In this document: in pieces, positions 1 through 64,000 of the stretch | Position numbering within the stretch: position 1 is the first letter of the stretch | Layout of the letters: every line of letters begins with the position of its first letter | Assembly: GCF_014041915.1 (NCBI RefSeq) | Contig: NZ_CP059472.1 | Location: 930,001 to 994,000, forward strand | DNA: 64,000 nt | Reading direction: 5' to 3' | Source of the DNA: Marnyiella aurantia | GTDB lineage: Bacteria; Bacteroidota; Bacteroidia; Flavobacteriales; Weeksellaceae | The notes under the pieces: generated by a model | Databases searched by the model: none | What the model was told of the DNA's origin: nothing | What the model saw: the letters and a program-made list of their open reading frames with translations, nothing else | Made by a program: the position numbers and the translations under genes

Positions 1-389
1 GTGAAGGTTCCCCCGTTCGTATTGGCCCAGTCTGCAAGCAGTTTTCTGCCCTCTTTTTTCGATTTGCCGTACAGGTTGTCCCTCTCCTCTTGGGAAGAGG
101 AGGAAAACAGCACATGTGCCTTGGAGCCGGTGCGCTGCAGAGAATCTGCAAGGCGCTGCGCCAGCGAAACATTGGTACTGTATATAAATTCCGGATCTGG
201 ATGACGGTTCATGGCGGCCAGATGTACGATCACGTCGCACTGCGCAACAAAGGCGTCCAGTTTTTCCTCGTCCTCAAAAAAATCTTTCTGGAAATCTACT
301 CTTTCAAACATATCCGGCGTAAGACCCAGCGTATTATAAAGGTGGGAACCTACGAATCCGTTTTGTCCTGTAATTCCAATTTTCTTCAT
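1..389 (-). CDS. capF: CapF/FnlB-type nucleotide-sugar reductase, 5' part only
   Basis: The first 129 codons are in the window and the rest lies beyond its left edge. The N-terminus reads MKKIGITGQNGFVGSHL, a GxxGFxG Rossmann nucleotide-binding loop, followed by DVIVHLAAMNR and SSSSQEERDNLYGKSK. This is the extended short-chain dehydrogenase pattern with the YxxxK pair (YGKSK). The arrangement matches the N-terminal half of CapF/FnlB/WbjC, which reduces the 4-keto intermediate on the route to UDP-N-acetyl-L-fucosamine. The start ATG lies 14 bases after the stop of the WxcM-like gene, so both belong to one operon. CapF proteins also have a C-terminal cupin domain, which cannot be seen here. 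Confidence 0.85.
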   Translation of the reverse strand, partial: MKKIGITGQNGFVGSHLYNTLGLTPDMFERVDFQKDFFEDEEKLDAFVAQCDVIVHLAAMNRHPDPEFIYSTNVSLAQRLADSLQRTGSKAHVLFSSSSQEERDNLYGKSKKEGRKLLADWANTNGGTF

Positions 390-403
390 CAATGTGTGTT
401 TTC

Positions 404-898
404 TCATTTGTTAAAATAATCTGCCGGGAACCTGTGTTCGTCCTGGCTCACGCCCAACTCGTAATCTGCAAAAACCAGAAGCATGGCATTGTCCTGTCTG
501 GCCTGGATGGACGATATATAGCCGGGTGGCACATGCAGTACATCCAGTGTATCTGCCTCCAGCAGGAATTCTGATGGCTCTAAGTCTGCCGATGGATTAT
601 CCCAGTTGTCTACACAAATCAGTTTTATAAGAAAACTGCCTGTTAAAGCTGAAAACCAGCGCTGCTCAATCCTGTGCCCCTGCCAGGCGCGTACAAAATC
701 GGTATCTGCATTTTGAATGGTATACACCCTTCGGACGCCGGGAAGTGAAAAATCATTGTTATACCGCAGGGTACCGCGCGGGTCCTGGTGGCGGTTTCCT
801 TTCAGGAGGGTGGGTTGCACAGGGCCGTTGTCAGGAGATTGTACACCGGTGCCTGTTTGCGGGAGACGCGTTTCTTGCTGCTCTTTACGGCTGTTCAT
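404..898 (-). CDS. WxcM-like cupin, putative sugar 3,4-ketoisomerase or epimerase
   Basis: The protein has 164 residues with a single cupin (double-stranded beta-helix) core from about residue 30 to the end. Typical pieces are KGNRHQDPRGTLRY, AWQGHRIEQRWF, GSFLIKLICVDNW and VLHVPPGYISS. It belongs to the WxcM/FdtA-like family, whose members isomerise or epimerise keto-sugars bound to nucleotides. Here it sits between capE and capF, so a role in the same N-acetylfucosamine-type sugar pathway is likely, but the exact reaction is not shown. The first 27 residues are polar and may be an extension or an upstream mis-start; no later Met fits well. Confidence 0.75.
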   Translation of the reverse strand: MNSRKEQQETRLPQTGTGVQSPDNGPVQPTLLKGNRHQDPRGTLRYNNDFSLPGVRRVYTIQNADTDFVRAWQGHRIEQRWFSALTGSFLIKLICVDNWDNPSADLEPSEFLLEADTLDVLHVPPGYISSIQARQDNAMLLVFADYELGVSQDEHRFPADYFNK

Positions 899-960
899 TT
901 ATATTTTAACTAATTTTTCCTTGTATTTAATTGATTTCCAGTTCCAATCACCATTCACCC

Positions 961-977
961 CCCGATAGCTATCAGGG
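961..977. repeat. Palindrome CCCGATAGCTATCAGGG
   Basis: Near-perfect 17-base inverted repeat in the 100-base gap between capE and the cupin gene. From memory, GATAGCTATC palindromes are scattered through many Flavobacteriia genomes. It has no T-tract on either side, so it is not a standard terminator. Confidence 0.5.
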
Positions 978-998
978 CACCAAACAACCAATCACCCC

Positions 999-2030
999 TT
1001 ACACATAAAAAGCAGGATCCTCCCCAAACACTTCCTTACGTATAAGCGGCAGCGTGTAAATCAACTTTTTCAGTCCCTCCACGCCCTGCTGTTCTGTGTT
1101 GTGGGAGTGATAATCTTCTATTTTGGAAATATCGCGTTCGCCTTCAGAAAAATATTTTGCGTAATTAAGGTCGCGGTTATCGGCCGGAATCCGGTAAAAG
1201 TCTCCCATATCTTCGGCATGAAGCATTTCTTCGCGCGTACAGAGGGTTTCATAAAGTTTCTCTCCGTGTCTGGTACCGATTACCTTCACAGGAACTTCCT
1301 TCCCTGTAAGCTCCATCAGAGCCTGTGCAAGATCACCAATCTTACCCGCAGGTGCCTTGTTCACGAAGAGATCACCGGGATTTGCATTTTCAAAAGCGAA
1401 AAGCACCAGATCTACCGCATCTTCCAGAGACATAAAGAACCTGGACATATTGGGATCGGTAACCGTGATTTTCTCACCTTTCTTTATTTGGTTAAGGAAA
1501 AGAGGAATAACAGAACCTCGGGAGCCCATAACGTTTCCGTAGCGTGTAAGACAAACCACAGTTTCAGTAAGGCTGCGTGACTCGGCAACCGCTACCTTCT
1601 CCATCATGGCTTTTGAAATCCCCATCGCATTGATCGGGTATGCAGCTTTGTCTGTACTCAAACATATCACCTTCTGCACCTTATTAACAGCAGACGCTCT
1701 GATAACATTCTGCGTTCCCTCCACATTGGTTTTCACTGCCTGCATTGGGAAGAATTCGCAGGAAGGAACCTGCTTAAGGGCGGCCGCATGAAAGACATAA
1801 TCAACACCGCGGGTCGCAGGTTCTACACTTGCGTAATCCCGGACATCGCCTATATAATATTTTATTTTATCGTTTTTATACTGGACGCGCATGTCATCCT
1901 GCTTCTTTTCGTCACGGGAAAAAATCCGGATTTCGCGGAAATGGTCCGTATGAAGGAAACGGTTGAGTACTGCACTCCCGAAAGAGCCCGTACCGCCGGT
2001 AATAAGTAATACTTTATTCTGAATTTTCAT
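999..2030 (-). CDS. capE: CapE/FnlA-type UDP-GlcNAc 4,6-dehydratase/5-epimerase
   Basis: An extended SDR enzyme of 343 residues. It opens MKIQNKVLLITGGTGSFG (NAD loop) and has STDKAAYPINAMGISKAMMEK, the FlaA1/CapE signature in which Met replaces the usual catalytic Tyr before GxSK. The family makes the 4-keto-6-deoxy intermediate from UDP-GlcNAc, the first step to UDP-L-FucNAc. The reading frame extends nine codons upstream to 2057, but family proteins start close to the NAD loop and are about 342 residues long, so the Met at 2030 is preferred. It is followed by the cupin and CapF genes and preceded by the sugar dehydrogenase in one operon. Confidence 0.9.
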   Translation of the reverse strand: MKIQNKVLLITGGTGSFGSAVLNRFLHTDHFREIRIFSRDEKKQDDMRVQYKNDKIKYYIGDVRDYASVEPATRGVDYVFHAAALKQVPSCEFFPMQAVKTNVEGTQNVIRASAVNKVQKVICLSTDKAAYPINAMGISKAMMEKVAVAESRSLTETVVCLTRYGNVMGSRGSVIPLFLNQIKKGEKITVTDPNMSRFFMSLEDAVDLVLFAFENANPGDLFVNKAPAGKIGDLAQALMELTGKEVPVKVIGTRHGEKLYETLCTREEMLHAEDMGDFYRIPADNRDLNYAKYFSEGERDISKIEDYHSHNTEQQGVEGLKKLIYTLPLIRKEVFGEDPAFYV

Positions 2031-2061
2031 CTGTGTGTTTTCAATGGGGTTATTCAATCTT

Positions 2062-3351
2062 TTATAATCGGGAATCGCTCTCGGCCAGCGTGCCTTTTAC
2101 ATCATAAATGACATGTTTTTGCTTCAGATGCGACTTAAGATCCAGATTAGTAAATTCTTGATGTGCTACCCCCAAAACAATTGCGTCATAACGCTGCAAT
2201 GGAATTTCTCGGGTACATTTCAGTCCATATTCATGAGCAACCTCTTCCGGATTGGCCCATGGATCAAATATTGCCACGGAAATACTGTAACTTTCCAAGG
2301 CCTTCACAACATCAACGATTCGTGTATTTCGGACATCCGGGCAATTCTCTTTAAATGTTACTCCGAGCATTAAAATTTCTGCTCCATGCATCTCAATACC
2401 TTTCTTTATCATAGTTTTGATAACCTGTGATGCCACGTATTCGCCCATCGAATCATTTATCCTTCTTCCAGCCAGAATAATTTCTGGGTGATAACCGTAC
2501 TCCTGCGCTTTCTGAGCCAAATAATAGGGATCTACCCCAATACAGTGACCGCCGACCAAACCGGGCTTGAAAGGAAGAAAATTCCATTTTGTACCTGCGG
2601 CCTCTAATACAGCGTGGGTATCAATATCCATGAGATTAAAAATCTTAGCTAATTCATTGACAAAGGCAATATTAATATCTCGTTGGGAGTTTTCGATCAC
2701 CTTCGCAGCCTCGGCTACTTTAATTGTAGGTGCAAGATGAGTACCTGCTGTGATTACAGTTCCATAAAGATTATTGACAATGTCGCCAATCTCCTTATTA
2801 GAACCCGATGTCACTTTTAAAATTTTTTCTACAGTATGTTCCTTATCACCTGGATTAATTCTTTCTGGAGAATAGCCGGCAAAGAAATCAACATTGTACG
2901 TCATTCCACTTACCCGTTCAACAACCGGAATGCAATCTTCCTCTGTAGCACCGGGATAAACAGTAGATTCATAAATTACAATATCTCCTTTTTTAAGCAC
3001 CTTGCCTACAGTTTCACTTGCCTTTATAAGTGGAGTTAGGATAGGACGGTTATTTTTATCGACAGGCGTCGGTACAGTTATAATATAGATATTTGCCTGT
3101 GCGATATCATTGATAGTATCTGTACAAAATAATCCAACAGTAGATTCCTCAGCTGCAAACGGATGCTTTTTAATTAGTGAGGATTGTAGTAGTTCTGGCG
3201 AAACTTCTAATGTTTCATCAAATCCATTGTTAAGTTCTGCTACTCTTTTCGAGTTAATATCAAAACCAACTACAGGATATCTGGTTGCAAATAATCGTGC
3301 AAGGGGCAGGCCGACATAGCCAAGACCGATAACCGCTACTTTATGCGTCAT
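2062..3351 (-). CDS. UDP-sugar 6-dehydrogenase, TviB/WbpA/VipA type
   Basis: 429 residues. The N-terminal NAD domain starts [14 protein letters not shown] (GxGxxG). A central domain carries [22 protein letters not shown], and the catalytic cysteine lies in [13 protein letters not shown] at about residues 264-276. The C-terminal domain has [12 protein letters not shown]. This is the UDP-glucose/UDP-N-acetylhexosamine dehydrogenase family, which oxidises C6 to a uronic acid in two NAD-dependent steps. The next gene upstream is a WbpP/TviC-like epimerase; that pairing makes UDP-GalNAcA from UDP-GlcNAc in Vi antigen and similar systems, so the same product is likely here. Confidence 0.9.
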
Positions 3352-3389
3352 TCTTTTCTTTTTGTGTTTTCATTATTAATTTGGATACC

Positions 3390-4364
3390 TTAAGTACTCT
3401 TCAGATTTTCATAATACCAGCTGACTGCCTCTTTTAGACCTTTGGCGAAATTGTGACTGGGCACATACCCTAATAATTCTGCAGCTTTATCAATGCTGGC
3501 TTTTGAGTGTGGGACATCTCCAGGACGCACCGGACCGTGCAAAATGTCGATCTGTTTAATTGCAGGATCATACTCTCCAAGAAACTCCTTAAGTAGCTCA
3601 GTCATTTCTAATATTGTTGTTCGATCACCTACCGCAGTGTTATAAACAGTATTGATAGCGTGTGAATCTTTTGCCAGCATTGCCAGTTCATTCATCTGGA
3701 TTACATTATCGATGTACGTAAAGTCGCGGGAGTAATCGCCACCGCCGTTAATTGTAGGTGATTCGTGATTCATCAGTTGAATCACAAATTTTGGAATCAC
3801 AGCCGCATATGCTCCTTTTGGATCCTGTCTGCGACCAAAAACATTAAAATATCGTAGACCAATACATTCTAATCCATATGTTTTGGAAAAAATGTCAGCA
3901 TAGAGTTCATTAACATATTTGGTTATTGCATAGGGGGAAAGGGGCTTTCCGATTACATCTTCAACTTTAGGAAGGCTTTTAGAATCACCGTATGTGGATG
4001 AGGAGGCGGCATATACAAATCGTTTGATTTTAGCATCCCGTGCGCTGCATAACATATTTAAAAAACCGCTGACATTTACATCATTACTGGTTATGGGATC
4101 GTTGATTGATCTGGGAACTGAACCCAGAGCAGCTTGATGTAAAACAAAATCCTTTCCCTCACAGGCCCTTTTGCAAGTTTCTAAGTCCCTAATATCACCC
4201 TGAATAAAAGTGAAGGAGGGGTGTAAAACTAATTCTGAGATGTTGTGAAGGTGTCCAGTGGACAGATTATCTAAACAGGTAACTTCGTATCCTTTACTAA
4301 TAAAATAATCACATAAATTGGAACCAATGAACCCGGCTCCACCGGTTATAAGTATTCTTTTCAT
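3390..4364 (-). CDS. UDP-GlcNAc(A) 4-epimerase, WbpP/TviC type
   Basis: 324 residues from the Met at 4364. It opens MKRILITGGAGFIGSNLCDYF, followed by SSSTYGD and SPYAITKYVNELYA (the SSSxYG and YxxxK catalytic pairs of extended SDR epimerases), then RYFNVFGRRQDP and the substrate loop SRDFTYIDNV. It inverts C4 of a UDP-N-acetylhexosamine. The frame is open to 4427, but a start there would overlap the end of the Wzc gene, while 4364 leaves four bases between the two genes. WbpP has a short N-terminal helix that is absent in this start choice. Confidence 0.88.
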   Translation of the reverse strand: MKRILITGGAGFIGSNLCDYFISKGYEVTCLDNLSTGHLHNISELVLHPSFTFIQGDIRDLETCKRACEGKDFVLHQAALGSVPRSINDPITSNDVNVSGFLNMLCSARDAKIKRFVYAASSSTYGDSKSLPKVEDVIGKPLSPYAITKYVNELYADIFSKTYGLECIGLRYFNVFGRRQDPKGAYAAVIPKFVIQLMNHESPTINGGGDYSRDFTYIDNVIQMNELAMLAKDSHAINTVYNTAVGDRTTILEMTELLKEFLGEYDPAIKQIDILHGPVRPGDVPHSKASIDKAAELLGYVPSHNFAKGLKEAVSWYYENLKST

Positions 4365-4368
4365 TAAT

Positions 4369-6705
4369 TTAAAAAAATTGGTACCATTTTTTTCTACGCG
4401 GACCTTCAGTATAATATCCGTATCCATATTTATTACCGTAGCTTAAATGCATATCTTTCACATCGTTAAGTATAACTGCAAATCTTCCCTGTGCATTCTC
4501 GCGGCGAATCTGGTCTGCAAATTCAAGCATATCCCTGTCTGTATGTTCAGCCCGCATTACATAAAGCATCAGATCCATATATTCAAGGAGGTTAAAGGTA
4601 TCACTAACCATCAGCATTGGAGCCGTATCGATCACGATATAATCGTAGCGATCCTTAAGGCTTTCAACAGCCACTCCAAATTTCGGATCAGCTAGGAGTT
4701 CTGTCGGGTTTGGTGCAATACTTCCGCTTGGGATTACATCAAGTTTCGGGTTCAGTGCAGACTGCTCAATATAGCTTTCGGCACTCACATCATCAGAGGC
4801 CAGGAAATCGGTCAGCCCCACAGAGGACAGATTCATAAATCTCTTGAACTGTGGATTACGGATATCCGCTCCTATCAGAAGTACTTTGCGGTTTTGGGCA
4901 AGCGAAAGAGCCGTATTTACAGCAATAGTAGTTTTACCTTCGCCCTTTACTGAAGATGAGACCATAATTACCGCGGCCTTGTCCTGCTCCGGTTTCCTCA
5001 GTACAAACTTCATATTTGTAAGCATAATCCTGAAGGATTCAGCAAATGAGGTAAAGTCATTCTGCTTTACCAGGGCTCCCTCACCATCGTCCGCATGCGG
5101 AATCTCGCCCACTACCGGAATATCGGGCAACAACTGACGGATGTCGCGGCGGCTGTGAATATAAGTGTCAAGAGCAAATTTAGTATAAAGGAATGCCGCT
5201 GGAATTACAAGTGCGATAAGTGCAGCAATCAAATAGATCGTATTGGTTTTAGGGGCTACAGGTGCAGCCAGCGTGTAAGCAGGATTAACTACTTTCGCTT
5301 TAGGAGTATTTACAGAAAGGGCGATAGATGTTTCTTCTCTTTTCTGAAGAAGGTAAAGAAAAAGGGCCTCTTTTAAGTTTTGCTGTCTTTCGATATCACG
5401 GAATACCCTTTCCTGCTGAGGAAATTTACTGATAGCCACTCCCGACTCGTTAATCTGATTTTGAACCTGCCCTCTGGCAACCTGCAGACTCATACGGGAT
5501 TTTCTTAAATTATCCCTGATAAGATTCCTCATCGAACTTATATCCCTGTTGAACTGCTGTACTGCCGGGTTGGAAGGTGTTGCCTGTCTGAGAGTCCTGT
5601 TGCGTGTAAGTACCAACTGGTTATATTCCTCAATCACACCGTCCAGGCCGGATGGCATTCCAACATTTGTAGGAAGGAGCTGATCATTATTGGATGAATT
5701 GGCAATTCGGAGTACCGAATCAACCATTTCCAGCTGAGTTCCAATATCCATGAGCTTCTTTGTGTTCTCACTGGCATTCTGCATACTTAACTCAGCCTGT
5801 GCCTGAAGGTCAGCAATTTTGTTGGCAGCCTTGAAGTTTTCCTTACGGCTTTCAATACCACCCAGTTCCTTGGTAATCAGGTCAAGCCTTTCATCAATGA
5901 AATTGGCAGTCGCAACTGCTTCAGCGTTCTTATCTTTGATGGCGTCGCCGTTGTACTGACGGATCAATTCATTAAGAATATCCTCGGAACGTTGAGGCTT
6001 GATACCCACACGGCTCAGCTCCATAATTGACGATTTTTTCTGTGGAATGACAACTGCAATGGAAGCTTCCAGCTGGTCTGCAACCAGTTTAGGATGGGTA
6101 ATAATAAGTTTTAAAGGGGCATTGAATACTACTTCCTGCCTTCTTTGTAGGGTTATGGAACCGAAATCCAAAACGAGCGGTTTACCAAAAGTACCACGAA
6201 ACTCTTTCTTCTCGGCTTTCAGAACAAACCCAGTACCTGCAGGTTCAACAGTATACGTCGCACTGCTGAAAGACCTTTGGTTCTTCAGCGAATTAATTTC
6301 TCCCTGAACCGGACTGTTCTCATAAAGATCAGCTTCCTTTACGTTACCTTCGTTTACCAGTCTCACCTCCAGTTTCAATGCTTTCACCACATTATAAAGG
6401 AGTGGTTTTGATTTGATAACCGAAAGTTCATTATCCACCTCGTTACTCATGATTCCGGAAGGCAGTGTCATGTTCTGGAAATCCGAAAGTCCTGTCAGCC
6501 CACCCTGCTTACCGTTATCACTCTTTACATACAGCGAAGCCTTACTCATATACTGAGGCGTGGTGTAGCGTAAATAGATCCACGCCAGTGTAAGTCCCAG
6601 CAATACACTGATTACAAATAGAGGCCACCAGCGGAGATAGCGCTGAATCTGCCTTTTAATTTCGCCGCTGTCTTTTCGCTGCTCTTGTTTTTCTGTTAAA
6701 TCCAT
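4369..6705 (-). CDS. wzc: Polysaccharide co-polymerase and tyrosine autokinase (Wzc type)
   Basis: 778 residues. TM1 lies at about residues 27-47 and TM2 at about 486-507 (TIYLIAALIALVIPAAF). They bracket a long, largely coiled-coil Wzz/GNVR periplasmic region. The cytoplasmic kinase has Walker A VKGEGKTT at about 585-592, Walker A' LLIGADIRNPQF and Walker B YIVIDTAPM. The last 30 residues hold the Tyr cluster YGNKYGYGYY, the autophosphorylation tail of BY-kinases. It controls chain polymerisation and export with Wza. The gene starts four bases after the wza stop codon. Confidence 0.93.
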   Translation of the reverse strand: MDLTEKQEQRKDSGEIKRQIQRYLRWWPLFVISVLLGLTLAWIYLRYTTPQYMSKASLYVKSDNGKQGGLTGLSDFQNMTLPSGIMSNEVDNELSVIKSKPLLYNVVKALKLEVRLVNEGNVKEADLYENSPVQGEINSLKNQRSFSSATYTVEPAGTGFVLKAEKKEFRGTFGKPLVLDFGSITLQRRQEVVFNAPLKLIITHPKLVADQLEASIAVVIPQKKSSIMELSRVGIKPQRSEDILNELIRQYNGDAIKDKNAEAVATANFIDERLDLITKELGGIESRKENFKAANKIADLQAQAELSMQNASENTKKLMDIGTQLEMVDSVLRIANSSNNDQLLPTNVGMPSGLDGVIEEYNQLVLTRNRTLRQATPSNPAVQQFNRDISSMRNLIRDNLRKSRMSLQVARGQVQNQINESGVAISKFPQQERVFRDIERQQNLKEALFLYLLQKREETSIALSVNTPKAKVVNPAYTLAAPVAPKTNTIYLIAALIALVIPAAFLYTKFALDTYIHSRRDIRQLLPDIPVVGEIPHADDGEGALVKQNDFTSFAESFRIMLTNMKFVLRKPEQDKAAVIMVSSSVKGEGKTTIAVNTALSLAQNRKVLLIGADIRNPQFKRFMNLSSVGLTDFLASDDVSAESYIEQSALNPKLDVIPSGSIAPNPTELLADPKFGVAVESLKDRYDYIVIDTAPMLMVSDTFNLLEYMDLMLYVMRAEHTDRDMLEFADQIRRENAQGRFAVILNDVKDMHLSYGNKYGYGYYTEGPRRKKWYQFF

Positions 6706-6709
6706 TCGG

Positions 6710-7504
6710 TTATCGTAATAAGGTAATCAGTATCGAAGCAAGACCCAGAACTACACCTCCTATCTGAAAGGCCAGATTACGGTTCGGATCTACATTGGCA
6801 GACTTTTTCTTGATGTCATCGGGTTCCACATACAGAACATCATTCTGCTGCATATAGTAGTAAGGTGATGCTGTAATATTCTTATCGGTAAAATCCAGCA
6901 CATAGGTGGCATCAGCACCATCCTCGTGGCGGATAATCCTTACTTTAGTACGGTCACCAAAATCAGTCATGTCTCCGGCCATGCCCAATGCCTGAAACAC
7001 AGTTACCTTATCCGTAGGGCTGGTATACTGGCCCGGACTTTTTACCTCACCAAGAACAGTTATATTAAAATTGAGTTGGCGTATCGAAACCATTGGGTCC
7101 GAAAGGTATTGCCTCAAACGCTGCTCAAGATCGGTACGCAGCTGCGCCATAGTCATGCCTTTTACAAAAATTCGTCCTAATACCGGAAATGAAAGATACC
7201 CTTCATTATCAATCACGTAGCCTTGCGGAGCCGTTTGCGCAGCCTGAGTGTTTTGAGATTCCCCCGGCGTGCTCACCTGATTCATGGAGTGCAGGTTGAA
7301 AGGCCGCACCGCATATTCATCGAAAGCAGTCACTTTAATATCAAGCAGATCACCGGTCTGAAGGCGGGAGCCCTCAAAAACCGCCTGCTGAACCTGCTGC
7401 TCCGTTAGCGCACGGTCCGTGTCCATATAGACCATGTTCTCCTTTGGCTTGCAGGAACTAAATAACAGCAAGAGCAATAGAATATATAAACTATTTTTCA
7501 TCAT
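6710..7504 (-). CDS. wza: Polysaccharide export outer-membrane lipoprotein (Wza/BexD type)
   Basis: About 264 residues. It starts MMKNSLYILLLLLLFSSC, a lipoprotein signal peptide with the lipobox Cys at about residue 18. It then has LQTGDLLDIKVTAFDEYAV and the polysaccharide export domain with YLSFPVLGRIFVKGMT, a SLBB-like segment FNITVLGEVKSPGQYTS, and a C-terminal TM helix FQIGGVVLGLASILITLLR typical of Bacteroidota members. The frame is open to 7522, but that codon overlaps the promoter -7 box at 7520-7527, so the double Met at 7504/7501 is chosen. It forms the outer-membrane exit channel for the polymer made by this operon. Confidence 0.92.
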   Translation of the reverse strand: MMKNSLYILLLLLLFSSCKPKENMVYMDTDRALTEQQVQQAVFEGSRLQTGDLLDIKVTAFDEYAVRPFNLHSMNQVSTPGESQNTQAAQTAPQGYVIDNEGYLSFPVLGRIFVKGMTMAQLRTDLEQRLRQYLSDPMVSIRQLNFNITVLGEVKSPGQYTSPTDKVTVFQALGMAGDMTDFGDRTKVRIIRHEDGADATYVLDFTDKNITASPYYYMQQNDVLYVEPDDIKKKSANVDPNRNLAFQIGGVVLGLASILITLLR

Positions 7505-7519
7505 AAACGTAAATTCATG

Positions 7520-7527
7520 CAAAGATA
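7520..7527 (-). promoter_or_regulatory. Promoter -7 box TATCTTTG of the capsule operon
   Basis: Exact match to the Bacteroidota consensus TAnnTTTG, read on the minus strand, 16 bases before the wza start. It is the only good box found for the whole minus-strand block down to position 1. Confidence 0.7.
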
Positions 7528-7678
7528 TATAAAGTATGCCGAATGCCGGTTCGTGCCGAAAACATTTTTTTGGTGGTTAAAATGAAAATGCATAATGCCA
7601 GATATTTACAGCAAAGGTGGAGATGGAAACGCTGCAAAGAGAAGACCCGACAAAGTAGCTACGGAAGGAAGATGGATG

Positions 7679-7942
7679 TTACTTGATAAGGACTTTGCCT
7701 TCAAAGGGAAAATGGGATATATACTGAAGGTTGGTTCCCTTAACAATTTCGGAACCTTCGGACAGAAAAACATAGCGGCTGCCCTGTAGGACAAAAAGAA
7801 CAAAACGGGTACTGTTTCGGATTCTGAGACGGCCCAGGTCCAAAGAAAGAAGATAACTGTTTTTGGATTCCATTTTGGTCCACTCATCTTCGCCAAACAT
7901 AAGATTTTTCTCACGTGTACGGAATAAATTTAATAACATCAT
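7679..7942 (-). CDS. Small protein of unknown function (87 aa)
   Basis: I do not recognise a family. The protein begins MMLLNLFRTREKN, is mixed hydrophobic and basic, and contains LGRLRIRNSTRFVLFVLQGSRYVFLSEGSEIV, which looks like strands of a small soluble fold. There is no signal peptide. Support for it being real is a TAnnTTTG promoter box 15 bases upstream and its own space between divergently spaced neighbours. Other frames here are also open over 60-100 codons, so the call is tentative. Confidence 0.5.
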   Translation of the reverse strand: MMLLNLFRTREKNLMFGEDEWTKMESKNSYLLSLDLGRLRIRNSTRFVLFVLQGSRYVFLSEGSEIVKGTNLQYISHFPFEGKVLIK

Positions 7943-7956
7943 TATTTAGTTTGTGA

Positions 7957-7964
7957 CAAAAATA
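7957..7964 (-). promoter_or_regulatory. Promoter -7 box TATTTTTG for the 87-aa gene
   Basis: Matches TAnnTTTG on the minus strand, 14-15 bases before the ATG at 7942. The stretch between here and 8276 has no gene, only AT-rich sequence with a small inverted repeat CAAAACA/TGTTTTG at 7997-8014. Confidence 0.55.
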
Positions 7965-8276
7965 GCATTAATCTGCTAGATATTTTGCGTTATTTTCAAA
8001 ACAAAGCTGTTTTGGTCAAAAATGGGCAAACAAATTTTTGAAAATATGCTCACTATATAAATCTATTAACCATTATGATGAATTAAAGGATCGAACTCTG
8101 TTTATAACCGCTCTATAATGTGTTCTTGTAAGTTTTAATGCATCACGAATAAATCGGTATGCTGACCATTTAAATTTCTCCCGGCCACTAAACCGCCAGC
8201 CAAACACCATCATCTAAAATCTTTGCTCTGTATGGGTCCTGAACTGAAATTTGAAACTTGTTGAACTGATAACAAA

Positions 8277-8306
8277 GCGGGCTGTCATACTCAAATGACA
8301 GCCCGC
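8277..8306 (-). terminator. Terminator downstream of the DoxD-DoxA gene
   Basis: Perfect 12-bp stem (GCGGGCTGTCAT with ATGACAGCCCGC) and a 6-base loop, followed on the minus strand by TTTGTT. It lies 20 bases after the stop codon. Confidence 0.8.
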
Positions 8307-8326
8307 CTTCTTGTTAGGATGAAACG

Positions 8327-9334
8327 TTATTTAATAGGAACAGACCATTCAATACCACTGATGTCAACCAGCTTTAGCATATAGTCATCTCCGATTGGAA
8401 GCCCGGACAGGCTGATGCTGAGATCTGCCTTGGCACCTAAAGGTAAAATTAAACTGTGCTTCCCCGGTTTAATCTTTGCCACATAATAATTTCGGATGTT
8501 TTCCGCTGGGAATTCAGCTAATTGATTTTGATCCATGTCTTTAACGGTGTGACCATTGCCGTCCACAATTTGTATAGCAATCAAAAAGGAACCGTATACG
8601 TCAGCACCTTCGGTCCGGAACAGCTGAAAAGAGAGTTGGTCACCATGTTGCTGTATATTGGAAATTTCAACCTTAGGTCGGACAGACTTATTATGAAGAG
8701 TGCCAAATACACCACCGTGAAAATACTGATTGGTAAAGAGCGTCAGTCCGAATATAATGAGGGACATAGCCAATACTTTTGGCGCAGTATTTTTTACAGG
8801 AAGCCGGCCCGAACCCAGGAAAGCAAACCATTTCCTGTTTGTAAAGCTAACAGATCTGTTAATTAGAATACGGTCCAGTGAATAGTGGTCGCTGCCCGAC
8901 AGAAAAAGAACAAAACCGCTTGCGATCCCGAGTACTCCGATTTGCCACTCGTCCAGACAGGTGGTTCCTAACCAACCCGAACCGAGCAGAATTCCCAGAG
9001 CAAGAAAGAAGACACCAATACTCATCAGCCGTGTAAACAGCCCTAATATCAGCAGCAAGCCCACAATCGCTTCAATCATTGTAAAGACAACCATTGAGGT
9101 TTGCAAAGCATCAGGGTGAGACACCAGATATTCAATTATAGGTTTGATGCCCAGCGCGTTGGGCAGAAAATGGTTAAACTTTTCTCCTATATAACCTGCC
9201 TCATCGGGTATAAGTTTATTATCTAAAATCAAGCGTCGCCAGAATGCCGAGAAATAAGTCCAGCCTATAACCCACCGCAGGGATAATGTAATAAGTCCAG
9301 CCGGAGTGGCCGTACTTTCAGTATAAATTTTCAT
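8327..9334 (-). CDS. DoxD-DoxA fusion protein (DoxX-like membrane oxidoreductase subunit)
   Basis: 335 residues. The N-terminal half (about 1-190) has the DoxX/DoxD pattern: LRWVIGWTYFSAFWRR, then helices TMIEAIVGLLLILGLFTRL and FFLALGILLGSGWLGTTCLDEWQIG. A further helix lies around residues 190-210. The rest (about 215-335) is extracytoplasmic and resembles DoxA, the second subunit of archaeal thiosulfate:quinone oxidoreductase: VRPKVEISNIQQHG and LPLGAKADLSISLSGLPIGDDY. Bacteroidota carry both parts as one gene, usually annotated TQO small subunit DoxD. Activity on thiosulfate is not shown by sequence. The next gene upstream encodes a small exported protein on the same strand, 52 bases away. 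Confidence 0.8.
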   Translation of the reverse strand: MKIYTESTATPAGLITLSLRWVIGWTYFSAFWRRLILDNKLIPDEAGYIGEKFNHFLPNALGIKPIIEYLVSHPDALQTSMVVFTMIEAIVGLLLILGLFTRLMSIGVFFLALGILLGSGWLGTTCLDEWQIGVLGIASGFVLFLSGSDHYSLDRILINRSVSFTNRKWFAFLGSGRLPVKNTAPKVLAMSLIIFGLTLFTNQYFHGGVFGTLHNKSVRPKVEISNIQQHGDQLSFQLFRTEGADVYGSFLIAIQIVDGNGHTVKDMDQNQLAEFPAENIRNYYVAKIKPGKHSLILPLGAKADLSISLSGLPIGDDYMLKLVDISGIEWSVPIK

Positions 9335-9386
9335 TGAATGTTATATTTTATTAAACGTAAAAAATTAGCAGCGTGTAAGAATAACC

Positions 9387-9761
9387 CTATGCTGTATAAA
9401 TTTTAAGACGTTTGTATAAAATATATCGGGGTGGACTGTCACCTGAAAATATATTTGAGTACCGGTTATAAACCGTGGGTGAAAATACCTCAAAAGATTG
9501 ATTGAATACAAAATCAGAGAGTTGGTCCTGAGATTTTGCTTTGGATTTAGAAACAGCCGAAGTTGGTAGAAGATCACCCGGGAAATACACGCAGTAACCA
9601 CCAGGAACGGTGGCCTTTGTGTTACTCAGCGGTCTGGCATATTCGGAATTTGCTGTATTGAGCAAGACCTCTTTTACGGAACACGGACTGCTGGCAAAAA
9701 TAAGGAAGCCCAACAGTATAAGCTGGCGGCAAATGGTCTTGTATAGTCCCCGTCTTGGCAT
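9387..9761 (-). CDS. Small exported protein of unknown function
   Basis: About 124 residues from the Met at 9761. An N-terminal hydrophobic stretch LILLGFLIFASSPCSVKE looks like a signal peptide or lipoprotein signal. The body is polar and ends PPRYILYKRLKIYTA. I have the impression that short proteins with an SPCSVKE signal region and a PP(R/K)YILYKRLK tail occur in related genomes, but no function is known to me. The frame extends to 9827, but a perfect TACCTTTG box at 9767-9774 lies inside that extension, so the shorter and nearly leaderless start is preferred. It precedes the DoxD-DoxA gene and may be co-transcribed with it. Confidence 0.55.
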   Translation of the reverse strand: MPRRGLYKTICRQLILLGFLIFASSPCSVKEVLLNTANSEYARPLSNTKATVPGGYCVYFPGDLLPTSAVSKSKAKSQDQLSDFVFNQSFEVFSPTVYNRYSNIFSGDSPPRYILYKRLKIYTA

Positions 9762-9766
9762 TGCTG

Positions 9767-9774
9767 CAAAGGTA
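9767..9774 (-). promoter_or_regulatory. Promoter -7 box TACCTTTG
   Basis: Exact TAnnTTTG on the minus strand, ending five bases before the ATG at 9761. The transcript would start at or next to the start codon. Confidence 0.6.
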
Positions 9775-10081
9775 CAGTATAATTTTTCAACAGCATTCGC
9801 AAACCGGCACAACTTAATTTCTGACATTGCCCATGGACCGGGTTCCGTTCCGGGGAATACGGCCTCGAATATTTTGCGTAGATAAACCTTGCCTTAAGCA
9901 AGGTGGGCTCATTCCTATTAAAAACGGAAGCAAAAAAAGCAACACACAGGAATCCGGTTCGCAATTCCTCCGTTCCCTCTGCGCCTCCTCCCTTCCTCCG
10001 TGGTAAAATTAAACCACTTTTTACTTTTTACTTTTGCCCTGGCTCTTCTCCCCTCAAAACCCTTTGTGCCTTTTGAAAACC

Positions 10082-10267
10082 TTCGTGCTCTTTGTGGTTA
10101 AAAATCTCTGCAACCGGGTAATTATAATATCATCCCGTCGGGGTTCTTAATCATCGGATTTTCCTTAATTTATAAAATAACACCCCTTCGGGGTTATCTA
10201 ACCACGGAGCACACAGTGGTTTTACAGAGCACACAGCGCTAATTCAAATCTATAATCTGAAATCTTG
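10082..10267. repeat. 186-bp direct repeat, copy 1
   Basis: Runs from TTCGTGCTCTTTGTGG through CACCCCTTCGGGGTTA to CTATAATCTGAAATCTTG. By hand alignment it differs from copy 2 (10599-10784) at about nine positions, including four one-base length changes. Confidence 0.85.
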
Positions 10268-10598
10268 CTTCCTGGTTCTTGGTTCTTGGTTCTAAAATAA
10301 GTCTGGAATCTGATATCTGAAATCTAACGTCTAAAATACCATGTCTGATATCTAGCATCTTTGCTCTTTCATCTTTCCTCCTTTTTCCTTTTGCCCTGGC
10401 TCTTCTCCCCTCAAAACCCCTTTGTGTTCCTTAAAATAACCTTTGTAAACTCTGTGGTTAGATCTTGCTTCCTGGTTCTTAGTTCTAAAAAAGTCTGAAA
10501 TCTCCTGTCTGATATCTAGCATCTTTGCTCTTTCATCTTTTCTCCTTTTTCCTATAGCCTTGGCTCTTCTCCCCTCTTCTTCGTGCACCTTGTGAAAA

Positions 10599-10784
10599 TT
10601 CGTGCTATTTGTGGTTAAAAATCCCTGCAACCGGGCAATTATAATATCATCCCGTCGGGTTCTTAATCATCGGAGTTTCCTTAATTTATAAAAATAACAC
10701 CCCTTCGGGGTTATATAACCACGGAGCACACAGTGGTTTTACAGAGCACACAGCGCTAAATTCAAATCTATAATCTGAATCTTG
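10599..10784. repeat. 186-bp direct repeat, copy 2
   Basis: Same orientation as copy 1 and 517 bases away. A partial third copy of its last part (TTTACAGAGCACACAGCGC and onward) starts at 13416 in island B. Confidence 0.85.
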
Positions 10785-11028
10785 GTTCCTGGTTCTAAAA
10801 AAAAGTCTGATATCTGATATCTAACGTCTAAAATCTCATGTCTGATATCCACCATCTAATCCAACCACAAGGCACACAAAGATGACCCCACGTACACTAG
10901 GAAGAATCCATAATTCAAAATTCAACATCCAAAATTCAAAATCCTGCTTTTCGCCTCTAAATAAAAGTCTGAAATCTGATATCTGATGAATAGCTTCTTT
11001 GATCTTTCATCCAACCATATCTGAAATC

Positions 11029-11062
11029 AAAAAAGCAGGAACTCCTTCCGAAGTCCCTGCTT
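11029..11062 (-). terminator. Terminator of the disordered-protein/yciF operon
   Basis: On the minus strand an 11-bp stem (AAGCAGGGACT with AGTTCCTGCTT, one G-T pair) is followed by TTTTTTG, 21 bases below the stop codon. Confidence 0.8.
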
Positions 11063-11083
11063 AATCAATTATCTAAATTAAAT

Positions 11084-11812
11084 TCAATAACCCGCTGTCT
11101 GCCTGCTGCCTTTGTGGCGGGAGCCGCTTTCTTGCACCTCATTATCATCCTCTTTTGCGGCGAAATTGATAAAGCTTTCAGCTATGTCGGTAAGTGTATG
11201 GTCCGTCCTTTCCTCCTCTTCCAGTGTTCTATGTAAAAGGTTGGAAGCATCACTCAGCCCCAGCGTCTCGGCAAGTGCCGCCAGGCCACCATAACTGGCT
11301 ATTTCGTAATGTTCAACTTTCTGGGCAGCAATGATTAATGCCGCGTCACGTGTCATACTTCCCTCTTCGGTCTCTTCTGTTACGGTTTCACCCTCACGCA
11401 GAATGCCCAGTATGGCTTCACACTTCTTCGCTTCAGGATCTTCACCCATCAAGCGGAAAACCTTCTCCAGACGTGAAATATGTTTCATAGTCTGCAGTTC
11501 ATGATCTTCAAAGGCCTCCTTCAGCTCTTCGGTGGTAGCAGCTTCCTGCATTTTCTTCAGAGCCTCTTTGATTTCCTTTTCAGCAAAATAAATATCCTTC
11601 AGCCCATTGGTGAAGAACTTATAAAGAGGACCGTCTTTTTCTGTCTCTAAAGCTGATGCAGATGATGTACTGTTGCTGCCATCCTGTTTTTCCTCATGCT
11701 GCGTCTTATTGCTTTCTGAACTGGTAGTCTGCTCATCTTTATTAGCGGATTCCGCCGACGTTTCGGCAGGAGTAGTTCCCGATAGCCTGTCTTTTTGATT
11801 TGTATTGCTCAT
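11084..11812 (-). CDS. YciE/YciF ferroxidase-like family protein (DUF892)
   Basis: 242 residues. The first 65 are a low-complexity Ser/Thr/Glu/Lys tail without structure. From about residue 65 there is the DUF892 four-helix bundle: LYKFFTNGLKDIYFAEKEI, FEDHELQTMKHISRLEKVF, KVEHYEIASYGGLAALA and LEEEERTDHTLTDIAE. The E-x6-7-Y and ExxH pairs of ferritin-like di-metal sites are visible (EDHELQTMKH, KVEHYEIASY, EEERTDHTL). The family is stress-linked in enterobacteria. It lies 55 bases below the Gly/Asn-rich protein gene on the same strand with no terminator between them, so both are probably one stress-related transcript. Confidence 0.85.
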   Translation of the reverse strand: MSNTNQKDRLSGTTPAETSAESANKDEQTTSSESNKTQHEEKQDGSNSTSSASALETEKDGPLYKFFTNGLKDIYFAEKEIKEALKKMQEAATTEELKEAFEDHELQTMKHISRLEKVFRLMGEDPEAKKCEAILGILREGETVTEETEEGSMTRDAALIIAAQKVEHYEIASYGGLAALAETLGLSDASNLLHRTLEEEERTDHTLTDIAESFINFAAKEDDNEVQESGSRHKGSRQTAGY

Positions 11813-11867
11813 TGTAGTAATTTTAATGAAAAAAGGCGGGCTTGCTCACGCAGCCGGCCAGATATAG

Positions 11868-12947
11868 TTAATGACGGCTGCTGTTGTTATTTCCGTTCTC
11901 ATTGCTCCGGCTTCCGAATCCACCCCGGCGTCCTGACCTTTCCTGCGAGCCGCCGTATCCGCCCGTATTGCCTCGGTCCGACCAGTTCTCAGAAGATCCA
12001 CGCGATGAAGACTGGTCATGCTCCGAACCCCAGCCACCGCGGTTACCGGAATACTCATTGCTGGAGGCATTGCTGCCGCCGGACCCGCCCCGGCCGGACT
12101 GCCAGGACTGCGAACCTTGACCACCACGGTTGCCCTGCTGCCGTTCGTAGGAACCGTCACTGCCGGATCTGCCGCTGCTGTATCCTTCGCTTCCATACAT
12201 TTCATTGCCGCCACGTCCCCTGCGGTCTCCGTAGGAACTGCCGTACTGAGAGTCATGGTGCCTGTCGAAACTGTCGCTTCCGCGGCTTCCGCCGTGTGCA
12301 CCTCCGAAATGCGCATGACCGCCTTCCTGTGAGCCGCCCCTGCCATAATCCCAGTCGTCTTGTGACCCAGAGTTGCGGTAGTCCTGATTTCGGGAGTCGC
12401 CGTATCCGCCACCGGAACTTTGCCGCCCGCTGTCAAAATTTCCCTGCGAACCGTACCTGTTATTGTCGTCACTGCCGTGCGAACCGCCTCTGCCGGAACC
12501 CCACTGATCACGGCCGTAGTCATTTTGATTATTTCTGCCACGGTTACCTCCACTGTTGGAATAGCGGCTGTTTTCTGAGCCACCGCCGTAGTTTAAACCT
12601 TGGTTCCCCCATCTGGACTCATCATCCCAGTCGCTTTCCGACCGTCCGAATCCGCGGTTCATCCCGCTGGACTCACCCGACATCCCCCTGTTTCCTCTGT
12701 CGTAGGAATTGTCGTTATTGTCCCAGTCATTGGAATAGCGGTCATTGTGGCGCCCTTCCTGTGCACCGTGCCGGTTCTCCTGTCCAAAGCCACTGCCTTC
12801 ATAATAGCTCTCATTTCCAGAGTTTCGCTGCGAACCGTTCCCCCCAGCATGGGAGCTGCGACTATCATAATTCTCGTTCCTCTGATTTTCGTTTCCACCG
12901 CGTGAAGACCAGTTGTCTTCATTACCGTAATTTCTTCTGTTGTTCAT
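11868..12947 (-). CDS. Gly/Ser/Asn/Arg-rich intrinsically disordered protein
   Basis: 359 residues from MNNRRNYGNEDNW. The whole length is low complexity: Gly, Ser, Asn, Arg, Asp, Tyr and Gln dominate, with many RG, GGS, YGS and SRG pieces and almost no Leu, Ile, Val, Cys or Lys. There is no signal peptide, membrane segment or recognisable fold. It resembles RGG/prion-like disordered proteins that bind nucleic acid or form condensates, but that is inference. The local base composition is clearly richer in G+C than neighbouring genes, which also opens long false frames on both strands. The frame runs on to 13001; the Met at 12947 begins the low-complexity part and is chosen. It is followed by the yciF-like gene. 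Confidence 0.8.
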   Translation of the reverse strand: MNNRRNYGNEDNWSSRGGNENQRNENYDSRSSHAGGNGSQRNSGNESYYEGSGFGQENRHGAQEGRHNDRYSNDWDNNDNSYDRGNRGMSGESSGMNRGFGRSESDWDDESRWGNQGLNYGGGSENSRYSNSGGNRGRNNQNDYGRDQWGSGRGGSHGSDDNNRYGSQGNFDSGRQSSGGGYGDSRNQDYRNSGSQDDWDYGRGGSQEGGHAHFGGAHGGSRGSDSFDRHHDSQYGSSYGDRRGRGGNEMYGSEGYSSGRSGSDGSYERQQGNRGGQGSQSWQSGRGGSGGSNASSNEYSGNRGGWGSEHDQSSSRGSSENWSDRGNTGGYGGSQERSGRRGGFGSRSNENGNNNSSRH

Positions 12948-13415
12948 AATAATAATTTTTGATTGTTTTGGTTTTGCTAAATTAATATAGCATTTAAGCA
13001 ATCACAAATTATTTATGTTAAATATCAACGCTACATAATACGTAATAATTAAAATATGTTTAATACAAAAGCTAATTCTGTGTCGACAATGCAATTATGC
13101 AATATGCAGTTAATCCACCTTAAATTGAGGAATAATCCCATTATAATGCCAACCATAACAGTTCCGGTCGTATCCGAACTGTCATCTTCGCCTTTAAAAA
13201 ATTGAAAAAAGAACCTGTAGAGAAGTGCAGAATTTATTTTAACACAAGTTTTTCAACCTCCTAAACAGACAGTTTGGTGCTAAAAATTCTATAAAATTGC
13301 CTTTCGAATAATATAAATATTTAATTAATTATTTCTATATATTACTTTCCTATAACAAGGAAATGTTTTAACATATTTTAACAGTATAAGTTCTACAATT
13401 TCGGTTAAATCGGGA

Positions 13416-14338
13416 TTTACAGAGCACACAGCGCTAATTCAAATCTATAATCTGAAACCTTGCTCCTGGTTCTTGGTTCTTGATTCTAAAAAAGTCTGAA
13501 ATCTGATATCTGATATCTAACGTCTAAAATCTGATATCTAGCATCTTGGCTCTTTGCTCTTTCCTCCTTTTTCCTTTTGCCTTATCTCTTTCTCCGATTC
13601 CTCTGCGCCTCCTCCGTATCTCCGTGGTAAAATTAAACCCACTTTTTACTTTTTACTTTTTACTTTTGCCCTGGCTCTTCTCCCCTCGAAGCCCCTTTGT
13701 GTTCCTTAAAAAAAAATTGTGCTCTTTGTGGTTAAAAAAATCCGTGATTAAAAGCAACAAACAAGAATCTGCTTCGTAATTCCTCCGTTCCCTCTGCGCC
13801 TCCTCTGTGCCTCCGTGGTAAATTTAAACCCACTTTTTACTTTTTACTTTTGCCCTGGCTCTTACGTCCCGCAGGGGTCTCTTCGGACACCGTCGGAAGC
13901 ACTTTTTCCTTTTCCCTTTTGCCGTGGCTCTTCCTCCGTTCCCTCTGCGCCTCCTCTGTGCCTCCGTGGTAAATTTAAACCCACTTTTTACTTTTTACTT
14001 TTGCCTTGGCTCTTCTCCCCTCAAAACCCCTTTGTGTTCCTTAAAATAACCTTTGTGGTTAGATCTTGCTTCCTGGTTCTTGGTTCTAAAAAAGTCTGAT
14101 ATCTGATATCTGGAATCTAACGTCTAAAATCTCATGTCTGATATCTAGCATCTTTGCTCTTTCATCTTTCCTCCTTTTTCCTTTTGCCCTGGCTCTCCTC
14201 CTCGAAACCCTTTGTGCACCTTGTGAATACTTTGTGCTCTTTGTGGTTAAAACCCCTGTGCTCAAAAAGTTTTACAGGAAATTTACACCTCAACAGCTTT
14301 ACGACTTTACAACTTTACAACTCAACAGCTTTACGACT
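13416..14338. repeat. Repeat island B between the disordered-protein gene and recX
   Basis: About 920 bases without a gene, built from the same modules as island A: TTTACAGAGCACACAGCGC (13416), TCTGATATCTGATATC, CTTTTTACTTTTTAC at 13641, 13832 and 13983, CTCTGCGCCTCCTC at 13792 and 13942, and CTTTGTGGTTA. The right end is an array of CAACAGCTTTACGACTTTAC units (14290-14338) that runs into recX and supplies its last two codons and stop. The 400 bases before it (12948-13415) are AT-rich with no gene or module that I recognise. Confidence 0.85.
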
Positions 14339-14792
14339 CCCCAACCACCTCCAAAATCTCACCGTACTCAAACCCACGTCCCATGAGATATTTTACTGTT
14401 TTGGATTTGCGCTGGTATTCCTTGCCGGTTTGCTTTTCAAAATATGAATCATAGATTTTTCGCAGGGTCTTCTCATAATCCTCAGGATGAATCTCATCGA
14501 AGCAGCTGCGCACCAGTTTCTCGGGCACCCCTTTGAATTTGAGGTGGTTCAGAATCTTGTTCCTTCCCCAGGATTTTATATAAAACTTACCGCGGATGTA
14601 GCTTCGTGCAAAACGTTCTTCATTAAGATAATTCTCCTCCATAAGATAAAGCAGAATCTCTTCCTTAGCCTCCGGAATTAGAAGAAAGTCGCGCATCTTC
14701 TGCTCTACCTCCTGATGGCACCTGTCCTGATAAACGCAGTAGTTTACCATCTTCTGTTTAATCTCCGAAAATGTATAGGATTTATGTTGCAT
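14331..14792 (-). CDS. recX: Regulatory protein RecX
   Basis: 153 residues. The RecX helical repeats are visible: VYQDRCHQEVEQKMRDFL, LMEENYLNEERFARSYIRGKFYIKSWGRNKI, HLKFKGVPEKLVRSCFDEI and a third repeat near the end with VKYLMGRGFEYGEILEVV. RecX modulates RecA filaments. The frame continues 29 codons upstream into a GGTTAAG repeat array, so the Met at 14792 is chosen. The last codons and the TAA stop coincide with a TTACGACTC repeat unit of island B, so the original C-terminus may have been replaced by repeat sequence. recA is not in the window. Confidence 0.85.
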   Translation of the reverse strand: MQHKSYTFSEIKQKMVNYCVYQDRCHQEVEQKMRDFLLIPEAKEEILLYLMEENYLNEERFARSYIRGKFYIKSWGRNKILNHLKFKGVPEKLVRSCFDEIHPEDYEKTLRKIYDSYFEKQTGKEYQRKSKTVKYLMGRGFEYGEILEVVGES

Positions 14793-14794
14793 GC

Positions 14795-14823
14795 AGGTAA
14801 AGGTTAAGATTAAGGTTAAGTGG
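14795..14823. repeat. GGTTAAG array upstream of recX
   Basis: Units AGGTTAAG/ATTAAGGTTAAG, G-rich on the plus strand, directly in front of the recX start codon. They are roughly complementary to the AACCTTA-type array at 14925-14983. Confidence 0.75.
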
Positions 14824-14924
14824 GTTACGACTATTGAGGGTGGTGTGATATTGAAACAGAAACCGTTATCGCTGCCCAAGACAAGATGAAATTACAATGG
14901 GGAAATCTACATCCAAACTGCTCA

Positions 14925-14983
14925 AATTCAACCTTAGCCCTAACCTACGCCTCACCCTTACCCTCAGCCTTAACTTCAACCTA
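14925..14983. repeat. AACCTTA/AACCTCA array on the 3' side of the four-helix-bundle gene
   Basis: Degenerate 6-8 base units (CAACCTTAG, CCTAACC, ACCCTTACCCTCAGCC, TTAACTTCAACC), C-rich on the plus strand. It ends four bases before the stop codon of the frameshifted gene. Confidence 0.75.
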
Positions 14984-14986
14984 TTT

Positions 14987-15354
14987 TTACTTTACCCTCT
15001 TGTTATCCAGCGTTTTAATGATTTTATTGGGCTCAAAAATTACTGAATCCAGCATTGAAATTACGCTTTCCGTTTTTTGTACGTCGAAATAGTGTACCCG
15101 GCTCCCATACAGTAGATGGCTTTTGGTTTCATTGCTGAACCTCTGGCAATCTTATAAAACTGCGATTTCTCCTTATCACCGCCGCGACCAAATCCTTCTG
15201 AAATATTTGCAGAAATACTTTCAGCTGACCTGCGAATCTGGGAAGTCAGCGCATAATCTTCCCTTCGCGGTAACGACTCTGAAATATCGTAAACCTCAAT
15301 CGCGATTTCCATTGCATTCTTCCAGACGGGCATCTGTGTGAAATCAGTGAACAT
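14987..15354 (-). pseudogene. Four-helix-bundle protein (S23/Avd-like family), frameshifted
   Basis: The first 74 or so codons encode the four-helix-bundle family (TIGR02436-like): VWKNAMEIAIEVYDISESLP, YALTSQIRRSAESISANISEGFGR and SQFYKIARGSAM. The frame then breaks: as written it ends at 15061 with a foreign tail. Adding one G in the ATGAAACC stretch near 15130 restores ETKSHLLYGSRVHYFDV, QKTESVISML and a further helix up to a TAA at 14987. The full product would have about 122 residues, the normal family length. Members are best known from insertions in 23S rRNA genes and as the Avd subunit of diversity-generating retroelements. No reverse transcriptase or rRNA is nearby. A sequencing or assembly error is the alternative explanation. 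Confidence 0.75.
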
Positions 15355-15509
15355 AAGATGAGGTTAAGCTTAAGTATTAGGTTGAACTTCAGATTACAGC
15401 TCCGCTGAGTGCAGGGTTTGAGGTTAAAATGAAAACTAAGGATGAACTGTTGATCGCTCCGCTTAACCTTAACCTTAACCTCAACTCAGCCTCAACCTTA
15501 ACCTCAACA
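15355..15509. repeat. GGTTAAG then AACCTTA arrays between the four-helix-bundle gene and glyA
   Basis: First a G-rich half (GATGAGGTTAAGCTTAAG, TTAGGTTGAAC, TTTGAGGTTAAAATG), then a C-rich half from about 15461 (TTAACCTTAACCTTAACC, CAACCTTAACCTCAAC). The C-rich half touches the glyA stop codon. With the arrays on the other side of the pseudogene it forms a bracket of inverted arrays. Confidence 0.8.
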
Positions 15510-16778
15510 TTAGTACTGAAACAACGGTCTTGAATCCATCAGCTCATTAACTTCCTTACGGACTCTGGAAATCACCTCCTCATCCTTCAGGTTCATTACA
15601 ACATCATTGATAAGTTTGGCAATGGTTTCCATATCCTCTTCCTTCATTCCGCGGGTGGTGATAGCTGCAGTACCCAAACGGATTCCTGAAGTGGTAAACG
15701 CAGATTTATCATCAAAAGGAACCATATTTTTATTGCAGGTAATATCTGCCTTTACCAATGCTTTTTCGGTTTCCTTACCGTTAACATTCTTATTTCTAAG
15801 GTCTACAAGCATAAGATGGTTGTCCGTACCTCCGCTTACAATATCAAATCCGTTGGCAATCATAGCTTTTGCAAGAGCCTTTGCATTGGCAACTACCTGT
15901 TTTGTGTACACCTCGAATTTTGGATCAAGGGCTTCACCGAACGCAACAGCTTTGGCAGCGATAACATGCTCCAAAGGTCCACCCTGGGTTCCGGGGAATA
16001 CAGCACTGTCCAGAACGGCACTCATCATTTTAGTTTCCCCCTTAGGTGTTTTATGTCCGTAAGTATTTTCGTAATCTTTACCCATCATAATAAGTCCGCC
16101 ACGCGGCCCGCGCAGGGTTTTGTGGGTAGTCGTGGTCACTACGTGACAGTGTTCAAAAGGACTGTTCAGTAAACCTTTGGCAATTAGTCCTGCCGGGTGT
16201 GCAATATCTGCCCAAAGTGTGGCGCCAACCTCATCTGCAACTTCGCGGAATTTCTTATAATCAAGGTCGCGGGAGTAGGCTGAAAAACCTGCGATGATCA
16301 TCTTTGGCTTTACTTCCAGAGCTTTCTGACGCATGGCATCGTAATCAATAAGACCGTCCTCACGGTTCACTCCGTAGAAATTCGCGTTATACTGTATACC
16401 AGAAAAATTTACAAAACTTCCGTGGGTAAGGTGACCGCCCATTGACAGGTCCAGTCCCAGGATGGAATCACCCGGTTTAAGAACGGCCAGGTACACAGCG
16501 GCATTAGCCTGCGAACCGGAGTGTGGCTGCACGTTTACATAATCCACCCCAAAAAGTTCCTTCGCTCTCGAAATAGCCAGGTTCTCCACCTCATCTACAA
16601 CCTCACATCCCCCATAATATCTCTTTCCCGGGTAACCTTCCGCATATTTGTTGGTAAGCACACTTCCCATAGCCTTCATCACATTATCGGAAACAAAATT
16701 TTCCGAGGCGATAAGTTCTATTCCGTGGGTCTGTCTTTTTCTTTCCTGTTCAATGAGGTCAAAAATTGGGTCTTGCAT
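15510..16778 (-). CDS. glyA: Serine hydroxymethyltransferase
   Basis: 422 residues, the usual family length. Clear landmarks are [32 protein letters not shown], the PLP-binding lysine in [16 protein letters not shown] (about residue 224), and [15 protein letters not shown]. It interconverts serine and glycine and charges tetrahydrofolate with one-carbon units in the cytoplasm. It has its own promoter at 16848 and a leader of about 65 bases. The stop codon is followed at once by an AACCTTA-type repeat array, with no terminator visible. Confidence 0.98.
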
Positions 16779-16847
16779 TATAATAATTTTAAATTTTAAA
16801 CTGTGTCAATAAAAGATTTCAGGTTATGAAGATGTATTCCTAAAGGG

Positions 16848-16855
16848 CAAACATA
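16848..16855 (-). promoter_or_regulatory. Promoter -7 box TATGTTTG of glyA
   Basis: Exact TAnnTTTG on the minus strand, 70 bases before the glyA start codon. Confidence 0.6.
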
Positions 16856-16935
16856 CCGAACTTTAACTCAGCTATATAGCTTGATGATCTCCTCAATCTT
16901 TTTTCCAAATTTACGCAAAATTTCGCGATGGTGGA

Positions 16936-17101
16936 AATGAAGGGCGAGGAAAGGACAAAGAACAAGGGGAAAGAGCAAAGAAGAAAGACGAAAAGAATAC
17001 ACCTGACTTTTTATACCCTCTTTCCTCCTAACCTTAACCTCCTAACACCACCACTCCCAACCACTCAATCACTCAATCACTCAATCACCGAACTCCTGCC
17101 T
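16936..17101. repeat. Repeat tract between glyA and the 98-aa gene
   Basis: A purine-rich module (AGGACAAAGAACAAGGGG, AAAGAGCAAAGAAGAAAG), which is the reverse complement type of the CTTTGCTCTTTCATC module of islands A and B. It is followed by CCTAACCTTAACC and three exact copies of CACTCAAT at 17062-17085. Confidence 0.7.
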
Positions 17102-17147
17102 TCGCAGTCCAAAAAAATTGAATATCTTTACTAACTTAAAATTACAG

Positions 17148-17444
17148 ATGAAATTCAAAAAGAAATACAAAAAGGAGCTTATTAAATCTCTTAAAACACT
17201 GGCCTTTACGGAACATGAATTGCTTGAAACAATGACGAACCTGATGCTGCTGAAGGAGTTGAAGAAAAATGATATTACCTTCGAAAAAGGCGATACCTTC
17301 TCATTTGAGGACAGCATCTTTGATTACAGCGAGGACAAGAATGTCCGTAAACTTGCCAAACTCCGCCGCAAGATGATCAAGACGATGGGCAAATTAGTTG
17401 ACGGAACTGATTTCAAGGACAAAGAAATAGAGTTTCTGGCCTAA
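17148..17444 (+). CDS. Small basic protein of unknown function (98 aa)
   Basis: Begins MKFKKKYKKELIKSLKTL and is highly charged and mostly helical in appearance: FTEHELLETMTNLMLLKELKK, then an acidic stretch FEDSIFDYSEDKN and a basic helix VRKLAKLRRKMIKTMGKL. No signal peptide or membrane segment; I recognise no family. The frame is open from 17118, but a promoter-like TATCTTTA lies at about 17122-17129 inside the extension, so the later Met is chosen. A clear terminator follows at 17551, which supports a real single-gene transcript. Confidence 0.7.
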   Translation: MKFKKKYKKELIKSLKTLAFTEHELLETMTNLMLLKELKKNDITFEKGDTFSFEDSIFDYSEDKNVRKLAKLRRKMIKTMGKLVDGTDFKDKEIEFLA

Positions 17445-17550
17445 GAAATTACCGCAATTACAGTCACCATATAGGTTACCAAAGGGAGTGCTGGTGGCCT
17501 CTGCTCTAATGTAAAACAGGACCTGAAAAACCCACCGTACAAAACACAAA

Positions 17551-17577
17551 AACCGCAGAAATTCTCTGCGGTTTTTT
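17551..17577 (+). terminator. Terminator of the 98-aa gene
   Basis: 9-bp stem AACCGCAGA with TCTGCGGTT, 5-base loop, then TTTTTC on the plus strand. Confidence 0.85.
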
Positions 17578-17639
17578 CATTTACTTGTCCATTGATTTTT
17601 GCCCAGCTTAAAAAGCTTTTGGCTCTAGGTTACTGGTTT

Positions 17640-18191
17640 CTGGTTTTACCTAACCACAGAGAACACAGAGCTTATACGGAGATCACAGAAAAAAATTCAT
17701 AATCCAAAATTCAAATCTTGACTCTTGGCTCCTGGCTCCTGGCTCCTGGCTCTTAACCACAAGGAACACAAAGCTTTCAAAGTGCACATAGAGCTTAATT
17801 CAAAATCCATAATTCATAATCCAAAATTTAAATCTTGGCTCCTGTCTCCTGTCTCTTGGCTCCTGTCTCCTGTCTCCTGTCTCTTAACCACAAGGAACGC
17901 AAAGATCTGCCACAAAGGACACAAAGAAAGCCGCAAAAAATCTCCGCGGCCTTATCTTTTTTCTTTCCTCTTTTCTCTTTCCTCAAGATTAGAAATCTTG
18001 GTTCTTGGCTCTTGATTCTTTTCTCTAATCCAACCACAGAGAACACAGAGCTTTTACAGAGCACACAGAGTTTAATTCATAATCCAAAATCTGATATCTG
18101 AAATCTAACATCTTTTCTCTTTCCTCTAATTTCAAATCTGACATCTGAAATCTTGTCTCTTATCTCAAGTCTCTCAATCTCCTGTCTCTGT
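17640..18191. repeat. Repeat island C below nrdA
   Basis: About 550 bases without a gene. Modules: AACCACAGAGAACACAGAGC (17650 and 18032), AACCACAAGGAACACAAAG (17756), AACCACAAGGAACGCAAAG (17887), GGCTCCTGGCTCCTGGCTCC (17728), CTCCTGTCTCCTGTCTCC (17862), TTCATAATCCAAAATTC and TCTGATATCTGAAATC. In the nrdA sense direction it starts at the base after the stop codon and reads purine-rich, then GATGTCAGATTT, then GGATTATGAATTA, then CTCTGTGTTCTCTGTGGTT. Confidence 0.85.
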
Positions 18192-19850
18192 TTACGCCTC
18201 ACACGATGAGCACGTCACAAAATTCACCATCATCTCCTTCGAAACCGAAGAACTTCTCTGGTAGTACAGGGTCTTAACACCTTTCTTCCAGGCTTCAATA
18301 TAGAGATAGTTCACATCCTTCACCGGCATTGTAGACGGGATCTGAAGGTTCAGCGACTGTGCCTGATCGATATACTGCTGACGCTGCGCCGCCTGCGAGA
18401 TAATTTCCATCGGAGAAATCTCTCGGAAGGTTTTGAACACCGCTTTTTCCTCGTCGGTAAGCTCAGCCAGATGTTGCACAGAACCATGGTTCAGCATAAT
18501 TGTTCTCCATGTTTCCTCATTGTCAATTCCTTTCTCCTGAAGCAGCTTCGCCAGGTACTTGTTCTTACGCATGAAATTACCTTTGGCAAGTCCGGCCTTA
18601 TAGTAATTGGACGCAAACGGCTCGATTCCCGGAGAAGTCTGACCCAGAATTGCGGAACTGGAAGTCGTAGGCGCGATAGCCATTGTAGTGGTATTACGCA
18701 TGCCGTAGCCTTTCAGGATTTCTGGCTCACCGTAAATATTGGCCAACTCCTGCGATGCCTGCAGGGACTGTTCCTTAATCTGTTTGAAAGCCCGTGCATT
18801 GAACTGAGTAGCTTCGAAACTTTCGAACGGAATCATATTTTTCTGAAGGTAAGAGTGATAACCCAGAACACCTAATCCCAGAGCTCTATGTCTCAACGCG
18901 AAGTTTCTGGCACCGGTAAGATAATAGTTGCCTTCCGTTTTCTCAATGAATTCGGAAAGTACAGCATCCAGGAAGTAAATGGCCAGTTTTACAGCGTTGG
19001 TATCCTTCCATTCATCATACAGCTCCAGGTTCATTGAAGAAAGGCAGCAGATGAAAGATTCCTCCTCACTGGAAGGCAGCATAATCTCGGAGCAGAGGTT
19101 ACTGGCGTTAATCGTCATGCCCAAATCCTTGTAGACCTGCGGTTTGTTCCGGTTCACATTATCGGAGAACAGAATGTAGGGCAGACCTTTTTGCTGGCGG
19201 CTTTCCAGCACACGTGCCCAGATCTTGCGCTTGTCCATATCGCCGTCTATCATGTCCTGCATCCAGTAATCCGGTACACAGATACCCGTAAAGAGGTTCT
19301 GGATCGGGCTTCCAATGTCTTTGATGGACAGAAATTCCTCAATATCGCCATGGTCTACATCAAGATAGGCCGCAAAAGCACCTCTCCGAACGCCGCCTTG
19401 GGAAACCACATCCATCGCAGTATCGTAAAGCTTCATAAAGGAAACCGCTCCGGACGATTTTCCGTTGTCAGTAACAGCAGTACCGCGGTTACGCAGCTCC
19501 CCGAAATAACCGGAGGTACCTCCGCCAATCTTGGTCTGCATAATCACCTCGCCCAGTTTATGGGTGATGCCCTCAATATTGTCGGGCACATGCACGTTGA
19601 AACAGGAAATCGGCAGTCCGCGCTGCGTACCCATATTGGCCCACACCGGTGATGAGAAACTGATCCACCCTTTGGTGATCATTTCCTCAAAAGCGGGTTG
19701 AAGTTCGGGCTTATAGAGCCTTTTTGCCGCTGCAGTGGTTATACGTTCTATAGCGCCTTTCACGGTTTCACCTTTCAAAAGGTATCCGCGGTTCAGCATT
19801 TGTTCGGACTCTTCATTGAGCCACCAGATATCGTTTTTTTGTTCTTCCAT
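18192..19850 (-). CDS. nrdA: Ribonucleoside-diphosphate reductase, alpha subunit (class I)
   Basis: 552 residues. Active-site pieces are SCFNVHVPD (redox Cys), NASNLCSEI (the N-x-C-x-E radical site), SFICCLSSMNLE, the radical-transfer pair in TLYYQRSSS and the C-terminal CSSC shuttle. It begins IWWLNEESEQML and has no N-terminal ATP-cone. It reduces NDPs to dNDPs with NrdB. Two further codons (ATGACG) lie upstream in frame at 19856-19851, but they belong to the end of an inverted-repeat element, so the Met at 19850 is taken as the native start. nrdB lies upstream on the same strand, separated by a 112-aa gene and two repeat islands. Confidence 0.95.
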   Translation of the reverse strand: MEEQKNDIWWLNEESEQMLNRGYLLKGETVKGAIERITTAAAKRLYKPELQPAFEEMITKGWISFSSPVWANMGTQRGLPISCFNVHVPDNIEGITHKLGEVIMQTKIGGGTSGYFGELRNRGTAVTDNGKSSGAVSFMKLYDTAMDVVSQGGVRRGAFAAYLDVDHGDIEEFLSIKDIGSPIQNLFTGICVPDYWMQDMIDGDMDKRKIWARVLESRQQKGLPYILFSDNVNRNKPQVYKDLGMTINASNLCSEIMLPSSEEESFICCLSSMNLELYDEWKDTNAVKLAIYFLDAVLSEFIEKTEGNYYLTGARNFALRHRALGLGVLGYHSYLQKNMIPFESFEATQFNARAFKQIKEQSLQASQELANIYGEPEILKGYGMRNTTTMAIAPTTSSSAILGQTSPGIEPFASNYYKAGLAKGNFMRKNKYLAKLLQEKGIDNEETWRTIMLNHGSVQHLAELTDEEKAVFKTFREISPMEIISQAAQRQQYIDQAQSLNLQIPSTMPVKDVNYLYIEAWKKGVKTLYYQRSSSVSKEMMVNFVTCSSCEA

Positions 19851-19851
19851 C

Positions 19852-20206
19852 GTCATTGCGAGTGCAGCGAAGCAATCCCGCGTTGTTTATTTATTACTAA
19901 TTTCTATCTTTTTGAAGCAGTTTGCTTACTGCCGTCTTTCATTTGTCAGCCCGCTCTCCGCTGTATCTTTTTTAGTGACTTCGGCTTCGCTCAGTCACCA
20001 AAAAAGGATGCCGCTGCGATCGGGGCTATTACTTTGCCTGGTGATCTGTTCACTGTTTTATTTAACCACAGAGCGCACAGAGCTAAATCCAAAATCCTGG
20101 TTCCTGCCTCTGGGTTCCTGGCTCTGTCCTCCTAACCTTCTAACCTCTTAACAGATCCTACTTTGGGATTGCCACGTCGCTCCCTCCGTCCGCTCCTCGC
20201 AATGAC
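19852..20206. repeat. Inverted-repeat (MITE-like) element ending at the nrdA start
   Basis: The ends are GTCATTGCGAG (19852-19862) and its exact complement CTCGCAATGAC (20196-20206). A second inner pair is AGCAATCCC (19871-19879) with GGGATTGCC (20165-20173). Between the ends lie a hairpin element (19949-20028) and an AACCACAGAGCGCACAGAGC module (20044), so it is nested with other repeats. No open frame inside looks like a transposase. From memory, GTCATTGCGAG-type repeats are widespread in bacteria. Confidence 0.75.
19949..20028. repeat. Imperfect hairpin element, about 80 bp
   Basis: Outer arms GCCCGCTCTCCGCTGTATC and GGATGCCGCTGCGATCGGGGC are roughly complementary. Inside are TTTTTTAGTGACT and AGTCACCAAAAAA around a TTCGGCTTCGC loop. 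From memory, repeats of this design are common between genes of Flavobacteriia. Confidence 0.65.
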
Positions 20207-20281
20207 AGCCATGTAAGTTTAGGAAATGTCGCTCGCCTCACTTTTTACTTTTGCCTTGGTTCTTGGCTCTTGGCTCTAACC
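20207..20281. repeat. Repeat tract touching the 112-aa gene stop codon
   Basis: Contains CACTTTTTACTTTTGCC and TTGGTTCTTGGCTCTTGGC. The last unit ends directly at the stop codon of the gene at 20282-20620. Confidence 0.7.
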
Positions 20282-20620
20282 CTATCCCTCCGGATCCTCA
20301 AAATTCCCAAAAACATTGTCAAAACTTCCGGCACTTCCCTGAAACTTCAGAACCTTCATTTCCGGGGTGTCTGCCAAATTAGCGTCGCGCTGACGCTGAA
20401 ATTCCAGGAATAAAGGCATAGCCAGGAGTTGCTTCTGGATATCCTCATTCAGATAGGCCGAATGGTGGCAAAAGGTCAGTCCGTCCTCTTCCACAAAGAT
20501 CTGATAGCGGAATTTCGTGTGGTCCAATTCCCGGAAAGACTCCAAAAAGAGTTCAATATTTTCTCGGTTCGTGTCCGAAAACTCCGGTTTCACCGTATAT
20601 TTTACCTGTATATTAATCAT
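20282..20620 (-). CDS. Hypothetical protein between nrdB and nrdA (112 aa)
   Basis: Begins MINIQVKYTVKPEFSDTNRENIELFLESF and continues HTKFRYQIFVEEDGLTFCHHSAYLNEDIQ. The pattern (strand, helix, strands, second half alike) fits a dimeric ferredoxin-like fold of the kind seen in small monooxygenase-type or YCII-like proteins. This is a guess from the pattern and no catalytic residue is evident. No signal peptide. Its place between the two ribonucleotide reductase genes on the same strand suggests co-transcription at some time, although repeat islands now separate it from both. Confidence 0.75.
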   Translation of the reverse strand: MINIQVKYTVKPEFSDTNRENIELFLESFRELDHTKFRYQIFVEEDGLTFCHHSAYLNEDIQKQLLAMPLFLEFQRQRDANLADTPEMKVLKFQGSAGSFDNVFGNFEDPEG

Positions 20621-20649
20621 TGTTTTTCTTTTAATGCTGTAAGAATACG

Positions 20650-20677
20650 CTTTAGGCTTTAGGCTTTAGGCTTTAGG
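20650..20677. repeat. Tandem repeat, four exact copies of CTTTAGG
   Basis: A 7-base unit repeated four times without error, 30 bases upstream of the 112-aa gene start. Confidence 0.9.
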
Positions 20678-20680
20678 CAA

Positions 20681-21042
20681 TATACTTACTATTAATAAAA
20701 ACCTGAGATGTCAGAAAATCAGCTGTTCGAAGCCATGGCATCCGAAGTCTTTGTTCTTTAATCTTTATTATTTCCTCAGAAATCTAACTAAAGAGAACAC
20801 AGCGTCAACATTTAACTCTTCCTTCCGGCTCCGAGTTCATTTCCATGTTACTTTGTTAAACCTTCAAGGTTTAACATTTTCAAAGAGAACACTAAAAAAC
20901 CGTAGGTCTTCACTCCCCTTATCTTTATTCTTTTCTCTTCCTTCTTTCATCAAAATCAGAAATCCTGGCTACGCCTTACCTTTTTACATTTGTCTTTTTA
21001 CTTTTGCCTTGACTCTTCGAAACCTTGAAGGTTTACCCATCC
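20681..21042. repeat. Repeat island D between nrdB and the 112-aa gene
   Basis: About 360 bases without a gene: AAAGAGAACACAGCG, TTTTTACATTTGTC, CTTTTTACTTTTGCC and two odd palindromes, GTTAAACCTT-C-AAGGTTTAAC (20855-20875) and AAACCTT-G-AAGGTTT (21020-21034). The second lies eight bases below the nrdB stop codon. Confidence 0.75.
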
Positions 21043-22017
21043 CTAAAACAAATCGTTCTCCGTAATACTCTTGTCGTGTTTTGTATAATCCACCGGTCTC
21101 TTGGCAAAGAAATCGTCCATGGAGTTCGCGAAGACTTCCTCCTCAAACCAAACCATGGGCTTAAACTGTTCAGGAGTGATGTTATAACGGGTTTTCATGC
21201 TGATTTTCTTCAGGCTGTCATCCACACGGAACTTCATAAAGTTCAGCAGGTCTTCCTTACTGAAATTATCTAGATCGCCCATCTCAAAGATCCAGTCCAG
21301 GATCTCTTCTTCTACCTGGATGGAATGATCGACAAGCGTGTAAATATCGTCGATATCAGAATCTGTAAGCAGCTCCGGCTGCTCTTCACGGATCTTGTTG
21401 ATGAGGTAAATGCCTGCGTTTGCATGGATCTGCTCATCCACAGAAGTCCACGCTATTATATTGGACACATTTTTCATGTATCCTTTAAATCTTGTAAAAG
21501 ACAGTATAATGGCAAACTGCGAGAACAGCGAAACGTTTTCAATCAGTATGCTGAACAGCAGCAGCGATGACACATACTCTTTAGGTGTGGTGGAATTGGC
21601 ATGCTTTAGCACATTGCTCAGGAAATCAATCCTTTTCTTAATGGCCGGAATCTCGATCACCTGCGTGAACGCATCATTATAACCCAACACTTCCAGCAGA
21701 CGCGAGTACGCTTCAGAGTGGCGGAACTCACACTCGGCAAAGGTGGAACCAAGGCCGTTAAGCTCAGGCTTGGGCATATGGTTATACAGATTTCCCCAGA
21801 AAGTCTTTACCGAAACCTCAATCTGCGCGATGGCCAGCAATGCATTTTTTACAGCGTTTTTTTCATGTGGCTCCAGCTGCGACTGGAAATCCTGCACATC
21901 GGCAGTAAAGTCCACTTCGGAATGCACCCAGAAAGATTTGTTGATCGCATCTACAAACTGCAGTACTTCCGGATACTCAAATGGCTTATAACTTACTCTC
22001 TTTTCAAAAATCCCCAT
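21043..22017 (-). CDS. nrdB: Ribonucleoside-diphosphate reductase, beta subunit (class I)
   Basis: 324 residues. The di-iron and radical residues are in place: FAECEFRHSEAYSRLLE gives the ExxH ligands and the radical Tyr four residues after the His. ILIENVSLF gives the next Glu, and DEQIHANAG the last ExxH. It generates the tyrosyl radical used by NrdA. It has no N-terminal ATP-cone, a domain some Bacteroidota NrdB proteins carry. It is transcribed from a promoter at 22131 and heads the nrdB - unknown - nrdA block. Confidence 0.96.
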   Translation of the reverse strand: MGIFEKRVSYKPFEYPEVLQFVDAINKSFWVHSEVDFTADVQDFQSQLEPHEKNAVKNALLAIAQIEVSVKTFWGNLYNHMPKPELNGLGSTFAECEFRHSEAYSRLLEVLGYNDAFTQVIEIPAIKKRIDFLSNVLKHANSTTPKEYVSSLLLFSILIENVSLFSQFAIILSFTRFKGYMKNVSNIIAWTSVDEQIHANAGIYLINKIREEQPELLTDSDIDDIYTLVDHSIQVEEEILDWIFEMGDLDNFSKEDLLNFMKFRVDDSLKKISMKTRYNITPEQFKPMVWFEEEVFANSMDDFFAKRPVDYTKHDKSITENDLF

Positions 22018-22130
22018 AAAGTGACTCAGTTTATATCGTGTTAAAAATAGTAATTATAATAAATACCCGTTTATCCATGTAACTGACTGTCAGGTCATTA
22101 AGGTACAGTCAACAGGATTTGCGGCGAAAA

Positions 22131-22138
22131 CAAAAATA
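22131..22138 (-). promoter_or_regulatory. Promoter -7 box TATTTTTG of nrdB
   Basis: Exact TAnnTTTG on the minus strand, 114 bases before the nrdB start. The long leader contains no NrdR-box pair that I could recognise. The rest of the divergent gap up to 22400 holds no repeat module and no clear plus-strand promoter. Confidence 0.6.
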
Positions 22139-22400
22139 GATAATACTTCCCTACCGTGAAAGGCATAGCTGACGTATAAACGTAAAAGTTTTCCACAAAA
22201 GCACAGAAGTGTCTGCTGATGCATGTTACAGCCTTTTTATAGCTCCGCTTCGCCTAAATCAGATGTCATAAATCAAACAGACTCTTAATTCTTCAAGTGG
22301 AATAAGCGATCTACATTAAACAGCTTCCAGAATTCGTTTAAACGGGCGCTTTGTAACAAATAAGATCCTGCAGATACTTATATAGCAAGCAAACCGTTAT

Positions 22401-23093
22401 ATGTTAAGTATTCAGAATCTCCATAAATCGTATGATACGGGCAAGAGTAAACTTCACGTCCTGAAGGGCATCAACCTTGAAATCGGTGCCGGCGAATTCG
22501 TCTCCATTATGGGCAGCTCGGGTTCGGGAAAATCTACGCTGCTTAACATCATTGGTATTCTGGATGAAAAAGATTCCGGAACTTACACCCTGGACGGAAT
22601 TCCAATTGAGGACCTTTCCGAAGTCAAAGCAGCGGAATACCGAAGCCGTTTTCTGGGTTTTGTATTTCAGTCATTTAACCTCATCGCCTACAAAACTGCC
22701 CTGGAAAACGTGGCCTTGCCGCTGTACTATCAGAATGTGAACCGAAAGGAACGGAACCTGAAAGCGATGGAATATCTGGAAAAAGTAGGTCTGGCACAAT
22801 GGGCCAACCACCTGCCTAACGAACTCTCCGGCGGACAGAAGCAGCGTGTGGCTATAGCCCGCGCACTGATTACAGATCCCAAGATCATCCTGGCCGATGA
22901 ACCTACGGGAGCACTGGACAGTAACACTACTTACGATATTATGAAACTGCTGCAGGACATCAACCGCGAGGGGAAAACGATTATCGTGGTTACCCACGAG
23001 CCGGACGTTGCTGCCGAAACGAAAAGAAATGTAATCCTGAAAGACGGCATTATTGAAAGCGACGAGTACATCACCCAGCGGGTCCTCGCATAA
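22401..23093 (+). CDS. ABC transporter ATP-binding protein (MacB/LolD family)
   Basis: 230 residues with Walker [10 protein letters not shown] (about residues 37-45), Q-loop VFQSFNL, signature LSGGQKQR, Walker [13 protein letters not shown] and the H-loop VVTHEP. This is the standard ATPase of the MacB/LolD type 7 ABC family, which powers mechanotransmission across the envelope. It is the first gene of a plus-strand operon: ATPase, two permeases, periplasmic adaptor. Substrates of such systems include peptides, lipoproteins and antibiotics; nothing here tells which. Confidence 0.93.
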
Positions 23094-23148
23094 ATCTGAT
23101 AATTTGCCAGTTTCCAATATAGCAGCTTACCAATCAATTGAACGCCTA

Positions 23149-23222
23149 AACAACTTCACGATTTTACAAACTTACGACTCAACAACTTAACAATTTTACT
23201 ACTTAACCACTCAACAACTAAT
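23149..23222. repeat. CAACAACTTAACAATTTTAC array between ATPase and permease genes
   Basis: Degenerate 9-10 base units (CTTACGACT, CAACAACTTAAC, TACTACTTAACCACT) in the 143-base gap. They are related to the CAACAGCTTTACGAC array at the end of recX (14290-14338). Confidence 0.75.
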
Positions 23223-23236
23223 CCCCTCTAATAAAC

Positions 23237-24469
23237 ATGTTTGATCTGGACCGCTGGCAGGAAATATTCGCCTCCATACGAAGCAATGTACTGAGAACAG
23301 TGCTCTCCGGTTTTACGGTGGCGTTGGGCCTGTATATATTTATCGTACTCTTTGGCATCGGTTCGGGACTGAAAAACGCCTTTACCGAAGGTTTTGCCCG
23401 CGACGCCCAAAACCTTATCGCTATATTTTCCGGGAAAACAACAGTTGCTTACGGTGGACTGCAGTCGGACAGGCAGGTTGTTTTCAAGAACGATGATTAT
23501 GATGAAATCATTGCCATAGATCCCGGCAAGGTGGAATACTCAGCCCCAAAATACAGCACGGGCATGATGGTAAAGTATGGCCGTGAAAGCGGCAACTATC
23601 AGATCAGCGGTACCACCGGCGACGAGAAATTTATTGAAAACAGACAATTGGTGGACGGCAGGTATATAAGCCCGGGAGACCTGCAGCGCAGGCAGAATGT
23701 GGCCGTTATAGGCCGGATGGTACAGCGCGACCTTATAAAAGACGGCAGTCCTATTGGCAGGGACCTGGAAATTAACGGCACCATGTTCAAGGTGATAGGC
23801 GTTTTTTCTGACGAAGGCGGCGGCGATTTTGAGGAAAGGATGATTACCATCCCGATCAGTACGCTGCAGCAAATGAAAAAAGGTTCTGATACCGTAAACT
23901 CCATTCAGCTTACCTACAACCAGAACCTGACACCCGATCAGGCTATAGAGTATGGTGAGGAAATTGAAAAACAGGTCAAGGCCAGACATAAAGTCTCACC
24001 CGATGATGAAAATGCCATCAGGGTGCGTAACAATGCAGAAAACACCAAAAACAGTTTTCAGTTCCTGTTTATCCTGACGCTTGTAGTGGGATTTATCGGC
24101 ATGGGCACCCTGCTGGCCGGCATCATCGGCATCAGCAACATCATGGTTTACATCGTAAAGGAAAGGACCCAGGAAATTGGTGTACGGAAAGCCATTGGTG
24201 CCAAACCCAACAGCATTATTGCGCTGATCATTCAGGAAAGTATTGTCATTACAGTGATTTCGGGTTTCATAGGTGTGGGTTTGGGCGTTCTTACGCTCGA
24301 ACTTATCGGCGACGGCCTGGAAGCTTATTTCATCAAAGACCCGAGTGTAGGTTGGGGCCTCATTATCGTCGCTTTTGTATGCCTGATCCTAGCCGGATTA
24401 ATTGCCGGCTTTGTACCTTCGTACCGCGCGAGCAAAATAAAACCTATTGAAGCCCTGAGAGCAGAATAA
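23237..24469 (+). CDS. ABC transporter permease, MacB family (first)
   Basis: 410 residues. TM1 is at about 15-43 (LSGFTVALGLYIFIVLFGIG), followed by a MacB periplasmic core domain (GTTGDEKFIENRQLVDGRYIS, VAVIGRMVQRDLI, VIGVFSDEGG). The FtsX-like C-terminal helices follow with VKERTQEIGVRKAIGAKP, and the protein ends PSYRASKIKPIEALRAE. These are the hallmark motifs of type 7 ABC permeases. It pairs with the second permease 70 bases downstream, so the transporter is probably a heterodimer. Confidence 0.92.
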   Translation: MFDLDRWQEIFASIRSNVLRTVLSGFTVALGLYIFIVLFGIGSGLKNAFTEGFARDAQNLIAIFSGKTTVAYGGLQSDRQVVFKNDDYDEIIAIDPGKVEYSAPKYSTGMMVKYGRESGNYQISGTTGDEKFIENRQLVDGRYISPGDLQRRQNVAVIGRMVQRDLIKDGSPIGRDLEINGTMFKVIGVFSDEGGGDFEERMITIPISTLQQMKKGSDTVNSIQLTYNQNLTPDQAIEYGEEIEKQVKARHKVSPDDENAIRVRNNAENTKNSFQFLFILTLVVGFIGMGTLLAGIIGISNIMVYIVKERTQEIGVRKAIGAKPNSIIALIIQESIVITVISGFIGVGLGVLTLELIGDGLEAYFIKDPSVGWGLIIVAFVCLILAGLIAGFVPSYRASKIKPIEALRAE

Positions 24470-24539
24470 TATTACAGAAACAGTACTTAGAAAATTATAC
24501 TTTGTACAATAACAAAAAAAAGTCGAAACACCGTATCGG

Positions 24540-25808
24540 ATGAATATCGTTTTCAAAAAAGACACCTGGCAGGAGATCTATCATTCACTTCGATCTAATA
24601 AGCTGCGAACCTTCCTTACCATGATTGGTGTGGCTTGGGGGATGTTCCTGTACGTATCTTTGCTGGGCGCCGCAAAAGGCATGGAGAATGGATTTGATAA
24701 ACTGTTCTCCGGATTCGCCACAAACAGTATTTTTCTTTGGGCACAGAATACGAACATTCCGTACGCCGGTTTTGCCAAAGGCCGCCAGATGGAGCTGGAC
24801 CGAAATGATATAGAAATACTCACCGCCCGGATTCCGGAGATAGATTATATTTCGCCGCAAAGTTCCAGAGGAAGTTTCGGAAGTATGGGAGAACTGATGT
24901 CGCGAACGGGCAAAAACGGCACTTACTCTCTAAACGGGGATTCACCAATCGGCAATAAGATTTCTGAAAAAAAACTGCTCTTCGGCAGGTATCTGAATGA
25001 TGCGGATCTGGCTCTTAACAAAAACGTGATTGTCATAGGTGAGGAAATTTACAAAAACTTTTTTGACCACAAGAAAAATGAAAATCCCATTGGCCAAAGC
25101 ATTAATGTGCGGGGAACATTCTTTAATGTCATCGGTGTATTTTCGGTGAAAAGGGCCAGTCCCATGGAAAATGCGCAAACCGCCTATATCCCCCTTACTA
25201 CTTACATGAAAATGTTCAATGCCGGCGATAAAGTAGATGTCTTCTCCATTGTGAGCAAGCCTGATGCAGATGTTGCAATTGTAGAAAACAAAGTAAAGGA
25301 TGTTTTGAAGCAGAAATACAACGTATCGCCGGAAGATACGAACGCTTTCGGCAGTTTTAATCTGGGCAAGGAATTTAAAAAACTTACCGGCTTCCTGGAC
25401 GGGATGCAGCTGCTCACCATAGTTGTTGGTACGCTTACCATTCTGGCGGGAGTAATTGCCATCTCCAACATCCTGCTTATCACTGTAAAGGAAAGAACTA
25501 AGGAAATAGGGATCCGACGGGCGATCGGTGCAAAACCGGCCGAGGTCCGTAACCAGATCCTGCTGGAAAGCGTGGTAATTACCCTCACTTCCGGAATACT
25601 TGGGTTTATATTCGGAATTCTACTGTTGATGATTCTCGATATGATCACACGGAACCAGGAAGATATCCCGTTTTACAATCCCACAGTAGATTATGGGAAT
25701 GTTTTTGCAGCAATGAGCATTATGGTGACCCTGGGTCTTATAGTCGGTATGATCCCTGCACAGCGAGCTGTTAAAATTAAGCCTATTGAGGCACTTCGCA
25801 GTGAGTAG
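24540..25808 (+). CDS. ABC transporter permease, MacB family (second)
   Basis: 422 residues with the same architecture as the preceding gene: TM1 MIGVAWGMFLYVSLLGAA, the MacB periplasmic domain (NVIVIGEEIYKNFF, FFNVIGVFSVKRASP), and C-terminal helices with VKERTKEIGIRRAIGAKPAEV and the end PAQRAVKIKPIEALRSE. The two permeases are clear paralogues. The adaptor gene follows after a gap of 453 bases that is filled by a repeat island. Confidence 0.92.
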   Translation: MNIVFKKDTWQEIYHSLRSNKLRTFLTMIGVAWGMFLYVSLLGAAKGMENGFDKLFSGFATNSIFLWAQNTNIPYAGFAKGRQMELDRNDIEILTARIPEIDYISPQSSRGSFGSMGELMSRTGKNGTYSLNGDSPIGNKISEKKLLFGRYLNDADLALNKNVIVIGEEIYKNFFDHKKNENPIGQSINVRGTFFNVIGVFSVKRASPMENAQTAYIPLTTYMKMFNAGDKVDVFSIVSKPDADVAIVENKVKDVLKQKYNVSPEDTNAFGSFNLGKEFKKLTGFLDGMQLLTIVVGTLTILAGVIAISNILLITVKERTKEIGIRRAIGAKPAEVRNQILLESVVITLTSGILGFIFGILLLMILDMITRNQEDIPFYNPTVDYGNVFAAMSIMVTLGLIVGMIPAQRAVKIKPIEALRSE

Positions 25809-25849
25809 CGGGTAGCTGAAAGTGGATAAGGAGATCAGACAGAGTTAAT

Positions 25850-26235
25850 AGGTTAGATTAAAGATGTCAGATTTTAGATTTTGAATTTTGAATTATGTAT
25901 TTTGAATTATACTCTGTGTACTCTGTATAAGCGCTGTGTTCTCTGTGGTTAAGTAAGAACTGAGAGCCGAGATTTTAGATATCAGATGTCAGACTCTCAT
26001 TAGGAGGAAGAAGCAAGAAAAAAAAGACTTCGGAGGGTGTTGGGACTTATCCCTTCGGGATGGCACAAGGGAGCAGTTGGATTTAACTTTGTGTTCTTTG
26101 TGCAGCCTTTGTGTTCTTAGTGGTTAAATCAGAGCCAGAAGCGATGAATGTGTATGTAAAATTAAAACCTCTATACCCTCTGTAAAAGCTCTGTGTGCTC
26201 CCAGGTTAGATAAAAGCCGGAAACTGCGTACCAAA
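25850..26235. repeat. Repeat island E inside the ABC export operon
   Basis: About 390 bases without a gene. Modules are inverted relative to islands A-D on the plus strand, which makes them the same in the sense direction: GATGTCAGATTT, TTTTGAATTATG, CTCTGTGTACTCTGTATAAG, GTGTTCTCTGTGGTTAAG, AGATATCAGATGTCAGA, CTTTGTGTTCTTTGTGC. TATCCCTTCGGGATG at 26051 is a small hairpin. Confidence 0.85.
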
Positions 26236-26261
26236 AATTGTAACATTAAATAAAACGATAT

Positions 26262-27458
26262 ATGAAAAAGAAAATTACCGGAAAAAGGGTGCTCTACATC
26301 ATACTGGGCCTTCTGGTGGCGGGCGCGCTTTTTGCGGGCGTCGGCTATCTCATCAAATCAAATTCTTCCCAAAGCGAGACTTTCCTCACCAAAAAACCAA
26401 TGGTGCAGAATATGGAAGACAAGGTGATGGCTACAGGAAAAATTGTTCCGCGGGAGGAAATTGAAATCAAACCAAATATGTCGGGTATTGTGGATAAGGT
26501 TTTGGTTGATGAAGGCGACCGTGTTACTGTAGGGCAGCTTATTGCCACCATTCGTATTGTCCCGAATATCCAAAATGTAAATGCCTCCCAGCAGGAAATT
26601 AACGGTGCACAGCTTCAGATCAGTAATGCACAGTTGAACCTGGATAACCAACAAAAGCAGTTCGGCATGCAGGAAAGGCTGTTTAATCAGGGTGTTATTT
26701 CCAGACAGGAATATCTGGCCGCACAACAGCAGCTGCAGTCGGCGCAGATCCAGCTGCGAAACGCGAGACAGCAACTTACAACGGCTCAGAAAAACCTTCA
26801 GATCGCAAGAACCGGCGTAACACCGGAACTGCAGAGCCTTGCCACTACCCAGATCCGCTCTAAAGCCAACGGAACCGTACTGGAAGTACCGGTAAAAGTA
26901 GGTAGCCAGGTTATTGAAGCCAATTCATTTAATTCCGGTACCACGATAGCGGCCATTGCCGACCTGAATTCACTGATTTTTCAGGGAGAGATTGATGAAG
27001 CGCAGGCTGGAAAACTGAAAGAAGGAATGAATATGAATGTGGTGATCGGAGCTTTGCAGAATAAGAAATTCCCGGGCCGGCTTACCATGATTGCCCCTAA
27101 AGGTAAAGACCAAAGCGGTACTATAAAATTCCCGGTGGAAGGTGATGTTTTCAATCCGAACAACGAATATATCCGTGCTGGCTTTTCGGCCAATGGCGAA
27201 ATCGTGCTAAGTTCTCAGAAGAATGCCCTCCTACTGGATGAAGCGCTTATACAGTATGAGAAGAAAAACGGGAAGGATGTTCCCTTTGTGGAAGTAAAAC
27301 AGGCCAACGGCACCTTTAAGAAAGTGTATGTTACACTGGGTGCAAGCGACGGCATCAACGTTCAGATCAAGTCCGGCATTGATAAAAATGCTGAGGTTAA
27401 AGTCTGGAATCCAAGCAATAAGGATAAGGAAGCACTGAAAGAACAGAAAGGTAAGTAA
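26262..27458 (+). CDS. Periplasmic adaptor subunit (MacA/HlyD type)
   Basis: 398 residues. There is an N-terminal membrane anchor VLYIILGLLVAGALFAGVGYL at about 9-30. A lipoyl half-motif VDEGDRVTVGQLIATI follows at about 83-98, then a coiled-coil hairpin from about 105 to 190 rich in Gln (QQEINGAQLQISNAQLNLD, QQLQSAQIQLRNARQQL). The second lipoyl half and beta-barrel (VPVKVGSQVIEANSF, GEIDEAQAGKLKEGM) and a membrane-proximal domain end the protein. It links the inner-membrane MacB-like pump to an outer-membrane channel, which is not encoded here. Confidence 0.92.
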   Translation: MKKKITGKRVLYIILGLLVAGALFAGVGYLIKSNSSQSETFLTKKPMVQNMEDKVMATGKIVPREEIEIKPNMSGIVDKVLVDEGDRVTVGQLIATIRIVPNIQNVNASQQEINGAQLQISNAQLNLDNQQKQFGMQERLFNQGVISRQEYLAAQQQLQSAQIQLRNARQQLTTAQKNLQIARTGVTPELQSLATTQIRSKANGTVLEVPVKVGSQVIEANSFNSGTTIAAIADLNSLIFQGEIDEAQAGKLKEGMNMNVVIGALQNKKFPGRLTMIAPKGKDQSGTIKFPVEGDVFNPNNEYIRAGFSANGEIVLSSQKNALLLDEALIQYEKKNGKDVPFVEVKQANGTFKKVYVTLGASDGINVQIKSGIDKNAEVKVWNPSNKDKEALKEQKGK

Positions 27459-27477
27459 ACCGTTATGCATAAATAAA

Positions 27478-27508
27478 ATGTCCTGAAGATTTTCAGGGCA
27501 TTTTTTTT
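27478..27508. terminator. Bidirectional terminator after the ABC operon
   Basis: 10-bp stem ATGTCCTGAA with TTCAGGGCAT (one G-T pair), loop GATT, and eight Ts on the plus side. AAAATAAA precedes it and serves as a T-tract for the convergent minus-strand gene. Confidence 0.85.
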
Positions 27509-28100
27509 ATTGTCTGCGCAGCAGCAGCACCCCGTTCAGGAAAATAAGCAGAAGGCTGAGTGTTACGTACACACTGCTTCTGTTATTCCTCATTTTCTGC
27601 GCGTCTATCAGAAGACCGGCGGTCTTACTGAGCTTCTGGCTCTGGTTGATGTAGTTATGAACCTCAACCACCTGGTCGCTGTCGCGGTTAGGTACCGCAT
27701 GTTGGGAAAAGTAGACCATATTTTTTTTCCCGAGGTAGCCTGCAATCCAGAATTCATCGGAATGATCCATCTTCAGATATTCCAGCTGGTAATGTTCCGG
27801 TCGGATCCGGCCAGCATGTTTCAGGTTATAGGGTTCACCCGCTGAATCGGTATTGTTTACACGGACCACATAAAAATCCAGCGCCTGCGGTAATTTGTTA
27901 ATGATCTGCACTGCCATGGCATCCATAACGAACGGATACTTACTGCGTTTAACAAACCATACTGTATAATAAGCCATGGCACCCAGTACTATAACCATGC
28001 GCGCAATTTTGGCCGAAACAGCAAAACTGCCCTTCCGTATCAGCGAGAGCGGTAACGCCAGACACAGCAACAAGAAAATGATAAAAGTATAGTTTTCCAT
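27507..28100 (-). CDS. Hypothetical membrane protein (197 aa)
   Basis: Starts MENYTFIIFLLLCLALPLSLI (TM1), then a second helix KIARMVIVLGAMAYYTVWFV at about 35-54, a soluble middle of about 110 residues (YPFVMDAMAVQIINKLPQAL, LEYLKMDHSDEFWIAGYLG, VVEVHNYINQSQKLSKTAG) and a C-terminal TM VYVTLSLLLIFLNGVLLLRR. I recognise no family. The start is fixed by a TATATTTG box at 28107-28114, which overlaps the longer version of the frame. Convergent to the ABC operon. Confidence 0.75.
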   Translation of the reverse strand: MENYTFIIFLLLCLALPLSLIRKGSFAVSAKIARMVIVLGAMAYYTVWFVKRSKYPFVMDAMAVQIINKLPQALDFYVVRVNNTDSAGEPYNLKHAGRIRPEHYQLEYLKMDHSDEFWIAGYLGKKNMVYFSQHAVPNRDSDQVVEVHNYINQSQKLSKTAGLLIDAQKMRNNRSSVYVTLSLLLIFLNGVLLLRRQ

Positions 28101-28106
28101 CTGCTG

Positions 28107-28114
28107 CAAATATA
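28107..28114 (-). promoter_or_regulatory. Promoter -7 box TATATTTG
   Basis: Exact TAnnTTTG on the minus strand, six bases before the ATG at 28100. Confidence 0.6.
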
Positions 28115-28140
28115 AGCAAATTGGCCGTGCACGAGCTTTA

Positions 28141-28824
28141 TCAGCGGGCTGCCTCCCACTCTTCCAGAAACTGCTGCAGGAAGGTTTCCATAAAAGTATG
28201 CCTGCCTTCTGCAAGTTCCCTGCCTTTTTGAGTGTTCATACGGTCTTTCAGCAACAGCAGTTTTTCGTAAAAATGATTGATAGTGGTACCTGTATTCTTT
28301 TTGTACTCCTCTTTGGTCATTTGGAGACGCGGTGCCATCTGCGGATGATGCAGCAGATTATTTTTAAAACCCCCGAAATTGAATGTGCGCGCGATACCGA
28401 TCGCACCTATGGCATCCAGTCGGTCGGCATCCTGTACAACATGAAGTTCCCGCAGCGGGACTCTCATTTCGCGAATATCCGAAAGCTGTTCATCAGAAGA
28501 TTCCAGACTGTTTTTAAAGGACATATTTCTGATGATGTAAAGCACAGACTCCATAGTAGCCGGATCCAGCTCAATATCCTTCAGATGATTTTGGGCAATG
28601 GTAATCGCAAGCTGCTCATCACCACCGTGAAATTTTGGATCAGCAATATCATGCAGAAGTGCGGCCAGCTCCACGACCTCACGGTCACATGCTTCAGATT
28701 GGGCTATGATTACGGCCAGTTTCCACACCCTTTCCACATGAAACCAATCGTGGCCTGCCTCGGCACCCTTTAACTGTTCTTTTACAAAACGCACTGTCCT
28801 CTCAATTCCTGTATTCATCAGCAT
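28141..28824 (-). CDS. HD-domain phosphohydrolase
   Basis: 227 residues (225 if the second Met is used). HD-type metal residues: GHDWFHVERVWKLA (His), LAALLHDIADPKF (the HD pair), and a later VQDADRLDAIGAIG (Asp). This order is that of the YedJ-like HD hydrolases, metal-dependent phosphohydrolases of unknown substrate. It ends 40 bases upstream of the membrane-protein start and begins 16 bases below the alpha/beta hydrolase, so it shares that gene's transcript. Confidence 0.88.
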   Translation of the reverse strand: MLMNTGIERTVRFVKEQLKGAEAGHDWFHVERVWKLAVIIAQSEACDREVVELAALLHDIADPKFHGGDEQLAITIAQNHLKDIELDPATMESVLYIIRNMSFKNSLESSDEQLSDIREMRVPLRELHVVQDADRLDAIGAIGIARTFNFGGFKNNLLHHPQMAPRLQMTKEEYKKNTGTTINHFYEKLLLLKDRMNTQKGRELAEGRHTFMETFLQQFLEEWEAAR

Positions 28825-28840
28825 CTAAATTTATAATTTA

Positions 28841-29689
28841 TCAATCCCTTTCCAGATAATCCAATACAACTTTCCACAGGTTCCGGTTATAACTCCTGAA
28901 GAAATTAATATGTCCTATTTCCCCCTGCTTACTCTCAGTCGTTGCTAAAAGGCGGTAGGTTGGATTCATATTCGGATAGGTTTCCTCCATCAGTTTTCTA
29001 ACGGCTTTCTCGGTGAGCCACGTGTCGTCTTCGGCCCTAACCACCAACACCTCCTGATTCAGTGAGCTGGCGAAGTTTTCACCGTTCCGTTCAAGCAGTT
29101 TGTTGGTGGATTTCCTGTTAATGACCAGGGTGCGCCAGTCGTGGGCAGATCCTTTCGGAAGACTTTCACCCAAGCCAAAACGGTGCGCCGGGAAATAGCC
29201 CCACAGCGCTGTAGTCGCAGGGAGCAGCAGCGCGAAACCTATGTAACCTAAAGTTGCAGTACGAAAATCCAGATTACCCACAAATGCTTTCTGGGTACTT
29301 ACAAATACAAATCTGTTAAATATTGCGGACTCCGGATTCATCCCCAAAATCAGGGCGCCTACAGAATGACCCAAACAGTATTTTTCGAACTCAGGAAACT
29401 GGAATTGTATATAGTCGGTAAGCGTCCGGTAATCCAGGGAACCCCAATCGCGCATTGTGGCCCGGAATGAGCGCAGTGAAGCTGGCTTGGACTGGCCAAT
29501 TCCACGGTAATCATAGGTTAGAACCGTATATCCGAAGGATGCCATGTATTTGGCTAGAGAAAAATAAACCTGCTGCTTCACGCCAGTCGCCGAATTGATA
29601 AGCAGGAGTTTTTTACTGCAGAATTCAGGTCGAAAGCACGTGGCAGAAATTCCGAAACCGTCCTTGGTCTTCAGAGTGAATGATTCCAT
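28841..29689 (-). CDS. Alpha/beta hydrolase
   Basis: 282 residues with the serine-hydrolase fold: an oxyanion strand KLLLINSATGVKQQVY, the Y-R-G-x-G-x-S segment TYDYRGIGQSKP, the nucleophile elbow CLGHSVGALILG (Ser at about residue 110), an acid candidate in VVRAEDDTWLTE and a late His in GEIGHINFF. No signal peptide. The substrate is not indicated. It lies between the ribokinase and HD genes on the same strand. Confidence 0.85.
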   Translation of the reverse strand: MESFTLKTKDGFGISATCFRPEFCSKKLLLINSATGVKQQVYFSLAKYMASFGYTVLTYDYRGIGQSKPASLRSFRATMRDWGSLDYRTLTDYIQFQFPEFEKYCLGHSVGALILGMNPESAIFNRFVFVSTQKAFVGNLDFRTATLGYIGFALLLPATTALWGYFPAHRFGLGESLPKGSAHDWRTLVINRKSTNKLLERNGENFASSLNQEVLVVRAEDDTWLTEKAVRKLMEETYPNMNPTYRLLATTESKQGEIGHINFFRSYNRNLWKVVLDYLERD

Positions 29690-29753
29690 TAAATTTTATA
29701 GGAAGATGTAAAATGCTGTGAAATGGGATGTTAAAACAATGTGAAACCCAAGG

Positions 29754-30662
29754 CTATATAATTTCGGAGGCATCTGAACTCATGTCTTCCAAAAAAGGCA
29801 AGCCTGCCTGAGACCCCTGGTTCAGCGCAACTCTCAGCGAAACATCAGTGCCGAAACGAACACAGTCGCCAATTGAATTACCATGGCAGTAGGCCACGGC
29901 AAATCCTGATGTAAACGCATCGCCCATCCCAATTCTGTACTGCATATCCTGATGGTCATTTCGGTAATATTTCATCTCCGAACCGCTGTAATAAGTGGTT
30001 ACGTTGGTATCATCGCGTATAAAAAGTTTGTTCGGATTGTGCTTCAGGATATCCTCCACATTGTCATCGCCAAAAATAATCGCCAAATCACTGCTCTTGG
30101 CAACAATAAAAGATGCATAATCCTGTACCTGGGCAGAAAGCCGTGCAGCCGGTGCCGCATAAACCAGAACTTTTGTATTGTACTTCTGTGCCAGGCCTAC
30201 TGTAAATTCAACAGCTTCCATGGGGATTTCCAACTGAAGCAAAACAAGGTCAGCTGCTTCAATCAGCGATTCGGCTTTCTGGATTTGGTCTGCAGTAAGA
30301 TAAACATTAGCACCCGGCACTACCACGATCGTATTCCGGCCTTCAGCCGAAGTTACAAAAGCGGTACCTGTGTCCGCTTCGGAAGTTACATTTACAAGAT
30401 CTACATTGATTCCTTCGGCTTTCAGATTGCGGAAAACCTCCCGTCCAGCATCATCCGCACCTACACAACTCACAAAACTTACACTGGCTCCCAAACGGGC
30501 AGTACCCACTGCCTGGTTAGCACCTTTGCCACCGAAAAAACGTTCAGTTTTTTCGGCCATTACGGTTTCGTTGGGCTTTGGATGCCGTTCCGTAGCGAAT
30601 ACAAGATCCAGGGATGAACTTCCTACAACAACTATTTTTGGTTTTTCAGTACTTAAATTCAT
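29754..30662 (-). CDS. rbsK: Ribokinase-like PfkB family kinase
   Basis: 302 residues. The PfkB signatures are GGKGANQAVGTARLGA near the N-terminus (about residues 43-58) and the C-terminal GMGDAFTSGFAVAY with the catalytic Asp. The start reads KIVVVGSSSLDLVFATERHPKPNETV, typical of RbsK, and the order of motifs fits ribokinase best. It phosphorylates ribose or a related nucleoside sugar. No transporter or sugar regulator is next to it, so substrate assignment rests on the protein alone. Confidence 0.8.
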   Translation of the reverse strand: MNLSTEKPKIVVVGSSSLDLVFATERHPKPNETVMAEKTERFFGGKGANQAVGTARLGASVSFVSCVGADDAGREVFRNLKAEGINVDLVNVTSEADTGTAFVTSAEGRNTIVVVPGANVYLTADQIQKAESLIEAADLVLLQLEIPMEAVEFTVGLAQKYNTKVLVYAAPAARLSAQVQDYASFIVAKSSDLAIIFGDDNVEDILKHNPNKLFIRDDTNVTTYYSGSEMKYYRNDHQDMQYRIGMGDAFTSGFAVAYCHGNSIGDCVRFGTDVSLRVALNQGSQAGLPFLEDMSSDASEII

Positions 30663-30678
30663 GATTCAGGTTTAATAA

Positions 30679-30686
30679 CAAAAGTA
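30679..30686 (-). promoter_or_regulatory. Promoter -7 box TACTTTTG of the ribokinase gene
   Basis: Exact TAnnTTTG on the minus strand, 16 bases before the ATG. Confidence 0.6.
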
Positions 30687-30716
30687 ATCATTCTAAACCA
30701 ATGGTATGCCGGAATG

Positions 30717-31355
30717 CTACCCGGTAACCTCTATGAACTCGGTTACAATCTTTACCGGCCGGTTATCGCCGCTGAAACCAATATAGCTTGCATAAAAACC
30801 TTCTCCATAACCTGCCTCGAAGGCGAAAACAGTACCTCCGCGCTCGTCGTTCGGTTTCAGGAAAGCATATTGATCTATGGCTCCGTTCTCATCAAAAAAA
30901 TGATCATGGAAAAACTCTTCGTAGATCCCCATGAAATCGGCACCTTTCCTGTGATACAGTGTGTTTTCCAGATGATTAAGGCAATCCTGAGTTTCAAGAT
31001 CCATAAAGCTGCCCATGCCGCTTTCTACCGGATAACCAAAGATTTCTTCACCCTTAAGTTCCTTTAATTCCTGTCCGGCGGTGGTCGCCATTTTCCAGGA
31101 TGTTATTGCGGAACTCCCGAAACGTATTTCAGCATAGGCTACACAGTTGCTCTCTTTTTCTTTATGAAGAAGTACAGGAAAGGATCCCTTCGGGAAAACC
31201 GTGTTAAACGGAACCATGTCACTGGTGATTACGGGATCGCATGCTACCAGGTGCCCGCTAGGCAGGTGAATGTCGCCGACTTCAAATGATTCAATGAGCG
31301 GATTTTCCACAAAATCCTTGGTGAAGAGCCGGCTGATATTTTCTATATGCTTCAT
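30717..31355 (-). CDS. DUF4241 domain protein
   Basis: 212 residues. It carries the DUF4241 pattern: GDIHLPSGHLVACDPVI, FPVLLHKEKESNCVAYAEIRFG, FGYPVESGMGSFMDLET and FEAGYGEGFYASYIGFSGD near the end. The family is of unknown function and is often found near polymorphic toxin immunity genes, but here it directly follows valS with a 9-base gap. No signal peptide. Confidence 0.8.
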   Translation of the reverse strand: MKHIENISRLFTKDFVENPLIESFEVGDIHLPSGHLVACDPVITSDMVPFNTVFPKGSFPVLLHKEKESNCVAYAEIRFGSSAITSWKMATTAGQELKELKGEEIFGYPVESGMGSFMDLETQDCLNHLENTLYHRKGADFMGIYEEFFHDHFFDENGAIDQYAFLKPNDERGGTVFAFEAGYGEGFYASYIGFSGDNRPVKIVTEFIEVTG

Positions 31356-31364
31356 AATGGCTGC

Positions 31365-33983
31365 TTATAAAGTTTTCAGTTTGCTGGTAAGCAGCACAAT
31401 TTTTTCCTGTGCGTCTTTCTGCTTCTTCAGTTCATTATCTACCACCTGCTGTGGTGCGCCTGCCATAAACTTCTCATTGGAAAGTTTCTTTTCCACAGAT
31501 TTCAGGAATCCCTGAAGATAGGCAATCTCCTCTTCAGTTTTGCGCTTCTCTTCTTCCAGATCCAGACTTTCGCTCAGTGGAATCGACACTTCCGTACCAC
31601 CCACCAGGAAGGTAAAACTTGGCTCGTCTGTTTTCGAGGCAAAATGTACGGCCGAGATATTGGCCAGTTTTATGATAAGATCTTTATTTGGAAAGGATTC
31701 AGCATTGGTAAAAACTTCTACGGCCTCGCGGGGCGAAATCCCCTTGCTTTGACGGTAGTTACGTACACCGGCTACCAATTCCTTCGTGGTTTCAAACTGG
31801 TTAAGAATTTCAGAACTAAACTCCGTTGATTTTGGCTGCTGTGCAATTACAAGTGCCTCCTCAGTCGTACGCGGCGCAATATTCTGCCAAAGCTCCTCTG
31901 TTAGGAATGGCATGAATGGATGCAACAGCTTCATCAGACTCTCGAAATAAACGATAGTCTGCTGATACACTTCGGTGGAAATGGACTCGCCAAAACCAGG
32001 CTTGATGGCCTCCAGATACCAGGAACAGAAATCGTCCCAGATCAGTTTATACAAAAGGTGAAGACCGTCTGATATTCGGAACTTCGCAAACTGATCCTCA
32101 ATCTCCAGGATGGTTTTATCCATTTGGTGACCAAACCAGTCGATGGCTTGCTTATCCGCTTCAGAAGCCTTTATAGCATCATCTTTGGTCCAACCCTGAA
32201 TCAAGCGGTAGGCATTCCAGATTTTTGTGGCGAAATTACGTCCCTGCAGCATAAGTTCTTCATCAAAAAGAAGATCATTTCCTGCCGCCGAACTCAACAA
32301 TATACCAACACGCACCCCATCGGCACCATATTTTTCAATCAGTTCAATAGGGTCCGGTGAGTTACCCAAAGACTTGGACATTTTCCGGCGCTGCTTATCC
32401 CGAACAATACCTGTAAAATATACATTTTTAAAGGGCACCTCGCCTCTGAACTCCTGCCCAGCCATAATCATCCTGGCCACCCAGAAGAATATAATGTCCG
32501 GACCGGTTACAAGGTCGGAAGTGGGATAATAGTAATCAATCTCTTTATTGTCATTATCCAGCAAACCGTTGAAAACGGACATAGGCCAGAGCCAGGCCGA
32601 GAACCAGGTATCGAGCGCGTCTTCATCCTGACGTAGATCAGAAGACTGCAGATTATTATTTCCGGATTTCTCTTTTGCCAACTGCAGCGCCTCTTCGAAA
32701 TTCTCAGCTACAACGAAATCATTTTCGCCATCGCCATAGAAATAAGCCGGGATTTGCTGGCCCCACCACAGCTGTCGGGAGATATTCCAGTCGCGGATGT
32801 TCTCCATCCAGTATTTATAGGTATTCTTAAATTTTTCAGGATGAAACTTCACCTTGTCGTCCATTACTACATCCAGTGCAGGTTTGGCAAGGTCAGACAT
32901 TCTCAGGAACCACTGTACAGAAACTTTAGGCTCAATTACAGCGCCTGTACGTTCTGAAGTCCCCACTTTATTTACATAATCCTCAGCCTTAAGTAATAAA
33001 CCTTTCTCCTCCAGTTCCTTCGCGATAAGCTTGCGCACCTCGAATCGGTTTTTGCCTGCATAATGCTGTCCGTGGGAATTCAGGTTGGCATCATCGTCCA
33101 GTGAATCTATGATGGTCAGGTTATGACGCTTACCAATCTCGTAGTCATTGATATCGTGTGCAGGTGTAATTTTCAGTGCGCCCGTTCCGAATTCAATATC
33201 AACATAATCATCCTCAATTACAGGAACTGTCCTGTTTACTATTGGTACAATAACATTTTTGCCTTTCAGATGCGCATACCTCTCATCATCAGGGTTCACA
33301 CAAACCGCCATATCGCCAAATATAGTCTCTGGGCGTGTAGTTGCTACAGAAAGGTACTCTTCAGATCCTTCAACCTTATATTTCAGGTAGTACAGTTTAC
33401 CGTTCTGCTCTTTAAAGATTACCTCTTCATCCGAAATATTGGTCTTGGCCTCGGGATCCCAGTTTACCATACGGTAACCGCGGTAAATCATTCCCTTGTT
33501 GTAAAGATCAACAAAGGATTTAATCACCTGCTCAGACATCTTGGGTTCCAGAGTAAAACGTGTGCGCTCCCAGTCGCAGGAGCAGCCCAACTTCTTAAGT
33601 TGTTCCAGGATGGTGCCTCCATACTCATCGGTCCATGCCCAGGCGTGCTTCAGGAATTCTTCTCTGGTAATATCTGATTTGCTGATTCCTTCGGATTTCA
33701 GTTTTGCCACCACCTTTGCTTCTGTTGCAATGGAAGCGTGGTCCGTACCCGGTACCCAGCAGGCGTTGAAGCCCTGCATGCGCGCGCGGCGTACGAGCAC
33801 ATCCTGAATGGTATTGTTCAGCATATGACCCATGTGCAGGATACCAGTAACATTTGGTGGTGGTATTACTATCGTATAAGGTGGTTTTTCGTTGGGTTCG
33901 GAATGAAAATAATTATTCTCCAGCCAGTAACTGTACCATTTGGACTCAGTTTCCCGGGGACTGTATTTTTCTGAAATCTGCAT
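31365..33983 (-). CDS. valS: Valyl-tRNA synthetase
   Basis: 872 residues. Class I signatures: PPPNVTGILHMGHMLNNT (HIGH) near residue 40 and RRKMSKSLGNSPDP (KMSKS) near 525. There is an editing domain with TTRPETIFGDMAVCVNP, the anticodon-binding domain, and a C-terminal coiled-coil arm (LDLEEEKRKTEEEIAYLQGF). The frame extends to 34025, but the promoter box at 34013-34020 lies in that extension, so the Met at 33983 is used. Confidence 0.97.
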   Translation of the reverse strand: MQISEKYSPRETESKWYSYWLENNYFHSEPNEKPPYTIVIPPPNVTGILHMGHMLNNTIQDVLVRRARMQGFNACWVPGTDHASIATEAKVVAKLKSEGISKSDITREEFLKHAWAWTDEYGGTILEQLKKLGCSCDWERTRFTLEPKMSEQVIKSFVDLYNKGMIYRGYRMVNWDPEAKTNISDEEVIFKEQNGKLYYLKYKVEGSEEYLSVATTRPETIFGDMAVCVNPDDERYAHLKGKNVIVPIVNRTVPVIEDDYVDIEFGTGALKITPAHDINDYEIGKRHNLTIIDSLDDDANLNSHGQHYAGKNRFEVRKLIAKELEEKGLLLKAEDYVNKVGTSERTGAVIEPKVSVQWFLRMSDLAKPALDVVMDDKVKFHPEKFKNTYKYWMENIRDWNISRQLWWGQQIPAYFYGDGENDFVVAENFEEALQLAKEKSGNNNLQSSDLRQDEDALDTWFSAWLWPMSVFNGLLDNDNKEIDYYYPTSDLVTGPDIIFFWVARMIMAGQEFRGEVPFKNVYFTGIVRDKQRRKMSKSLGNSPDPIELIEKYGADGVRVGILLSSAAGNDLLFDEELMLQGRNFATKIWNAYRLIQGWTKDDAIKASEADKQAIDWFGHQMDKTILEIEDQFAKFRISDGLHLLYKLIWDDFCSWYLEAIKPGFGESISTEVYQQTIVYFESLMKLLHPFMPFLTEELWQNIAPRTTEEALVIAQQPKSTEFSSEILNQFETTKELVAGVRNYRQSKGISPREAVEVFTNAESFPNKDLIIKLANISAVHFASKTDEPSFTFLVGGTEVSIPLSESLDLEEEKRKTEEEIAYLQGFLKSVEKKLSNEKFMAGAPQQVVDNELKKQKDAQEKIVLLTSKLKTL

Positions 33984-34012
33984 TATGCTCGCTAGTTTTG
34001 GCGTTAATGCTG

Positions 34013-34020
34013 CAAAAATA
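34013..34020 (-). promoter_or_regulatory. Promoter -7 box TATTTTTG of valS
   Basis: Exact TAnnTTTG on the minus strand, 30 bases before the chosen ATG. Confidence 0.6.
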
Positions 34021-34060
34021 GGCAAAAGAAAAATTTCTTAAGTTTATTTAAATTTATTTT

Positions 34061-34068
34061 TAACTTTG
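34061..34068 (+). promoter_or_regulatory. Promoter -7 box TAACTTTG of the DUF1573 gene
   Basis: Exact TAnnTTTG on the plus strand, 42 bases before the ATG at 34110, back to back with the valS promoter. Confidence 0.7.
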
Positions 34069-34109
34069 CTATCTAATTTGAATCAAAATTCATATCAAAC
34101 ATTATCAAT

Positions 34110-34592
34110 ATGAAAAAATTATTTGCAGGTTTTGCAATTTTAGGAACAGTTGCTTTCGCATCCGCTCAAACTATTACTTTTGACAATACTGTACTTGACT
34201 ACGGAACTGTTAAGCCAGGTGCCGACGGAAACAGAGTTTTCACAGTAAAAAATACAGGTGACAAGCCCCTTATCATTTCCAGCGTAAAGCCTTCTTGTGG
34301 CTGTACTACACCTGATTTCAGCAGGGAGCCTATTCTTCCCGGTAAAACAGGTCAGATTAAGGTTCATTACGATACCAAAAATCTGGGCGCAACTCAGAAA
34401 CTTATCGAGGTATTCTCCAATGACCCTGAAAACCAGAGATCTGTGATCCACATTAAAGTTAATGTTGATCCGAACGCTCCGGAACCAAAAGTTCTTACTG
34501 AAGCTGAACTGAAAAAAGCCGAAGCTGAGAAGAATGCAGCATTAAAAAAATCTAAAAAAATGGTGAAGAAGACCAAAAAAGCAACTGCTTAA
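34110..34592 (+). CDS. DUF1573 exported protein
   Basis: 160 residues. Signal peptide MKKLFAGFAILGTVAFASA with cleavage near residue 20, then one Ig-like DUF1573 domain: DYGTVKPGADGNRVFTVKN, LIISSVKPSCGCTTPDFS and EVFSNDPENQRSVIHIKVNV. The CGC(T) motif is the family mark. The C-terminal 35 residues are Lys/Ala-rich and probably unstructured. Usually a periplasmic or surface protein of unknown role. It has its own promoter and terminator. Confidence 0.9.
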   Translation: MKKLFAGFAILGTVAFASAQTITFDNTVLDYGTVKPGADGNRVFTVKNTGDKPLIISSVKPSCGCTTPDFSREPILPGKTGQIKVHYDTKNLGATQKLIEVFSNDPENQRSVIHIKVNVDPNAPEPKVLTEAELKKAEAEKNAALKKSKKMVKKTKKATA

Positions 34593-34614
34593 TTAATCAC
34601 CTTCCCTAATCAAC

Positions 34615-34643
34615 AACCGTTTCAGTTTTGGAGCGGTTTTTTT
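34615..34643 (+). terminator. Terminator of the DUF1573 gene
   Basis: 9-pair stem (AACCGTTTC with GGAGCGGTT, with G-T pairs), 6-base loop, then TTTTT. Confidence 0.8.
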
Positions 34644-34664
34644 GTTACCTTTATTTGAAACAGA

Positions 34665-35540
34665 ATGCATATGAAATCAGACTTCAGTGAAAATTTTCTT
34701 GTTAAAGATGCTGTGGATATCAGTAAGCTGGATACGGAATACAAAGGCGAACTGACCAAAGCAGACGGAAAAAACCTTTTGGAGCAGGAAAAAATAAAAC
34801 TTCGCGAACTTCAGGAAAAACTTTATGCTGACGGCAGTAAATCACTGCTTATTGTCCTGCAGGCTATGGATGCAGCCGGCAAAGATTCCCTTATCGAACA
34901 TGTTTTTAGCGGGGTTAATCCACAGGGCTGCGAAGTCACCAGCTTTAAAACGCCCAGTGAAAAGGAATATTCCCACGATTTTCTGTGGCGCCATTATATG
35001 GCTTTACCGGCAAAGGGCAAAATCGGCATCTTTAACAGGAGCCATTATGAAAGTGTGCTGGTTTGCAAAGTCCACCCGGAATACAATCTGAATGAAAAAG
35101 TGTGGAAATCCAAAGATGAATTTGATAATAAATTCTGGGATAACCGCTACGAAAGCATACGCAATTTTGAAAAGCACCTGGCTGAAAACGGCACCACCAT
35201 TATAAAGATATTTCTGAACATTTCAAAAAAGGAACAGAAAAAAAGACTACTGGACCGTATAGAGGAAAAAGATAAAAACTGGAAATTTTCCGCGGGAGAT
35301 TTACCCGAGCGTGCACTTTGGAATAATTACATGACTGTTTATGAGAAGGCCATAAATGAAACCTCAAAAGATCATGCGCCATGGTTCGTAATTCCGGGAG
35401 ATGACAAATGGTTTGCGCGTGTGGCTGCGGTGCAGATTATCATTGATGCTTTAGAGGATATGAATCTGAAGTTCCCTAAACTATCAGAAAATGACCTGAA
35501 AGCCTTGGAAAACGCCAGACAGCAGCTGGAAAGTGAGTAG
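34665..35540 (+). CDS. ppk2: Polyphosphate kinase 2 family protein
   Basis: 291 residues. Walker A-like AMDAAGKDSLIEHVFSG (about residues 65-81), the lid with HDFLWRHYMALPAKG, and Walker B IGIFNRSHYESVLVCKVHPE. This is the single-domain PPK2 pattern, which transfers phosphate between polyphosphate and nucleotides; the sub-class (AMP, ADP or GDP use) cannot be told by eye. The start may be the first or third codon (MHMK). It ends in a convergent gap facing the T9SS gene. Confidence 0.92.
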   Translation: MHMKSDFSENFLVKDAVDISKLDTEYKGELTKADGKNLLEQEKIKLRELQEKLYADGSKSLLIVLQAMDAAGKDSLIEHVFSGVNPQGCEVTSFKTPSEKEYSHDFLWRHYMALPAKGKIGIFNRSHYESVLVCKVHPEYNLNEKVWKSKDEFDNKFWDNRYESIRNFEKHLAENGTTIIKIFLNISKKEQKKRLLDRIEEKDKNWKFSAGDLPERALWNNYMTVYEKAINETSKDHAPWFVIPGDDKWFARVAAVQIIIDALEDMNLKFPKLSENDLKALENARQQLESE

Positions 35541-35553
35541 TTGAGACGTACAT

Positions 35554-35584
35554 AGAAAAAAAAGCAGAAACCTTAATTTCTGCT
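35554..35584 (-). terminator. Terminator of the T9SS gene
   Basis: Stem AGCAGAAA with TTTCTGCT, 6-base loop, followed on the minus strand by a run of nine Ts. Confidence 0.8.
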
Positions 35585-35610
35585 CAATGAGATTTTTAGT
35601 AAAATGACAG

Positions 35611-35651
35611 GAATCGGTGCTGACCGGATTCTGTAGCTGCCGGGTGGCTGA
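35611..35651 (-). repeat. Diverged copy of the rnpB 3' end
   Basis: Aligns with the rnpB end at 36811-36852 in the same orientation and exactly 1,200 bases away. They share CCGGATTCTGTA exactly and about three quarters of 41 positions by eye. It lies directly after the T9SS gene stop codon. Confidence 0.55.
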
Positions 35652-35653
35652 AG

Positions 35654-36769
35654 TTACTTCTTAATGAACTTCGAACTTTTCACCTGATTGCCTGTATGGA
35701 TCTCAATAAAATAAACGCCTGGAGTCATTGAGGTAACCGGAATTTCCATTGAATCTGCAGAGCCCTCAATACGGCTGACCAAACGACCCTCGGCACTGAA
35801 AATATTTATATGCTTTATTTTCTGTTTGGCCGTTACATAAAGAATATCTGCTGCAGGATTCGGATACACTTTAAAGTCCTGATTTTGTGCTTCGCGTACA
35901 GAGAGTGGGCTTTCGTTAATCTTAGCCATATACTGAAATGCTCCGCTTGTATAAATTGAACTGTGTGTTCCTGTGGTAGGATCAAGAATATGAAGACCAG
36001 CTCCATTTGAGTAGAGATAGTTACCATTCCCCAATTGCAGGACACCGGCGTTGCCACTGGAACCTGGTGTAGGCCAGGAATTGAGTATGGCGCCCGTAGT
36101 TGGATTAATTACATAAATTCCGCGATTATTACCAGAGGCGCTGTGGTTCGCAAATGTGGCCACCACCAAATTGCCTTCAGAATTAAAATTCATCTGCTCG
36201 ATGTTTGCAAGTACCGGCCCGGGAAGCAGAGAACCCATCACAGTCCCGTCGTATCCCAGAATCTGGATTTCGGAAGGACTGGAAAAAGATGAAACGAATG
36301 CAGCACTTCCGTTGTCCACCACATCAAAAGGAGACGTTACCGTTGTGTAATAGCCCAGCGGGGCGCCTGTCATCGACAGTCGGCGTATTGAGTTGGCGGT
36401 AGCTCCGTTATTGCTGCCGGCATTGGTAACCCAAACTTCATTGTTTACAACATTAAGCCCGCGAATATTGTCCAAACCCACCACATCGCCCAATAATGTA
36501 GAATGCGGAGATCCGTCAAAATTATAGATATAGATATCATCGGCAATCTGATCGGCAATCCAAATCTTGTCATTTACCTGGGCAATGCCTTTGGATGTAC
36601 CGCTGGGCAATGAAATAAAATTGGCATTGACTACTGCACCCGTAACAGCGTCCAGTTTGTAGACGGTGTCTGTGGATGAGTTGAGAACTAAAACGCTTTG
36701 CTGCGCACTAAAATTAGAAATAGTAAGGGAAAACGCGGCTAATTGTAACAAAGTAGAGAATGTTTTCAT
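35654..36769 (-). CDS. Secreted beta-propeller-like protein with T9SS type A sorting domain
   Basis: 371 residues. A signal peptide lies at about 1-22 (MKTFSTLLQLAAFSLTISNFSAQQ). A repeat body of about 270 residues has short strand units (GIAQVNDKIWIADQIADDIYIYN, RGLNVVNNEVWVTNAG, YVINPTTGAILNSW), as in NHL or YVTN-like propellers. The C-terminal sorting domain FKVYPNPAADILYV ... GVYFIEI ... KFIKK directs export by the type IX system. A surface or secreted role is expected; the ligand is unknown. It is placed between rnpB and a partial rnpB copy. Confidence 0.88.
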   Translation of the reverse strand: MKTFSTLLQLAAFSLTISNFSAQQSVLVLNSSTDTVYKLDAVTGAVVNANFISLPSGTSKGIAQVNDKIWIADQIADDIYIYNFDGSPHSTLLGDVVGLDNIRGLNVVNNEVWVTNAGSNNGATANSIRRLSMTGAPLGYYTTVTSPFDVVDNGSAAFVSSFSSPSEIQILGYDGTVMGSLLPGPVLANIEQMNFNSEGNLVVATFANHSASGNNRGIYVINPTTGAILNSWPTPGSSGNAGVLQLGNGNYLYSNGAGLHILDPTTGTHSSIYTSGAFQYMAKINESPLSVREAQNQDFKVYPNPAADILYVTAKQKIKHINIFSAEGRLVSRIEGSADSMEIPVTSMTPGVYFIEIHTGNQVKSSKFIKK

Positions 36770-36804
36770 ATTTTTTTTATTAAAAATACGAAAAATAATT
36801 AAAA

Positions 36805-37114
36805 CCACAAGAAAAGCTGTAAGCCGGATTCTGTAACCGCCGGAGCGGCTGCCTGTTATTTATCTGCGCTTTACATTGCTGCAAAACTTTAGCTGTTTAC
36901 CCCTCATCAACGGACGGGCCACCCTTAACTGATGATATACTTAACATTGCACCGCAAAGAGTTTACCTGGTTTCACTATAAATTAATATACATACTTTCT
37001 GTTGCACTGGTCCTGATCTCACGACCGGCGGGCGTTACCCGCTTTGCTGCCCTGTGGTGTCCGGACTTTCCTACCCCCGCCTAAACGGGAATCAACAGGC
37101 TGCTCTTCTTGTGG
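36805..37114 (-). ncRNA. rnpB: RNase P RNA (bacterial class A)
   Basis: About 310 nt. The 5' part has GGCGGGGGTAGGAAAGTCC followed by GGACACCACAGGGCAGC. The middle includes GGTAACGCCCGCCGG and AGGACCAGTGCAACAGAAAG, then GAAACCAGGTAAACTC and AAGGGTGGCCCG. The 3' part has CAGAATCCGGCTTACAGC. The ends pair: CCACAAGAAGAGC at the 5' end with GCTTTTCTTGTGG at the 3' end. A T-rich tract follows the 3' end. It is the catalytic RNA that matures tRNA 5' ends. Confidence 0.95.
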
Positions 37115-37118
37115 AGCG

Positions 37119-37148
37119 CAAAGATACGAAATTTGCGACTCGCCACAA
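37119..37148 (-). promoter_or_regulatory. Promoter of rnpB (TTG - 19 - TATCTTTG)
   Basis: Perfect -33 TTG (37146-37148) and -7 TATCTTTG (37119-37126), 19 bases apart on the minus strand. Transcription would begin five bases later, at the 5' strand of the terminal helix. Confidence 0.8.
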
Positions 37149-37251
37149 CAGATTACATCCGCGCTGACAGGGAACGAACTAATCAACTAAAAAAGATTCA
37201 TACAGCAATAGCGGAATAGAATCAAATAATTATCTTCGTGTGCAGAAAATA

Positions 37252-37755
37252 ATGCCAACAGTGATCACAAAGGAGCAGGAATTTGCTAAATTAATAAAGG
37301 ATAATCAGGGACTGATTATTAAGATTTCGCGGCTCTATACCAACTCGCTGGAAGATGAAGAAGACCTTTTTCAGGAAATTGTGTTACAACTGTGGCGCAG
37401 TTACGACACATTCAAAGGCGGGAGCAAGATTTCCACGTGGATGTACAGGGTAGCCCTGAATACGGCAATTACTTTGTTCCGAAAAAAAACCCGCTCTCCA
37501 AAGACCGATGAACTGATGGATTTTCACTACAATGATTATCTGGAGGACGATGAAGAAAAACAGCAGCAAATAACATTGCTTTACAAAGTAATTAAAATGC
37601 TTCCAAAGGTGGAAAGGGCCATTGTAATGATGTATCTGGACGACCTGCCCTACCGGGACATATCAGAAAACCTTGGAATTTCTGAGGTGAATGCACGGGT
37701 GAAAATGAACCGCCTGAAGAAGAGATTAAAAGAACTAATGGAGAAACATGCCTGA
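37252..37755 (+). CDS. ECF-family RNA polymerase sigma factor
   Basis: 167 residues. Region 2: LIIKISRLYTNSLEDEEDLFQEIVLQLWRSYDTFKGGSKISTWMYRVA in overlapping form of the sigma-70 region 2 pattern. Region 4 runs MLPKVERAIVMMYLDDLPYRDISENLGISEVNARVKMNRLKKRL with the helix-turn-helix at the end. The frame starts earlier with GTG at 37240, but a promoter-like TATCTTCG at 37231-37238 favours the ATG at 37252. Its stop overlaps the start of the next gene by eight bases, so the two are translationally coupled. Confidence 0.9.
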   Translation: MPTVITKEQEFAKLIKDNQGLIIKISRLYTNSLEDEEDLFQEIVLQLWRSYDTFKGGSKISTWMYRVALNTAITLFRKKTRSPKTDELMDFHYNDYLEDDEEKQQQITLLYKVIKMLPKVERAIVMMYLDDLPYRDISENLGISEVNARVKMNRLKKRLKELMEKHA

Positions 37756-38428
37756 CTTTAATTTAGACGATTTAAAAAAAACATGGCAGGAACAGGAAGT
37801 TCGGCCAAAATATGGCAACTCTGATATTCTGGAAATGCTGAATCATAAATCGCGCAATTATGTAAAATATATCCTGTGGATCAGCGTGATAGAATTCCTG
37901 TTCTTCACCGGGCTGTCTGTGTTCTACATCTTTAAAAGTGAAGAAACCAACAGCTTCATTTCAGCCATAGAAAAACTTGGTGTACAAAAAACGCCCGAAC
38001 TGCAGCAGGAGTTTTCACACTTATATAATTTACTGAAAGCTGTGAGTTTTCTGATTACAGGCTTTTTTGTTGTAAAATTTTATCAAAACTACCGTCGCAT
38101 AAATCTGGAGGCTAACCTTAAGAAATTTATTCTGCAAATCATAGTTTTCCGCAGGACTGTAAACCATTTTATCCTGGCCAATATTCTTTTGCTGATATTG
38201 TTTACAGGTATTCTGACCGTTTTTATTTTCCGTACGCTTTCGGTACAGAACATCACTCTGGGGCAACCTACTTTAGTTGGTTTCCTTACCGGAATTGGTA
38301 TTGCGACACTGGGAAGCGTAGGTCTGATCTGGCTATATTACCGAATCGTTTACGGCATCATTATGAAGAAACTGGGACGTAACCTTAGTCAGCTGAAAGA
38401 CATTGAAAACAGCACCGATGGTGAATAA
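37748..38428 (+). CDS. Four-TM membrane protein, possible anti-sigma partner
   Basis: 226 residues. A short cytoplasmic N-terminus (MPDFNLDDLKKTWQEQEV) is followed by TM helices at about 36-56, 95-113, 137-160 and 176-200 (ILWISVIEFLFFTGLSVFYI, FLITGFFVVKFYQ, ILANILLLILFTGILTVFIF, VGFLTGIGIATLGSVGLIWL). I recognise no family. The N-terminal LDDLKKTWQ piece recurs in membrane proteins paired with ECF sigma factors in this phylum, and the 8-base overlap with the sigma gene makes an anti-sigma role plausible, but no known anti-sigma domain is visible. Confidence 0.75.
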   Translation: MPDFNLDDLKKTWQEQEVRPKYGNSDILEMLNHKSRNYVKYILWISVIEFLFFTGLSVFYIFKSEETNSFISAIEKLGVQKTPELQQEFSHLYNLLKAVSFLITGFFVVKFYQNYRRINLEANLKKFILQIIVFRRTVNHFILANILLLILFTGILTVFIFRTLSVQNITLGQPTLVGFLTGIGIATLGSVGLIWLYYRIVYGIIMKKLGRNLSQLKDIENSTDGE

Positions 38429-38489
38429 GTAAATTTTTGGTTTAATTGCCCCCGCAGTACATTCAGCAAAAATTACAAATCAAAAAAAG

Positions 38490-38520
38490 TATCCGTCCCA
38501 AACTGAGACGGATATTTATT
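38490..38520. terminator. Bidirectional terminator between the ECF pair and rpoN
   Basis: 8-bp stem TATCCGTC with GACGGATA, A-rich before and TTTATTTAT after it, in a convergent gap. Confidence 0.7.
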
Positions 38521-38533
38521 TATGGTTAAATTT

Positions 38534-40009
38534 TTAAAGTTCCTTCCTAAGCCTGGCTACCGGAATATTAAGCTGCTCCCGGTATTTTGCAATGGTACGG
38601 CGGGCAATATTGTAGCCTTTTTCCTTCAGGATACCTACCAGAGCGTCATCAGTATAAGGTTTACGCTTATTTTCCCTGTCTATGGCTTCCATAAGGTGCA
38701 TTTTAATTTCCTTAGTTGACACTTCCTCACCGTCATCATTGGTCAGACTGTCGGAGAAGAGGTCTTTCAGGTAGATGATTCCGTTAGGTGTATCTGCATA
38801 TTTACTTTTGACCACACGGGATATGGTCGATATATCAAAACCGGTTATATCGGCTACATCCTTCAGAATCATTGGTCTCAACGACTTATCGTCACCGGTG
38901 ATAAAGTACTCTTTCTGAAGTTTTACAATAGCTGTAATCGTTTGTAGAAGCGTGTTCTGACGTTGGTTAATGGCGTCTATATACCACTTTGCTGCATCCA
39001 GCTTTTGCTTTATAAACAATGCTGCCTGCTTGTGCTCCGCCGATTTCTTGTCATGTGAGTAGGTAGACAGGATGTCCTTATATTCATCGGATACACGAAG
39101 TGACGGTGCATTCTTACTGTTAAGCAAAGGAATAACCTCAGGTTGCTCCCCATTTTTTTTCTCATTTACCTGAATCACAAAATCCGGAATAATTTCCTGG
39201 TTGATTGTGATCGTTTGTGTATCAAAATTTCCGCCCACTCTTGGTGAAAGTCTGGATATTTCGTCCAGTGCATCCTTCAGGTCGTCCTCGTCCACATCAT
39301 ACTTCTGCATGATCTTGTTGTAGTGCTTATTGGTAAGGGCATCGAACTGATTACGGAGGATATTGGCCGCCAAAGTAATCGCCTTATCGGCAGTTACTTT
39401 CTTCTCAATCTGCAGAAGCAGGCATTCCTGAAGGTTACGGGCACCAACTCCGGGTGGATCCAGTTTCTGAACATAGTTATCCAGGATATCCTCTACATTT
39501 TCCTTTGTAGTATAAATTCCCTGAGAAAATGCCAGATCATCTACAATTGCTTTCAGTTCGCGGCGAAGATAACCGTCGGTATCAAGGTTTCCAATGATAT
39601 ACTCAGCAATTTTAAGATCATCATTTTCAATGTTAATCAGGCGGATTTGCTCCAGCAGGTAATCATAAAGCGACTGACCTTCTGTAAGCAAACTTTCATT
39701 ATCGAATTCCTCATCATCGGCCGAATAGTTACTGGAAGAGGTCTTATAGCTGGGTTCATCATCAAAAAGATACTCATTTACGTCAAAATCAGTATCAATA
39801 CTGCTGTTTCCTTCATCTTCATATTCAGCAACCGGCTCTTCCTTGCCGTCATTATCTTCATCCTTTCTTTCAAGTGCTGGATTTTCTTCCAGTTCGCGTT
39901 CCAGCTCTTCCTCAAACTCCAGCGTATGCAGCTGTATGAGCTTCATAAGCTGTATCTGTTGGGGGGCAAGTTTTTGTCCGAGTCTGAGTTGAAGGTTTTG
40001 TTTCAGCAT
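38534..40009 (-). CDS. rpoN: RNA polymerase sigma-54 factor
   Basis: 491 residues. The N-terminal Gln/Leu-rich activator region reads MLKQNLQLRLGQKLAPQQIQLMKLIQL. A long acidic region II (residues about 50-110) follows, then the core-binding domain, the helix-turn-helix DVADITGFDISTISRVVKSKYADTP and the RpoN box ARRTIAKYREQLNIP. It directs transcription from -24/-12 promoters with enhancer-binding ATPases, none of which is in the window. Confidence 0.96.
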   Translation of the reverse strand: MLKQNLQLRLGQKLAPQQIQLMKLIQLHTLEFEEELERELEENPALERKDEDNDGKEEPVAEYEDEGNSSIDTDFDVNEYLFDDEPSYKTSSSNYSADDEEFDNESLLTEGQSLYDYLLEQIRLINIENDDLKIAEYIIGNLDTDGYLRRELKAIVDDLAFSQGIYTTKENVEDILDNYVQKLDPPGVGARNLQECLLLQIEKKVTADKAITLAANILRNQFDALTNKHYNKIMQKYDVDEDDLKDALDEISRLSPRVGGNFDTQTITINQEIIPDFVIQVNEKKNGEQPEVIPLLNSKNAPSLRVSDEYKDILSTYSHDKKSAEHKQAALFIKQKLDAAKWYIDAINQRQNTLLQTITAIVKLQKEYFITGDDKSLRPMILKDVADITGFDISTISRVVKSKYADTPNGIIYLKDLFSDSLTNDDGEEVSTKEIKMHLMEAIDRENKRKPYTDDALVGILKEKGYNIARRTIAKYREQLNIPVARLRKEL

Positions 40010-40038
40010 ATTCTTTTCTGCAAATTATTTGTGCGTAG

Positions 40039-40046
40039 CAAAAGTA
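40039..40046 (-). promoter_or_regulatory. Promoter -7 box TACTTTTG of rpoN
   Basis: Exact TAnnTTTG on the minus strand, 29 bases before the ATG. Confidence 0.6.
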
Positions 40047-40101
40047 GGGATTGATTAATTTCAGCGATTACAGATTAATTCTATATTCTTACAAGATTCT
40101 G

Positions 40102-41550
40102 TTAAAACTCTGCATTCTTGGGCGTTCGCGGGAATGGGATTACGTCACGGATGTTGGTCATACCTGTTACAAACAGAACTAATCTTTCCAGACCCAAACC
40201 AAAACCGGCATGTGGTACGGAACCGAATTTTCGGGTGTCCATATACCACCAAAGCTCATGCTCATCCACGTTCATATCCTGCATTTTCGCTTTCAGGACA
40301 TCCAGCCTTTCTTCCCGCTGCGAACCACCGATGATCTCACCAATGCCCGGAAACAGGACATCCATAGCCGCAACGGTTTTATTATCATCGTTCAAGCGCA
40401 TATAGAAAGCCTTGATCTCCTTTGGATAATCGAAAAGAACCACAGGGCTTTCAAAATGTTTTTCCACCAGGAAGCGCTCATGCTCGCTCTGCAGGTCAAT
40501 TCCCCAACGGTCTACAGGATACTGGAATTTACCCTTTTTGTTCTCTTTGGAGTTCATCAGGATCTCGATAGCTTCCGTATAGGAAACCCGCATAAAGCGT
40601 TTTTTGATAACGTTTTCCAGTTTTTCAATCAAACCTTCTTTTGCACGGTCCTTTTCGGGCTTCTGTTTTTGTTCGTCAGCAAATCGGCTGTTCAGGAACT
40701 CAAGGTCTTCGGCACAGTTCTTCAGAACATAGCTGATGACGTATTTCAGGAAATCCTCTGCCAGGTCGATATTGTTTTCAAGGTTATTGAAGGCTACTTC
40801 GGGCTCCACCATCCAGAATTCGGCAAGGTGACGCGTCGTGTTGGAATTTTCGGCACGGAAAGTGGGTCCAAAGGTATAAACCCTGCCTAATCCCATAGCT
40901 GCAGTTTCCGCTTCAAGCTGACCAGATACGGTAAGGTTGGTTTTCTTTCCGAAGAAATCTTCAGTATAGTCTATTTCTCCCTCCTCATTTCTTGGGATAT
41001 TGTTGAGGTCGAAATTGGTTACGCTAAACATCTCACCGGCACCTTCGGCATCTGCGCCTGTGATGATCGGTGTATTGATGTAGAAGAAATGGTTTTTGTT
41101 ATAGAATTCGTGAATCGCAAAACTAACGGCACTGCGAACTCGGAACACTGCCGAAAACAAATTGGTCCGGAAACGCAGATGAGCCTGCTCCCGAAGCACT
41201 TCCAGTGAATGTTTTTTAGGCTGAAGGATGGTCTTGTCGCGCTCTTCAGTAAAATTATCACCTAAAATAACAATTTTTTTGGCGATGATTTCAATGACCT
41301 GTCCGCTTCCCTGGCTTTCCACCACTTCACCTGTAATTTTCAGTGAAGAGGCTACGCTGATTTTACTGATGGTGTCTTTATCAAAATTTTCGAAATCCAC
41401 AACTATCTGAAGGTTCGCCATTGTAGATCCATCGTTAAGTGCGATGAAACGGTTGGAGCGGAATGCCCGCACCCAGCCCTGTACAGTAATATCGTGATGA
41501 AGTATTTTTTTGTAGTCTCCGAGGAGTTCTTTAATGATCATTTTTTTCAT
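40102..41550 (-). CDS. asnS: Asparaginyl-tRNA synthetase
   Basis: 482 residues. An N-terminal OB-fold (VQGWVRAFRSNRFIALNDGST) is followed by the class II catalytic core: RVRSAVSFAIHEFYNKNHFFYINTPIITG, FGPTFRAENSNTTRHLAEFWMVEPE (motif 2) and GFGLGLERLVLFVTGMTNIRDVIPFPRTP (motif 3). The last phrase is characteristic of AsnRS. The frame runs to 41583, but the promoter at 41572-41579 excludes that start; Met at 41550 or 41541 is possible. Confidence 0.95.
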   Translation of the reverse strand: MKKMIIKELLGDYKKILHHDITVQGWVRAFRSNRFIALNDGSTMANLQIVVDFENFDKDTISKISVASSLKITGEVVESQGSGQVIEIIAKKIVILGDNFTEERDKTILQPKKHSLEVLREQAHLRFRTNLFSAVFRVRSAVSFAIHEFYNKNHFFYINTPIITGADAEGAGEMFSVTNFDLNNIPRNEEGEIDYTEDFFGKKTNLTVSGQLEAETAAMGLGRVYTFGPTFRAENSNTTRHLAEFWMVEPEVAFNNLENNIDLAEDFLKYVISYVLKNCAEDLEFLNSRFADEQKQKPEKDRAKEGLIEKLENVIKKRFMRVSYTEAIEILMNSKENKKGKFQYPVDRWGIDLQSEHERFLVEKHFESPVVLFDYPKEIKAFYMRLNDDNKTVAAMDVLFPGIGEIIGGSQREERLDVLKAKMQDMNVDEHELWWYMDTRKFGSVPHAGFGLGLERLVLFVTGMTNIRDVIPFPRTPKNAEF

Positions 41551-41571
41551 TGCTGTCTTAGTCAGTTCTAG

Positions 41572-41579
41572 CAAATATA
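41572..41579 (-). promoter_or_regulatory. Promoter -7 box TATATTTG of asnS
   Basis: Exact TAnnTTTG on the minus strand, 21 bases before the chosen ATG. Confidence 0.65.
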
Positions 41580-41665
41580 GCACTTTTGGCTCATTTTTGC
41601 GGGCTGGATTCGTCTAATTTTAAGTAGTGCGCCCGGAAGATGTTCATCTGCCTTCGGCACAATTA

Positions 41666-42208
41666 TCATTCATCTTTCACTGCGGGGGTGGTATACACTT
41701 CCAGCAAACCATCAGGAAGCTGCATCGTGATTATCTTATCTGTGCGGTTGACCTCTACGATCCAGTCTTTAATCACCGGGATAATCACCTCTTTACCCTG
41801 CAAATCAAGAATAAAGTAATGCTGCGCAATCTGGTCATTTATTTCCTTAACGGTTCCGCAGGAATTGCCCTGCTCATCACGGATTTCAAAGCCAAGGACT
41901 TCATGATAATAAAACTGGTTTCCTGTGAGTTCAGGAAGAGTGATGAGCGGCATAAAGACATTCTTGTTCACCAGTTGTTCTGCCATTGCAAGGTTGGCAT
42001 TCTTAAAATACACAATTTTGGTATTGTCTCGGCTCCACTGCTGTTTCTCTACAAAAAAGGGCACCAACAGACCGTTCACTTCTACAAATAGGCCTTCCAG
42101 TTTATTATAGTGATCTGCCTGATCGGTATCCAGTTTCAGAATTACATTTCCAGCCAGTCCGTGGGTCCGGGTAATCTTTCCCAGATAATAACAGTCTTCT
42201 TTTTTCAT
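41666..42208 (-). CDS. rimM: Ribosome maturation factor RimM
   Basis: 180 residues. The N-terminal RimM domain opens YYLGKITRTHGLAGNVILKL and the C-terminal PRC barrel has HEVLGFEIRDEQGNSCGTVKEI and VIIPVIKDWIVEVNRTDKIITMQLPDGLLEVY. It assists 30S head assembly around S19. It follows rpsP in the usual order, but a strong terminator and its own promoter lie between the two genes. Confidence 0.94.
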   Translation of the reverse strand: MKKEDCYYLGKITRTHGLAGNVILKLDTDQADHYNKLEGLFVEVNGLLVPFFVEKQQWSRDNTKIVYFKNANLAMAEQLVNKNVFMPLITLPELTGNQFYYHEVLGFEIRDEQGNSCGTVKEINDQIAQHYFILDLQGKEVIIPVIKDWIVEVNRTDKIITMQLPDGLLEVYTTPAVKDE

Positions 42209-42268
42209 TTTTATTATTTATGATTCGCTGACGGTTTCGGAGTTAACCTTACGCCGCCAACAGCATTG

Positions 42269-42276
42269 CAAATATA
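42269..42276 (-). promoter_or_regulatory. Promoter -7 box TATATTTG of rimM
   Basis: Exact TAnnTTTG on the minus strand, 60 bases before the rimM ATG and just below the rpsP terminator. Confidence 0.6.
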
Positions 42277-42287
42277 CTGTTTAAAAT

Positions 42288-42312
42288 AAAAAAGACGCCT
42301 CAAAGGCGTCTT
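42288..42312 (-). terminator. Terminator of rpsP
   Basis: 9-bp stem AAGACGCCT with AGGCGTCTT, 3-base loop, followed on the minus strand by a run of Ts. Confidence 0.85.
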
Positions 42313-42337
42313 CTGTACTTTATCCAGTGAGATAAGA

Positions 42338-43084
42338 TTAAGCTTTCGCTTCGTCTGCAGCTTCACCGTCTTCTTTTTTAGGAGCTACTGCATCTGCAAT
42401 TTTCTCAGTAACATTTGCTACAGTTTCCTTTACGGAATCTACAGCACCAACTACTGCTGCTGCTGCACCACCAATTGTTTCTGCTACATTTTCAACAACT
42501 GATTTTTCAGCAGTCTCTTCTGCTGCTTCAGCATTTTTAGCATCTTCAGCTGCTTTTTCTTCTGCTGCTTTCGCATCAGCTGCTGCTTTTTCCTCTGCAA
42601 GTTTTGCATCAGCTTCCGCTTTTGCATCTGCCTCAACTTTCGCTGCTGCATCAACTCTTGCCTGGTTTACTTTAGCTTCTGCTTCCAAAGCTGCCTGCTT
42701 AGCATCTGCTTTAGATTTAGCCAAACCATCAGTTTTACCGCTTACCTGCTTTTCTTTAGTTTCCAACCAGGCACCGAATCTCTTCTCTGCTTCAGCTTCG
42801 TCAAAAGCACCTTTAGCTACACCACCCATAAGGTGTTTTTTGTAAAGGGCCCCTTTGTAAGAAAGAATTGCTCTTGCAGTATCCGTAGGCTGAGCACCGT
42901 TGTTTAACCACTGTACAGCTGCATCAACATTAAGTTCGATGGTTGCTGGGTTAGTAATTGGATTGTAAGTACCGATTTTCTCGATGAATTTACCATCTCT
43001 TTTTGCTCTTGCATCGGCAACTACGATGTGGAAAAAAGGCTTTCCTTTTTTACCGTGTCTTTGTAATCTGATTTTTACTGACAT
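42338..43084 (-). CDS. rpsP: 30S ribosomal protein S16 with long Ala/Lys/Glu C-terminal extension
   Basis: 248 residues; classical S16 is about 80-90. Residues 1-85 carry the S16 domain: MSVKIRLQRHGKKGKPFFHIVVADAR, GKFIEKIGTYNP and LNVDAAVQWLNNGAQPTDTARAIL. The remaining 160 residues are low complexity, dominated by Ala, Lys, Glu and Asp (AEEKAAADAKAAEEKAAEDA), then Val-rich and Ala-rich turns with KKEDGEAADEAKA at the end. Extended S16 is usual in Bacteroidota, but this one is at the long end as far as I recall. Confidence 0.95.
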   Translation of the reverse strand: MSVKIRLQRHGKKGKPFFHIVVADARAKRDGKFIEKIGTYNPITNPATIELNVDAAVQWLNNGAQPTDTARAILSYKGALYKKHLMGGVAKGAFDEAEAEKRFGAWLETKEKQVSGKTDGLAKSKADAKQAALEAEAKVNQARVDAAAKVEADAKAEADAKLAEEKAAADAKAAEEKAAEDAKNAEAAEETAEKSVVENVAETIGGAAAAVVGAVDSVKETVANVTEKIADAVAPKKEDGEAADEAKA

Positions 43085-43130
43085 AAATGTTTGATTTTGT
43101 GGGAACTCGTCCCGTTAAATATTAAGTGTG

Positions 43131-43138
43131 CAAAGATA
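43131..43138 (-). promoter_or_regulatory. Promoter -7 box TATCTTTG of rpsP
   Basis: Exact TAnnTTTG on the minus strand, 46 bases before the ATG. Confidence 0.65.
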
Positions 43139-43181
43139 ACCAATTTTGTGGAATTGAACACTTACGCAATAAAAAAAAATA

Positions 43182-43712
43182 TCAGATTTCATTCTGTTCA
43201 GATTCAAGTGCTCCCAGATAGAAAAGACCATAACACGTTTCATTCTCTGCAAGTTCCAGATAACCGTCCAGATACCTGATCAGGCCCGGCGAACTCCAAT
43301 AGCAGCCTATAGTATTAGCGGTACAGGTCAGATACATATTCTGCACTCCCATTGCCACCGCAGCAATCTCCTCCCATTCCGGTACCAAACCACTGAACGC
43401 CACCGAAATACTGATAATGGCACCGGCTTTATTTACCTTGGCAGGTATATCGTCATATTTTTTCTGAAGGAATGAAGCGGGCGCTGTTGTTTCACGGTAA
43501 ATCTCAGCAAGTTTAATCCCAAGATCATTCTTGGCTTCATCGGTAAACACGCGGAAACGCCATGGTTTCGTCCTTTTGTGATTAGGAACGAACTTCGCCG
43601 AATCCAGTATGGACTGAAGCACGCCCGGTGAAAGAGTTTCCCCGGTGTAATCTTTTGGAAAAGTGCTTTTCCGTGATTCTATGATCTCTTTTAATATCTG
43701 ACTTTTATCCAT
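43182..43712 (-). CDS. Nitroreductase family protein
   Basis: 176 residues. FMN-binding pieces: the N-terminal IIESRKSTFPKDYTG (RRS-like), LDSAKFVPNHKRTKPWRFRVF (APSxxNxQPW equivalent), AAVAMGVQNMYLTCTANTIGCYWSSP and the C-terminal CYGLFYLG. It is a flavin NAD(P)H-dependent oxidoreductase of unknown substrate. The promoter box ends four bases before the ATG. Confidence 0.85.
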   Translation of the reverse strand: MDKSQILKEIIESRKSTFPKDYTGETLSPGVLQSILDSAKFVPNHKRTKPWRFRVFTDEAKNDLGIKLAEIYRETTAPASFLQKKYDDIPAKVNKAGAIISISVAFSGLVPEWEEIAAVAMGVQNMYLTCTANTIGCYWSSPGLIRYLDGYLELAENETCYGLFYLGALESEQNEI

Positions 43713-43716
43713 CAGA

Positions 43717-43724
43717 CAAAATTA
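43717..43724 (-). promoter_or_regulatory. Promoter -7 box TAATTTTG of the nitroreductase gene
   Basis: Exact TAnnTTTG on the minus strand, four bases before the ATG. Confidence 0.6.
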
Positions 43725-43775
43725 GTGAACTTTTACCGACAGGGATGTATGAAAGAAAAGGAGTTTTGCGTCACT

Positions 43776-44225
43776 TTACAACACCTCTTCAATACGCTGG
43801 TGAATATTGTTAAGGGTAAACTCATCCCCCGCTTTCTTGCCCTTCATGATTTGCGCCATCGGGCTTTTTTCTGAAATTGCGTAAAACCGGTCACCTTCAA
43901 AAAAGAATTCACCCACTGAAACTGAAATATAAAATCTGGCCTTATTGGTGATGACAAGTGAACCCACACCTGCAGCTACCGTTCCTTTGTTAAGGACACG
44001 CTGCATTTCGCGCTGCATACTTTTAAGGGCAGCCATCTGACGGTCCAGATGGTAAATCTCGCTTTGAATTTCTTCCCGTATGGAATCATACTTACTTGTT
44101 TTCTTAATGTCGCGGCTGGCTTCCAGCGTGAAATTCAGGTAAAATTCAAGAGTCTTCACCTTGCCGGACAGCATTTCCTGCACATACGTACGCAACTCAT
44201 TTTTGTTGTAAACAGCCTTCTGCAT
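43776..44225 (-). CDS. GreA/GreB-like protein
   Basis: 149 residues. The N-terminal part is a helical hairpin (VKTLEFYLNFTLEASRDIKK, EIQSEIYHLDRQMAALKSMQREMQRVL). The C-terminal part has the FKBP-like Gre domain: GSLVITNKARFYISVSVG, FYAISEKSPMAQIMKGKKAGDEFTLN. The SP(x)AxxxxGKKxGDE phrase is the Gre C-terminal signature. It may rescue or regulate RNA polymerase; the acidic tip residues of true GreA are not obvious, so it could be a regulator rather than a cleavage factor. Confidence 0.75.
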   Translation of the reverse strand: MQKAVYNKNELRTYVQEMLSGKVKTLEFYLNFTLEASRDIKKTSKYDSIREEIQSEIYHLDRQMAALKSMQREMQRVLNKGTVAAGVGSLVITNKARFYISVSVGEFFFEGDRFYAISEKSPMAQIMKGKKAGDEFTLNNIHQRIEEVL

Positions 44226-44314
44226 AAAAAAACATCAATACAGCAGTCATCCGTAATCGGAATCTCACCAGTTAAAATTAATCCTTTTTAAAACAAAAAA
44301 TGTGCACTTTTATT

Positions 44315-44764
44315 TTAGAAGCTCAGGCCGCCGTAGCGGAAAAAACTGCCGACAATAAGCATCAGGATCCCAATCACCGTTACACAGATGATGTGAAAAG
44401 CCATAACAGGCAGGGTTCGGGTACTTAGCTTCGGGAGTACAAAGATATTGGCGCTTAATGCAAAAAGTATGGTCGTGAAAAGCAAAGTGAGCTTTACCGA
44501 AACGGCAGTTTCTACAGGATTTGCAAAATGAAACCACTGCGACACATCAACCCCAAACTGGTATGCCATCCAAATTCCTGTGACTACCATTATCAGTAGT
44601 GCGGGAATACCGATCTTTTCATATTTTCTTTCGAAAGCGAGCAGGAGTTCAGGATCACGCTTCTTCAGGACTTCAGGAAGGATACCCAAAGCAAGTACAA
44701 GGTGTCCGCCTACCCAAACGGCGGCACCGAGCAGATGTAAAATTAAAAGGAAATGATGCGACAT
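44315..44764 (-). CDS. CopD-family membrane protein
   Basis: 149 residues, four TM helices. The CopD pattern is LHLLGAAVWVGGHLVLAL at the N-terminus and KLTLLFTTILFALSANIFV; conserved His residues lie in helix 1 and in MAFHIICVTVIGILM. The family is linked to copper or haem at the inner membrane. It stands alone with its own promoter. Confidence 0.82.
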   Translation of the reverse strand: MSHHFLLILHLLGAAVWVGGHLVLALGILPEVLKKRDPELLLAFERKYEKIGIPALLIMVVTGIWMAYQFGVDVSQWFHFANPVETAVSVKLTLLFTTILFALSANIFVLPKLSTRTLPVMAFHIICVTVIGILMLIVGSFFRYGGLSF

Positions 44765-44768
44765 TCTG

Positions 44769-44776
44769 CAAAGTTA
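44769..44776 (-). promoter_or_regulatory. Promoter -7 box TAACTTTG of the copD-like gene
   Basis: Exact TAnnTTTG on the minus strand, four bases before the ATG. Confidence 0.6.
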
Positions 44777-44829
44777 CATGCTGTAGATTAAAGTAGGTAT
44801 GACCAGAATCATAGCCAGCAGACGGTATT

Positions 44830-45348
44830 TTATTTTTCTGAAAGCTGCTTCAGTGTTTCAAGACCGCTACCGTAGGACTTATCCATCTGGCCGTCCATAA
44901 AAATGGACATCAGGTTCATCGGATAGTCCAGTTCGCAGTCCATATCCCAGGTCACTTTGGTGGTACTTCCCTGCGGAGTTAATATGATATTGGATGTAGC
45001 ATCACTTTCAAAAGGTCTGGAAAAAAGCATCTTTGTGCTCTGTTTTTGGTTAGGCACCAATGCGGTAATGATATGACAACCCGCGCCGGCATCATCGTTT
45101 CCATCCCAACAATACTGGTCACCCAGCTGTCCGCTGTTCCCGGAATAATCAATTTTCATATTCGGATCCAGCTTCATCCAGGGATTCCAGTTATTGAAAG
45201 ATCTCATCGAACTGATGTTTTGGTATACTTTTTCGGCAGGAGCGTTTATGGTAATTGATTTTTCAAAATGGTAATCTTTGCCAATGGCAAACATGACAAT
45301 AAGAAGGACAGCCAGGATGGCCACGATGATCTTCAGGAAAGTTTTCAT
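44830..45348 (-). CDS. SRPBCC (START-like) family protein
   Basis: 172 residues. An N-terminal membrane anchor or signal FLKIIVAILAVLLIVMFAIG is followed by an SRPBCC domain: HFEKSITINAPAEKVYQNISSMRSFNNWNPWMKLD, GCHIITAL, TKVTWDMDCELDYPMNLM. The fold binds hydrophobic ligands; the role is unknown. Divergent from the M3 peptidase gene. Confidence 0.85.
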   Translation of the reverse strand: MKTFLKIIVAILAVLLIVMFAIGKDYHFEKSITINAPAEKVYQNISSMRSFNNWNPWMKLDPNMKIDYSGNSGQLGDQYCWDGNDDAGAGCHIITALVPNQKQSTKMLFSRPFESDATSNIILTPQGSTTKVTWDMDCELDYPMNLMSIFMDGQMDKSYGSGLETLKQLSEK

Positions 45349-45365
45349 AGTTGATTAGTTTAACA

Positions 45366-45373
45366 CAAATGTA
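45366..45373 (-). promoter_or_regulatory. Promoter -7 box TACATTTG of the SRPBCC gene
   Basis: Exact TAnnTTTG on the minus strand, 17 bases before the ATG. Confidence 0.6.
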
Positions 45374-45449
45374 AAATTATTATTTTGAGTATTTTTACCT
45401 CGAAAAGCATGTTACAGCTTATTAATTCTATTAAATTAAGATTTATACA

Positions 45450-47465
45450 ATGAAGAACCCTTTGTCAGAACCCTTCCAAACCATACACTCCTCAGCACCG
45501 TTTGCCGAAATTAAAGAAGAACATTTTTTACCTGCGTTTCAGGAACTCATAAAAACCTCCGAAGAGGAAATAAACGGAATCCTTAACAATGATGCTGAAC
45601 CCACATTTGAAAATGTCATTGAAGCCCTATCCTATTCCGGAAAGCAGTTGGATGTGGTTTCGGGAATTTTCTTCAACCTGAATTCGGCGGAAACAAATGA
45701 TGAAATCCAGAAGATTGCCCAGGAAGTATCACCAATGTTGACTGAATATTCGGCAAGAATATCGCAGAATGAAGTCCTTTTTGAAAAGATTAAAAAAGTC
45801 TATGATGAAAAGGAAAAATATAATCTGGACGAAGAACAGCAGATGCTGCTAAACGACACCTACAAAGGATTTGTACGGAGCGGTGCACTTCTGAATGGTG
45901 CCGACAAGGAAAGATTTAAAGAAATCAGCATTGAACTTTCTAAAAAATCGCTGCAGTTTGGGCAAAATGTATTGGCTGAAACCAATAACTACTTTAAACA
46001 CATCACAGACGAAAATGAGCTCAAAGGCATTCCGGAGGCCATTCTTCAGCAGTACCGTGAAGAAGCAAAATCCCGGGACCTGGATGGATATGTGATCACA
46101 TTGCAGTTCCCCAGCTATCTGCCGGCAATGACCTATGCCGAAAACCGTGACCTCCGAAAGGAACTCGCCCTGGCATACGGCAAGAAATCCTTTAACAATA
46201 ATGAATTTGACAATCAGGAACTTATCCGCGAAATCATAGCGCTGAAGCAGGAGAAAGCCCGTTTGCTTGGATATGCAAATTATTCAGAATTTGTGCTGGA
46301 AGAAAGGATGGCCAAATCACCCGGTCAGGTCTTAAACTTCCTGAACGAACTTCTGGAAAAGGCAAGACCTTATGCTGAAAAAGAGATAGCCGAACTGAAA
46401 GAACTTGCAAAAGCTGACGGGATTGATGAGATGCATAGCTATGACCACAGTTTCTATGCGGAAAAACTTAGGAAAAAGAAATTCGATATTGACGATGAGG
46501 AACTGAAACCTTACTTCCAGCTGGAAAAGGTGGAAGAAGCGGTCTTCACATTGGCGGATAAACTCTTCGGACTTGAATTCAGAGAGACCCACGACGTACA
46601 GAAATATCATGAGGAGGTAAAAACGTATGAGATATTTGAAAACGGCGAATTCAAGGCACTACTGTACACTGACTATTTTCCGCGGAAAGGTAAGAGGGCC
46701 GGCGCATGGATGACGAGTTTCAGAAACCAATACAGAGAAGCAGGCCAAAACATCCGTCCGCATATTTCCGTGGTTTGTAATTTTTCCAAACCAAGCGCAG
46801 AAACACCCAGTTTGCTCACGTTCCAAGAAGTAACAACCCTTTTCCACGAATTTGGTCATGCGCTGCATGGAGTTTTGGCCGATACCACTTACCCTAACCT
46901 GTCGGGAACATCAGTTAAATGGGATTTCGTGGAACTGCCGTCCCAGTTTCTGGAAAACTTCTGCTACGAACCAGACTTCCTGAAAACATTTGCAAGGCAT
47001 TATCAGACGGGCGAAACGCTGCCGGATGATAAAATTCAGAAAATCTCAGACTCCAAGAATTTTATGGAAGGATATCAAACCTTAAGGCAGATTGGCCTGG
47101 GCAAACTGGATATGGCCTATCACAGCACCCCGGAAAAGATTGGTGATGTTAAAACTTTCGAAGTGAAGGAAACCGAGGGAACAAATCTTTACCCGGCAAA
47201 TCCTGAGACAGCTACAAGTCCAGCTTTCTCACACATTTTTCAGGGTGGATATTCCGCAGGATATTATTCCTATAAATGGGCCGAAGTCCTGGATGCGGAT
47301 GCCTTCCAATATTTCAAAGAAAACGGAATCTTCAATCCTGAAACCGCGGCCAAATACCGCCGTTTACTTGCGGCCGGCGGAACAAAAGACCCAATGGAAC
47401 TCTACAAAGAATTTCGCGGAAGCGAGCCAAAAGTAGAAAGTTTACTTAAAAGAGCTTTCGGATAG
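45450..47465 (+). CDS. M3 family oligopeptidase (Dcp/OpdA type)
   Basis: 671 residues. The zinc site HEFGHALHG is at about residues 470-478, with the downstream Glu in FVELPSQFLENF. The C-terminus has SPAFSHIFQGGYSAGYYSYKWAEVLDADAF and LAAGGTKDPMELYKEFRG, typical of oligopeptidase A/dipeptidyl carboxypeptidase. There is no signal peptide, so it is cytoplasmic and degrades short peptides. It is followed by its own terminator. Confidence 0.95.
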   Translation: MKNPLSEPFQTIHSSAPFAEIKEEHFLPAFQELIKTSEEEINGILNNDAEPTFENVIEALSYSGKQLDVVSGIFFNLNSAETNDEIQKIAQEVSPMLTEYSARISQNEVLFEKIKKVYDEKEKYNLDEEQQMLLNDTYKGFVRSGALLNGADKERFKEISIELSKKSLQFGQNVLAETNNYFKHITDENELKGIPEAILQQYREEAKSRDLDGYVITLQFPSYLPAMTYAENRDLRKELALAYGKKSFNNNEFDNQELIREIIALKQEKARLLGYANYSEFVLEERMAKSPGQVLNFLNELLEKARPYAEKEIAELKELAKADGIDEMHSYDHSFYAEKLRKKKFDIDDEELKPYFQLEKVEEAVFTLADKLFGLEFRETHDVQKYHEEVKTYEIFENGEFKALLYTDYFPRKGKRAGAWMTSFRNQYREAGQNIRPHISVVCNFSKPSAETPSLLTFQEVTTLFHEFGHALHGVLADTTYPNLSGTSVKWDFVELPSQFLENFCYEPDFLKTFARHYQTGETLPDDKIQKISDSKNFMEGYQTLRQIGLGKLDMAYHSTPEKIGDVKTFEVKETEGTNLYPANPETATSPAFSHIFQGGYSAGYYSYKWAEVLDADAFQYFKENGIFNPETAAKYRRLLAAGGTKDPMELYKEFRGSEPKVESLLKRAFG

Positions 47466-47472
47466 AAAACTG

Positions 47473-47502
47473 AAGAGACGGCTTGGTGCCGTCTCTTTTT
47501 AT
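47473..47502 (+). terminator. Terminator of the M3 peptidase gene
   Basis: 10-bp stem AAGAGACGGC with GCCGTCTCTT, 5-base loop, then TTTTA. Confidence 0.85.
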
Positions 47503-47521
47503 CTTACAACTGTTCCGAAAA

Positions 47522-48586
47522 TCAGCTTGCCTTTTCGGACGTGTTTAATGTTCTCTTACGAAGCGCTTCGCTTCGGCTTTTAGCCAGGACAGGAATCGAA
47601 ATAAAGCCCATAACCGCCATAATGACCAACTGCATGGTATGCGAAATAAAGGCATAAGCCAGACCTACAGCAGCACCCTCCTCAAATGATTTGCCTTCCG
47701 AAAGAAAAAGTGCGCCTATTCCGACTTTTAATGCGAAGTGAAAGGCACCTATCCCTCCCGAGGCCGGAATCATCATTCCTAAAGTCCCAACCACGATGAT
47801 GAAAAAGCCGTCAGCCACACCGAATGCCGATGTTTCAGGTAGTGAGAAACATACAAGGTAAGCAGCCAGAAAATAGCAGATCCAGATAGCAAATGAATAG
47901 ATAAAGAAACGTACAGGCTGCTTCAGGCGAAAGATTGACGTTAACCCCTGCAGCAAACCGTCCACAATCTTATAGATCTTCCCGAAGATTGCAATTTTTT
48001 CCAGTGCGGACCGCAATAGAAAGAACAAAACAGCACCTGTGACCCCGACAGTCAATATCAGCCAGATCCAGAAGTTGGAGGATTGGGCCGAGCTGTCATT
48101 GCTCTGGGTAACATGGTTGAAAAACGCAAATATAGCCTCGTATTTAAAGATGAAAGTAAGCAGCAGGAAACCCATCATGCAGATGAGATCTACGATACGT
48201 TCCAGAATAATGGTACCGAAAGACTTATCCACCGGAACCTGTTCCACACCATATAGAGCCGTAGACCGGGCAAGCTCGCCACTACGTGGGATCGTAAGGT
48301 TCATCAGGTAACCAAAAGAAATGGTCCAGAGTGAATTGGAATTCGAAATGCGGTAACCCATAGGTTCCAGCAGCAAATTCCAGCGTATGGCGCGGAACCA
48401 GTAGGCCAGAATACCGAAAACAGCAGCAACAGCTACCCAGAAGTAATTCGCTTTCGCAAAATAACCTTTTATCTCTCCGAAATTAAGACCCCGGAACGCC
48501 AGCCACATAAAAAAAACAGCCACTGCCACCGAGAGGGCAATGGTCAGTATAAGTTTCACAGGATTTTTTTTGATCGATGTTTCCAA
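47522..48586 (-). CDS. Flippase-like LPG-synthase TM-domain protein
   Basis: 354 residues, about eight TM helices. It carries the lysylphosphatidylglycerol-synthase transmembrane/AglD-like pattern: WLAFRGLNFGEIKGYFAKANYFWVAVAAVF, YWFRAIRWNLLLEPMGYRI, LWTISFGYLMNLTIPRSGELARSTALYG and ASGGIGAFHFALKVGIGALFL. No synthase domain is attached. A lipid or polyprenyl-sugar handling role is likely. The start codon is nine bases below the panD stop, so they are co-transcribed. Confidence 0.85.
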   Translation of the reverse strand: METSIKKNPVKLILTIALSVAVAVFFMWLAFRGLNFGEIKGYFAKANYFWVAVAAVFGILAYWFRAIRWNLLLEPMGYRISNSNSLWTISFGYLMNLTIPRSGELARSTALYGVEQVPVDKSFGTIILERIVDLICMMGFLLLTFIFKYEAIFAFFNHVTQSNDSSAQSSNFWIWLILTVGVTGAVLFFLLRSALEKIAIFGKIYKIVDGLLQGLTSIFRLKQPVRFFIYSFAIWICYFLAAYLVCFSLPETSAFGVADGFFIIVVGTLGMMIPASGGIGAFHFALKVGIGALFLSEGKSFEEGAAVGLAYAFISHTMQLVIMAVMGFISIPVLAKSRSEALRKRTLNTSEKAS

Positions 48587-48595
48587 ATAATGAAG

Positions 48596-48946
48596 TTAAG
48601 TTAGAAGGTTGGTATTTTCATCTGGGAACACAATCTTAGGCTGGAAATCACGTGCTTCCTCAGGCGTCATTTGGGCATACGCTATGATGATAATAATGTC
48701 GCCGCGCTGAACTCTCCTTGCCGCAGGGCCATTCAGGCAAACCTCACCGGATTTTCTTTTGCCCTTAATGGCATAAGTGTCAAACCTTTCGCCATTGTTC
48801 ACATTAACGATATATACCCGCTCGCCTACCATAATTCCGGACGCCTCCAGCAAATCCTCATCAATGGTAATGCTTCCTATATAATTAAGATCTGATTCGG
48901 TTACCCGGACACGGTGGATCTTGGATTTAAAAACTTCAATAAGCAT
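48596..48946 (-). CDS. panD: Aspartate 1-decarboxylase
   Basis: 116 residues. It is a pyruvoyl enzyme proenzyme with the self-cleavage site in [18 protein letters not shown] (Gly-Ser at about residues 24-25), then [35 protein letters not shown] and YAQMTPEEA. It makes beta-alanine for pantothenate. The ATG is four bases from the promoter box. Confidence 0.96.
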
Positions 48947-48950
48947 TCTG

Positions 48951-48958
48951 CAAATTTA
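48951..48958 (-). promoter_or_regulatory. Promoter -7 box TAAATTTG of panD
   Basis: Exact TAnnTTTG on the minus strand, four bases before the ATG. The rest of the divergent gap up to the HU promoter (48959-49269) is AT-rich with nothing that I recognise. Confidence 0.65.
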
Positions 48959-49269
48959 TTAATAATTATCAATATAATTCCAAACGGAATATTATCGTAG
49001 AACGCCAACAGATATTGCAATATACTATGGAAACCAGCCGATTAATGTCGATTTGAACGCTCTTATGCCTCATCAGGTAAATAATTAATATGTTTTAGGA
49101 ATTCATAAAACAGTATAAAAAAAGTACAGATAGTTAAAAACATTGTACCTGCGGGCAAGAGACAATTTTCTGATTCGTGCAAACGCTTATAAACCGTCAA
49201 AAGCAATATTATCATTTTTTAAGATTTACCTATCTTTTAATAAATGTTTATTCAATTAATCCTTAAAAA

Positions 49270-49300
49270 TTTGCGCATATTGAATTTTGTTTTATATTTG
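49270..49300 (+). promoter_or_regulatory. Promoter of the HU gene (TTTG - 19 - TATATTTG)
   Basis: Both elements match the Bacteroidota consensus exactly, with the ideal 19-base spacer. The start codon is 43 bases below. Confidence 0.85.
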
Positions 49301-49342
49301 CTTATATAACCAAGTAAATACTAACATTTTAATATTAAAATT

Positions 49343-49627
49343 ATGAACAAGTCTGAACTAATTGAGGCAATGGCAAACGATGCCGGTATCACCAAAGTAG
49401 CAGCTAAAGCTGCATTAGAATCCTTCATGTCTAACGTAATGAACACTTTGCAGCAGAAGGATGGTAAAGTTTCGCTGGTTGGATTCGGAACTTTTTCTGT
49501 AGCTGAAAGAGCTGCAAGACAGGGTATTAACCCAGCAACTAAAAAGCCAATTAACATTGCTGCAAAGAAAGTGGCGAAATTTAAAGCTGGTGCTGACCTG
49601 GCTACTGCTGTTTCCGGAAATAAATAA
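49343..49627 (+). CDS. HU family DNA-binding protein
   Basis: 94 residues. It shows the full HU/IHF pattern: MNKSELIEAMANDAGITKVAAKAALESFM, KVSLVGFGTFSVAERAAR, GINPATKKPINIAAKKVAKFKAG. It bends and compacts DNA. Strong promoter and terminator suggest high expression. Confidence 0.97.
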   Translation: MNKSELIEAMANDAGITKVAAKAALESFMSNVMNTLQQKDGKVSLVGFGTFSVAERAARQGINPATKKPINIAAKKVAKFKAGADLATAVSGNK

Positions 49628-49650
49628 TTTCAGATTATTTAATATACTGA

Positions 49651-49676
49651 AACCTCACCTTAGGGTGAGGTTTTTT
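49651..49676 (+). terminator. Terminator of the HU gene
   Basis: 9-bp stem AACCTCACC with GGTGAGGTT, TTAG loop, then six Ts in total after the stem. Confidence 0.88.
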
Positions 49677-49694
49677 GCTTTTAAGAGTTACAGA

Positions 49695-50339
49695 TTATGG
49701 TGCCAACCGTTTGACGGTCCAGTCAAAATCGGACTGAAAATTATAGATAATCCGGTCGTGCAGGCGGTTAGGTCTACCCTGCCAAAACTCAATTTCATAA
49801 GGTTTGGCCATATATCCACCCCAGTTTTCGGGTCTGGGAATTTCCCTTCCCTCATAAAACTGCTCCAGCGCAGTTAATTTTTCTTCCAAATAGTTTCTAT
49901 CCGGAATGACATCGCTCTGTGGTGATACCACCGCACCCAGTTGGCTTCCACGCGGGCGGGATGCAAAATAACCGTCACTGAGGTTTTCCGGAAGTCTTTC
50001 CAGCTCGGCCTTTATAATTATCTGCCGCTCCAGCGGGGGCCAGAAAAAATGGAGGCAAGCCCGCTTGGTGGATTCAATTGCCTGCCCTTTGCGGCTCTTA
50101 TAATTGGTATAGAAAATAAAACCTTCCCAGGTGTAGGACTTCAGTAGGACCATGCGTGTACGGGGACAGCCGTCGGCTTCAACGGTAGACACCGCCATTG
50201 CGTTGGCCTCGGAGATGCCAGGATGTGCACCTGCATCCACAAACCAGTCGCGGAACTGCTCCATAGGATTCAGTTTTATCTGACTTTCCAGTAATTCGGA
50301 CTGTTCGTAAATTTTCCTTTTATCGTGTAGGTTTTCCAT
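49695..50339 (-). CDS. pdxH: Pyridoxamine 5'-phosphate oxidase
   Basis: 214 residues. FMN and substrate sites: NAMAVSTVEADGCPRTRMVLLKSY, FYTNYKSRKGQAIESTKRACLHFFWPPLERQ, SRPRGSQLGAVVSPQS, and the C-terminal FWQGRPNRLHDRI ... WTVKRLAP, the PdxH signature. It oxidises PNP/PMP to PLP. The frame extends to 50423 into the divergent gene; the Met at 50339 gives the family length. Confidence 0.95.
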   Translation of the reverse strand: MENLHDKRKIYEQSELLESQIKLNPMEQFRDWFVDAGAHPGISEANAMAVSTVEADGCPRTRMVLLKSYTWEGFIFYTNYKSRKGQAIESTKRACLHFFWPPLERQIIIKAELERLPENLSDGYFASRPRGSQLGAVVSPQSDVIPDRNYLEEKLTALEQFYEGREIPRPENWGGYMAKPYEIEFWQGRPNRLHDRIIYNFQSDFDWTVKRLAP

Positions 50340-50348
50340 TATTTTTTC

Positions 50349-50356
50349 TATTTTTG
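50349..50356 (+). promoter_or_regulatory. Promoter -7 box TATTTTTG of yqgE
   Basis: Exact TAnnTTTG on the plus strand, 30 bases before the ATG at 50387. Confidence 0.6.
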
Positions 50357-50386
50357 ATTGAAGCCAAGCTTCAAAAAGAAAATGTG

Positions 50387-50932
50387 ATGAATTCCTACAA
50401 AGGTAAAATTTTAATATCCACACCTGATGTGTCGGGTGATATTTTTTCGAGGTCGGTTGTGCTCATGGTAGACCACAGCGAGAACGGAGCCTTCGGACTT
50501 ATTCTTAATAAAAAGAATGAAGATGTAAGCCGCGGCGTTGCGCAGCTGTTGGGTTTTGACGTTGAAGTTTACGAAGGCGGTCCTGTAGAAAACGATAAAA
50601 CCTTCTTTATTGTAAAAGGCCAGGCAGTTAATGATTATCACCTAAAAATCAACGAAAACTATTATCTGACCGAAGATACCGAAACCATTATTGAGCAACT
50701 GCTCAGTAATCGTTTGGATGTGAATGATGTAAAAGTATTTTCAGGTTACTCCGGTTGGGCAGCCATGCAGCTGGAAGGCGAGGTACAGAGAAAGTACTGG
50801 ACTGTTGTGGACATCTATGACCTGGATTACACACTGTCCAATGACCATAATCTCTGGAAAAAAATCATGCAGAACCTGGGTGGCGAATTCCTGATCTGGG
50901 CCAATGCACCGCAGAATATCTCCCTTAATTAA
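50387..50932 (+). CDS. yqgE: YqgE/AlgH family protein
   Basis: 181 residues. Family motifs: GKILISTPDVSGDIFSRSVVLMVDHSENGAFGLILNK, EGGPVENDKTFFIV, VKVFSGYSGWAAMQLEGEVQRKYW. It is a conserved soluble protein of unclear function, linked to alginate control in Pseudomonas. The frame opens at 50354, inside the promoter, so the Met at 50387 is chosen. It is divergent from pdxH. Confidence 0.92.
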   Translation: MNSYKGKILISTPDVSGDIFSRSVVLMVDHSENGAFGLILNKKNEDVSRGVAQLLGFDVEVYEGGPVENDKTFFIVKGQAVNDYHLKINENYYLTEDTETIIEQLLSNRLDVNDVKVFSGYSGWAAMQLEGEVQRKYWTVVDIYDLDYTLSNDHNLWKKIMQNLGGEFLIWANAPQNISLN

Positions 50933-50956
50933 AGAATACGATAATTATGTTATAAT

Positions 50957-51007
50957 TTAACCAAGCAACGCACAATTTATGTTACATAATTTGCGTTTAG
51001 TTGGTAA
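50957..51007. repeat. Long imperfect inverted repeat below yqgE
   Basis: Arms CCAA-AACGCA-AATTTATG and CATAATT-TGCGTT-TTGG around a TTA centre, about 50 bases in all, with one- to three-base bulges. No T-tract follows at once; a standard terminator comes 13 bases later. Confidence 0.6.
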
Positions 51008-51019
51008 CACATTAAGTAA

Positions 51020-51055
51020 AACCCGGTACCTGACAAAAGTTGGTTACCGGGTTTG
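51020..51055. terminator. Terminator between yqgE and the class IV aminotransferase-like gene
   Basis: Stem AACCCGGTA(A)CC with GGTTACCGGGTT, followed by TTTGTC on the plus strand. The gap is convergent. Confidence 0.65.
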
Positions 51056-51072
51056 TCAATTTCAAAAACTAC

Positions 51073-51882
51073 TTACTGAAACGAACTCTGCCACAGCTCA
51101 ATGATTTGTGCAAAACGTGCGTTTGTAAAGGTTTTATTCCGGATTTTCTGAACAGGATAGAGGCCTTTAGAATCTGATACGAGCAAAATTTCTTCAGATT
51201 TCTGACTTTCAAAGGCGATCAGTTCTTCCTCCCGGATCTCGGCAAGTCCATTTTTATGGATAAAGGTGACCAGATTTTCCATCAGAGGTGAAATGTAGGC
51301 CCCTTCCGACTGTTTCGGTATCTTAATTATTTTACCCTCCAGAAACAACAGGTTTCCTGATACCGTGCGGGCAATACGTTTATGAGGATTCAGCAGGATT
51401 ACATCGTCCAGATCATTATCGCGGGCGTAAATCTCCGCATAAATATTCTCCGGGCAATGAACTCTGATGTTGCTCAGCAAATGGGTGTTTACGCTGATTT
51501 CCTTAATGAGATCCAGCTCTATTCCTCCGTGAAGCTGCAGCACATCACCGCATGTTTCGACATCTAAGTGGAAAGCCACAGGCACTTTGTCAATTTTTTC
51601 TGTACCGCTTTGGCGGTAAACCATCATATGAACGGAGGCATCATGAATTCCCCGCTGCAGTGTGTTCTCCGTTAAGATATTCTGGAAGAAATCCAGTGTA
51701 TAACCAAGGGGTATGTTCATCCGCATCTTGCGCATTGAGGCCATCAGGAAAAAATAGCATTCTTCGGCCATGATCAGCTGTCCGTTGCGCACGAAAAAAG
51801 TAACCTTTACCGCATCACCATGCAGGAACGCACGGTTTACCGGTGAATCATTAACAGGGAGCAAAGGTGTATTTTGAATCAT
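51073..51882 (-). CDS. Aminotransferase class IV-like protein, catalytic Lys apparently replaced
   Basis: 269 residues from the Met at 51882. The fold is that of class IV PLP enzymes (PabC/IlvE/DAT): VNRAFLHGDAVKVTFFVRNGQL (usual DxxFxGxxxFET region), LDDVILLNPHKRIARTVSGNLLFLEG (DEAlLLN..G.v.E...sNlFf) and EGAYISPLMENL. The Lys expected in the sxxKxxN..y phrase is Arg here (about residue 140, LLSNIRVHCPEN), and the usual Glu before the NLF motif is Thr. It may be inactive or have another role. It forms a pair with the START-like gene upstream on the same strand. Confidence 0.8.
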   Translation of the reverse strand: MIQNTPLLPVNDSPVNRAFLHGDAVKVTFFVRNGQLIMAEECYFFLMASMRKMRMNIPLGYTLDFFQNILTENTLQRGIHDASVHMMVYRQSGTEKIDKVPVAFHLDVETCGDVLQLHGGIELDLIKEISVNTHLLSNIRVHCPENIYAEIYARDNDLDDVILLNPHKRIARTVSGNLLFLEGKIIKIPKQSEGAYISPLMENLVTFIHKNGLAEIREEELIAFESQKSEEILLVSDSKGLYPVQKIRNKTFTNARFAQIIELWQSSFQ

Positions 51883-51953
51883 TTCAGTATATTTTATAAA
51901 AAACAAAATGAACGATCGCTCGTCCATAGTTTTTCAGTTATTTGAATATTGTT

Positions 51954-52340
51954 TTATGCTGCGCCCAGTTTAATCTGCAGGTTCTCGATCAGGTTGTCCC
52001 AGTACAGTCTGTTCTCCTCTTCATCGCCCGGATCGCAAAAATCGGTGATATTAAGCGACAGATCTTCTGTAATTTCATCTATGACAATGGTCATTTCAAA
52101 GAAATTCTTGGTCCCCTCATCCTCTTCCCACCGGAAACGCACAAAACTTTCGGGCTTGTATCGGATCAGGGTTGCCTTCTCTTCAGGGCCATCTCCCCAG
52201 CTAAAAAAGAAATCATCTCCCTTCTCAGTTACGTCATCGGCAAACCACTCGGAGAGCCCTTCGGCACTCGCAAGATATTCGTATAAAATCTCTGAAAGAC
52301 AGTGCATTGGATATTCGTACTGCACTTTCTGCTTTGCCAT
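51954..52340 (-). CDS. START-like domain protein (AHSA1/SRPBCC superfamily)
   Basis: 128 residues. AHSA1-type pattern: QYEYPMHCLSEILYEYLASAEGLSEWFADDV, DFFFSWGDGPEEKATLIRYKPESFVRFRWEEDE, and the C-terminal helix YWDNLIENLQIKLG. Small cytoplasmic ligand-binding fold; the role is unknown. It is rich in acidic residues. Confidence 0.85.
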   Translation of the reverse strand: MAKQKVQYEYPMHCLSEILYEYLASAEGLSEWFADDVTEKGDDFFFSWGDGPEEKATLIRYKPESFVRFRWEEDEGTKNFFEMTIVIDEITEDLSLNITDFCDPGDEEENRLYWDNLIENLQIKLGAA

Positions 52341-52415
52341 ACTGTTCTTTTTTTTTATTGTTGCGCAATATATAAATTAAAAACGCAACCATGCAACAGA
52401 ATGGATATGATTTTT

Positions 52416-53591
52416 CTACGCTTCATCTAAAACGTCGGTAATTATTTGGCAACCGAGGCGAATTTCATCAAAACTTAAAGTTAGGGGTGGGGAAATCCTA
52501 AGGTATTCATTGCGGTAAAGTTGCCAGAAGACCACCAAACCTTCTTCCATGCAGCGTTTTGCCACCTGCAGCGTATACTCAGGCTGACCCAGATTTACGG
52601 CCAGCATCAGGCCTTTACCATTGATATTTTTAATTTTTGGGTGTACCAGCAATTCGCGGAAAAGTTTTTCTTTTTCAGCAACCTCAGCCATCAGGCCACT
52701 CTCAAGAACTTCCTTCAAAGTAGCATGGCTGGCGGCTGCAATAAGCGGATTGCCGCCAAAGGTCGTAATATGTCCCAATTTGGGCGAGTGCGACAGACTT
52801 TCCATTATCCTGCGTGAACTCATAAAGGCACCTACCGGAACGCCACCGCCCATACCTTTTCCCATGACCAGGATGTCGGGTACAATTCCATAGTGTTCAA
52901 AGGCAAAGAGTTTACCTGTCCTCCCGAAACCCGGCTGGATTTCGTCCAGGATCAGCAATGCCCCTACCTCTTCGCAACGCGATTTCAGTTTTTTCAGATA
53001 ATCCCCTTCTGGGAGAATGAATCCGGCCGCTCCCTGTATGGTTTCCAGAAGGACGCAAGCCGTTTTGTGCGTAATATTCTCCAGATCTTCTTCTTTATTG
53101 AACTCGATGAAGTCTACCAACGGCAGCAGCGGCCGGAATTCGCGTTTGTGGTATTCGTTGCCTGAAACCGAGAGTGCGCCGTGGGTGTTTCCATGGTAGG
53201 AATTGTGAAAGGAAACGATTTCTTCCCTCCCCGTATATCTTTTGGCCAGTTTCAGGGCGCCGTCTATCGCTTCCGCACCTGAATTCACGAGGTAAGTGAC
53301 CTCCAGCGGATCGGGTGTAGATTCAGCCAGCAATCTGCAGAGTTTCACGGGCATTTCCTGGGCATATTCGCCGTAGACCATAACGTGCAGGTATTTATCG
53401 GCCTGGTCTTTAATGGCTGAAATGATTTTGGGATGTGAATGACCAAGAGTATTGGCAGAAACTCCGGCTACAAAATCCAGGTATTTCCGGCCGTCTTTGC
53501 CGTAAATATAGCTCCCTTCGGCCTTTTCCACTTCGAAACCGGCCGCAAATTGGGTGGTCTGAGCCTGGTATTTAAAGAAATCGTTTTGCAT
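52416..53591 (-). CDS. Class III PLP aminotransferase (acetylornithine/4-aminobutyrate type)
   Basis: 391 residues. Class III landmarks: YLDFVAGVSANTLGHSHPKI, NSGAEAIDGALKLAKRYTGREEIVSFHNSYHGNTHGALS, LLILDEIQPGFGRTGKLFAFEHYGIVPDILVMGKGMGGGVPVGA with the PLP Lys in MGKGMGG, and ITTFGGNPLIAAAS. ArgD is the closest family, but no other arg gene is near, so the substrate is left open. The promoter box lies four bases before the ATG. Confidence 0.9.
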   Translation of the reverse strand: MQNDFFKYQAQTTQFAAGFEVEKAEGSYIYGKDGRKYLDFVAGVSANTLGHSHPKIISAIKDQADKYLHVMVYGEYAQEMPVKLCRLLAESTPDPLEVTYLVNSGAEAIDGALKLAKRYTGREEIVSFHNSYHGNTHGALSVSGNEYHKREFRPLLPLVDFIEFNKEEDLENITHKTACVLLETIQGAAGFILPEGDYLKKLKSRCEEVGALLILDEIQPGFGRTGKLFAFEHYGIVPDILVMGKGMGGGVPVGAFMSSRRIMESLSHSPKLGHITTFGGNPLIAAASHATLKEVLESGLMAEVAEKEKLFRELLVHPKIKNINGKGLMLAVNLGQPEYTLQVAKRCMEEGLVVFWQLYRNEYLRISPPLTLSFDEIRLGCQIITDVLDEA

Positions 53592-53595
53592 GGTG

Positions 53596-53603
53596 CAAAA
53601 ATA
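53596..53603 (-). promoter_or_regulatory. Promoter -7 box TATTTTTG of the class III aminotransferase gene
   Basis: Exact TAnnTTTG on the minus strand, four bases before the ATG. It lies directly below the terminator of the upstream gene. Confidence 0.6.
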
Positions 53604-53604
53604 A

Positions 53605-53626
53605 GAAAAACCGCCGGGTAGCGGTT
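53605..53626 (-). terminator. Terminator of the DUF6705 gene
   Basis: Minus-strand stem AACCGC with GCGGTT, 6-base loop, then TTTTTC, five bases below the stop codon. Confidence 0.7.
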
Positions 53627-53630
53627 TCGA

Positions 53631-54188
53631 TTATTGTTTGGTGAAGATTAAATCCTTGGTATCAGGCAGGTAAATCTTTTTGTCCACATTTGGCGGACAG
53701 CTTACGTCATCAATGGCGGTTGTTTGGGGGTTGTACGTCCAGGAAATCTGAGTAGGACTGATCTTTTTCATATAGATCAATCCGTTTCCAATGCTGCAAT
53801 TATTGCCCGAATACGAAAAACCAAGTGATTGAATTTGGGGAATAAAGGTGATGCTTTCTATTTCATTTGTTGTTGTTGCAATATTTTGAGTATCCTGTAA
53901 AACGGTACCAGAGAAATTTTTAACAATGAATTTCACTATTAAAACATCTTGAAAGTAATTTTTATTTCCATACGCGATTGGCTTTTGAGAAACTTTACTG
54001 ATAAATAAAGTTGTCTCCCTTCCTTCATATGTTACTTTATACTCTCCTATGAATGGGTCTAATTCGTTATTTAAATCTTTCACATATGCTCCATCTGGTA
54101 TATCGTCCAGACTCGTATTAAAAGCAACAGTTTGAGCTTTGCATGCTATACAAATTAAAAATAAGGCTAAATAAAGTAATTTTTTCAT
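53631..54188 (-). CDS. DUF6705 exported protein
   Basis: 185 residues. The signal peptide MKKLLYLALFLICIACKAQ has a Cys near the end, so a lipoprotein is possible. The body fits the DUF6705 pattern of Flavobacteriia: AYVKDLNNELDPFIGEYKVTYEGRETTLFISK, NYFQDVLIVKFIV and CSIGNGLIYMKKISPTQISWTY. Function unknown. It is the second gene of a pair with the lipoprotein upstream (15-base gap) and is AT-richer than the surrounding core genes. Confidence 0.8.
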   Translation of the reverse strand: MKKLLYLALFLICIACKAQTVAFNTSLDDIPDGAYVKDLNNELDPFIGEYKVTYEGRETTLFISKVSQKPIAYGNKNYFQDVLIVKFIVKNFSGTVLQDTQNIATTTNEIESITFIPQIQSLGFSYSGNNCSIGNGLIYMKKISPTQISWTYNPQTTAIDDVSCPPNVDKKIYLPDTKDLIFTKQ

Positions 54189-54203
54189 AGTAAAAATTTT
54201 AAA

Positions 54204-55790
54204 TTATGGGCAAGGTACAGCATTTATCGAACCGTCAGGGTTTGGGGTTATATTAGATACCGTATAATTGTTATTATTTTTTTCAATTCTTTGTAACATC
54301 ACTTTACCTTGCTTATTCATCAATTTTAATGTTTCAAAGAAAAACTTCTCAAGACCTTCGTTAGTCAAAATATTGCTGTAAGGTGATACTGTATTCGACG
54401 AATTTGTTTGAAGATACAGTTCTCTTCTTTTTTGTTGATTTATCAATTCCTTAAAATCATAATTAGCTTTTAAAAAAATATTTAAATCCTGTGCATTACC
54501 TGTAAAACGTATAATGTAATTCCTATAGCACCAGCCACCTGGGCACGAGCCACTTGCATCTGACCCTACCATTTGAAAGAAAGCATTTTGATAGTCGCTT
54601 TCCTGATAATTTACAACGTAGCTCAGTAATTTTGCACCAATATCGGTAGCAGAAAACATTTTGATGCCATCCGGTGTATGGTTGTGTCCGCCTCCCTGCT
54701 GACCGGTAGCCGATCCGAGATTAACGCGATGCTCTTCGCCATCAATCAATGGTGATACGAAACCTGTTATACTTACGTTATAGCCTTTTTCATTTTTAGC
54801 CTTAGATTGACTGTCTAAGCTTTCAGTATGTGCCTTAATTTCCGGCCGTTGCATTAATGTTTTCGTGTTATCGCACGGCGTCTGTGGTTTGGGATCAGTT
54901 AAAATCGGTATTATCGGTAAAACAGGGGTACAGCCATTCTCACCAATACCGGTTGAAGGGTCGGTAGGATCGGTGGGAATCTGTATACACTCTGTTGGTT
55001 CTGTAGGAGGGCAATCTGGACACGTTTCTCCGCCACCGCCAGGAGTATCACCCGGTGTTCCGGGAACTGTTGGCGTACTGCCTATTGGTGGCGGTTCATC
55101 AATACTTTCGCACTGTTCCTGATATAATATAACAAAGGTAGATGGATGGTCAGCTTCACATGGCCCATTGGGAGCAGACGCTTCACCATTACTGTGCTTT
55201 AGGCGTCCATCACAGACGGTATAATAAGATCCCACAAAAACCATCTGACAGTTTTGAAGGCTTAAGGTTTGGATTAACCCTCCATTGTTGTATGTCCCTG
55301 ATGTAAGTTGCCTCATTTTTATTTTATTTTGTGGAATAGGCCAAGCTCCACTTTCAAATAACTGCTGCTCCTGCTCAGTGATAAAATATTCAATTAAATA
55401 TTCCTTATAGCTCCCATCAGGAAGTGGTGTAAGAAGTAAATTTTCAATAGGTTCATTCACTTGGGAGTTCGTCCTGTTAATCTTGAAGATGTAGTTGTGA
55501 TAATTTCCATTCTCAATATAAACTACATGATCTGTGTTAATAGATACACTATCTCCGTAATTCACTGTTTTTCCCAAAGTGTTTTTTATAGAAGGTTTTG
55601 ACAGCATTTCCTTAGAGTTGGATAACTCCGAAAGTAATCTTGTTCTGTGCTTACTTTCATTCAGAGAGATAATCCTGGTGATTAGACCTTCAGTAAGCTG
55701 TACATTCCTGTGCTCTGCATCCTGCAAGTAATCGCTACGGCAAGCCGCAAGAACCATAAACAGTAAGAGTAAGTAAATTTTGTTCTTCAT
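54204..55790 (-). CDS. Large lipoprotein with Pro-rich linker and JAMM-like motif
   Basis: 528 residues. Lipoprotein signal MKNKIYLLLLFMVLAACRS, Cys at about residue 17. Residues 20-220 form an exported domain rich in strands. A Cys/Pro/Thr-rich linker follows at about 225-305 (TPTVPGTPGDTPGGGGETC, CPPTEPTECIQIPTDPTDP). The C-terminal domain has QGGGHNHTPDGIKMFSATDIGAKL at about 365-388. HxHxxxxxxxxSxxD is the metal-site pattern of JAMM/MPN peptidases, and the later GGWCYRNYIIRFTG fits a strand. I recognise no named family. First gene of a pair with DUF6705. Confidence 0.75.
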   Translation of the reverse strand: MKNKIYLLLLFMVLAACRSDYLQDAEHRNVQLTEGLITRIISLNESKHRTRLLSELSNSKEMLSKPSIKNTLGKTVNYGDSVSINTDHVVYIENGNYHNYIFKINRTNSQVNEPIENLLLTPLPDGSYKEYLIEYFITEQEQQLFESGAWPIPQNKIKMRQLTSGTYNNGGLIQTLSLQNCQMVFVGSYYTVCDGRLKHSNGEASAPNGPCEADHPSTFVILYQEQCESIDEPPPIGSTPTVPGTPGDTPGGGGETCPDCPPTEPTECIQIPTDPTDPSTGIGENGCTPVLPIIPILTDPKPQTPCDNTKTLMQRPEIKAHTESLDSQSKAKNEKGYNVSITGFVSPLIDGEEHRVNLGSATGQQGGGHNHTPDGIKMFSATDIGAKLLSYVVNYQESDYQNAFFQMVGSDASGSCPGGWCYRNYIIRFTGNAQDLNIFLKANYDFKELINQQKRRELYLQTNSSNTVSPYSNILTNEGLEKFFFETLKLMNKQGKVMLQRIEKNNNNYTVSNITPNPDGSINAVPCP

Positions 55791-55900
55791 TTAATTAGTT
55801 TAGGTATTAGTTGTTGCTAATACACAACTTACTTTTTCAAAATAATTTCCTTGAGATCCAAACTTCGCTGAACTGCACCTCTTTGAAAACTCAAGAGTAC

Positions 55901-55972
55901 CCGCGCCCCGACCTGAGTGGAGCTCTTTTTATGGAGCAAAGCGGAATAAAAGCGGGAACGGAGGGCGGAAAA
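55901..55972. repeat. Imperfect hairpin element, about 70 bp
   Basis: CCCCGACCTGAGTGGAGCTC, then TTTTTATGGAGC, then GGAATAAAAGCGGGAACGG. The architecture (CTTTTT ... AAAAG core with GC-rich outer arms) is like the element at 19949-20028. Confidence 0.55.
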
Positions 55973-55984
55973 AGGCGCCCTGAA

Positions 55985-56030
55985 AACAAGACAAAAGACA
56001 AAGAATAAAGAAGAAAGTGCAAAGATGGAG
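55985..56030. repeat. Purine-rich module touching the OstA-like gene stop codon
   Basis: ACAAAAGACAAAGAATAAAG and AAGAAAGTGCAAAGATGG, the reverse-complement type of the CTTTGCTCTTTCATC module of islands A and B. It is the only such module right of 26.3 kb. Confidence 0.65.
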
Positions 56031-57767
56031 TTACCTCCTGACCCTTTTGGGTTTCTTGGCTTCTTCTTCGGCGCGGGCGCGGTCTACTTCGGCCTGTGCC
56101 GCATCGAAGAACGGATTATCTTCAGTATACTGAACTTCTTCGTAGTTGGGCGTGTCCACGAAAATATCCTGCCACTTGAGCAGGCGGTCTTTAGTATTCC
56201 AGTTGAAACCCTGCAGAAACCTCATCTCTTTGGAGATCTTGCTCATAGGATAGATATCCGTTAATGCACCGATATTGCAGGATACAATCTGAACTCTCCG
56301 CTCTTCGAAAAGGGCTTCAATGATCCCACAGGTTGAAAGTGCCACGCCAATCCTTTCTGTTTCGCGGGTCCTTTCGTTTTGATCGTCGGCATAAGTAACT
56401 GCCTGCGCATTACCAATGACATTGGCCAGGTTCACTTGGTTTTCTTTATAATAAACGGTCATCAGCTTACCTTTAACCTGGTTGAATTCGTCCTTCAGGT
56501 TCAGTGAATCGGCTTTACTGATGGCAAAAGCGTTTCCAATGACCTTCAGCGAGTCGATGTACTCATTTTCGGTATCGAAATAGGCTTCAATCTTATCTCC
56601 CGAAACCTGTTTGGCTCCACTCCATGCAATAGGACTGCCGGCCAGATGCAGCACACCGTCGGTTTCATTGAAACTGAGCGAGTCTGAACGGGACTGTATA
56701 TTCGATTTGAAGAAACGTGCCTGACGGTAGGCGCGCAGGAAACTCTTTTTTACATTCGTTGAGTCCATTTTCTGGTAGGCCAGAATTCGGTTTGCTGAAA
56801 AGTAAATGGAGTCGTTCTCCAGGATTTTTACGGCATAGGCCCTCTCAGTAACCATGGCCGAATCGATTTTCTCGTAAATTTCGCCATAACCACCTTTAAT
56901 ATAACGGCGTTCCTGCGGATCGTTCAGGGTTACATTTCCTGTAGCTGTACCAAAACCGGTGATTTGGTTGAAGTACATCCTGTCACCTACCAGCGTTTTG
57001 TTGTTATAGTAAATCGTAGAGTTTTTGTTAAGCCATACTTCCTTGGTGTTCTGGTTGTAGGTACCGCTTTCGGTATAGACTCTGTTGGACGGGTTATCTC
57101 TGTTAATGATGGTTGTAGGACCGTTAAAAGTAGCCACATTGGTATTCTGGTTCTGCACGATGTTGGTGCCGTCCACAATATACTGGTTGTTCTCGATCTT
57201 TACATTACCTGTAAAGTCAATGAGTTTGGTCGCGATATTATAGGTAGCCGACTTCGCGTACATAATACCCTGTCCATCCGTGATGGTACCTCCGGTATTG
57301 AAGTAAGCTTTGTTCGAAATCCTGTCATAGTAAAGGGTTTCTGTACGGATGGTCTGTTTGGGATCTGTAAGGACCACATCCTTTTTGGCGATACCTCGCT
57401 GGGTATTTCCGTCGTATTCCATTTCGCCGGCTGTGATTACGGAACCATCGGCATTTACAAGTTTAACATGTCCAAGTGCTTTTACAAAATTCTCCTTTTC
57501 GTACCAGATCACAAAATCGGAGGTAACTACAGAACCCTGATGGTCAAACTGTACATTTCCTTCAAAAAAAGTATTTCCGTTAAACTTGGTGGGGTCTTTC
57601 TTTACAAAATCGGCGTGAACGAGCTTTACCTTCTCGCCTGTCTTCTGCTGCGCCTGCTGCTGACTGAAGAAAGGGTCCTTTACAAGAGGATCCGTGGGCC
57701 TGGTGGTAATTTGCGCCATAAGCTGCACCGAAGCAAATAGGAAAATCGCAAGAAGTTTCTTCATCAA
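56031..57767 (-). CDS. OstA-like protein (LptA/LptD N-terminal type)
   Basis: 578 residues. Signal peptide MMKKLLAIFLFASVQLMAQ, then a long run of OstA beta-jellyroll repeats: NTFFEGNVQFDHQGSVVTSDFVIWYEKENFVKALGHVKL, TITDGQGIMYAKSATYN, LIDFTGNVKIENNQYIVDGTN, GDRMYFNQITGFGTATGNVTLND. Such proteins bind lipopolysaccharide on its way to the outer membrane. The last 20 residues are Arg/Lys/Glu-rich. The ATG overlaps the fur stop codon by four bases, so the two are translationally coupled. Confidence 0.88.
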   Translation of the reverse strand: MMKKLLAIFLFASVQLMAQITTRPTDPLVKDPFFSQQQAQQKTGEKVKLVHADFVKKDPTKFNGNTFFEGNVQFDHQGSVVTSDFVIWYEKENFVKALGHVKLVNADGSVITAGEMEYDGNTQRGIAKKDVVLTDPKQTIRTETLYYDRISNKAYFNTGGTITDGQGIMYAKSATYNIATKLIDFTGNVKIENNQYIVDGTNIVQNQNTNVATFNGPTTIINRDNPSNRVYTESGTYNQNTKEVWLNKNSTIYYNNKTLVGDRMYFNQITGFGTATGNVTLNDPQERRYIKGGYGEIYEKIDSAMVTERAYAVKILENDSIYFSANRILAYQKMDSTNVKKSFLRAYRQARFFKSNIQSRSDSLSFNETDGVLHLAGSPIAWSGAKQVSGDKIEAYFDTENEYIDSLKVIGNAFAISKADSLNLKDEFNQVKGKLMTVYYKENQVNLANVIGNAQAVTYADDQNERTRETERIGVALSTCGIIEALFEERRVQIVSCNIGALTDIYPMSKISKEMRFLQGFNWNTKDRLLKWQDIFVDTPNYEEVQYTEDNPFFDAAQAEVDRARAEEEAKKPKRVRR

Positions 57768-58237
57768 TCTTTTTTGGTACCGTAGAAGTAAAGCGAGTGA
57801 GAATTAATATTTACACCAAAGGCATCTTCGATAGACTGTTTGATTCCCTGTATCCGAGGGTCACAGAACTCGATGATTTCTGCAATTTCCTTGTCGGAGT
57901 CGCGCTTGTATATTACCAGGTGGTCGTGTTGCTTATCGAAATAAGATTTCTCGTAGGATGATGTGCTCAGGGTCTTTTCGCCAAATTGGTGCTTGCGGAT
58001 GAGGCCGGCATCCAGAAAGATCTCGATGGTATTGTAAATGGTGGCTTTGGACACGTGATATTTCTTCTGCATCATAAGCAGATACAAATCATCTACATTG
58101 AAATGATGGTCCAGGGAATAAATTTCCTCCAGAATGGTGTAGCGCTCCGGCGTGTTACGGAATCCTTTTTCCTGAAGGTATTGCCTAAGGACATCTTTAA
58201 TCTGTTCTACATTTTTATCTTTCTGTACGGAATCCAT
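57764..58237 (-). CDS. Fur family transcriptional regulator
   Basis: 157 residues from the Met at 58237. The winged helix has KGFRNTPERYTILEEIYSLDHHFNVDDLYLLMMQKKYHVSKATIYNTIEIFLDAGLIRKHQFG. The dimerisation domain has HDHLVIYKRDSDKEIAEIIEFCDPRI and ends HSLYFYG. It has one HDH metal motif, but the CxxC zinc pairs of many Fur proteins are missing (a single Cys in EFCDP). The frame extends to 58279, but a TAAATTTG box at 58253-58260 lies inside it. It could sense iron, zinc or peroxide; the context does not decide. Confidence 0.9.
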   Translation of the reverse strand: MDSVQKDKNVEQIKDVLRQYLQEKGFRNTPERYTILEEIYSLDHHFNVDDLYLLMMQKKYHVSKATIYNTIEIFLDAGLIRKHQFGEKTLSTSSYEKSYFDKQHDHLVIYKRDSDKEIAEIIEFCDPRIQGIKQSIEDAFGVNINSHSLYFYGTKKD

Positions 58238-58252
58238 TGCTGCTGTTTGCTG

Positions 58253-58260
58253 CAAATTTA
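58253..58260 (-). promoter_or_regulatory. Promoter -7 box TAAATTTG of fur-ostA
   Basis: Exact TAnnTTTG on the minus strand, 15 bases before the ATG at 58237. Confidence 0.6.
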
Positions 58261-58306
58261 TCACTTTTTTCTTTGACACTGAAAAACAGTGGGGAAGCGT
58301 ATCCCG

Positions 58307-60298
58307 TCAGCCTTCCGACCTTTTGAAATCAACCTGCTGTATTTTTTTTACGATGATATGCTGGTCCAGCAGCGGCGCAGATTCAACTACGACATTGTGT
58401 CTTGAAACACCCCAGGCTTTGAAATCGTCGCTGCCAATATATTTTACGAAGTTGTAGATGTTCAGCGTAATCTTTTCCTTGATGGTAAGCAGCGTATCGT
58501 TAATGTAGGTATTGTCGATAATTACATACTTAAGGTCAGGCGGAATATTGTGGGCCCGCAGTGAAGGATAACTGCTTCGGGAGGGGATTACACCTTCTGC
58601 CATAAGGTCCTTCAGTACATCATCAAAATAATCATTGATGCGACGGTCTACCTTAAAACCAAGCATAAAGTTGACCCTGTAAATGGTGCCCGCCACGATT
58701 TCCTCCACTGAGTATTTGAATGTGAAAGGGTCTTCCTGATTTACGATATTCAGTATAAAGTAATGGTCCGCACGTTTGGGCTGGCGGCGAAGGATGGAAT
58801 AAATGATCTTTGCCTCAATCTCATTTTCTCGTTTTGCACGGCTCAGATATGCAAGGTTGGTAGCGTATTTAGGGATGGTCTCATCCAGTTTCATTTCCTT
58901 GATTATGGGAACATACTTGTCAAAACTCACAAATTTTATAAAGTTATTCTTGATTCGCCGGCCGTTGTACCAGGCATACATACAAACGCCGATGAACCCA
59001 CCCAGCACTATGGTCAGCCAGCCACCATCAAAAAACTTAATGACGTTCGCACTGAAAAAACCAAGTTCAATGAACAGATAGGTTCCACCGAAAAGAAGCA
59101 TGAGTAAGGGGTGTACCCTTCTACGTCTCAGCCAGAATAGTAAAAGCACAGTGGTCATAAGCATCGTAATGGTGATGGTAAGACCATACGCAGCTTCCAT
59201 TTTACCGGACTCCTGAAAATAGAGTACCACAATGATACACATAAGCAAAAGGCCCCAGTTAATACGTGGGATGTACATTTGCCCTTTAACACCGGAAGGA
59301 TAATCAATCTTTTGGTTTGGCCAGAAATTAATGGACATGGCCTCGGTAAACATGGTAAAAGAGCCTGTAATTACGGCCTGGCTTGCAATAATTGCAGCTG
59401 CTGATGCCAGTACCACTCCCGGAAGGATAAGATATTCCGGCATGATTGCGAAAAAAGGATTGAGACCTTTCGCCTGCACCGTATCAATATTGTCCAGCAA
59501 CCAGGCACCCTGTCCCAGATAATTCAGTATCAGCATCACCTTTACGAAGATCCAGCTTATCCTGATGTTCTTAATTCCACAATGGCCTAGGTCAGAATAC
59601 AGGGCTTCCGCACCGGTGGTACACAGAAATACGGCACCCAGAATAACTATTGCACTCGGAGAATGAGTAATAAGCTGATAAGCGTAATAGGGATTGAAAG
59701 ATTTGAAAATCTCAATATGATCCGAGATATGCATAGACCCGAAAATACCCAACGCCAGGAACCAAATCACCATTACAGGGCCAAAAAATTTCCCGATGAA
59801 GCTGGTGCCGAACTGCTGTACCACAAATATGACCAGCAGGATACCGCAGGTTATGAGGACCACGGGAGTTTCCGGATTATAGATTTTAAGCCCCTCAATC
59901 GCCGACATCACCGTTAGGGAAGGCGTTATCACACTGTCTGCCACCAACGTAGCCCCTCCAATGATTGCAATAAGGTACAGCCATCGCTTCCTGAATTTCT
60001 TGACCAGAGAATAAAGGGCCAGAATCCCTCCTTCCCCCTTGTTATCGGCCCGTAGTGCAATGATCACATACTTCAGTGTAGTCTGCAGCGTAAGTGTCCA
60101 GATGATACAGGAAAGTGCACCTTCAATATATTCATCCAAAGGAAGTGAAGCCGAATCTTCGCGCGCACCAACTATGGCCTTCATCACGTATAGTGGCGAA
60201 GTACCGATATCTCCAAAAACAATTCCCAGAGAGACCAAAACTCCCATAAAAGAGAGTTTTTTAAGGTCAAATTGATGACCACCAGCTAATGAATTCAT
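58307..60298 (-). CDS. kup: KUP-type potassium uptake protein
   Basis: 663 residues. Twelve TM helices occupy about 1-440; the Kup signature near the start is GVLVSLGIVFGDIGTSPLYVMKAIVG, followed by GGILALYSLVKKF and GGATLVADSVITPSLTVMSAIEGL. The C-terminal cytoplasmic domain of about 200 residues is present. It imports K+ with protons. It has its own promoter at 60316. Confidence 0.95.
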   Translation of the reverse strand: MNSLAGGHQFDLKKLSFMGVLVSLGIVFGDIGTSPLYVMKAIVGAREDSASLPLDEYIEGALSCIIWTLTLQTTLKYVIIALRADNKGEGGILALYSLVKKFRKRWLYLIAIIGGATLVADSVITPSLTVMSAIEGLKIYNPETPVVLITCGILLVIFVVQQFGTSFIGKFFGPVMVIWFLALGIFGSMHISDHIEIFKSFNPYYAYQLITHSPSAIVILGAVFLCTTGAEALYSDLGHCGIKNIRISWIFVKVMLILNYLGQGAWLLDNIDTVQAKGLNPFFAIMPEYLILPGVVLASAAAIIASQAVITGSFTMFTEAMSINFWPNQKIDYPSGVKGQMYIPRINWGLLLMCIIVVLYFQESGKMEAAYGLTITITMLMTTVLLLFWLRRRRVHPLLMLLFGGTYLFIELGFFSANVIKFFDGGWLTIVLGGFIGVCMYAWYNGRRIKNNFIKFVSFDKYVPIIKEMKLDETIPKYATNLAYLSRAKRENEIEAKIIYSILRRQPKRADHYFILNIVNQEDPFTFKYSVEEIVAGTIYRVNFMLGFKVDRRINDYFDDVLKDLMAEGVIPSRSSYPSLRAHNIPPDLKYVIIDNTYINDTLLTIKEKITLNIYNFVKYIGSDDFKAWGVSRHNVVVESAPLLDQHIIVKKIQQVDFKRSEG

Positions 60299-60315
60299 TT
60301 CAAAAAAAATATCGG

Positions 60316-60323
60316 CAAAGGTA
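60316..60323 (-). promoter_or_regulatory. Promoter -7 box TACCTTTG of kup
   Basis: Exact TAnnTTTG on the minus strand, 17 bases before the ATG. Confidence 0.6.
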
Positions 60324-60359
60324 TTCTATTAAACCACCTGTTTATGAGACTATTTATAA

Positions 60360-60387
60360 ATGAAAAAACTCCCTTTCGAGAGTTTTT
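60360..60387 (-). terminator. Terminator of pdhB
   Basis: Minus-strand 10-pair stem AAAAACTCTC with GGGAGTTTTT (one T-G pair), GAAA tetraloop and a T-run. Confidence 0.8.
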
Positions 60388-60394
60388 ATCTATT

Positions 60395-61378
60395 TTATGC
60401 CTTGATGTACATTGCTTTCTTAATTTCAGCTTTCACTGTTTCCAGTTTGGGGAACCATTCGGCAAAAAGTGCTGAGGAATAAGGGGCCGGCGCATCAGGA
60501 GTAGTGATTCTCTTGATTGGCGCATCCAGATAATCAAATGCTTTTTGCTGTACCATATAAGTAATTTCGGTAGCTACTGAACCAAATGGCCAGGCTTCCT
60601 CCAAAATAACAAGACGGTTGGTCTTCTTCACTGATTCCAGAACCGTATCGTAATCCAGCGGACGAACAGTCCTAAGGTCGATTACCTCAACGGAAACCCC
60701 TTCTTTTTCCATATCTTCGGCAGCCTGCATTGCCAGCTTCATAATCTTGCCAAATGAAACCAGGGTAATATCTGTACCTTCTCTCTTGATATCTGCTTTA
60801 CCGATTGGCAGGTAATATTCTTCTTCAGGAATCTCCATCTTATCTCCATACATCTGCTCAGACTCCATGAAGATTACCGGGTCATTGTCCTGAATTGCAG
60901 TTTTCAGAAGTCCTTTCGCATCATAAGGATTCGAAGGAACCACTACCTTAAGTCCGGGACAGTTAGCATACCAGGATTCGAAAGCCTGGCTGTGGGTAGC
61001 CCCAAGCTGTCCTGCAGAAGCTGTAGGCCCACGGAAAACGATAGGACAGTTCCACTGGCCACCGCTCATCTGGCGGATCTTGGCAGCATTATTTATAATC
61101 TGGTCTATACCTACCATGGCAAAGTTGAAGGTCATATATTCCACGATGGGACGGTTGCCGTTCATAGCCGCGCCTACTGCGATACCTGTAAAACCAAGCT
61201 CAGCAATTGGGGTATCGATTACTCTTTTAGCACCAAATTCGTCCAGCATACCTTTGGAAGCTTTGTAAGCTCCGTTATATTCTGCCACCTCTTCACCCAT
61301 CAGGAAAATGGATTCGTCTTTACGCATTTCCTCGCTCATTGCCTGCGCAATCACTTCCCGGAAAGTATATTCTGCCAT
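60395..61378 (-). CDS. pdhB: Pyruvate dehydrogenase E1 component, beta subunit
   Basis: 327 residues. Transketolase-like pattern: TFREVIAQAMSEEMRKDESIFLMGEEVAEYNGAYKAS, FTGIAVGAAMNGNRPIVEYMTFNFA, FRGPTASAGQLGATHSQAFESWYA, and the C-terminal domain with IDLRTVRPLDYDTVLESVKKTNRLVILEEAWPFGSVA. It works with an E1 alpha subunit, which is not in the window. The frame runs to 61405 over the promoter box, so the Met at 61378 is used. Confidence 0.95.
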   Translation of the reverse strand: MAEYTFREVIAQAMSEEMRKDESIFLMGEEVAEYNGAYKASKGMLDEFGAKRVIDTPIAELGFTGIAVGAAMNGNRPIVEYMTFNFAMVGIDQIINNAAKIRQMSGGQWNCPIVFRGPTASAGQLGATHSQAFESWYANCPGLKVVVPSNPYDAKGLLKTAIQDNDPVIFMESEQMYGDKMEIPEEEYYLPIGKADIKREGTDITLVSFGKIMKLAMQAAEDMEKEGVSVEVIDLRTVRPLDYDTVLESVKKTNRLVILEEAWPFGSVATEITYMVQQKAFDYLDAPIKRITTPDAPAPYSSALFAEWFPKLETVKAEIKKAMYIKA

Positions 61379-61402
61379 ATTTGCATTAAATTTATTAGTG
61401 CA

Positions 61403-61410
61403 CAAAATTA
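61403..61410 (-). promoter_or_regulatory. Promoter -7 box TAATTTTG of pdhB
   Basis: Exact TAnnTTTG on the minus strand, 24 bases before the ATG. Confidence 0.6.
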
Positions 61411-61433
61411 CTGAATTTTTATTGAATCCTTAA

Positions 61434-61463
61434 ACAAAAAAAACAGAGCCCGAAGCCCTGTTT
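61434..61463 (-). terminator. Terminator of the DUF2147 gene
   Basis: Minus-strand 9-pair stem AAACAGGGC with GCTCTGTTT, TTCGG loop, then a run of Ts. Confidence 0.8.
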
Positions 61464-61485
61464 CATTATTTTAAGCCGTGAATGC

Positions 61486-61905
61486 TTAGTTTACTTTTTG
61501 CCAGGTTTGCGTTCTTCCAATGAGAGAAAAACCTACATAACCTCTAACGTTCAGCTTGTCGCCTTCGCGTTTGATTGTACATTTATAAGTTTTGCCGCTT
61601 TTTGGGTCAGTAATGGTTCCGCCTGTAAACTCGTTGCCGTCTTTATTCAGTCCGCGGATTATTTCCAGTCCAATCAAAGGTTTATTCTTACGGTCGTCCG
61701 TACATTTTACACAGCTGTTATTTTCGGGTTTCGCCAAAAGCTGTACGATTTTCCCTATATATTGTCCCTTGGAATTTTTCGTAATTTCTACAATGGATTT
61801 AGCCTTACCGGTTTCATCATCTATGGTCTTCCATTTACCTTCAATCTGTGCGAATGAAAGTACACCCACAAAAAGGGCTGCGAAAGCAAAAGCAAACTTT
61901 TTCAT
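61486..61905 (-). CDS. DUF2147 exported protein
   Basis: 139 residues. Signal peptide MKKFAFAFAALFVGVLSFAQ, then the DUF2147 domain: IEGKWKTIDDETGKAKSIVEI, GKIVQLLAKPENNSCVKCTDDRKNKPLIGLEIIRGL, GTITDPKSGKTYKC and LNVRGYVGFSLIGRTQTWQKV. A small periplasmic beta-barrel-like fold of unknown function, common in Bacteroidota. Confidence 0.92.
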   Translation of the reverse strand: MKKFAFAFAALFVGVLSFAQIEGKWKTIDDETGKAKSIVEITKNSKGQYIGKIVQLLAKPENNSCVKCTDDRKNKPLIGLEIIRGLNKDGNEFTGGTITDPKSGKTYKCTIKREGDKLNVRGYVGFSLIGRTQTWQKVN

Positions 61906-62037
61906 AATCTATAAGTATTTTTTGTATTGATTTATCTTTTGATAAAAATAATCAAAAAATGTTAAGTTCCAACTTTTTTATTATTCACATCACAGCGATT
62001 ATGTCTTTTCCAATCAAGATTGCCGCTGCCCGCCGTT

Positions 62038-63966
62038 TCATTTCAGTTTTCTGTTAATTACGCGGTCCATATAATCCTGGTACCAGCCTTTGACCAGTTT
62101 CTCACCGGCAGCCGCTTTACGGTTGTTTACTTTACCCTTCAGATTGTTGTCCATATTCAGATCGTTGATATCATAAATACCGTGCACTTCCTTACCGTCA
62201 AATCTGTAGATATAGTCATTGGTCATTATCTGGTTGTTCACAGCATCAGAATTTACGATGAAGGGCTCAAACTTTTGCTCCGACACCAGGCTTCTGCCCC
62301 AACTGCGGATTTTTTTGTTATATCCAATCAGGTCGGCCAGGGTGGGGTAAATATCCATCTGTTGTGCCAGCTCCATATTTACTCCTTTCAGATTATACTC
62401 CGGATTGGGCGAATAAAAAAGGATAGGTACGGCAAAACGGTTCATCATTTTCTCATACTCGGGATAATGAACTTTATTGGGATGATCTCCGGTTATGACG
62501 AAGATAGTATTCTTAAACCAGGGCTTGCTTTTTACTGATTCAAAATATTTGCGGATCGCCATGTCCGTATACTGCATCGGGATGTGCATTTCTACGGAGC
62601 CGGGGCGGAATTTACCTATGTATTTTTCCGGAACTGTAAAGGGATGATGTGATGAAGCTGTGAATACTGTAGACATAAACGGTTGCGTCTTGCCGGTATT
62701 ATTGGCAAAATACTGCAGAAAAGGCTCGTCCCAGATCGCCCACATACCGTCAAAGTCCGCATCGTTATTGTATTCATTCTTCCCGAAATAATCTTTAAAA
62801 CCTAAAATACCTGCAAAACCCTGGAATCCCATCGAGCCGTTAGGAGCCCCGTGATAAAACGATGTGTCGTAACCCAGCTCATTACACACTGAAACTATGC
62901 TCTGAATCTTCTGATTGGAATAGGGTGAACTTGTAAACGCATCGGTTAAACTTGGGATTCCGGCAAGTATGCTGCTCATCCCGTGGATAGACTGCCGGCC
63001 ATTCGCATAGGAATTGGGGAAAATAAGACTTTCAGCGGCCAGACTGTCAATGAAAGGAGTGTAAGAAATATAATCATCAATATCCTTATGAGTGTTAAAT
63101 GCGCCGGAATATTCCCTGCCGAAAGATTCTACAATCAGTATCACAACATTAGGCCGGTTGGTCACCTTACGTGTATACTGCTTATAAGGATGGACATTTT
63201 GCTGTATAAATTCGTCATCAACATACTTAACAAGTTCAAAGTTATTGCTTCCGAGCGTACGGAAAAATGAGAAAACACTGTTCAGTACAAGATTAGCCTG
63301 CACCGGGTTTTTCACATGCCGGTTGGCATCTACAAGATTTATTGGACGGGTGGAATGTTTAAAATCTCCGCGTATCCCTCCCACGGCCAGCACTGCTGTT
63401 AAACACAATACAATTACCGACAAAATAAAGTAGGGAATCAACCTAACAGGTTTGCGCGCTTCAACCTTAACTTTACGGTAAAGCCAAACCCATACAGCCA
63501 TAATTACAGCAAACAGGATAAGTACAGAAGGATTCTGAAGTACAGAGACGAAAAACACCTTCATCAGGTTGGTTTCATGCTGCGCTACATGCATAGCTGC
63601 GGTAGTAAGCCTTGCCTGACTGAAACGGTAATAAATAAAATCGCCGAAATTCATTCCGTAAGCAATACCATTGGTAATGAAATAGACCCAGAACAGTATT
63701 TTCTGATAATAACCTTTGGTATTAATGACCAACGGCAGTAAGCTCAGCAGAATAAAGAGCGCATTTACATACAGGATTGCTGTTGTGTCAAAGGCTATGC
63801 CCCTGTAAGCTATATTAAAATAATCCGACAGGCTTTCTACTTTAATAAGATCACTGTTATAAAAATAGAAAAGCAGGCGCGCCACCTGATAAAAGAAATA
63901 CACGAGCAGAAGCCTGTAAGCCAGTACCAGCACTTCCCCGGACCTAAATTCCCTGAAAAAATTCAT
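62038..63966 (-). CDS. LTA-synthase-like sulfatase family membrane protein
   Basis: 642 residues. Five N-terminal TM helices lie in about 1-200. The periplasmic sulfatase/alkaline-phosphatase fold then has the metal-site start NVVILIVESFGREYSGAFN, SYANGRQSIHGMSSILAGIPSL with the likely phospho-acceptor Ser/Thr region, FTASSHHPFTVPEKY and IFVITGDHPNK. The family includes lipoteichoic-acid synthase and phosphoglycerol or phosphoethanolamine transferases; in a Gram-negative host a glycan or lipid headgroup transferase is most likely. The promoter box lies five bases before the ATG. Confidence 0.9.
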   Translation of the reverse strand: MNFFREFRSGEVLVLAYRLLLVYFFYQVARLLFYFYNSDLIKVESLSDYFNIAYRGIAFDTTAILYVNALFILLSLLPLVINTKGYYQKILFWVYFITNGIAYGMNFGDFIYYRFSQARLTTAAMHVAQHETNLMKVFFVSVLQNPSVLILFAVIMAVWVWLYRKVKVEARKPVRLIPYFILSVIVLCLTAVLAVGGIRGDFKHSTRPINLVDANRHVKNPVQANLVLNSVFSFFRTLGSNNFELVKYVDDEFIQQNVHPYKQYTRKVTNRPNVVILIVESFGREYSGAFNTHKDIDDYISYTPFIDSLAAESLIFPNSYANGRQSIHGMSSILAGIPSLTDAFTSSPYSNQKIQSIVSVCNELGYDTSFYHGAPNGSMGFQGFAGILGFKDYFGKNEYNNDADFDGMWAIWDEPFLQYFANNTGKTQPFMSTVFTASSHHPFTVPEKYIGKFRPGSVEMHIPMQYTDMAIRKYFESVKSKPWFKNTIFVITGDHPNKVHYPEYEKMMNRFAVPILFYSPNPEYNLKGVNMELAQQMDIYPTLADLIGYNKKIRSWGRSLVSEQKFEPFIVNSDAVNNQIMTNDYIYRFDGKEVHGIYDINDLNMDNNLKGKVNNRKAAAGEKLVKGWYQDYMDRVINRKLK

Positions 63967-63971
63967 AGCGG

Positions 63972-63979
63972 CAAATTTA
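63972..63979 (-). promoter_or_regulatory. Promoter -7 box TAAATTTG of the sulfatase gene
   Basis: Exact TAnnTTTG on the minus strand, five bases before the ATG at 63966. Confidence 0.6.
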
Positions 63980-64000
63980 CATTAAATTAATATCCCGATT

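Follow-up and report, generated by a model that had tools for sequence, protein, structure and literature searches.

Intergenic islands of degenerate 7-nt and 9-nt tandem repeats in Marnyiella aurantia, with segments shared between gaps and a 9-mer element found across phyla

What are the kilobase-long stretches of short, recurring modules that lie between some genes of Marnyiella aurantia, and how do they arise? The window, i.e. the whole analysed stretch of 64,000 nt (NZ_CP059472.1, positions 930,001 to 994,000; the genome is G000 below), contains two such gaps, which a sequence-only reading had described as almost wholly built from modules reused in similar order. This description is borne out, e.g. 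positions 10295-10408 and 14088-14201 are 94% identical over 114 nt, and 10381-10446 and 13991-14056 are 97% identical. The features are collected in Table 1.

Table 1. Repeat islands, their components and adjoining genes (positions within the window)
Feature	Position	Strand	Evidence or remark
Island 1, degenerate 7-nt and 9-nt arrays	9961-11019	TCT anchors on +	lag-7 identity, TRF
Left copy of tandem segmental duplication (unit ~520 bp), island 1	10041-10360	+	84.9% over 324 columns vs 10562-10857
Right copy of the ~520-bp-unit duplication, island 1	10562-10857	+	aligned to 10041-10360
9-mer unit pair ACCACAAAGAGCACGAAG	10081-10098	-	pattern match G000:C1:940081-940098:-
TCTTGGT heptamer array, 4.4 copies	10263-10293	+	TRF period 7
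TCTGATA heptamer array, 6.3 copies	10806-10849	+	TRF period 7
AATTCAA heptamer array, 4.4 copies	10912-10942	+	TRF period 7
DUF892 gene between islands 1 and 2, outside repeat	11084-11812	-	PF05974, 8.8e-52
Island 2, same array classes as island 1	13416-14258	TCT anchors on +	lag-7 identity
Island 2 segment common to island 1 (10218-10408)	13413-13595	+	89.1% over 192 columns, 243 bits
Island 2 segment common to island 1 (10381-10620)	13991-14252	+	78.6% over 271 columns, 246 bits
9-mer unit pair ACCACAAAGAGCACAAAG	14230-14247	-	pattern match G000:C1:944230-944247:-
Period-8 array TTTACAAC, end of gap 2, entering recX 3' end	14282-14338	+	TRF
recX gene adjoining island 2, outside repeat	14331-14879	-	PF02631, 2.2e-11
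Island 3, same vocabulary as islands 1 and 2, beyond the two gaps first noted	17600-18190		lag-7, lag-9
Exact copy of 19-mer AACCACAGAGAACACAGAG, island 3	17652-17670	+	sequence; last 18 bases = G000:C1:947653-947670:+
Second exact 19-mer AACCACAGAGAACACAGAG, island 3	18032-18050	+	sequence; last 18 bases = G000:C1:948033-948050:+
Island 4, reverse orientation	25820-26230	AGA anchors on +	lag-7, lag-9

The islands are real and lie far above chance expectation. The lag-7 self-identity of island 1 is 0.40, compared to 0.273 for a first-order Markov background (z 8.9), and the values for islands 2 and 3 are 0.435 vs 0.285 (z 9.2) and 0.526 vs 0.267 (z 14.3; lag-9 z 3.8). Island 4 has z values of 6.6 at lag 7 and 3.5 at lag 9. 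Each island consists mostly of degenerate tandem repeats with a period of 7 nt, contrary to the earlier statement that the modules have no fixed tandem period; Tandem Repeats Finder (TRF) likewise reports period-7 arrays all through the islands (ACTTTTT, TCTTGGT, TCTGATA, AATTCAA, CTCCTGT and others), together with some arrays of period 6, 8, 9 and 11. The exclusion of CRISPR holds: the repeat families are degenerate and irregularly spaced, whereas CRISPR has near-identical repeats of 20-50 nt with regular unique spacers. The description of two gaps was incomplete: the window contains islands 3 and 4 as well, and the complete 2.61-Mb genome has 183 matches to the four-anchor TCT pattern described below. 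An Rfam scan of 9800-26400 gave no island match above the gathering score; the sole match in this interval, Flavo-1 at 19943-20031, lies outside the islands.

The commonest unit in G000 is TCTNNNN, with a constant TCT and four variable spacer bases. The remainder of the islands consists of 9-nt arrays built on CACRRAG plus two bases, which often face each other (AACCACRRAG...CTYYGTGGTT); ACCACAAAGAGCACGAAG corresponds to the module CTTTGTGGTTA of the sequence-only reading on the opposite strand. On the + strand of the window, TCT-N4-TCT-N4-TCT-N4-TCT occurs 34 times, 33 of them within islands, and no match was found when the spacing of 4 was replaced by 2, 3 or 5-8. The heptads switch type while staying in phase, and the lag-7 identity of whole islands is just 0.40-0.53, although single short arrays, e.g. 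ACTTTTT, can be perfect. The similarity between units decays over about five units and is near background within 5-6 units, as local homogenisation predicts.

Under slippage combined with point mutation, none of the seven columns should be more stable than the others, yet the TCT is kept while the spacers vary, suggesting that a constraint or an anchoring step acts on the heptad anchor. Among four-in-a-row anchors with spacers differing at two or more of the four positions, TCT accounts for 52 of 87 in the G000 regions, which were picked partly by TCT matches, and for 19 of 37 in the tiles of the congener G001; both counts are summed over all triplets. A universal TCT anchor was rejected, since the preferred anchor is genome-specific: genome G014 has 316 TTC, 162 CTT and 91 TCT. 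Four-anchor heptad matches number 274 in G001 and 250 in the relative G025. The heptads are mainly intergenic; in the sampled regions, 28 gaps have matches, compared to ORF-internal matches from one source only (L140, n=2). The array strand shows no bias relative to the flanking genes: both neighbours run with TCT in 12 of the 28 gaps and against it in 11, and five are of other kinds (12 and 12 if the left neighbour of gap 2, taken as +, is counted as minus). A role of the pyrimidine strand in Rho or antisense action was therefore rejected.

Are segments copied between gaps? Within G000, gaps 1 and 2 match with 246 bits, covering 739 of 1,115 nt. When island 1 is compared to the whole 2.6 Mb, its strongest matches fall in island 2 (246, 243, 153 and 130 bits); island 3 comes next (70 bits), and all others reach 58 bits or less. 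Gaps 1 and 2 of G001 also match each other (104 bits, 82 of 97 positions), and their shared segment has no match in either G000 gap (E 1e-6). In a whole-genome search, the first match of G001 gap 1 after itself is G001 gap 2, and three further places in G001 outscore its best match in G000. In contrast, the orthologous gaps of the two species match with only 58 and 32 bits, and 242 of 1,115 nt and 27 of 1,329 nt are alignable. The two gaps are thus more similar within a genome than each is to its own ortholog, and we infer that segments have been copied between gaps in each lineage, as the sequence-only reading had proposed; template switching is a possible route. The sharing extends beyond neighbours, as one match in G001 (85 bits) is at a distance of about 1 Mb. 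In each of the two genomes, gap 4 matches gap 6 in inverted orientation (80 and 79 bits), and part of the sharing may be older than the separation of the species. One array is identical at G000:1176432 and 1433206; this was rejected as a case of dispersal, because both copies lie inside a 5,641-bp block of 99.6% identity, presumably representing two rRNA operons. Island 1 had no match in phage and plasmid collections.

The islands mostly keep the same gaps in G000 and G001, while their content turns over fast. By eye, 12 orthologous gaps carried arrays in both genomes in six cases, in G001 only in one, and in neither in five; the Fisher value of 0.015 computed on these counts is indicative only, because the tiles were chosen partly for carrying repeats. 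An automated table of 84 G000 gaps, 11 of which have an orthologous gap in the sampled G001 stretches, gave 5, 1 and 5. The by-eye count adds the two gaps of the original observation and leaves out the pair at L134:10745 (flank identity 66-67%). The pair at L141:3342, coding-like DNA read as an array, was counted as neither, and L141:8806 as G001 only, as the 29 nt of G000 are not an array. The gap between SHMT and a small ORF was kept as both, though the G000 array is short, and the recX-SHMT gap, which has short 6-nt arrays, is "neither" for 7-nt arrays. An island of ~1.2 kb in G001 is missing from the same gap of G000. In the congener G002, the gap between SHMT and ribonucleotide reductase has no arrays, which are present there in three congeners. 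Of the two observations named beforehand as counting against copying, same-place sequence with ordinary point divergence was found only as regards place, which is mostly the same, the alignable fractions given above not being those of ordinary divergence, and no transposon family was identified.

We lean towards the view that degenerate tandem repeats of short units (mainly 7-nt TCTNNNN in G000 and 9-nt CACRRAG+2) have persisted for long as clusters in tolerant gaps, having grown by slippage and duplication and been homogenised by conversion or template switching. Units would multiply through slipped-strand copying, and segments of 100-500 bp via unequal exchange; at the larger scale, this is supported by the ~520-bp tandem duplication in island 1, also seen as repeat families D11, D12 and D16. 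Segments might pass from gap to gap by recombination, gene conversion or template switching at forks, with the repeats themselves serving as homology, and a dedicated enzyme would be unnecessary. The earlier remark that no accepted mechanism is known is not supported: decaying period-7 arrays fit slippage plus tandem duplication, and gene conversion is an accepted mechanism of repeat homogenisation.

Heptameric arrays have precedents, among them the comparable tandem repeats (STRR) of cyanobacteria. Heptameric long simple sequence repeats (LSSR; Mrazek et al. 2007, as cited in PMC4679880 and PMC4692102) are described there as tandem 7-nt units with a patchy intergenic excess in some taxa, for which polymerase slippage was proposed. 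The islands resemble LSSR and STRR in their tandem 7-nt units (lag-7 z 6.6 to 14.3 in the four islands, and TRF) and mainly intergenic location. They differ from LSSR, as cited, in being degenerate, with in-phase type switching and interleaved 9-mers instead of one unit type, and whole islands, at their lag-7 identity, are not perfect or near-perfect copies of a single unit as in LSSR/STRR. TAACTGA direct repeats of Beggiatoaceae, Cyanobacteria and Bacteroidetes are, by the account in PMC4679880, likewise intergenic heptamer arrays, patchy across phyla, as are the islands; they have one fixed heptamer, mainly just upstream of start codons in the best-studied genome. The unit here differs, as TRF reported no TAACTGA unit in the window.

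The facing arms of the 9-nt arrays have a much wider distribution. The 19-mer AACCACAGAGAACACAGAG occurs exactly in many bacterial phyla and in two archaeal records, and viral contigs contain 41 matches, compared to none for its reverse; the heptad TCTGAAATCTGATATCTGA and its reverse have none in viral contigs. The arms have a sharp AACCAC boundary and lie at variable distance. A composite of two facing arms had no match in E. coli genomes, and half-length matches in four of 72,556 plasmid records (Gemmatirosa, Bacteroides finegoldii twice, Nostoc) and one of 50,697 phage records. We propose that AACCACRRAG...CTYYGTGGTT forms an inverted-repeat family of its own, with a far broader distribution, and supplies one raw material of the islands. 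Conversion of the arms towards a perfect stem is not supported: the RR variant is common to both arms in 47 of 55 facing pairs, but at loci that were retrieved with an AGAG 19-mer, and in genus g91 the outer arms match in only 2 of 18 cases, the inner ones in 7, and crosswise pairs in 12 and 11.

Could the 9-mer inverted repeat be a small MITE- or REP-like mobile element, moved by a transposase in trans, that seeds islands around which 7-mer arrays grow? The sharp boundary, the facing arms and the many phyla with the exact 19-mer are compatible with this, as are 370 pattern matches in 296 genomes of the phylum, compared to 10 for a reversed control. Y1_Tnp is present in 13 of 14 genomes with island-1 matches and in 8 of 26 without (40 genomes), a count that genome size confounds, and heptad-rich G025 has no Y1_Tnp, in contrast to REP/BIME systems with RAYT transposases. 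These systems, as outlined in PMC2817692 and PMC12306157, are extragenic inverted repeats in mosaics, similar to the islands but with a different module anatomy; neither CACAGAG nor GTGGTT occurs in the main text of PMC12306157. The flanks of the 55 facing pairs, inspected by eye, show no constant target duplication, and in a second genus the 9-mer copies occupy matching positions in several species and diverge in the ordinary way (coding and non-coding copies taken together), with no clean empty site in four aligned cases. Elsewhere, strict 7-nt runs show no clear enrichment close to the 19-mer (near 7/80 vs far 4/79 at cellular loci, 2/41 vs 0/39 at viral loci), and a general association outside this group is unconvincing. 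We regard a mobile element as the seed of the islands as unlikely. A broader version is also rather doubtful, namely that AACCACRRAGNNCACRRAG...CTYYGTGNNCTYYGTGGTT is one small mobile family across bacteria and archaea, mobilised in trans by an enzyme not yet recognised and founding islands in some lineages, where copying anchored on TCT (elsewhere TTC/CTT) swaps the 4-nt heptad cores and keeps the anchor.

Another reading is selection for protein binding: IHF/HU-type or other nucleoid proteins might recognise the anchors (TCT, CACRRAG) and leave the spacers free, and the constant anchors, variable spacers and mostly unchanged gaps would agree with this. Putative global regulator binding sites of Geobacter metallireducens, in three classes with dozens of copies, offer a parallel according to the description in PMC2700814, where IHF/HU recognition is presumed, as a proposal only, and the sites are held unique to that genome. 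Class 3, five tandem heptanucleotides MTYCTGA, is by that description close to the TCTGATA/TCTGAAA arrays, and the legend of class 2, with TCTCCGTS[Y] three times in tandem and opposite-strand pairs at variable distance, recalls CTYYGTGNN...GTGGTT and the inverted pairing of the 9-mer sites. Unlike these discrete sites, as described, the islands span kilobases, contain segmental copies and share a 9-mer with many phyla. Binding sites would hardly be expected to change their preferred anchor among related genomes, to be lacking in the G002 gap, to lose unit similarity with distance, or to be indifferent to gene strand, and this explanation appears improbable. A reverse transcriptase or telomerase-like enzyme writing repeats off an RNA template could seem attractive, as short units of constant length that keep three anchor bases would look like templated repeat addition. 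RVT_1 (PF00078) was, however, not found in G000-G003 or in G025, and was found in six of 40 relatives (G018, G021, G022, G033, G035, G036) with only 2, 38, 18, 1, 0 and 1 heptad matches, compared to 183, 274 and 250 in G000, G001 and G025. Many different units also coexist in one genome, and this origin was rejected as exceedingly improbable.

As heptamer repeats, the arrays are of a known kind; the sharing of the 9-mer element across domains does not follow from the slippage model. An exact 19-base motif with facing arms across phyla and archaea calls for an unnamed mobile element or a strong shared constraint, both testable with existing genomes. The content of the arrays is replaced more quickly than that of the surrounding array-free gaps and is homogenised between gaps, and complete genomes of close strains can therefore show the birth, copying and loss of short repeats. 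Intergenic "junk" thereby becomes a measurable system.

The sequence-only reading had described islands 1 and 2, in the gaps here called 1 and 2, as mosaics of recurring short modules, and this observation is largely correct. The modules are not separate words, however: reading the sequence of both gaps showed that most are pieces of a single continuous 7-base phase (e.g. ...TCTGGAA TCTGATA TCTGAAA TCTAACG TCTAAAA...), which is the key that was missing. Further stretches run in a 7-base phase as well (TCTTGGT TCTTGGT; CTTTTTA CTTTTTA; AATTCAA AATTCAA), and the leftover modules, CTTTGTGGTTA, ACCACGGAGCACACAG, and CTCCGTGGT, look like 9-base units based on CACRRAG, on either strand.

Coordinates of the islands, of neighbouring features, and of arrays elsewhere (G000, the genome of the window; G001, its congener; L numbers, fetched DNA stretches)
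Feature	Sequence	Position	Strand	Remarks
Island 1	window	9961-11019		gap 1, flanked by a 146-aa ORF without Pfam match and a DUF892 gene, both on the minus strand
Low-complexity ORF, open on both strands	window	11868-13001	-	377 aa; no Pfam match; 58.6% identity in G001
The same, other strand	window	11795-12949	+	384 aa
Island 2	window	13416-14258		gap 2, flanked by a low-complexity ORF without Pfam match and recX, both on the minus strand
Island 3	window	17600-18190		
Flavo-1 RNA (RF01705)	window	19943-20031	-	sole Rfam match within 9800-26400
Island 4	window	25820-26230		
TCTTTAT/TCTTTTC array block	L139 (G000:831000-844000)	near G000:837,000		four tandem copies of 141-142 bp each; ~5 kb from a Y1_Tnp gene (842385)
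Heptamer arrays (CTTCTAA, GGTGACT)	L136; L137	5500-6500; 5900-6350		adjoin two apparent rRNA operons
GCTCCGTAGGAGCGACCTGTT repeats	L019 (genome G013)	1345-1480		upstream of a Y1_Tnp gene; a TTAGAAG-type heptamer array adjoins them

Identity at lag 7 ranged from 0.40 to 0.53 across the window's four islands, versus 0.27-0.29 for first-order Markov sequences (z 6.6-14.3); weaker peaks were found at lags 14 (three of the four islands), 21 (all four), and 9 (two of four), and TRF reported the same 7-nt period. Four TCT anchors at 7-nt spacing, i.e. with 4-nt spacers, occur 34 times on the plus strand of the window, 33 times within islands, and the count on this strand is zero at spacings 2, 3, and 5-8. 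Across whole genomes, the four-anchor pattern has 183 matches in G000 and 274 in G001; of 40 relatives, 35 carry it, and the small genomes have few matches or none.

To guard against circularity, every one of the 64 triplets was counted as a fourfold anchor at 7-nt spacing, requiring spacer differences at two or more of the four positions; the regions taken from G000, and a few of those from G001, had been picked by repeat matches. In this sample, 174 and 74 varied-spacer runs (both strands) were found at 7-nt spacing, compared with 6-38 at other spacings, and TCT accounted for 52 of 87 runs from the G000 regions and for 19 of 37 from the G001 tiles. The whole-genome counts of TCT/TTC/CTT anchors, with CTT as the backwards control of the anchor search, were 183/21/72 in G000, 274/26/59 in G001, 250/25/457 in the further genome G025, and 91/316/162 in G014. 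The counts differ by genome, and the favoured anchor is thus lineage-specific.

The order recX, SHMT, and ribonucleotide reductase gene is common to G000, G001, and two further genomes of the genus, G002 and G003; by eye, a small ORF separates SHMT from the ribonucleotide reductase gene. DUF892 adjoins this group in G001 also. The gap between SHMT and the small ORF is array-free in G002; it contains a short array in G000, ~600 bp of arrays in G001, and arrays with other units in G003. For 12 orthologous gaps of G000 and G001, counted after correction of the gap table by eye, arrays were present in both genomes in six cases, in G001 only in one case, and in neither in five cases. The G001-only island comprises ~1.2 kb, and the proteins of its flanking genes are 95-98% identical. 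The five array-free gaps are alignable over 100, 100, 97, 90, and 72% of their lengths, whereas array-bearing gaps are mostly alignable over only 2-59%; the exception, with 84%, is the gap between the small ORF and the ribonucleotide reductase gene.

Islands 1 and 2 lie ~2.4 kb apart, with two genes intervening. In G000, gaps 1 and 2 share matches of 246 and 243 bits (total coverage 739 of 1,115 nt), and in G001 82 of 97 positions are identical (104 bits) in a common segment for which the match search found no counterpart in either G000 gap. In contrast, the orthologous comparisons of the two gaps reached only 58 and 32 bits. The similarity within each genome thus exceeds that between orthologues, which indicates that segments were copied between gaps in both lineages after their split and bears out the earlier suggestion that modules are copied between the gaps. 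In a whole-genome search with G000 island 1, island 2 ranked first and island 3 next (70 bits), with all others at or below 58 bits. G001 gap 1 retrieved gap 2 of the same genome (104 bits), followed by G001 matches of 85 bits, at a site ~1 Mb distant, and of 65 bits; these ranked ahead of its best match in G000, which lies inside island 1 (58 bits). Judged from these matches, copying was mainly, but not exclusively, between neighbours. Each genome has an inverted match between gaps 4 and 6 (80 and 79 bits), so that some sharing may be older than the split.

Unit similarity falls to about background within 5-6 units, the mark of local homogenisation. Larger duplications also occur, e.g. a tandem duplication of ~520 bp in island 1. 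The L136 and L137 copies, duplicated blocks that by the look of their sequence we take to be rRNA operons, are 99.6% identical over 5.6 kb including the last array, and the arrays farther out diverge. The simplest and most likely account combines slippage, unequal exchange, and conversion or template switching: units would grow by slipped-strand copying, larger blocks would multiply through unequal exchange, and conversion or template switching would move segments between gaps, with the repeats serving as homology; these enzymatic steps we infer. The invariance of the anchor is outside what this model accounts for. No PF00078 reverse transcriptase was found in G000-G003 and G025, island 1 had zero matches in phage and plasmid collections, and array strand showed no preference relative to gene direction.

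The exact 19-mer form of the 9-mer element, AACCACAGAGAACACAGAG, has two copies in the window, both in island 3. In genome contigs it was found in at least 114 stretches; the titles available for 80 include, among the matches listed and with taxon names as deposited, Acidobacteria, Planctomycetes, Gemmatimonadetes, Chloroflexi, Nitrospirae, WOR-3, Omnitrophota, Cyanobacteria, Spirochaetia, Opitutales, Sporomusa, Chitiniphilus, Bacteroidota, and two archaeal records. Calculated from length alone and assuming equal base frequencies, ~2 chance matches are expected in the whole collection. Viral contigs yielded 41 matches versus zero for the reversed control, and the general form ACCACRRAGNNCACRRAG 370 matches in 72 of 296 genomes from the phylum of the window versus 10 in 10 for its reversed control. 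ORF calls enclose 15 of the 114 cellular loci listed; 69 fall between ORFs, and the other 30 are at contig edges. At three of the 41 viral loci (IMG/VR contigs L115, L122, and L123; 100-aa ORF call) the 19-mer is in frame at the start of an ORF, giving MRLTTENTEDTEDTEDTEK..., and the three ORFs are alike; further viral copies lie near start codons (by eye).

By eye, the AACCAC left boundary is sharp, and no constant target duplication was seen in the flanks of 55 facing pairs. Among 68 listed loci with 250-nt flanks on both sides, CTCTGTGGT follows the 19-mer at a distance of up to 250 nt in 22 and precedes it in one; CTTTGTGGT, CTCCGTGGT, and CTTCGTGGT were found at none. There are 110 facing pairs, compared with 8 back-to-back ones (155 fetched loci among the matches listed, both strands counted). 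Of 150 listed matches, 89 have the same RR variant in neighbouring units, versus 51.7 +/- 5.2 in shuffles. At L187, the facing arms extend as an inverted repeat past ACCAC/GTGGT into the flanks for ~16 nt (by eye). Several species of a second genus in the phylum carry copies at the same positions, and divergence between these is ordinary (copies taken irrespective of coding status). None of the four cases aligned there contained a clean empty site; one has an indel of ~150 bp directly next to the GTGGTT end, and another (L354, from G200, versus L324 and L325) has ~1.2 kb, including a coding-like stretch, in place of the left arm, the right arm being kept.

Exact-string searches of the open-access literature, which miss strings split in print, found no description of the 9-mer among the matches listed; a topic search on repeats turned up REP papers. 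One exact-string match was a published Bacteroides fragilis PCR primer for the invertible-promoter region upstream of BF2782, which terminates with AACTCTGTGTTCTCTGTGGTG, one of the element's arms (PMC3090145). The closest description found for the islands, compared by description only, is that of Geobacter metallireducens repeats: the heptanucleotide MTYCTGA occurs there in groups of five and TCTCCGTS[Y] in groups of three, the latter forming pairs of opposite strand separated by varying distances, and they are proposed as sites for IHF/HU proteins (PMC2700814). Heptamer repeats are a known class, for which slippage is the proposed cause (PMC4679880, PMC4692102). The 7-nt phase places the islands with these heptamer arrays, of which they are an extreme, fast-evolving variant.
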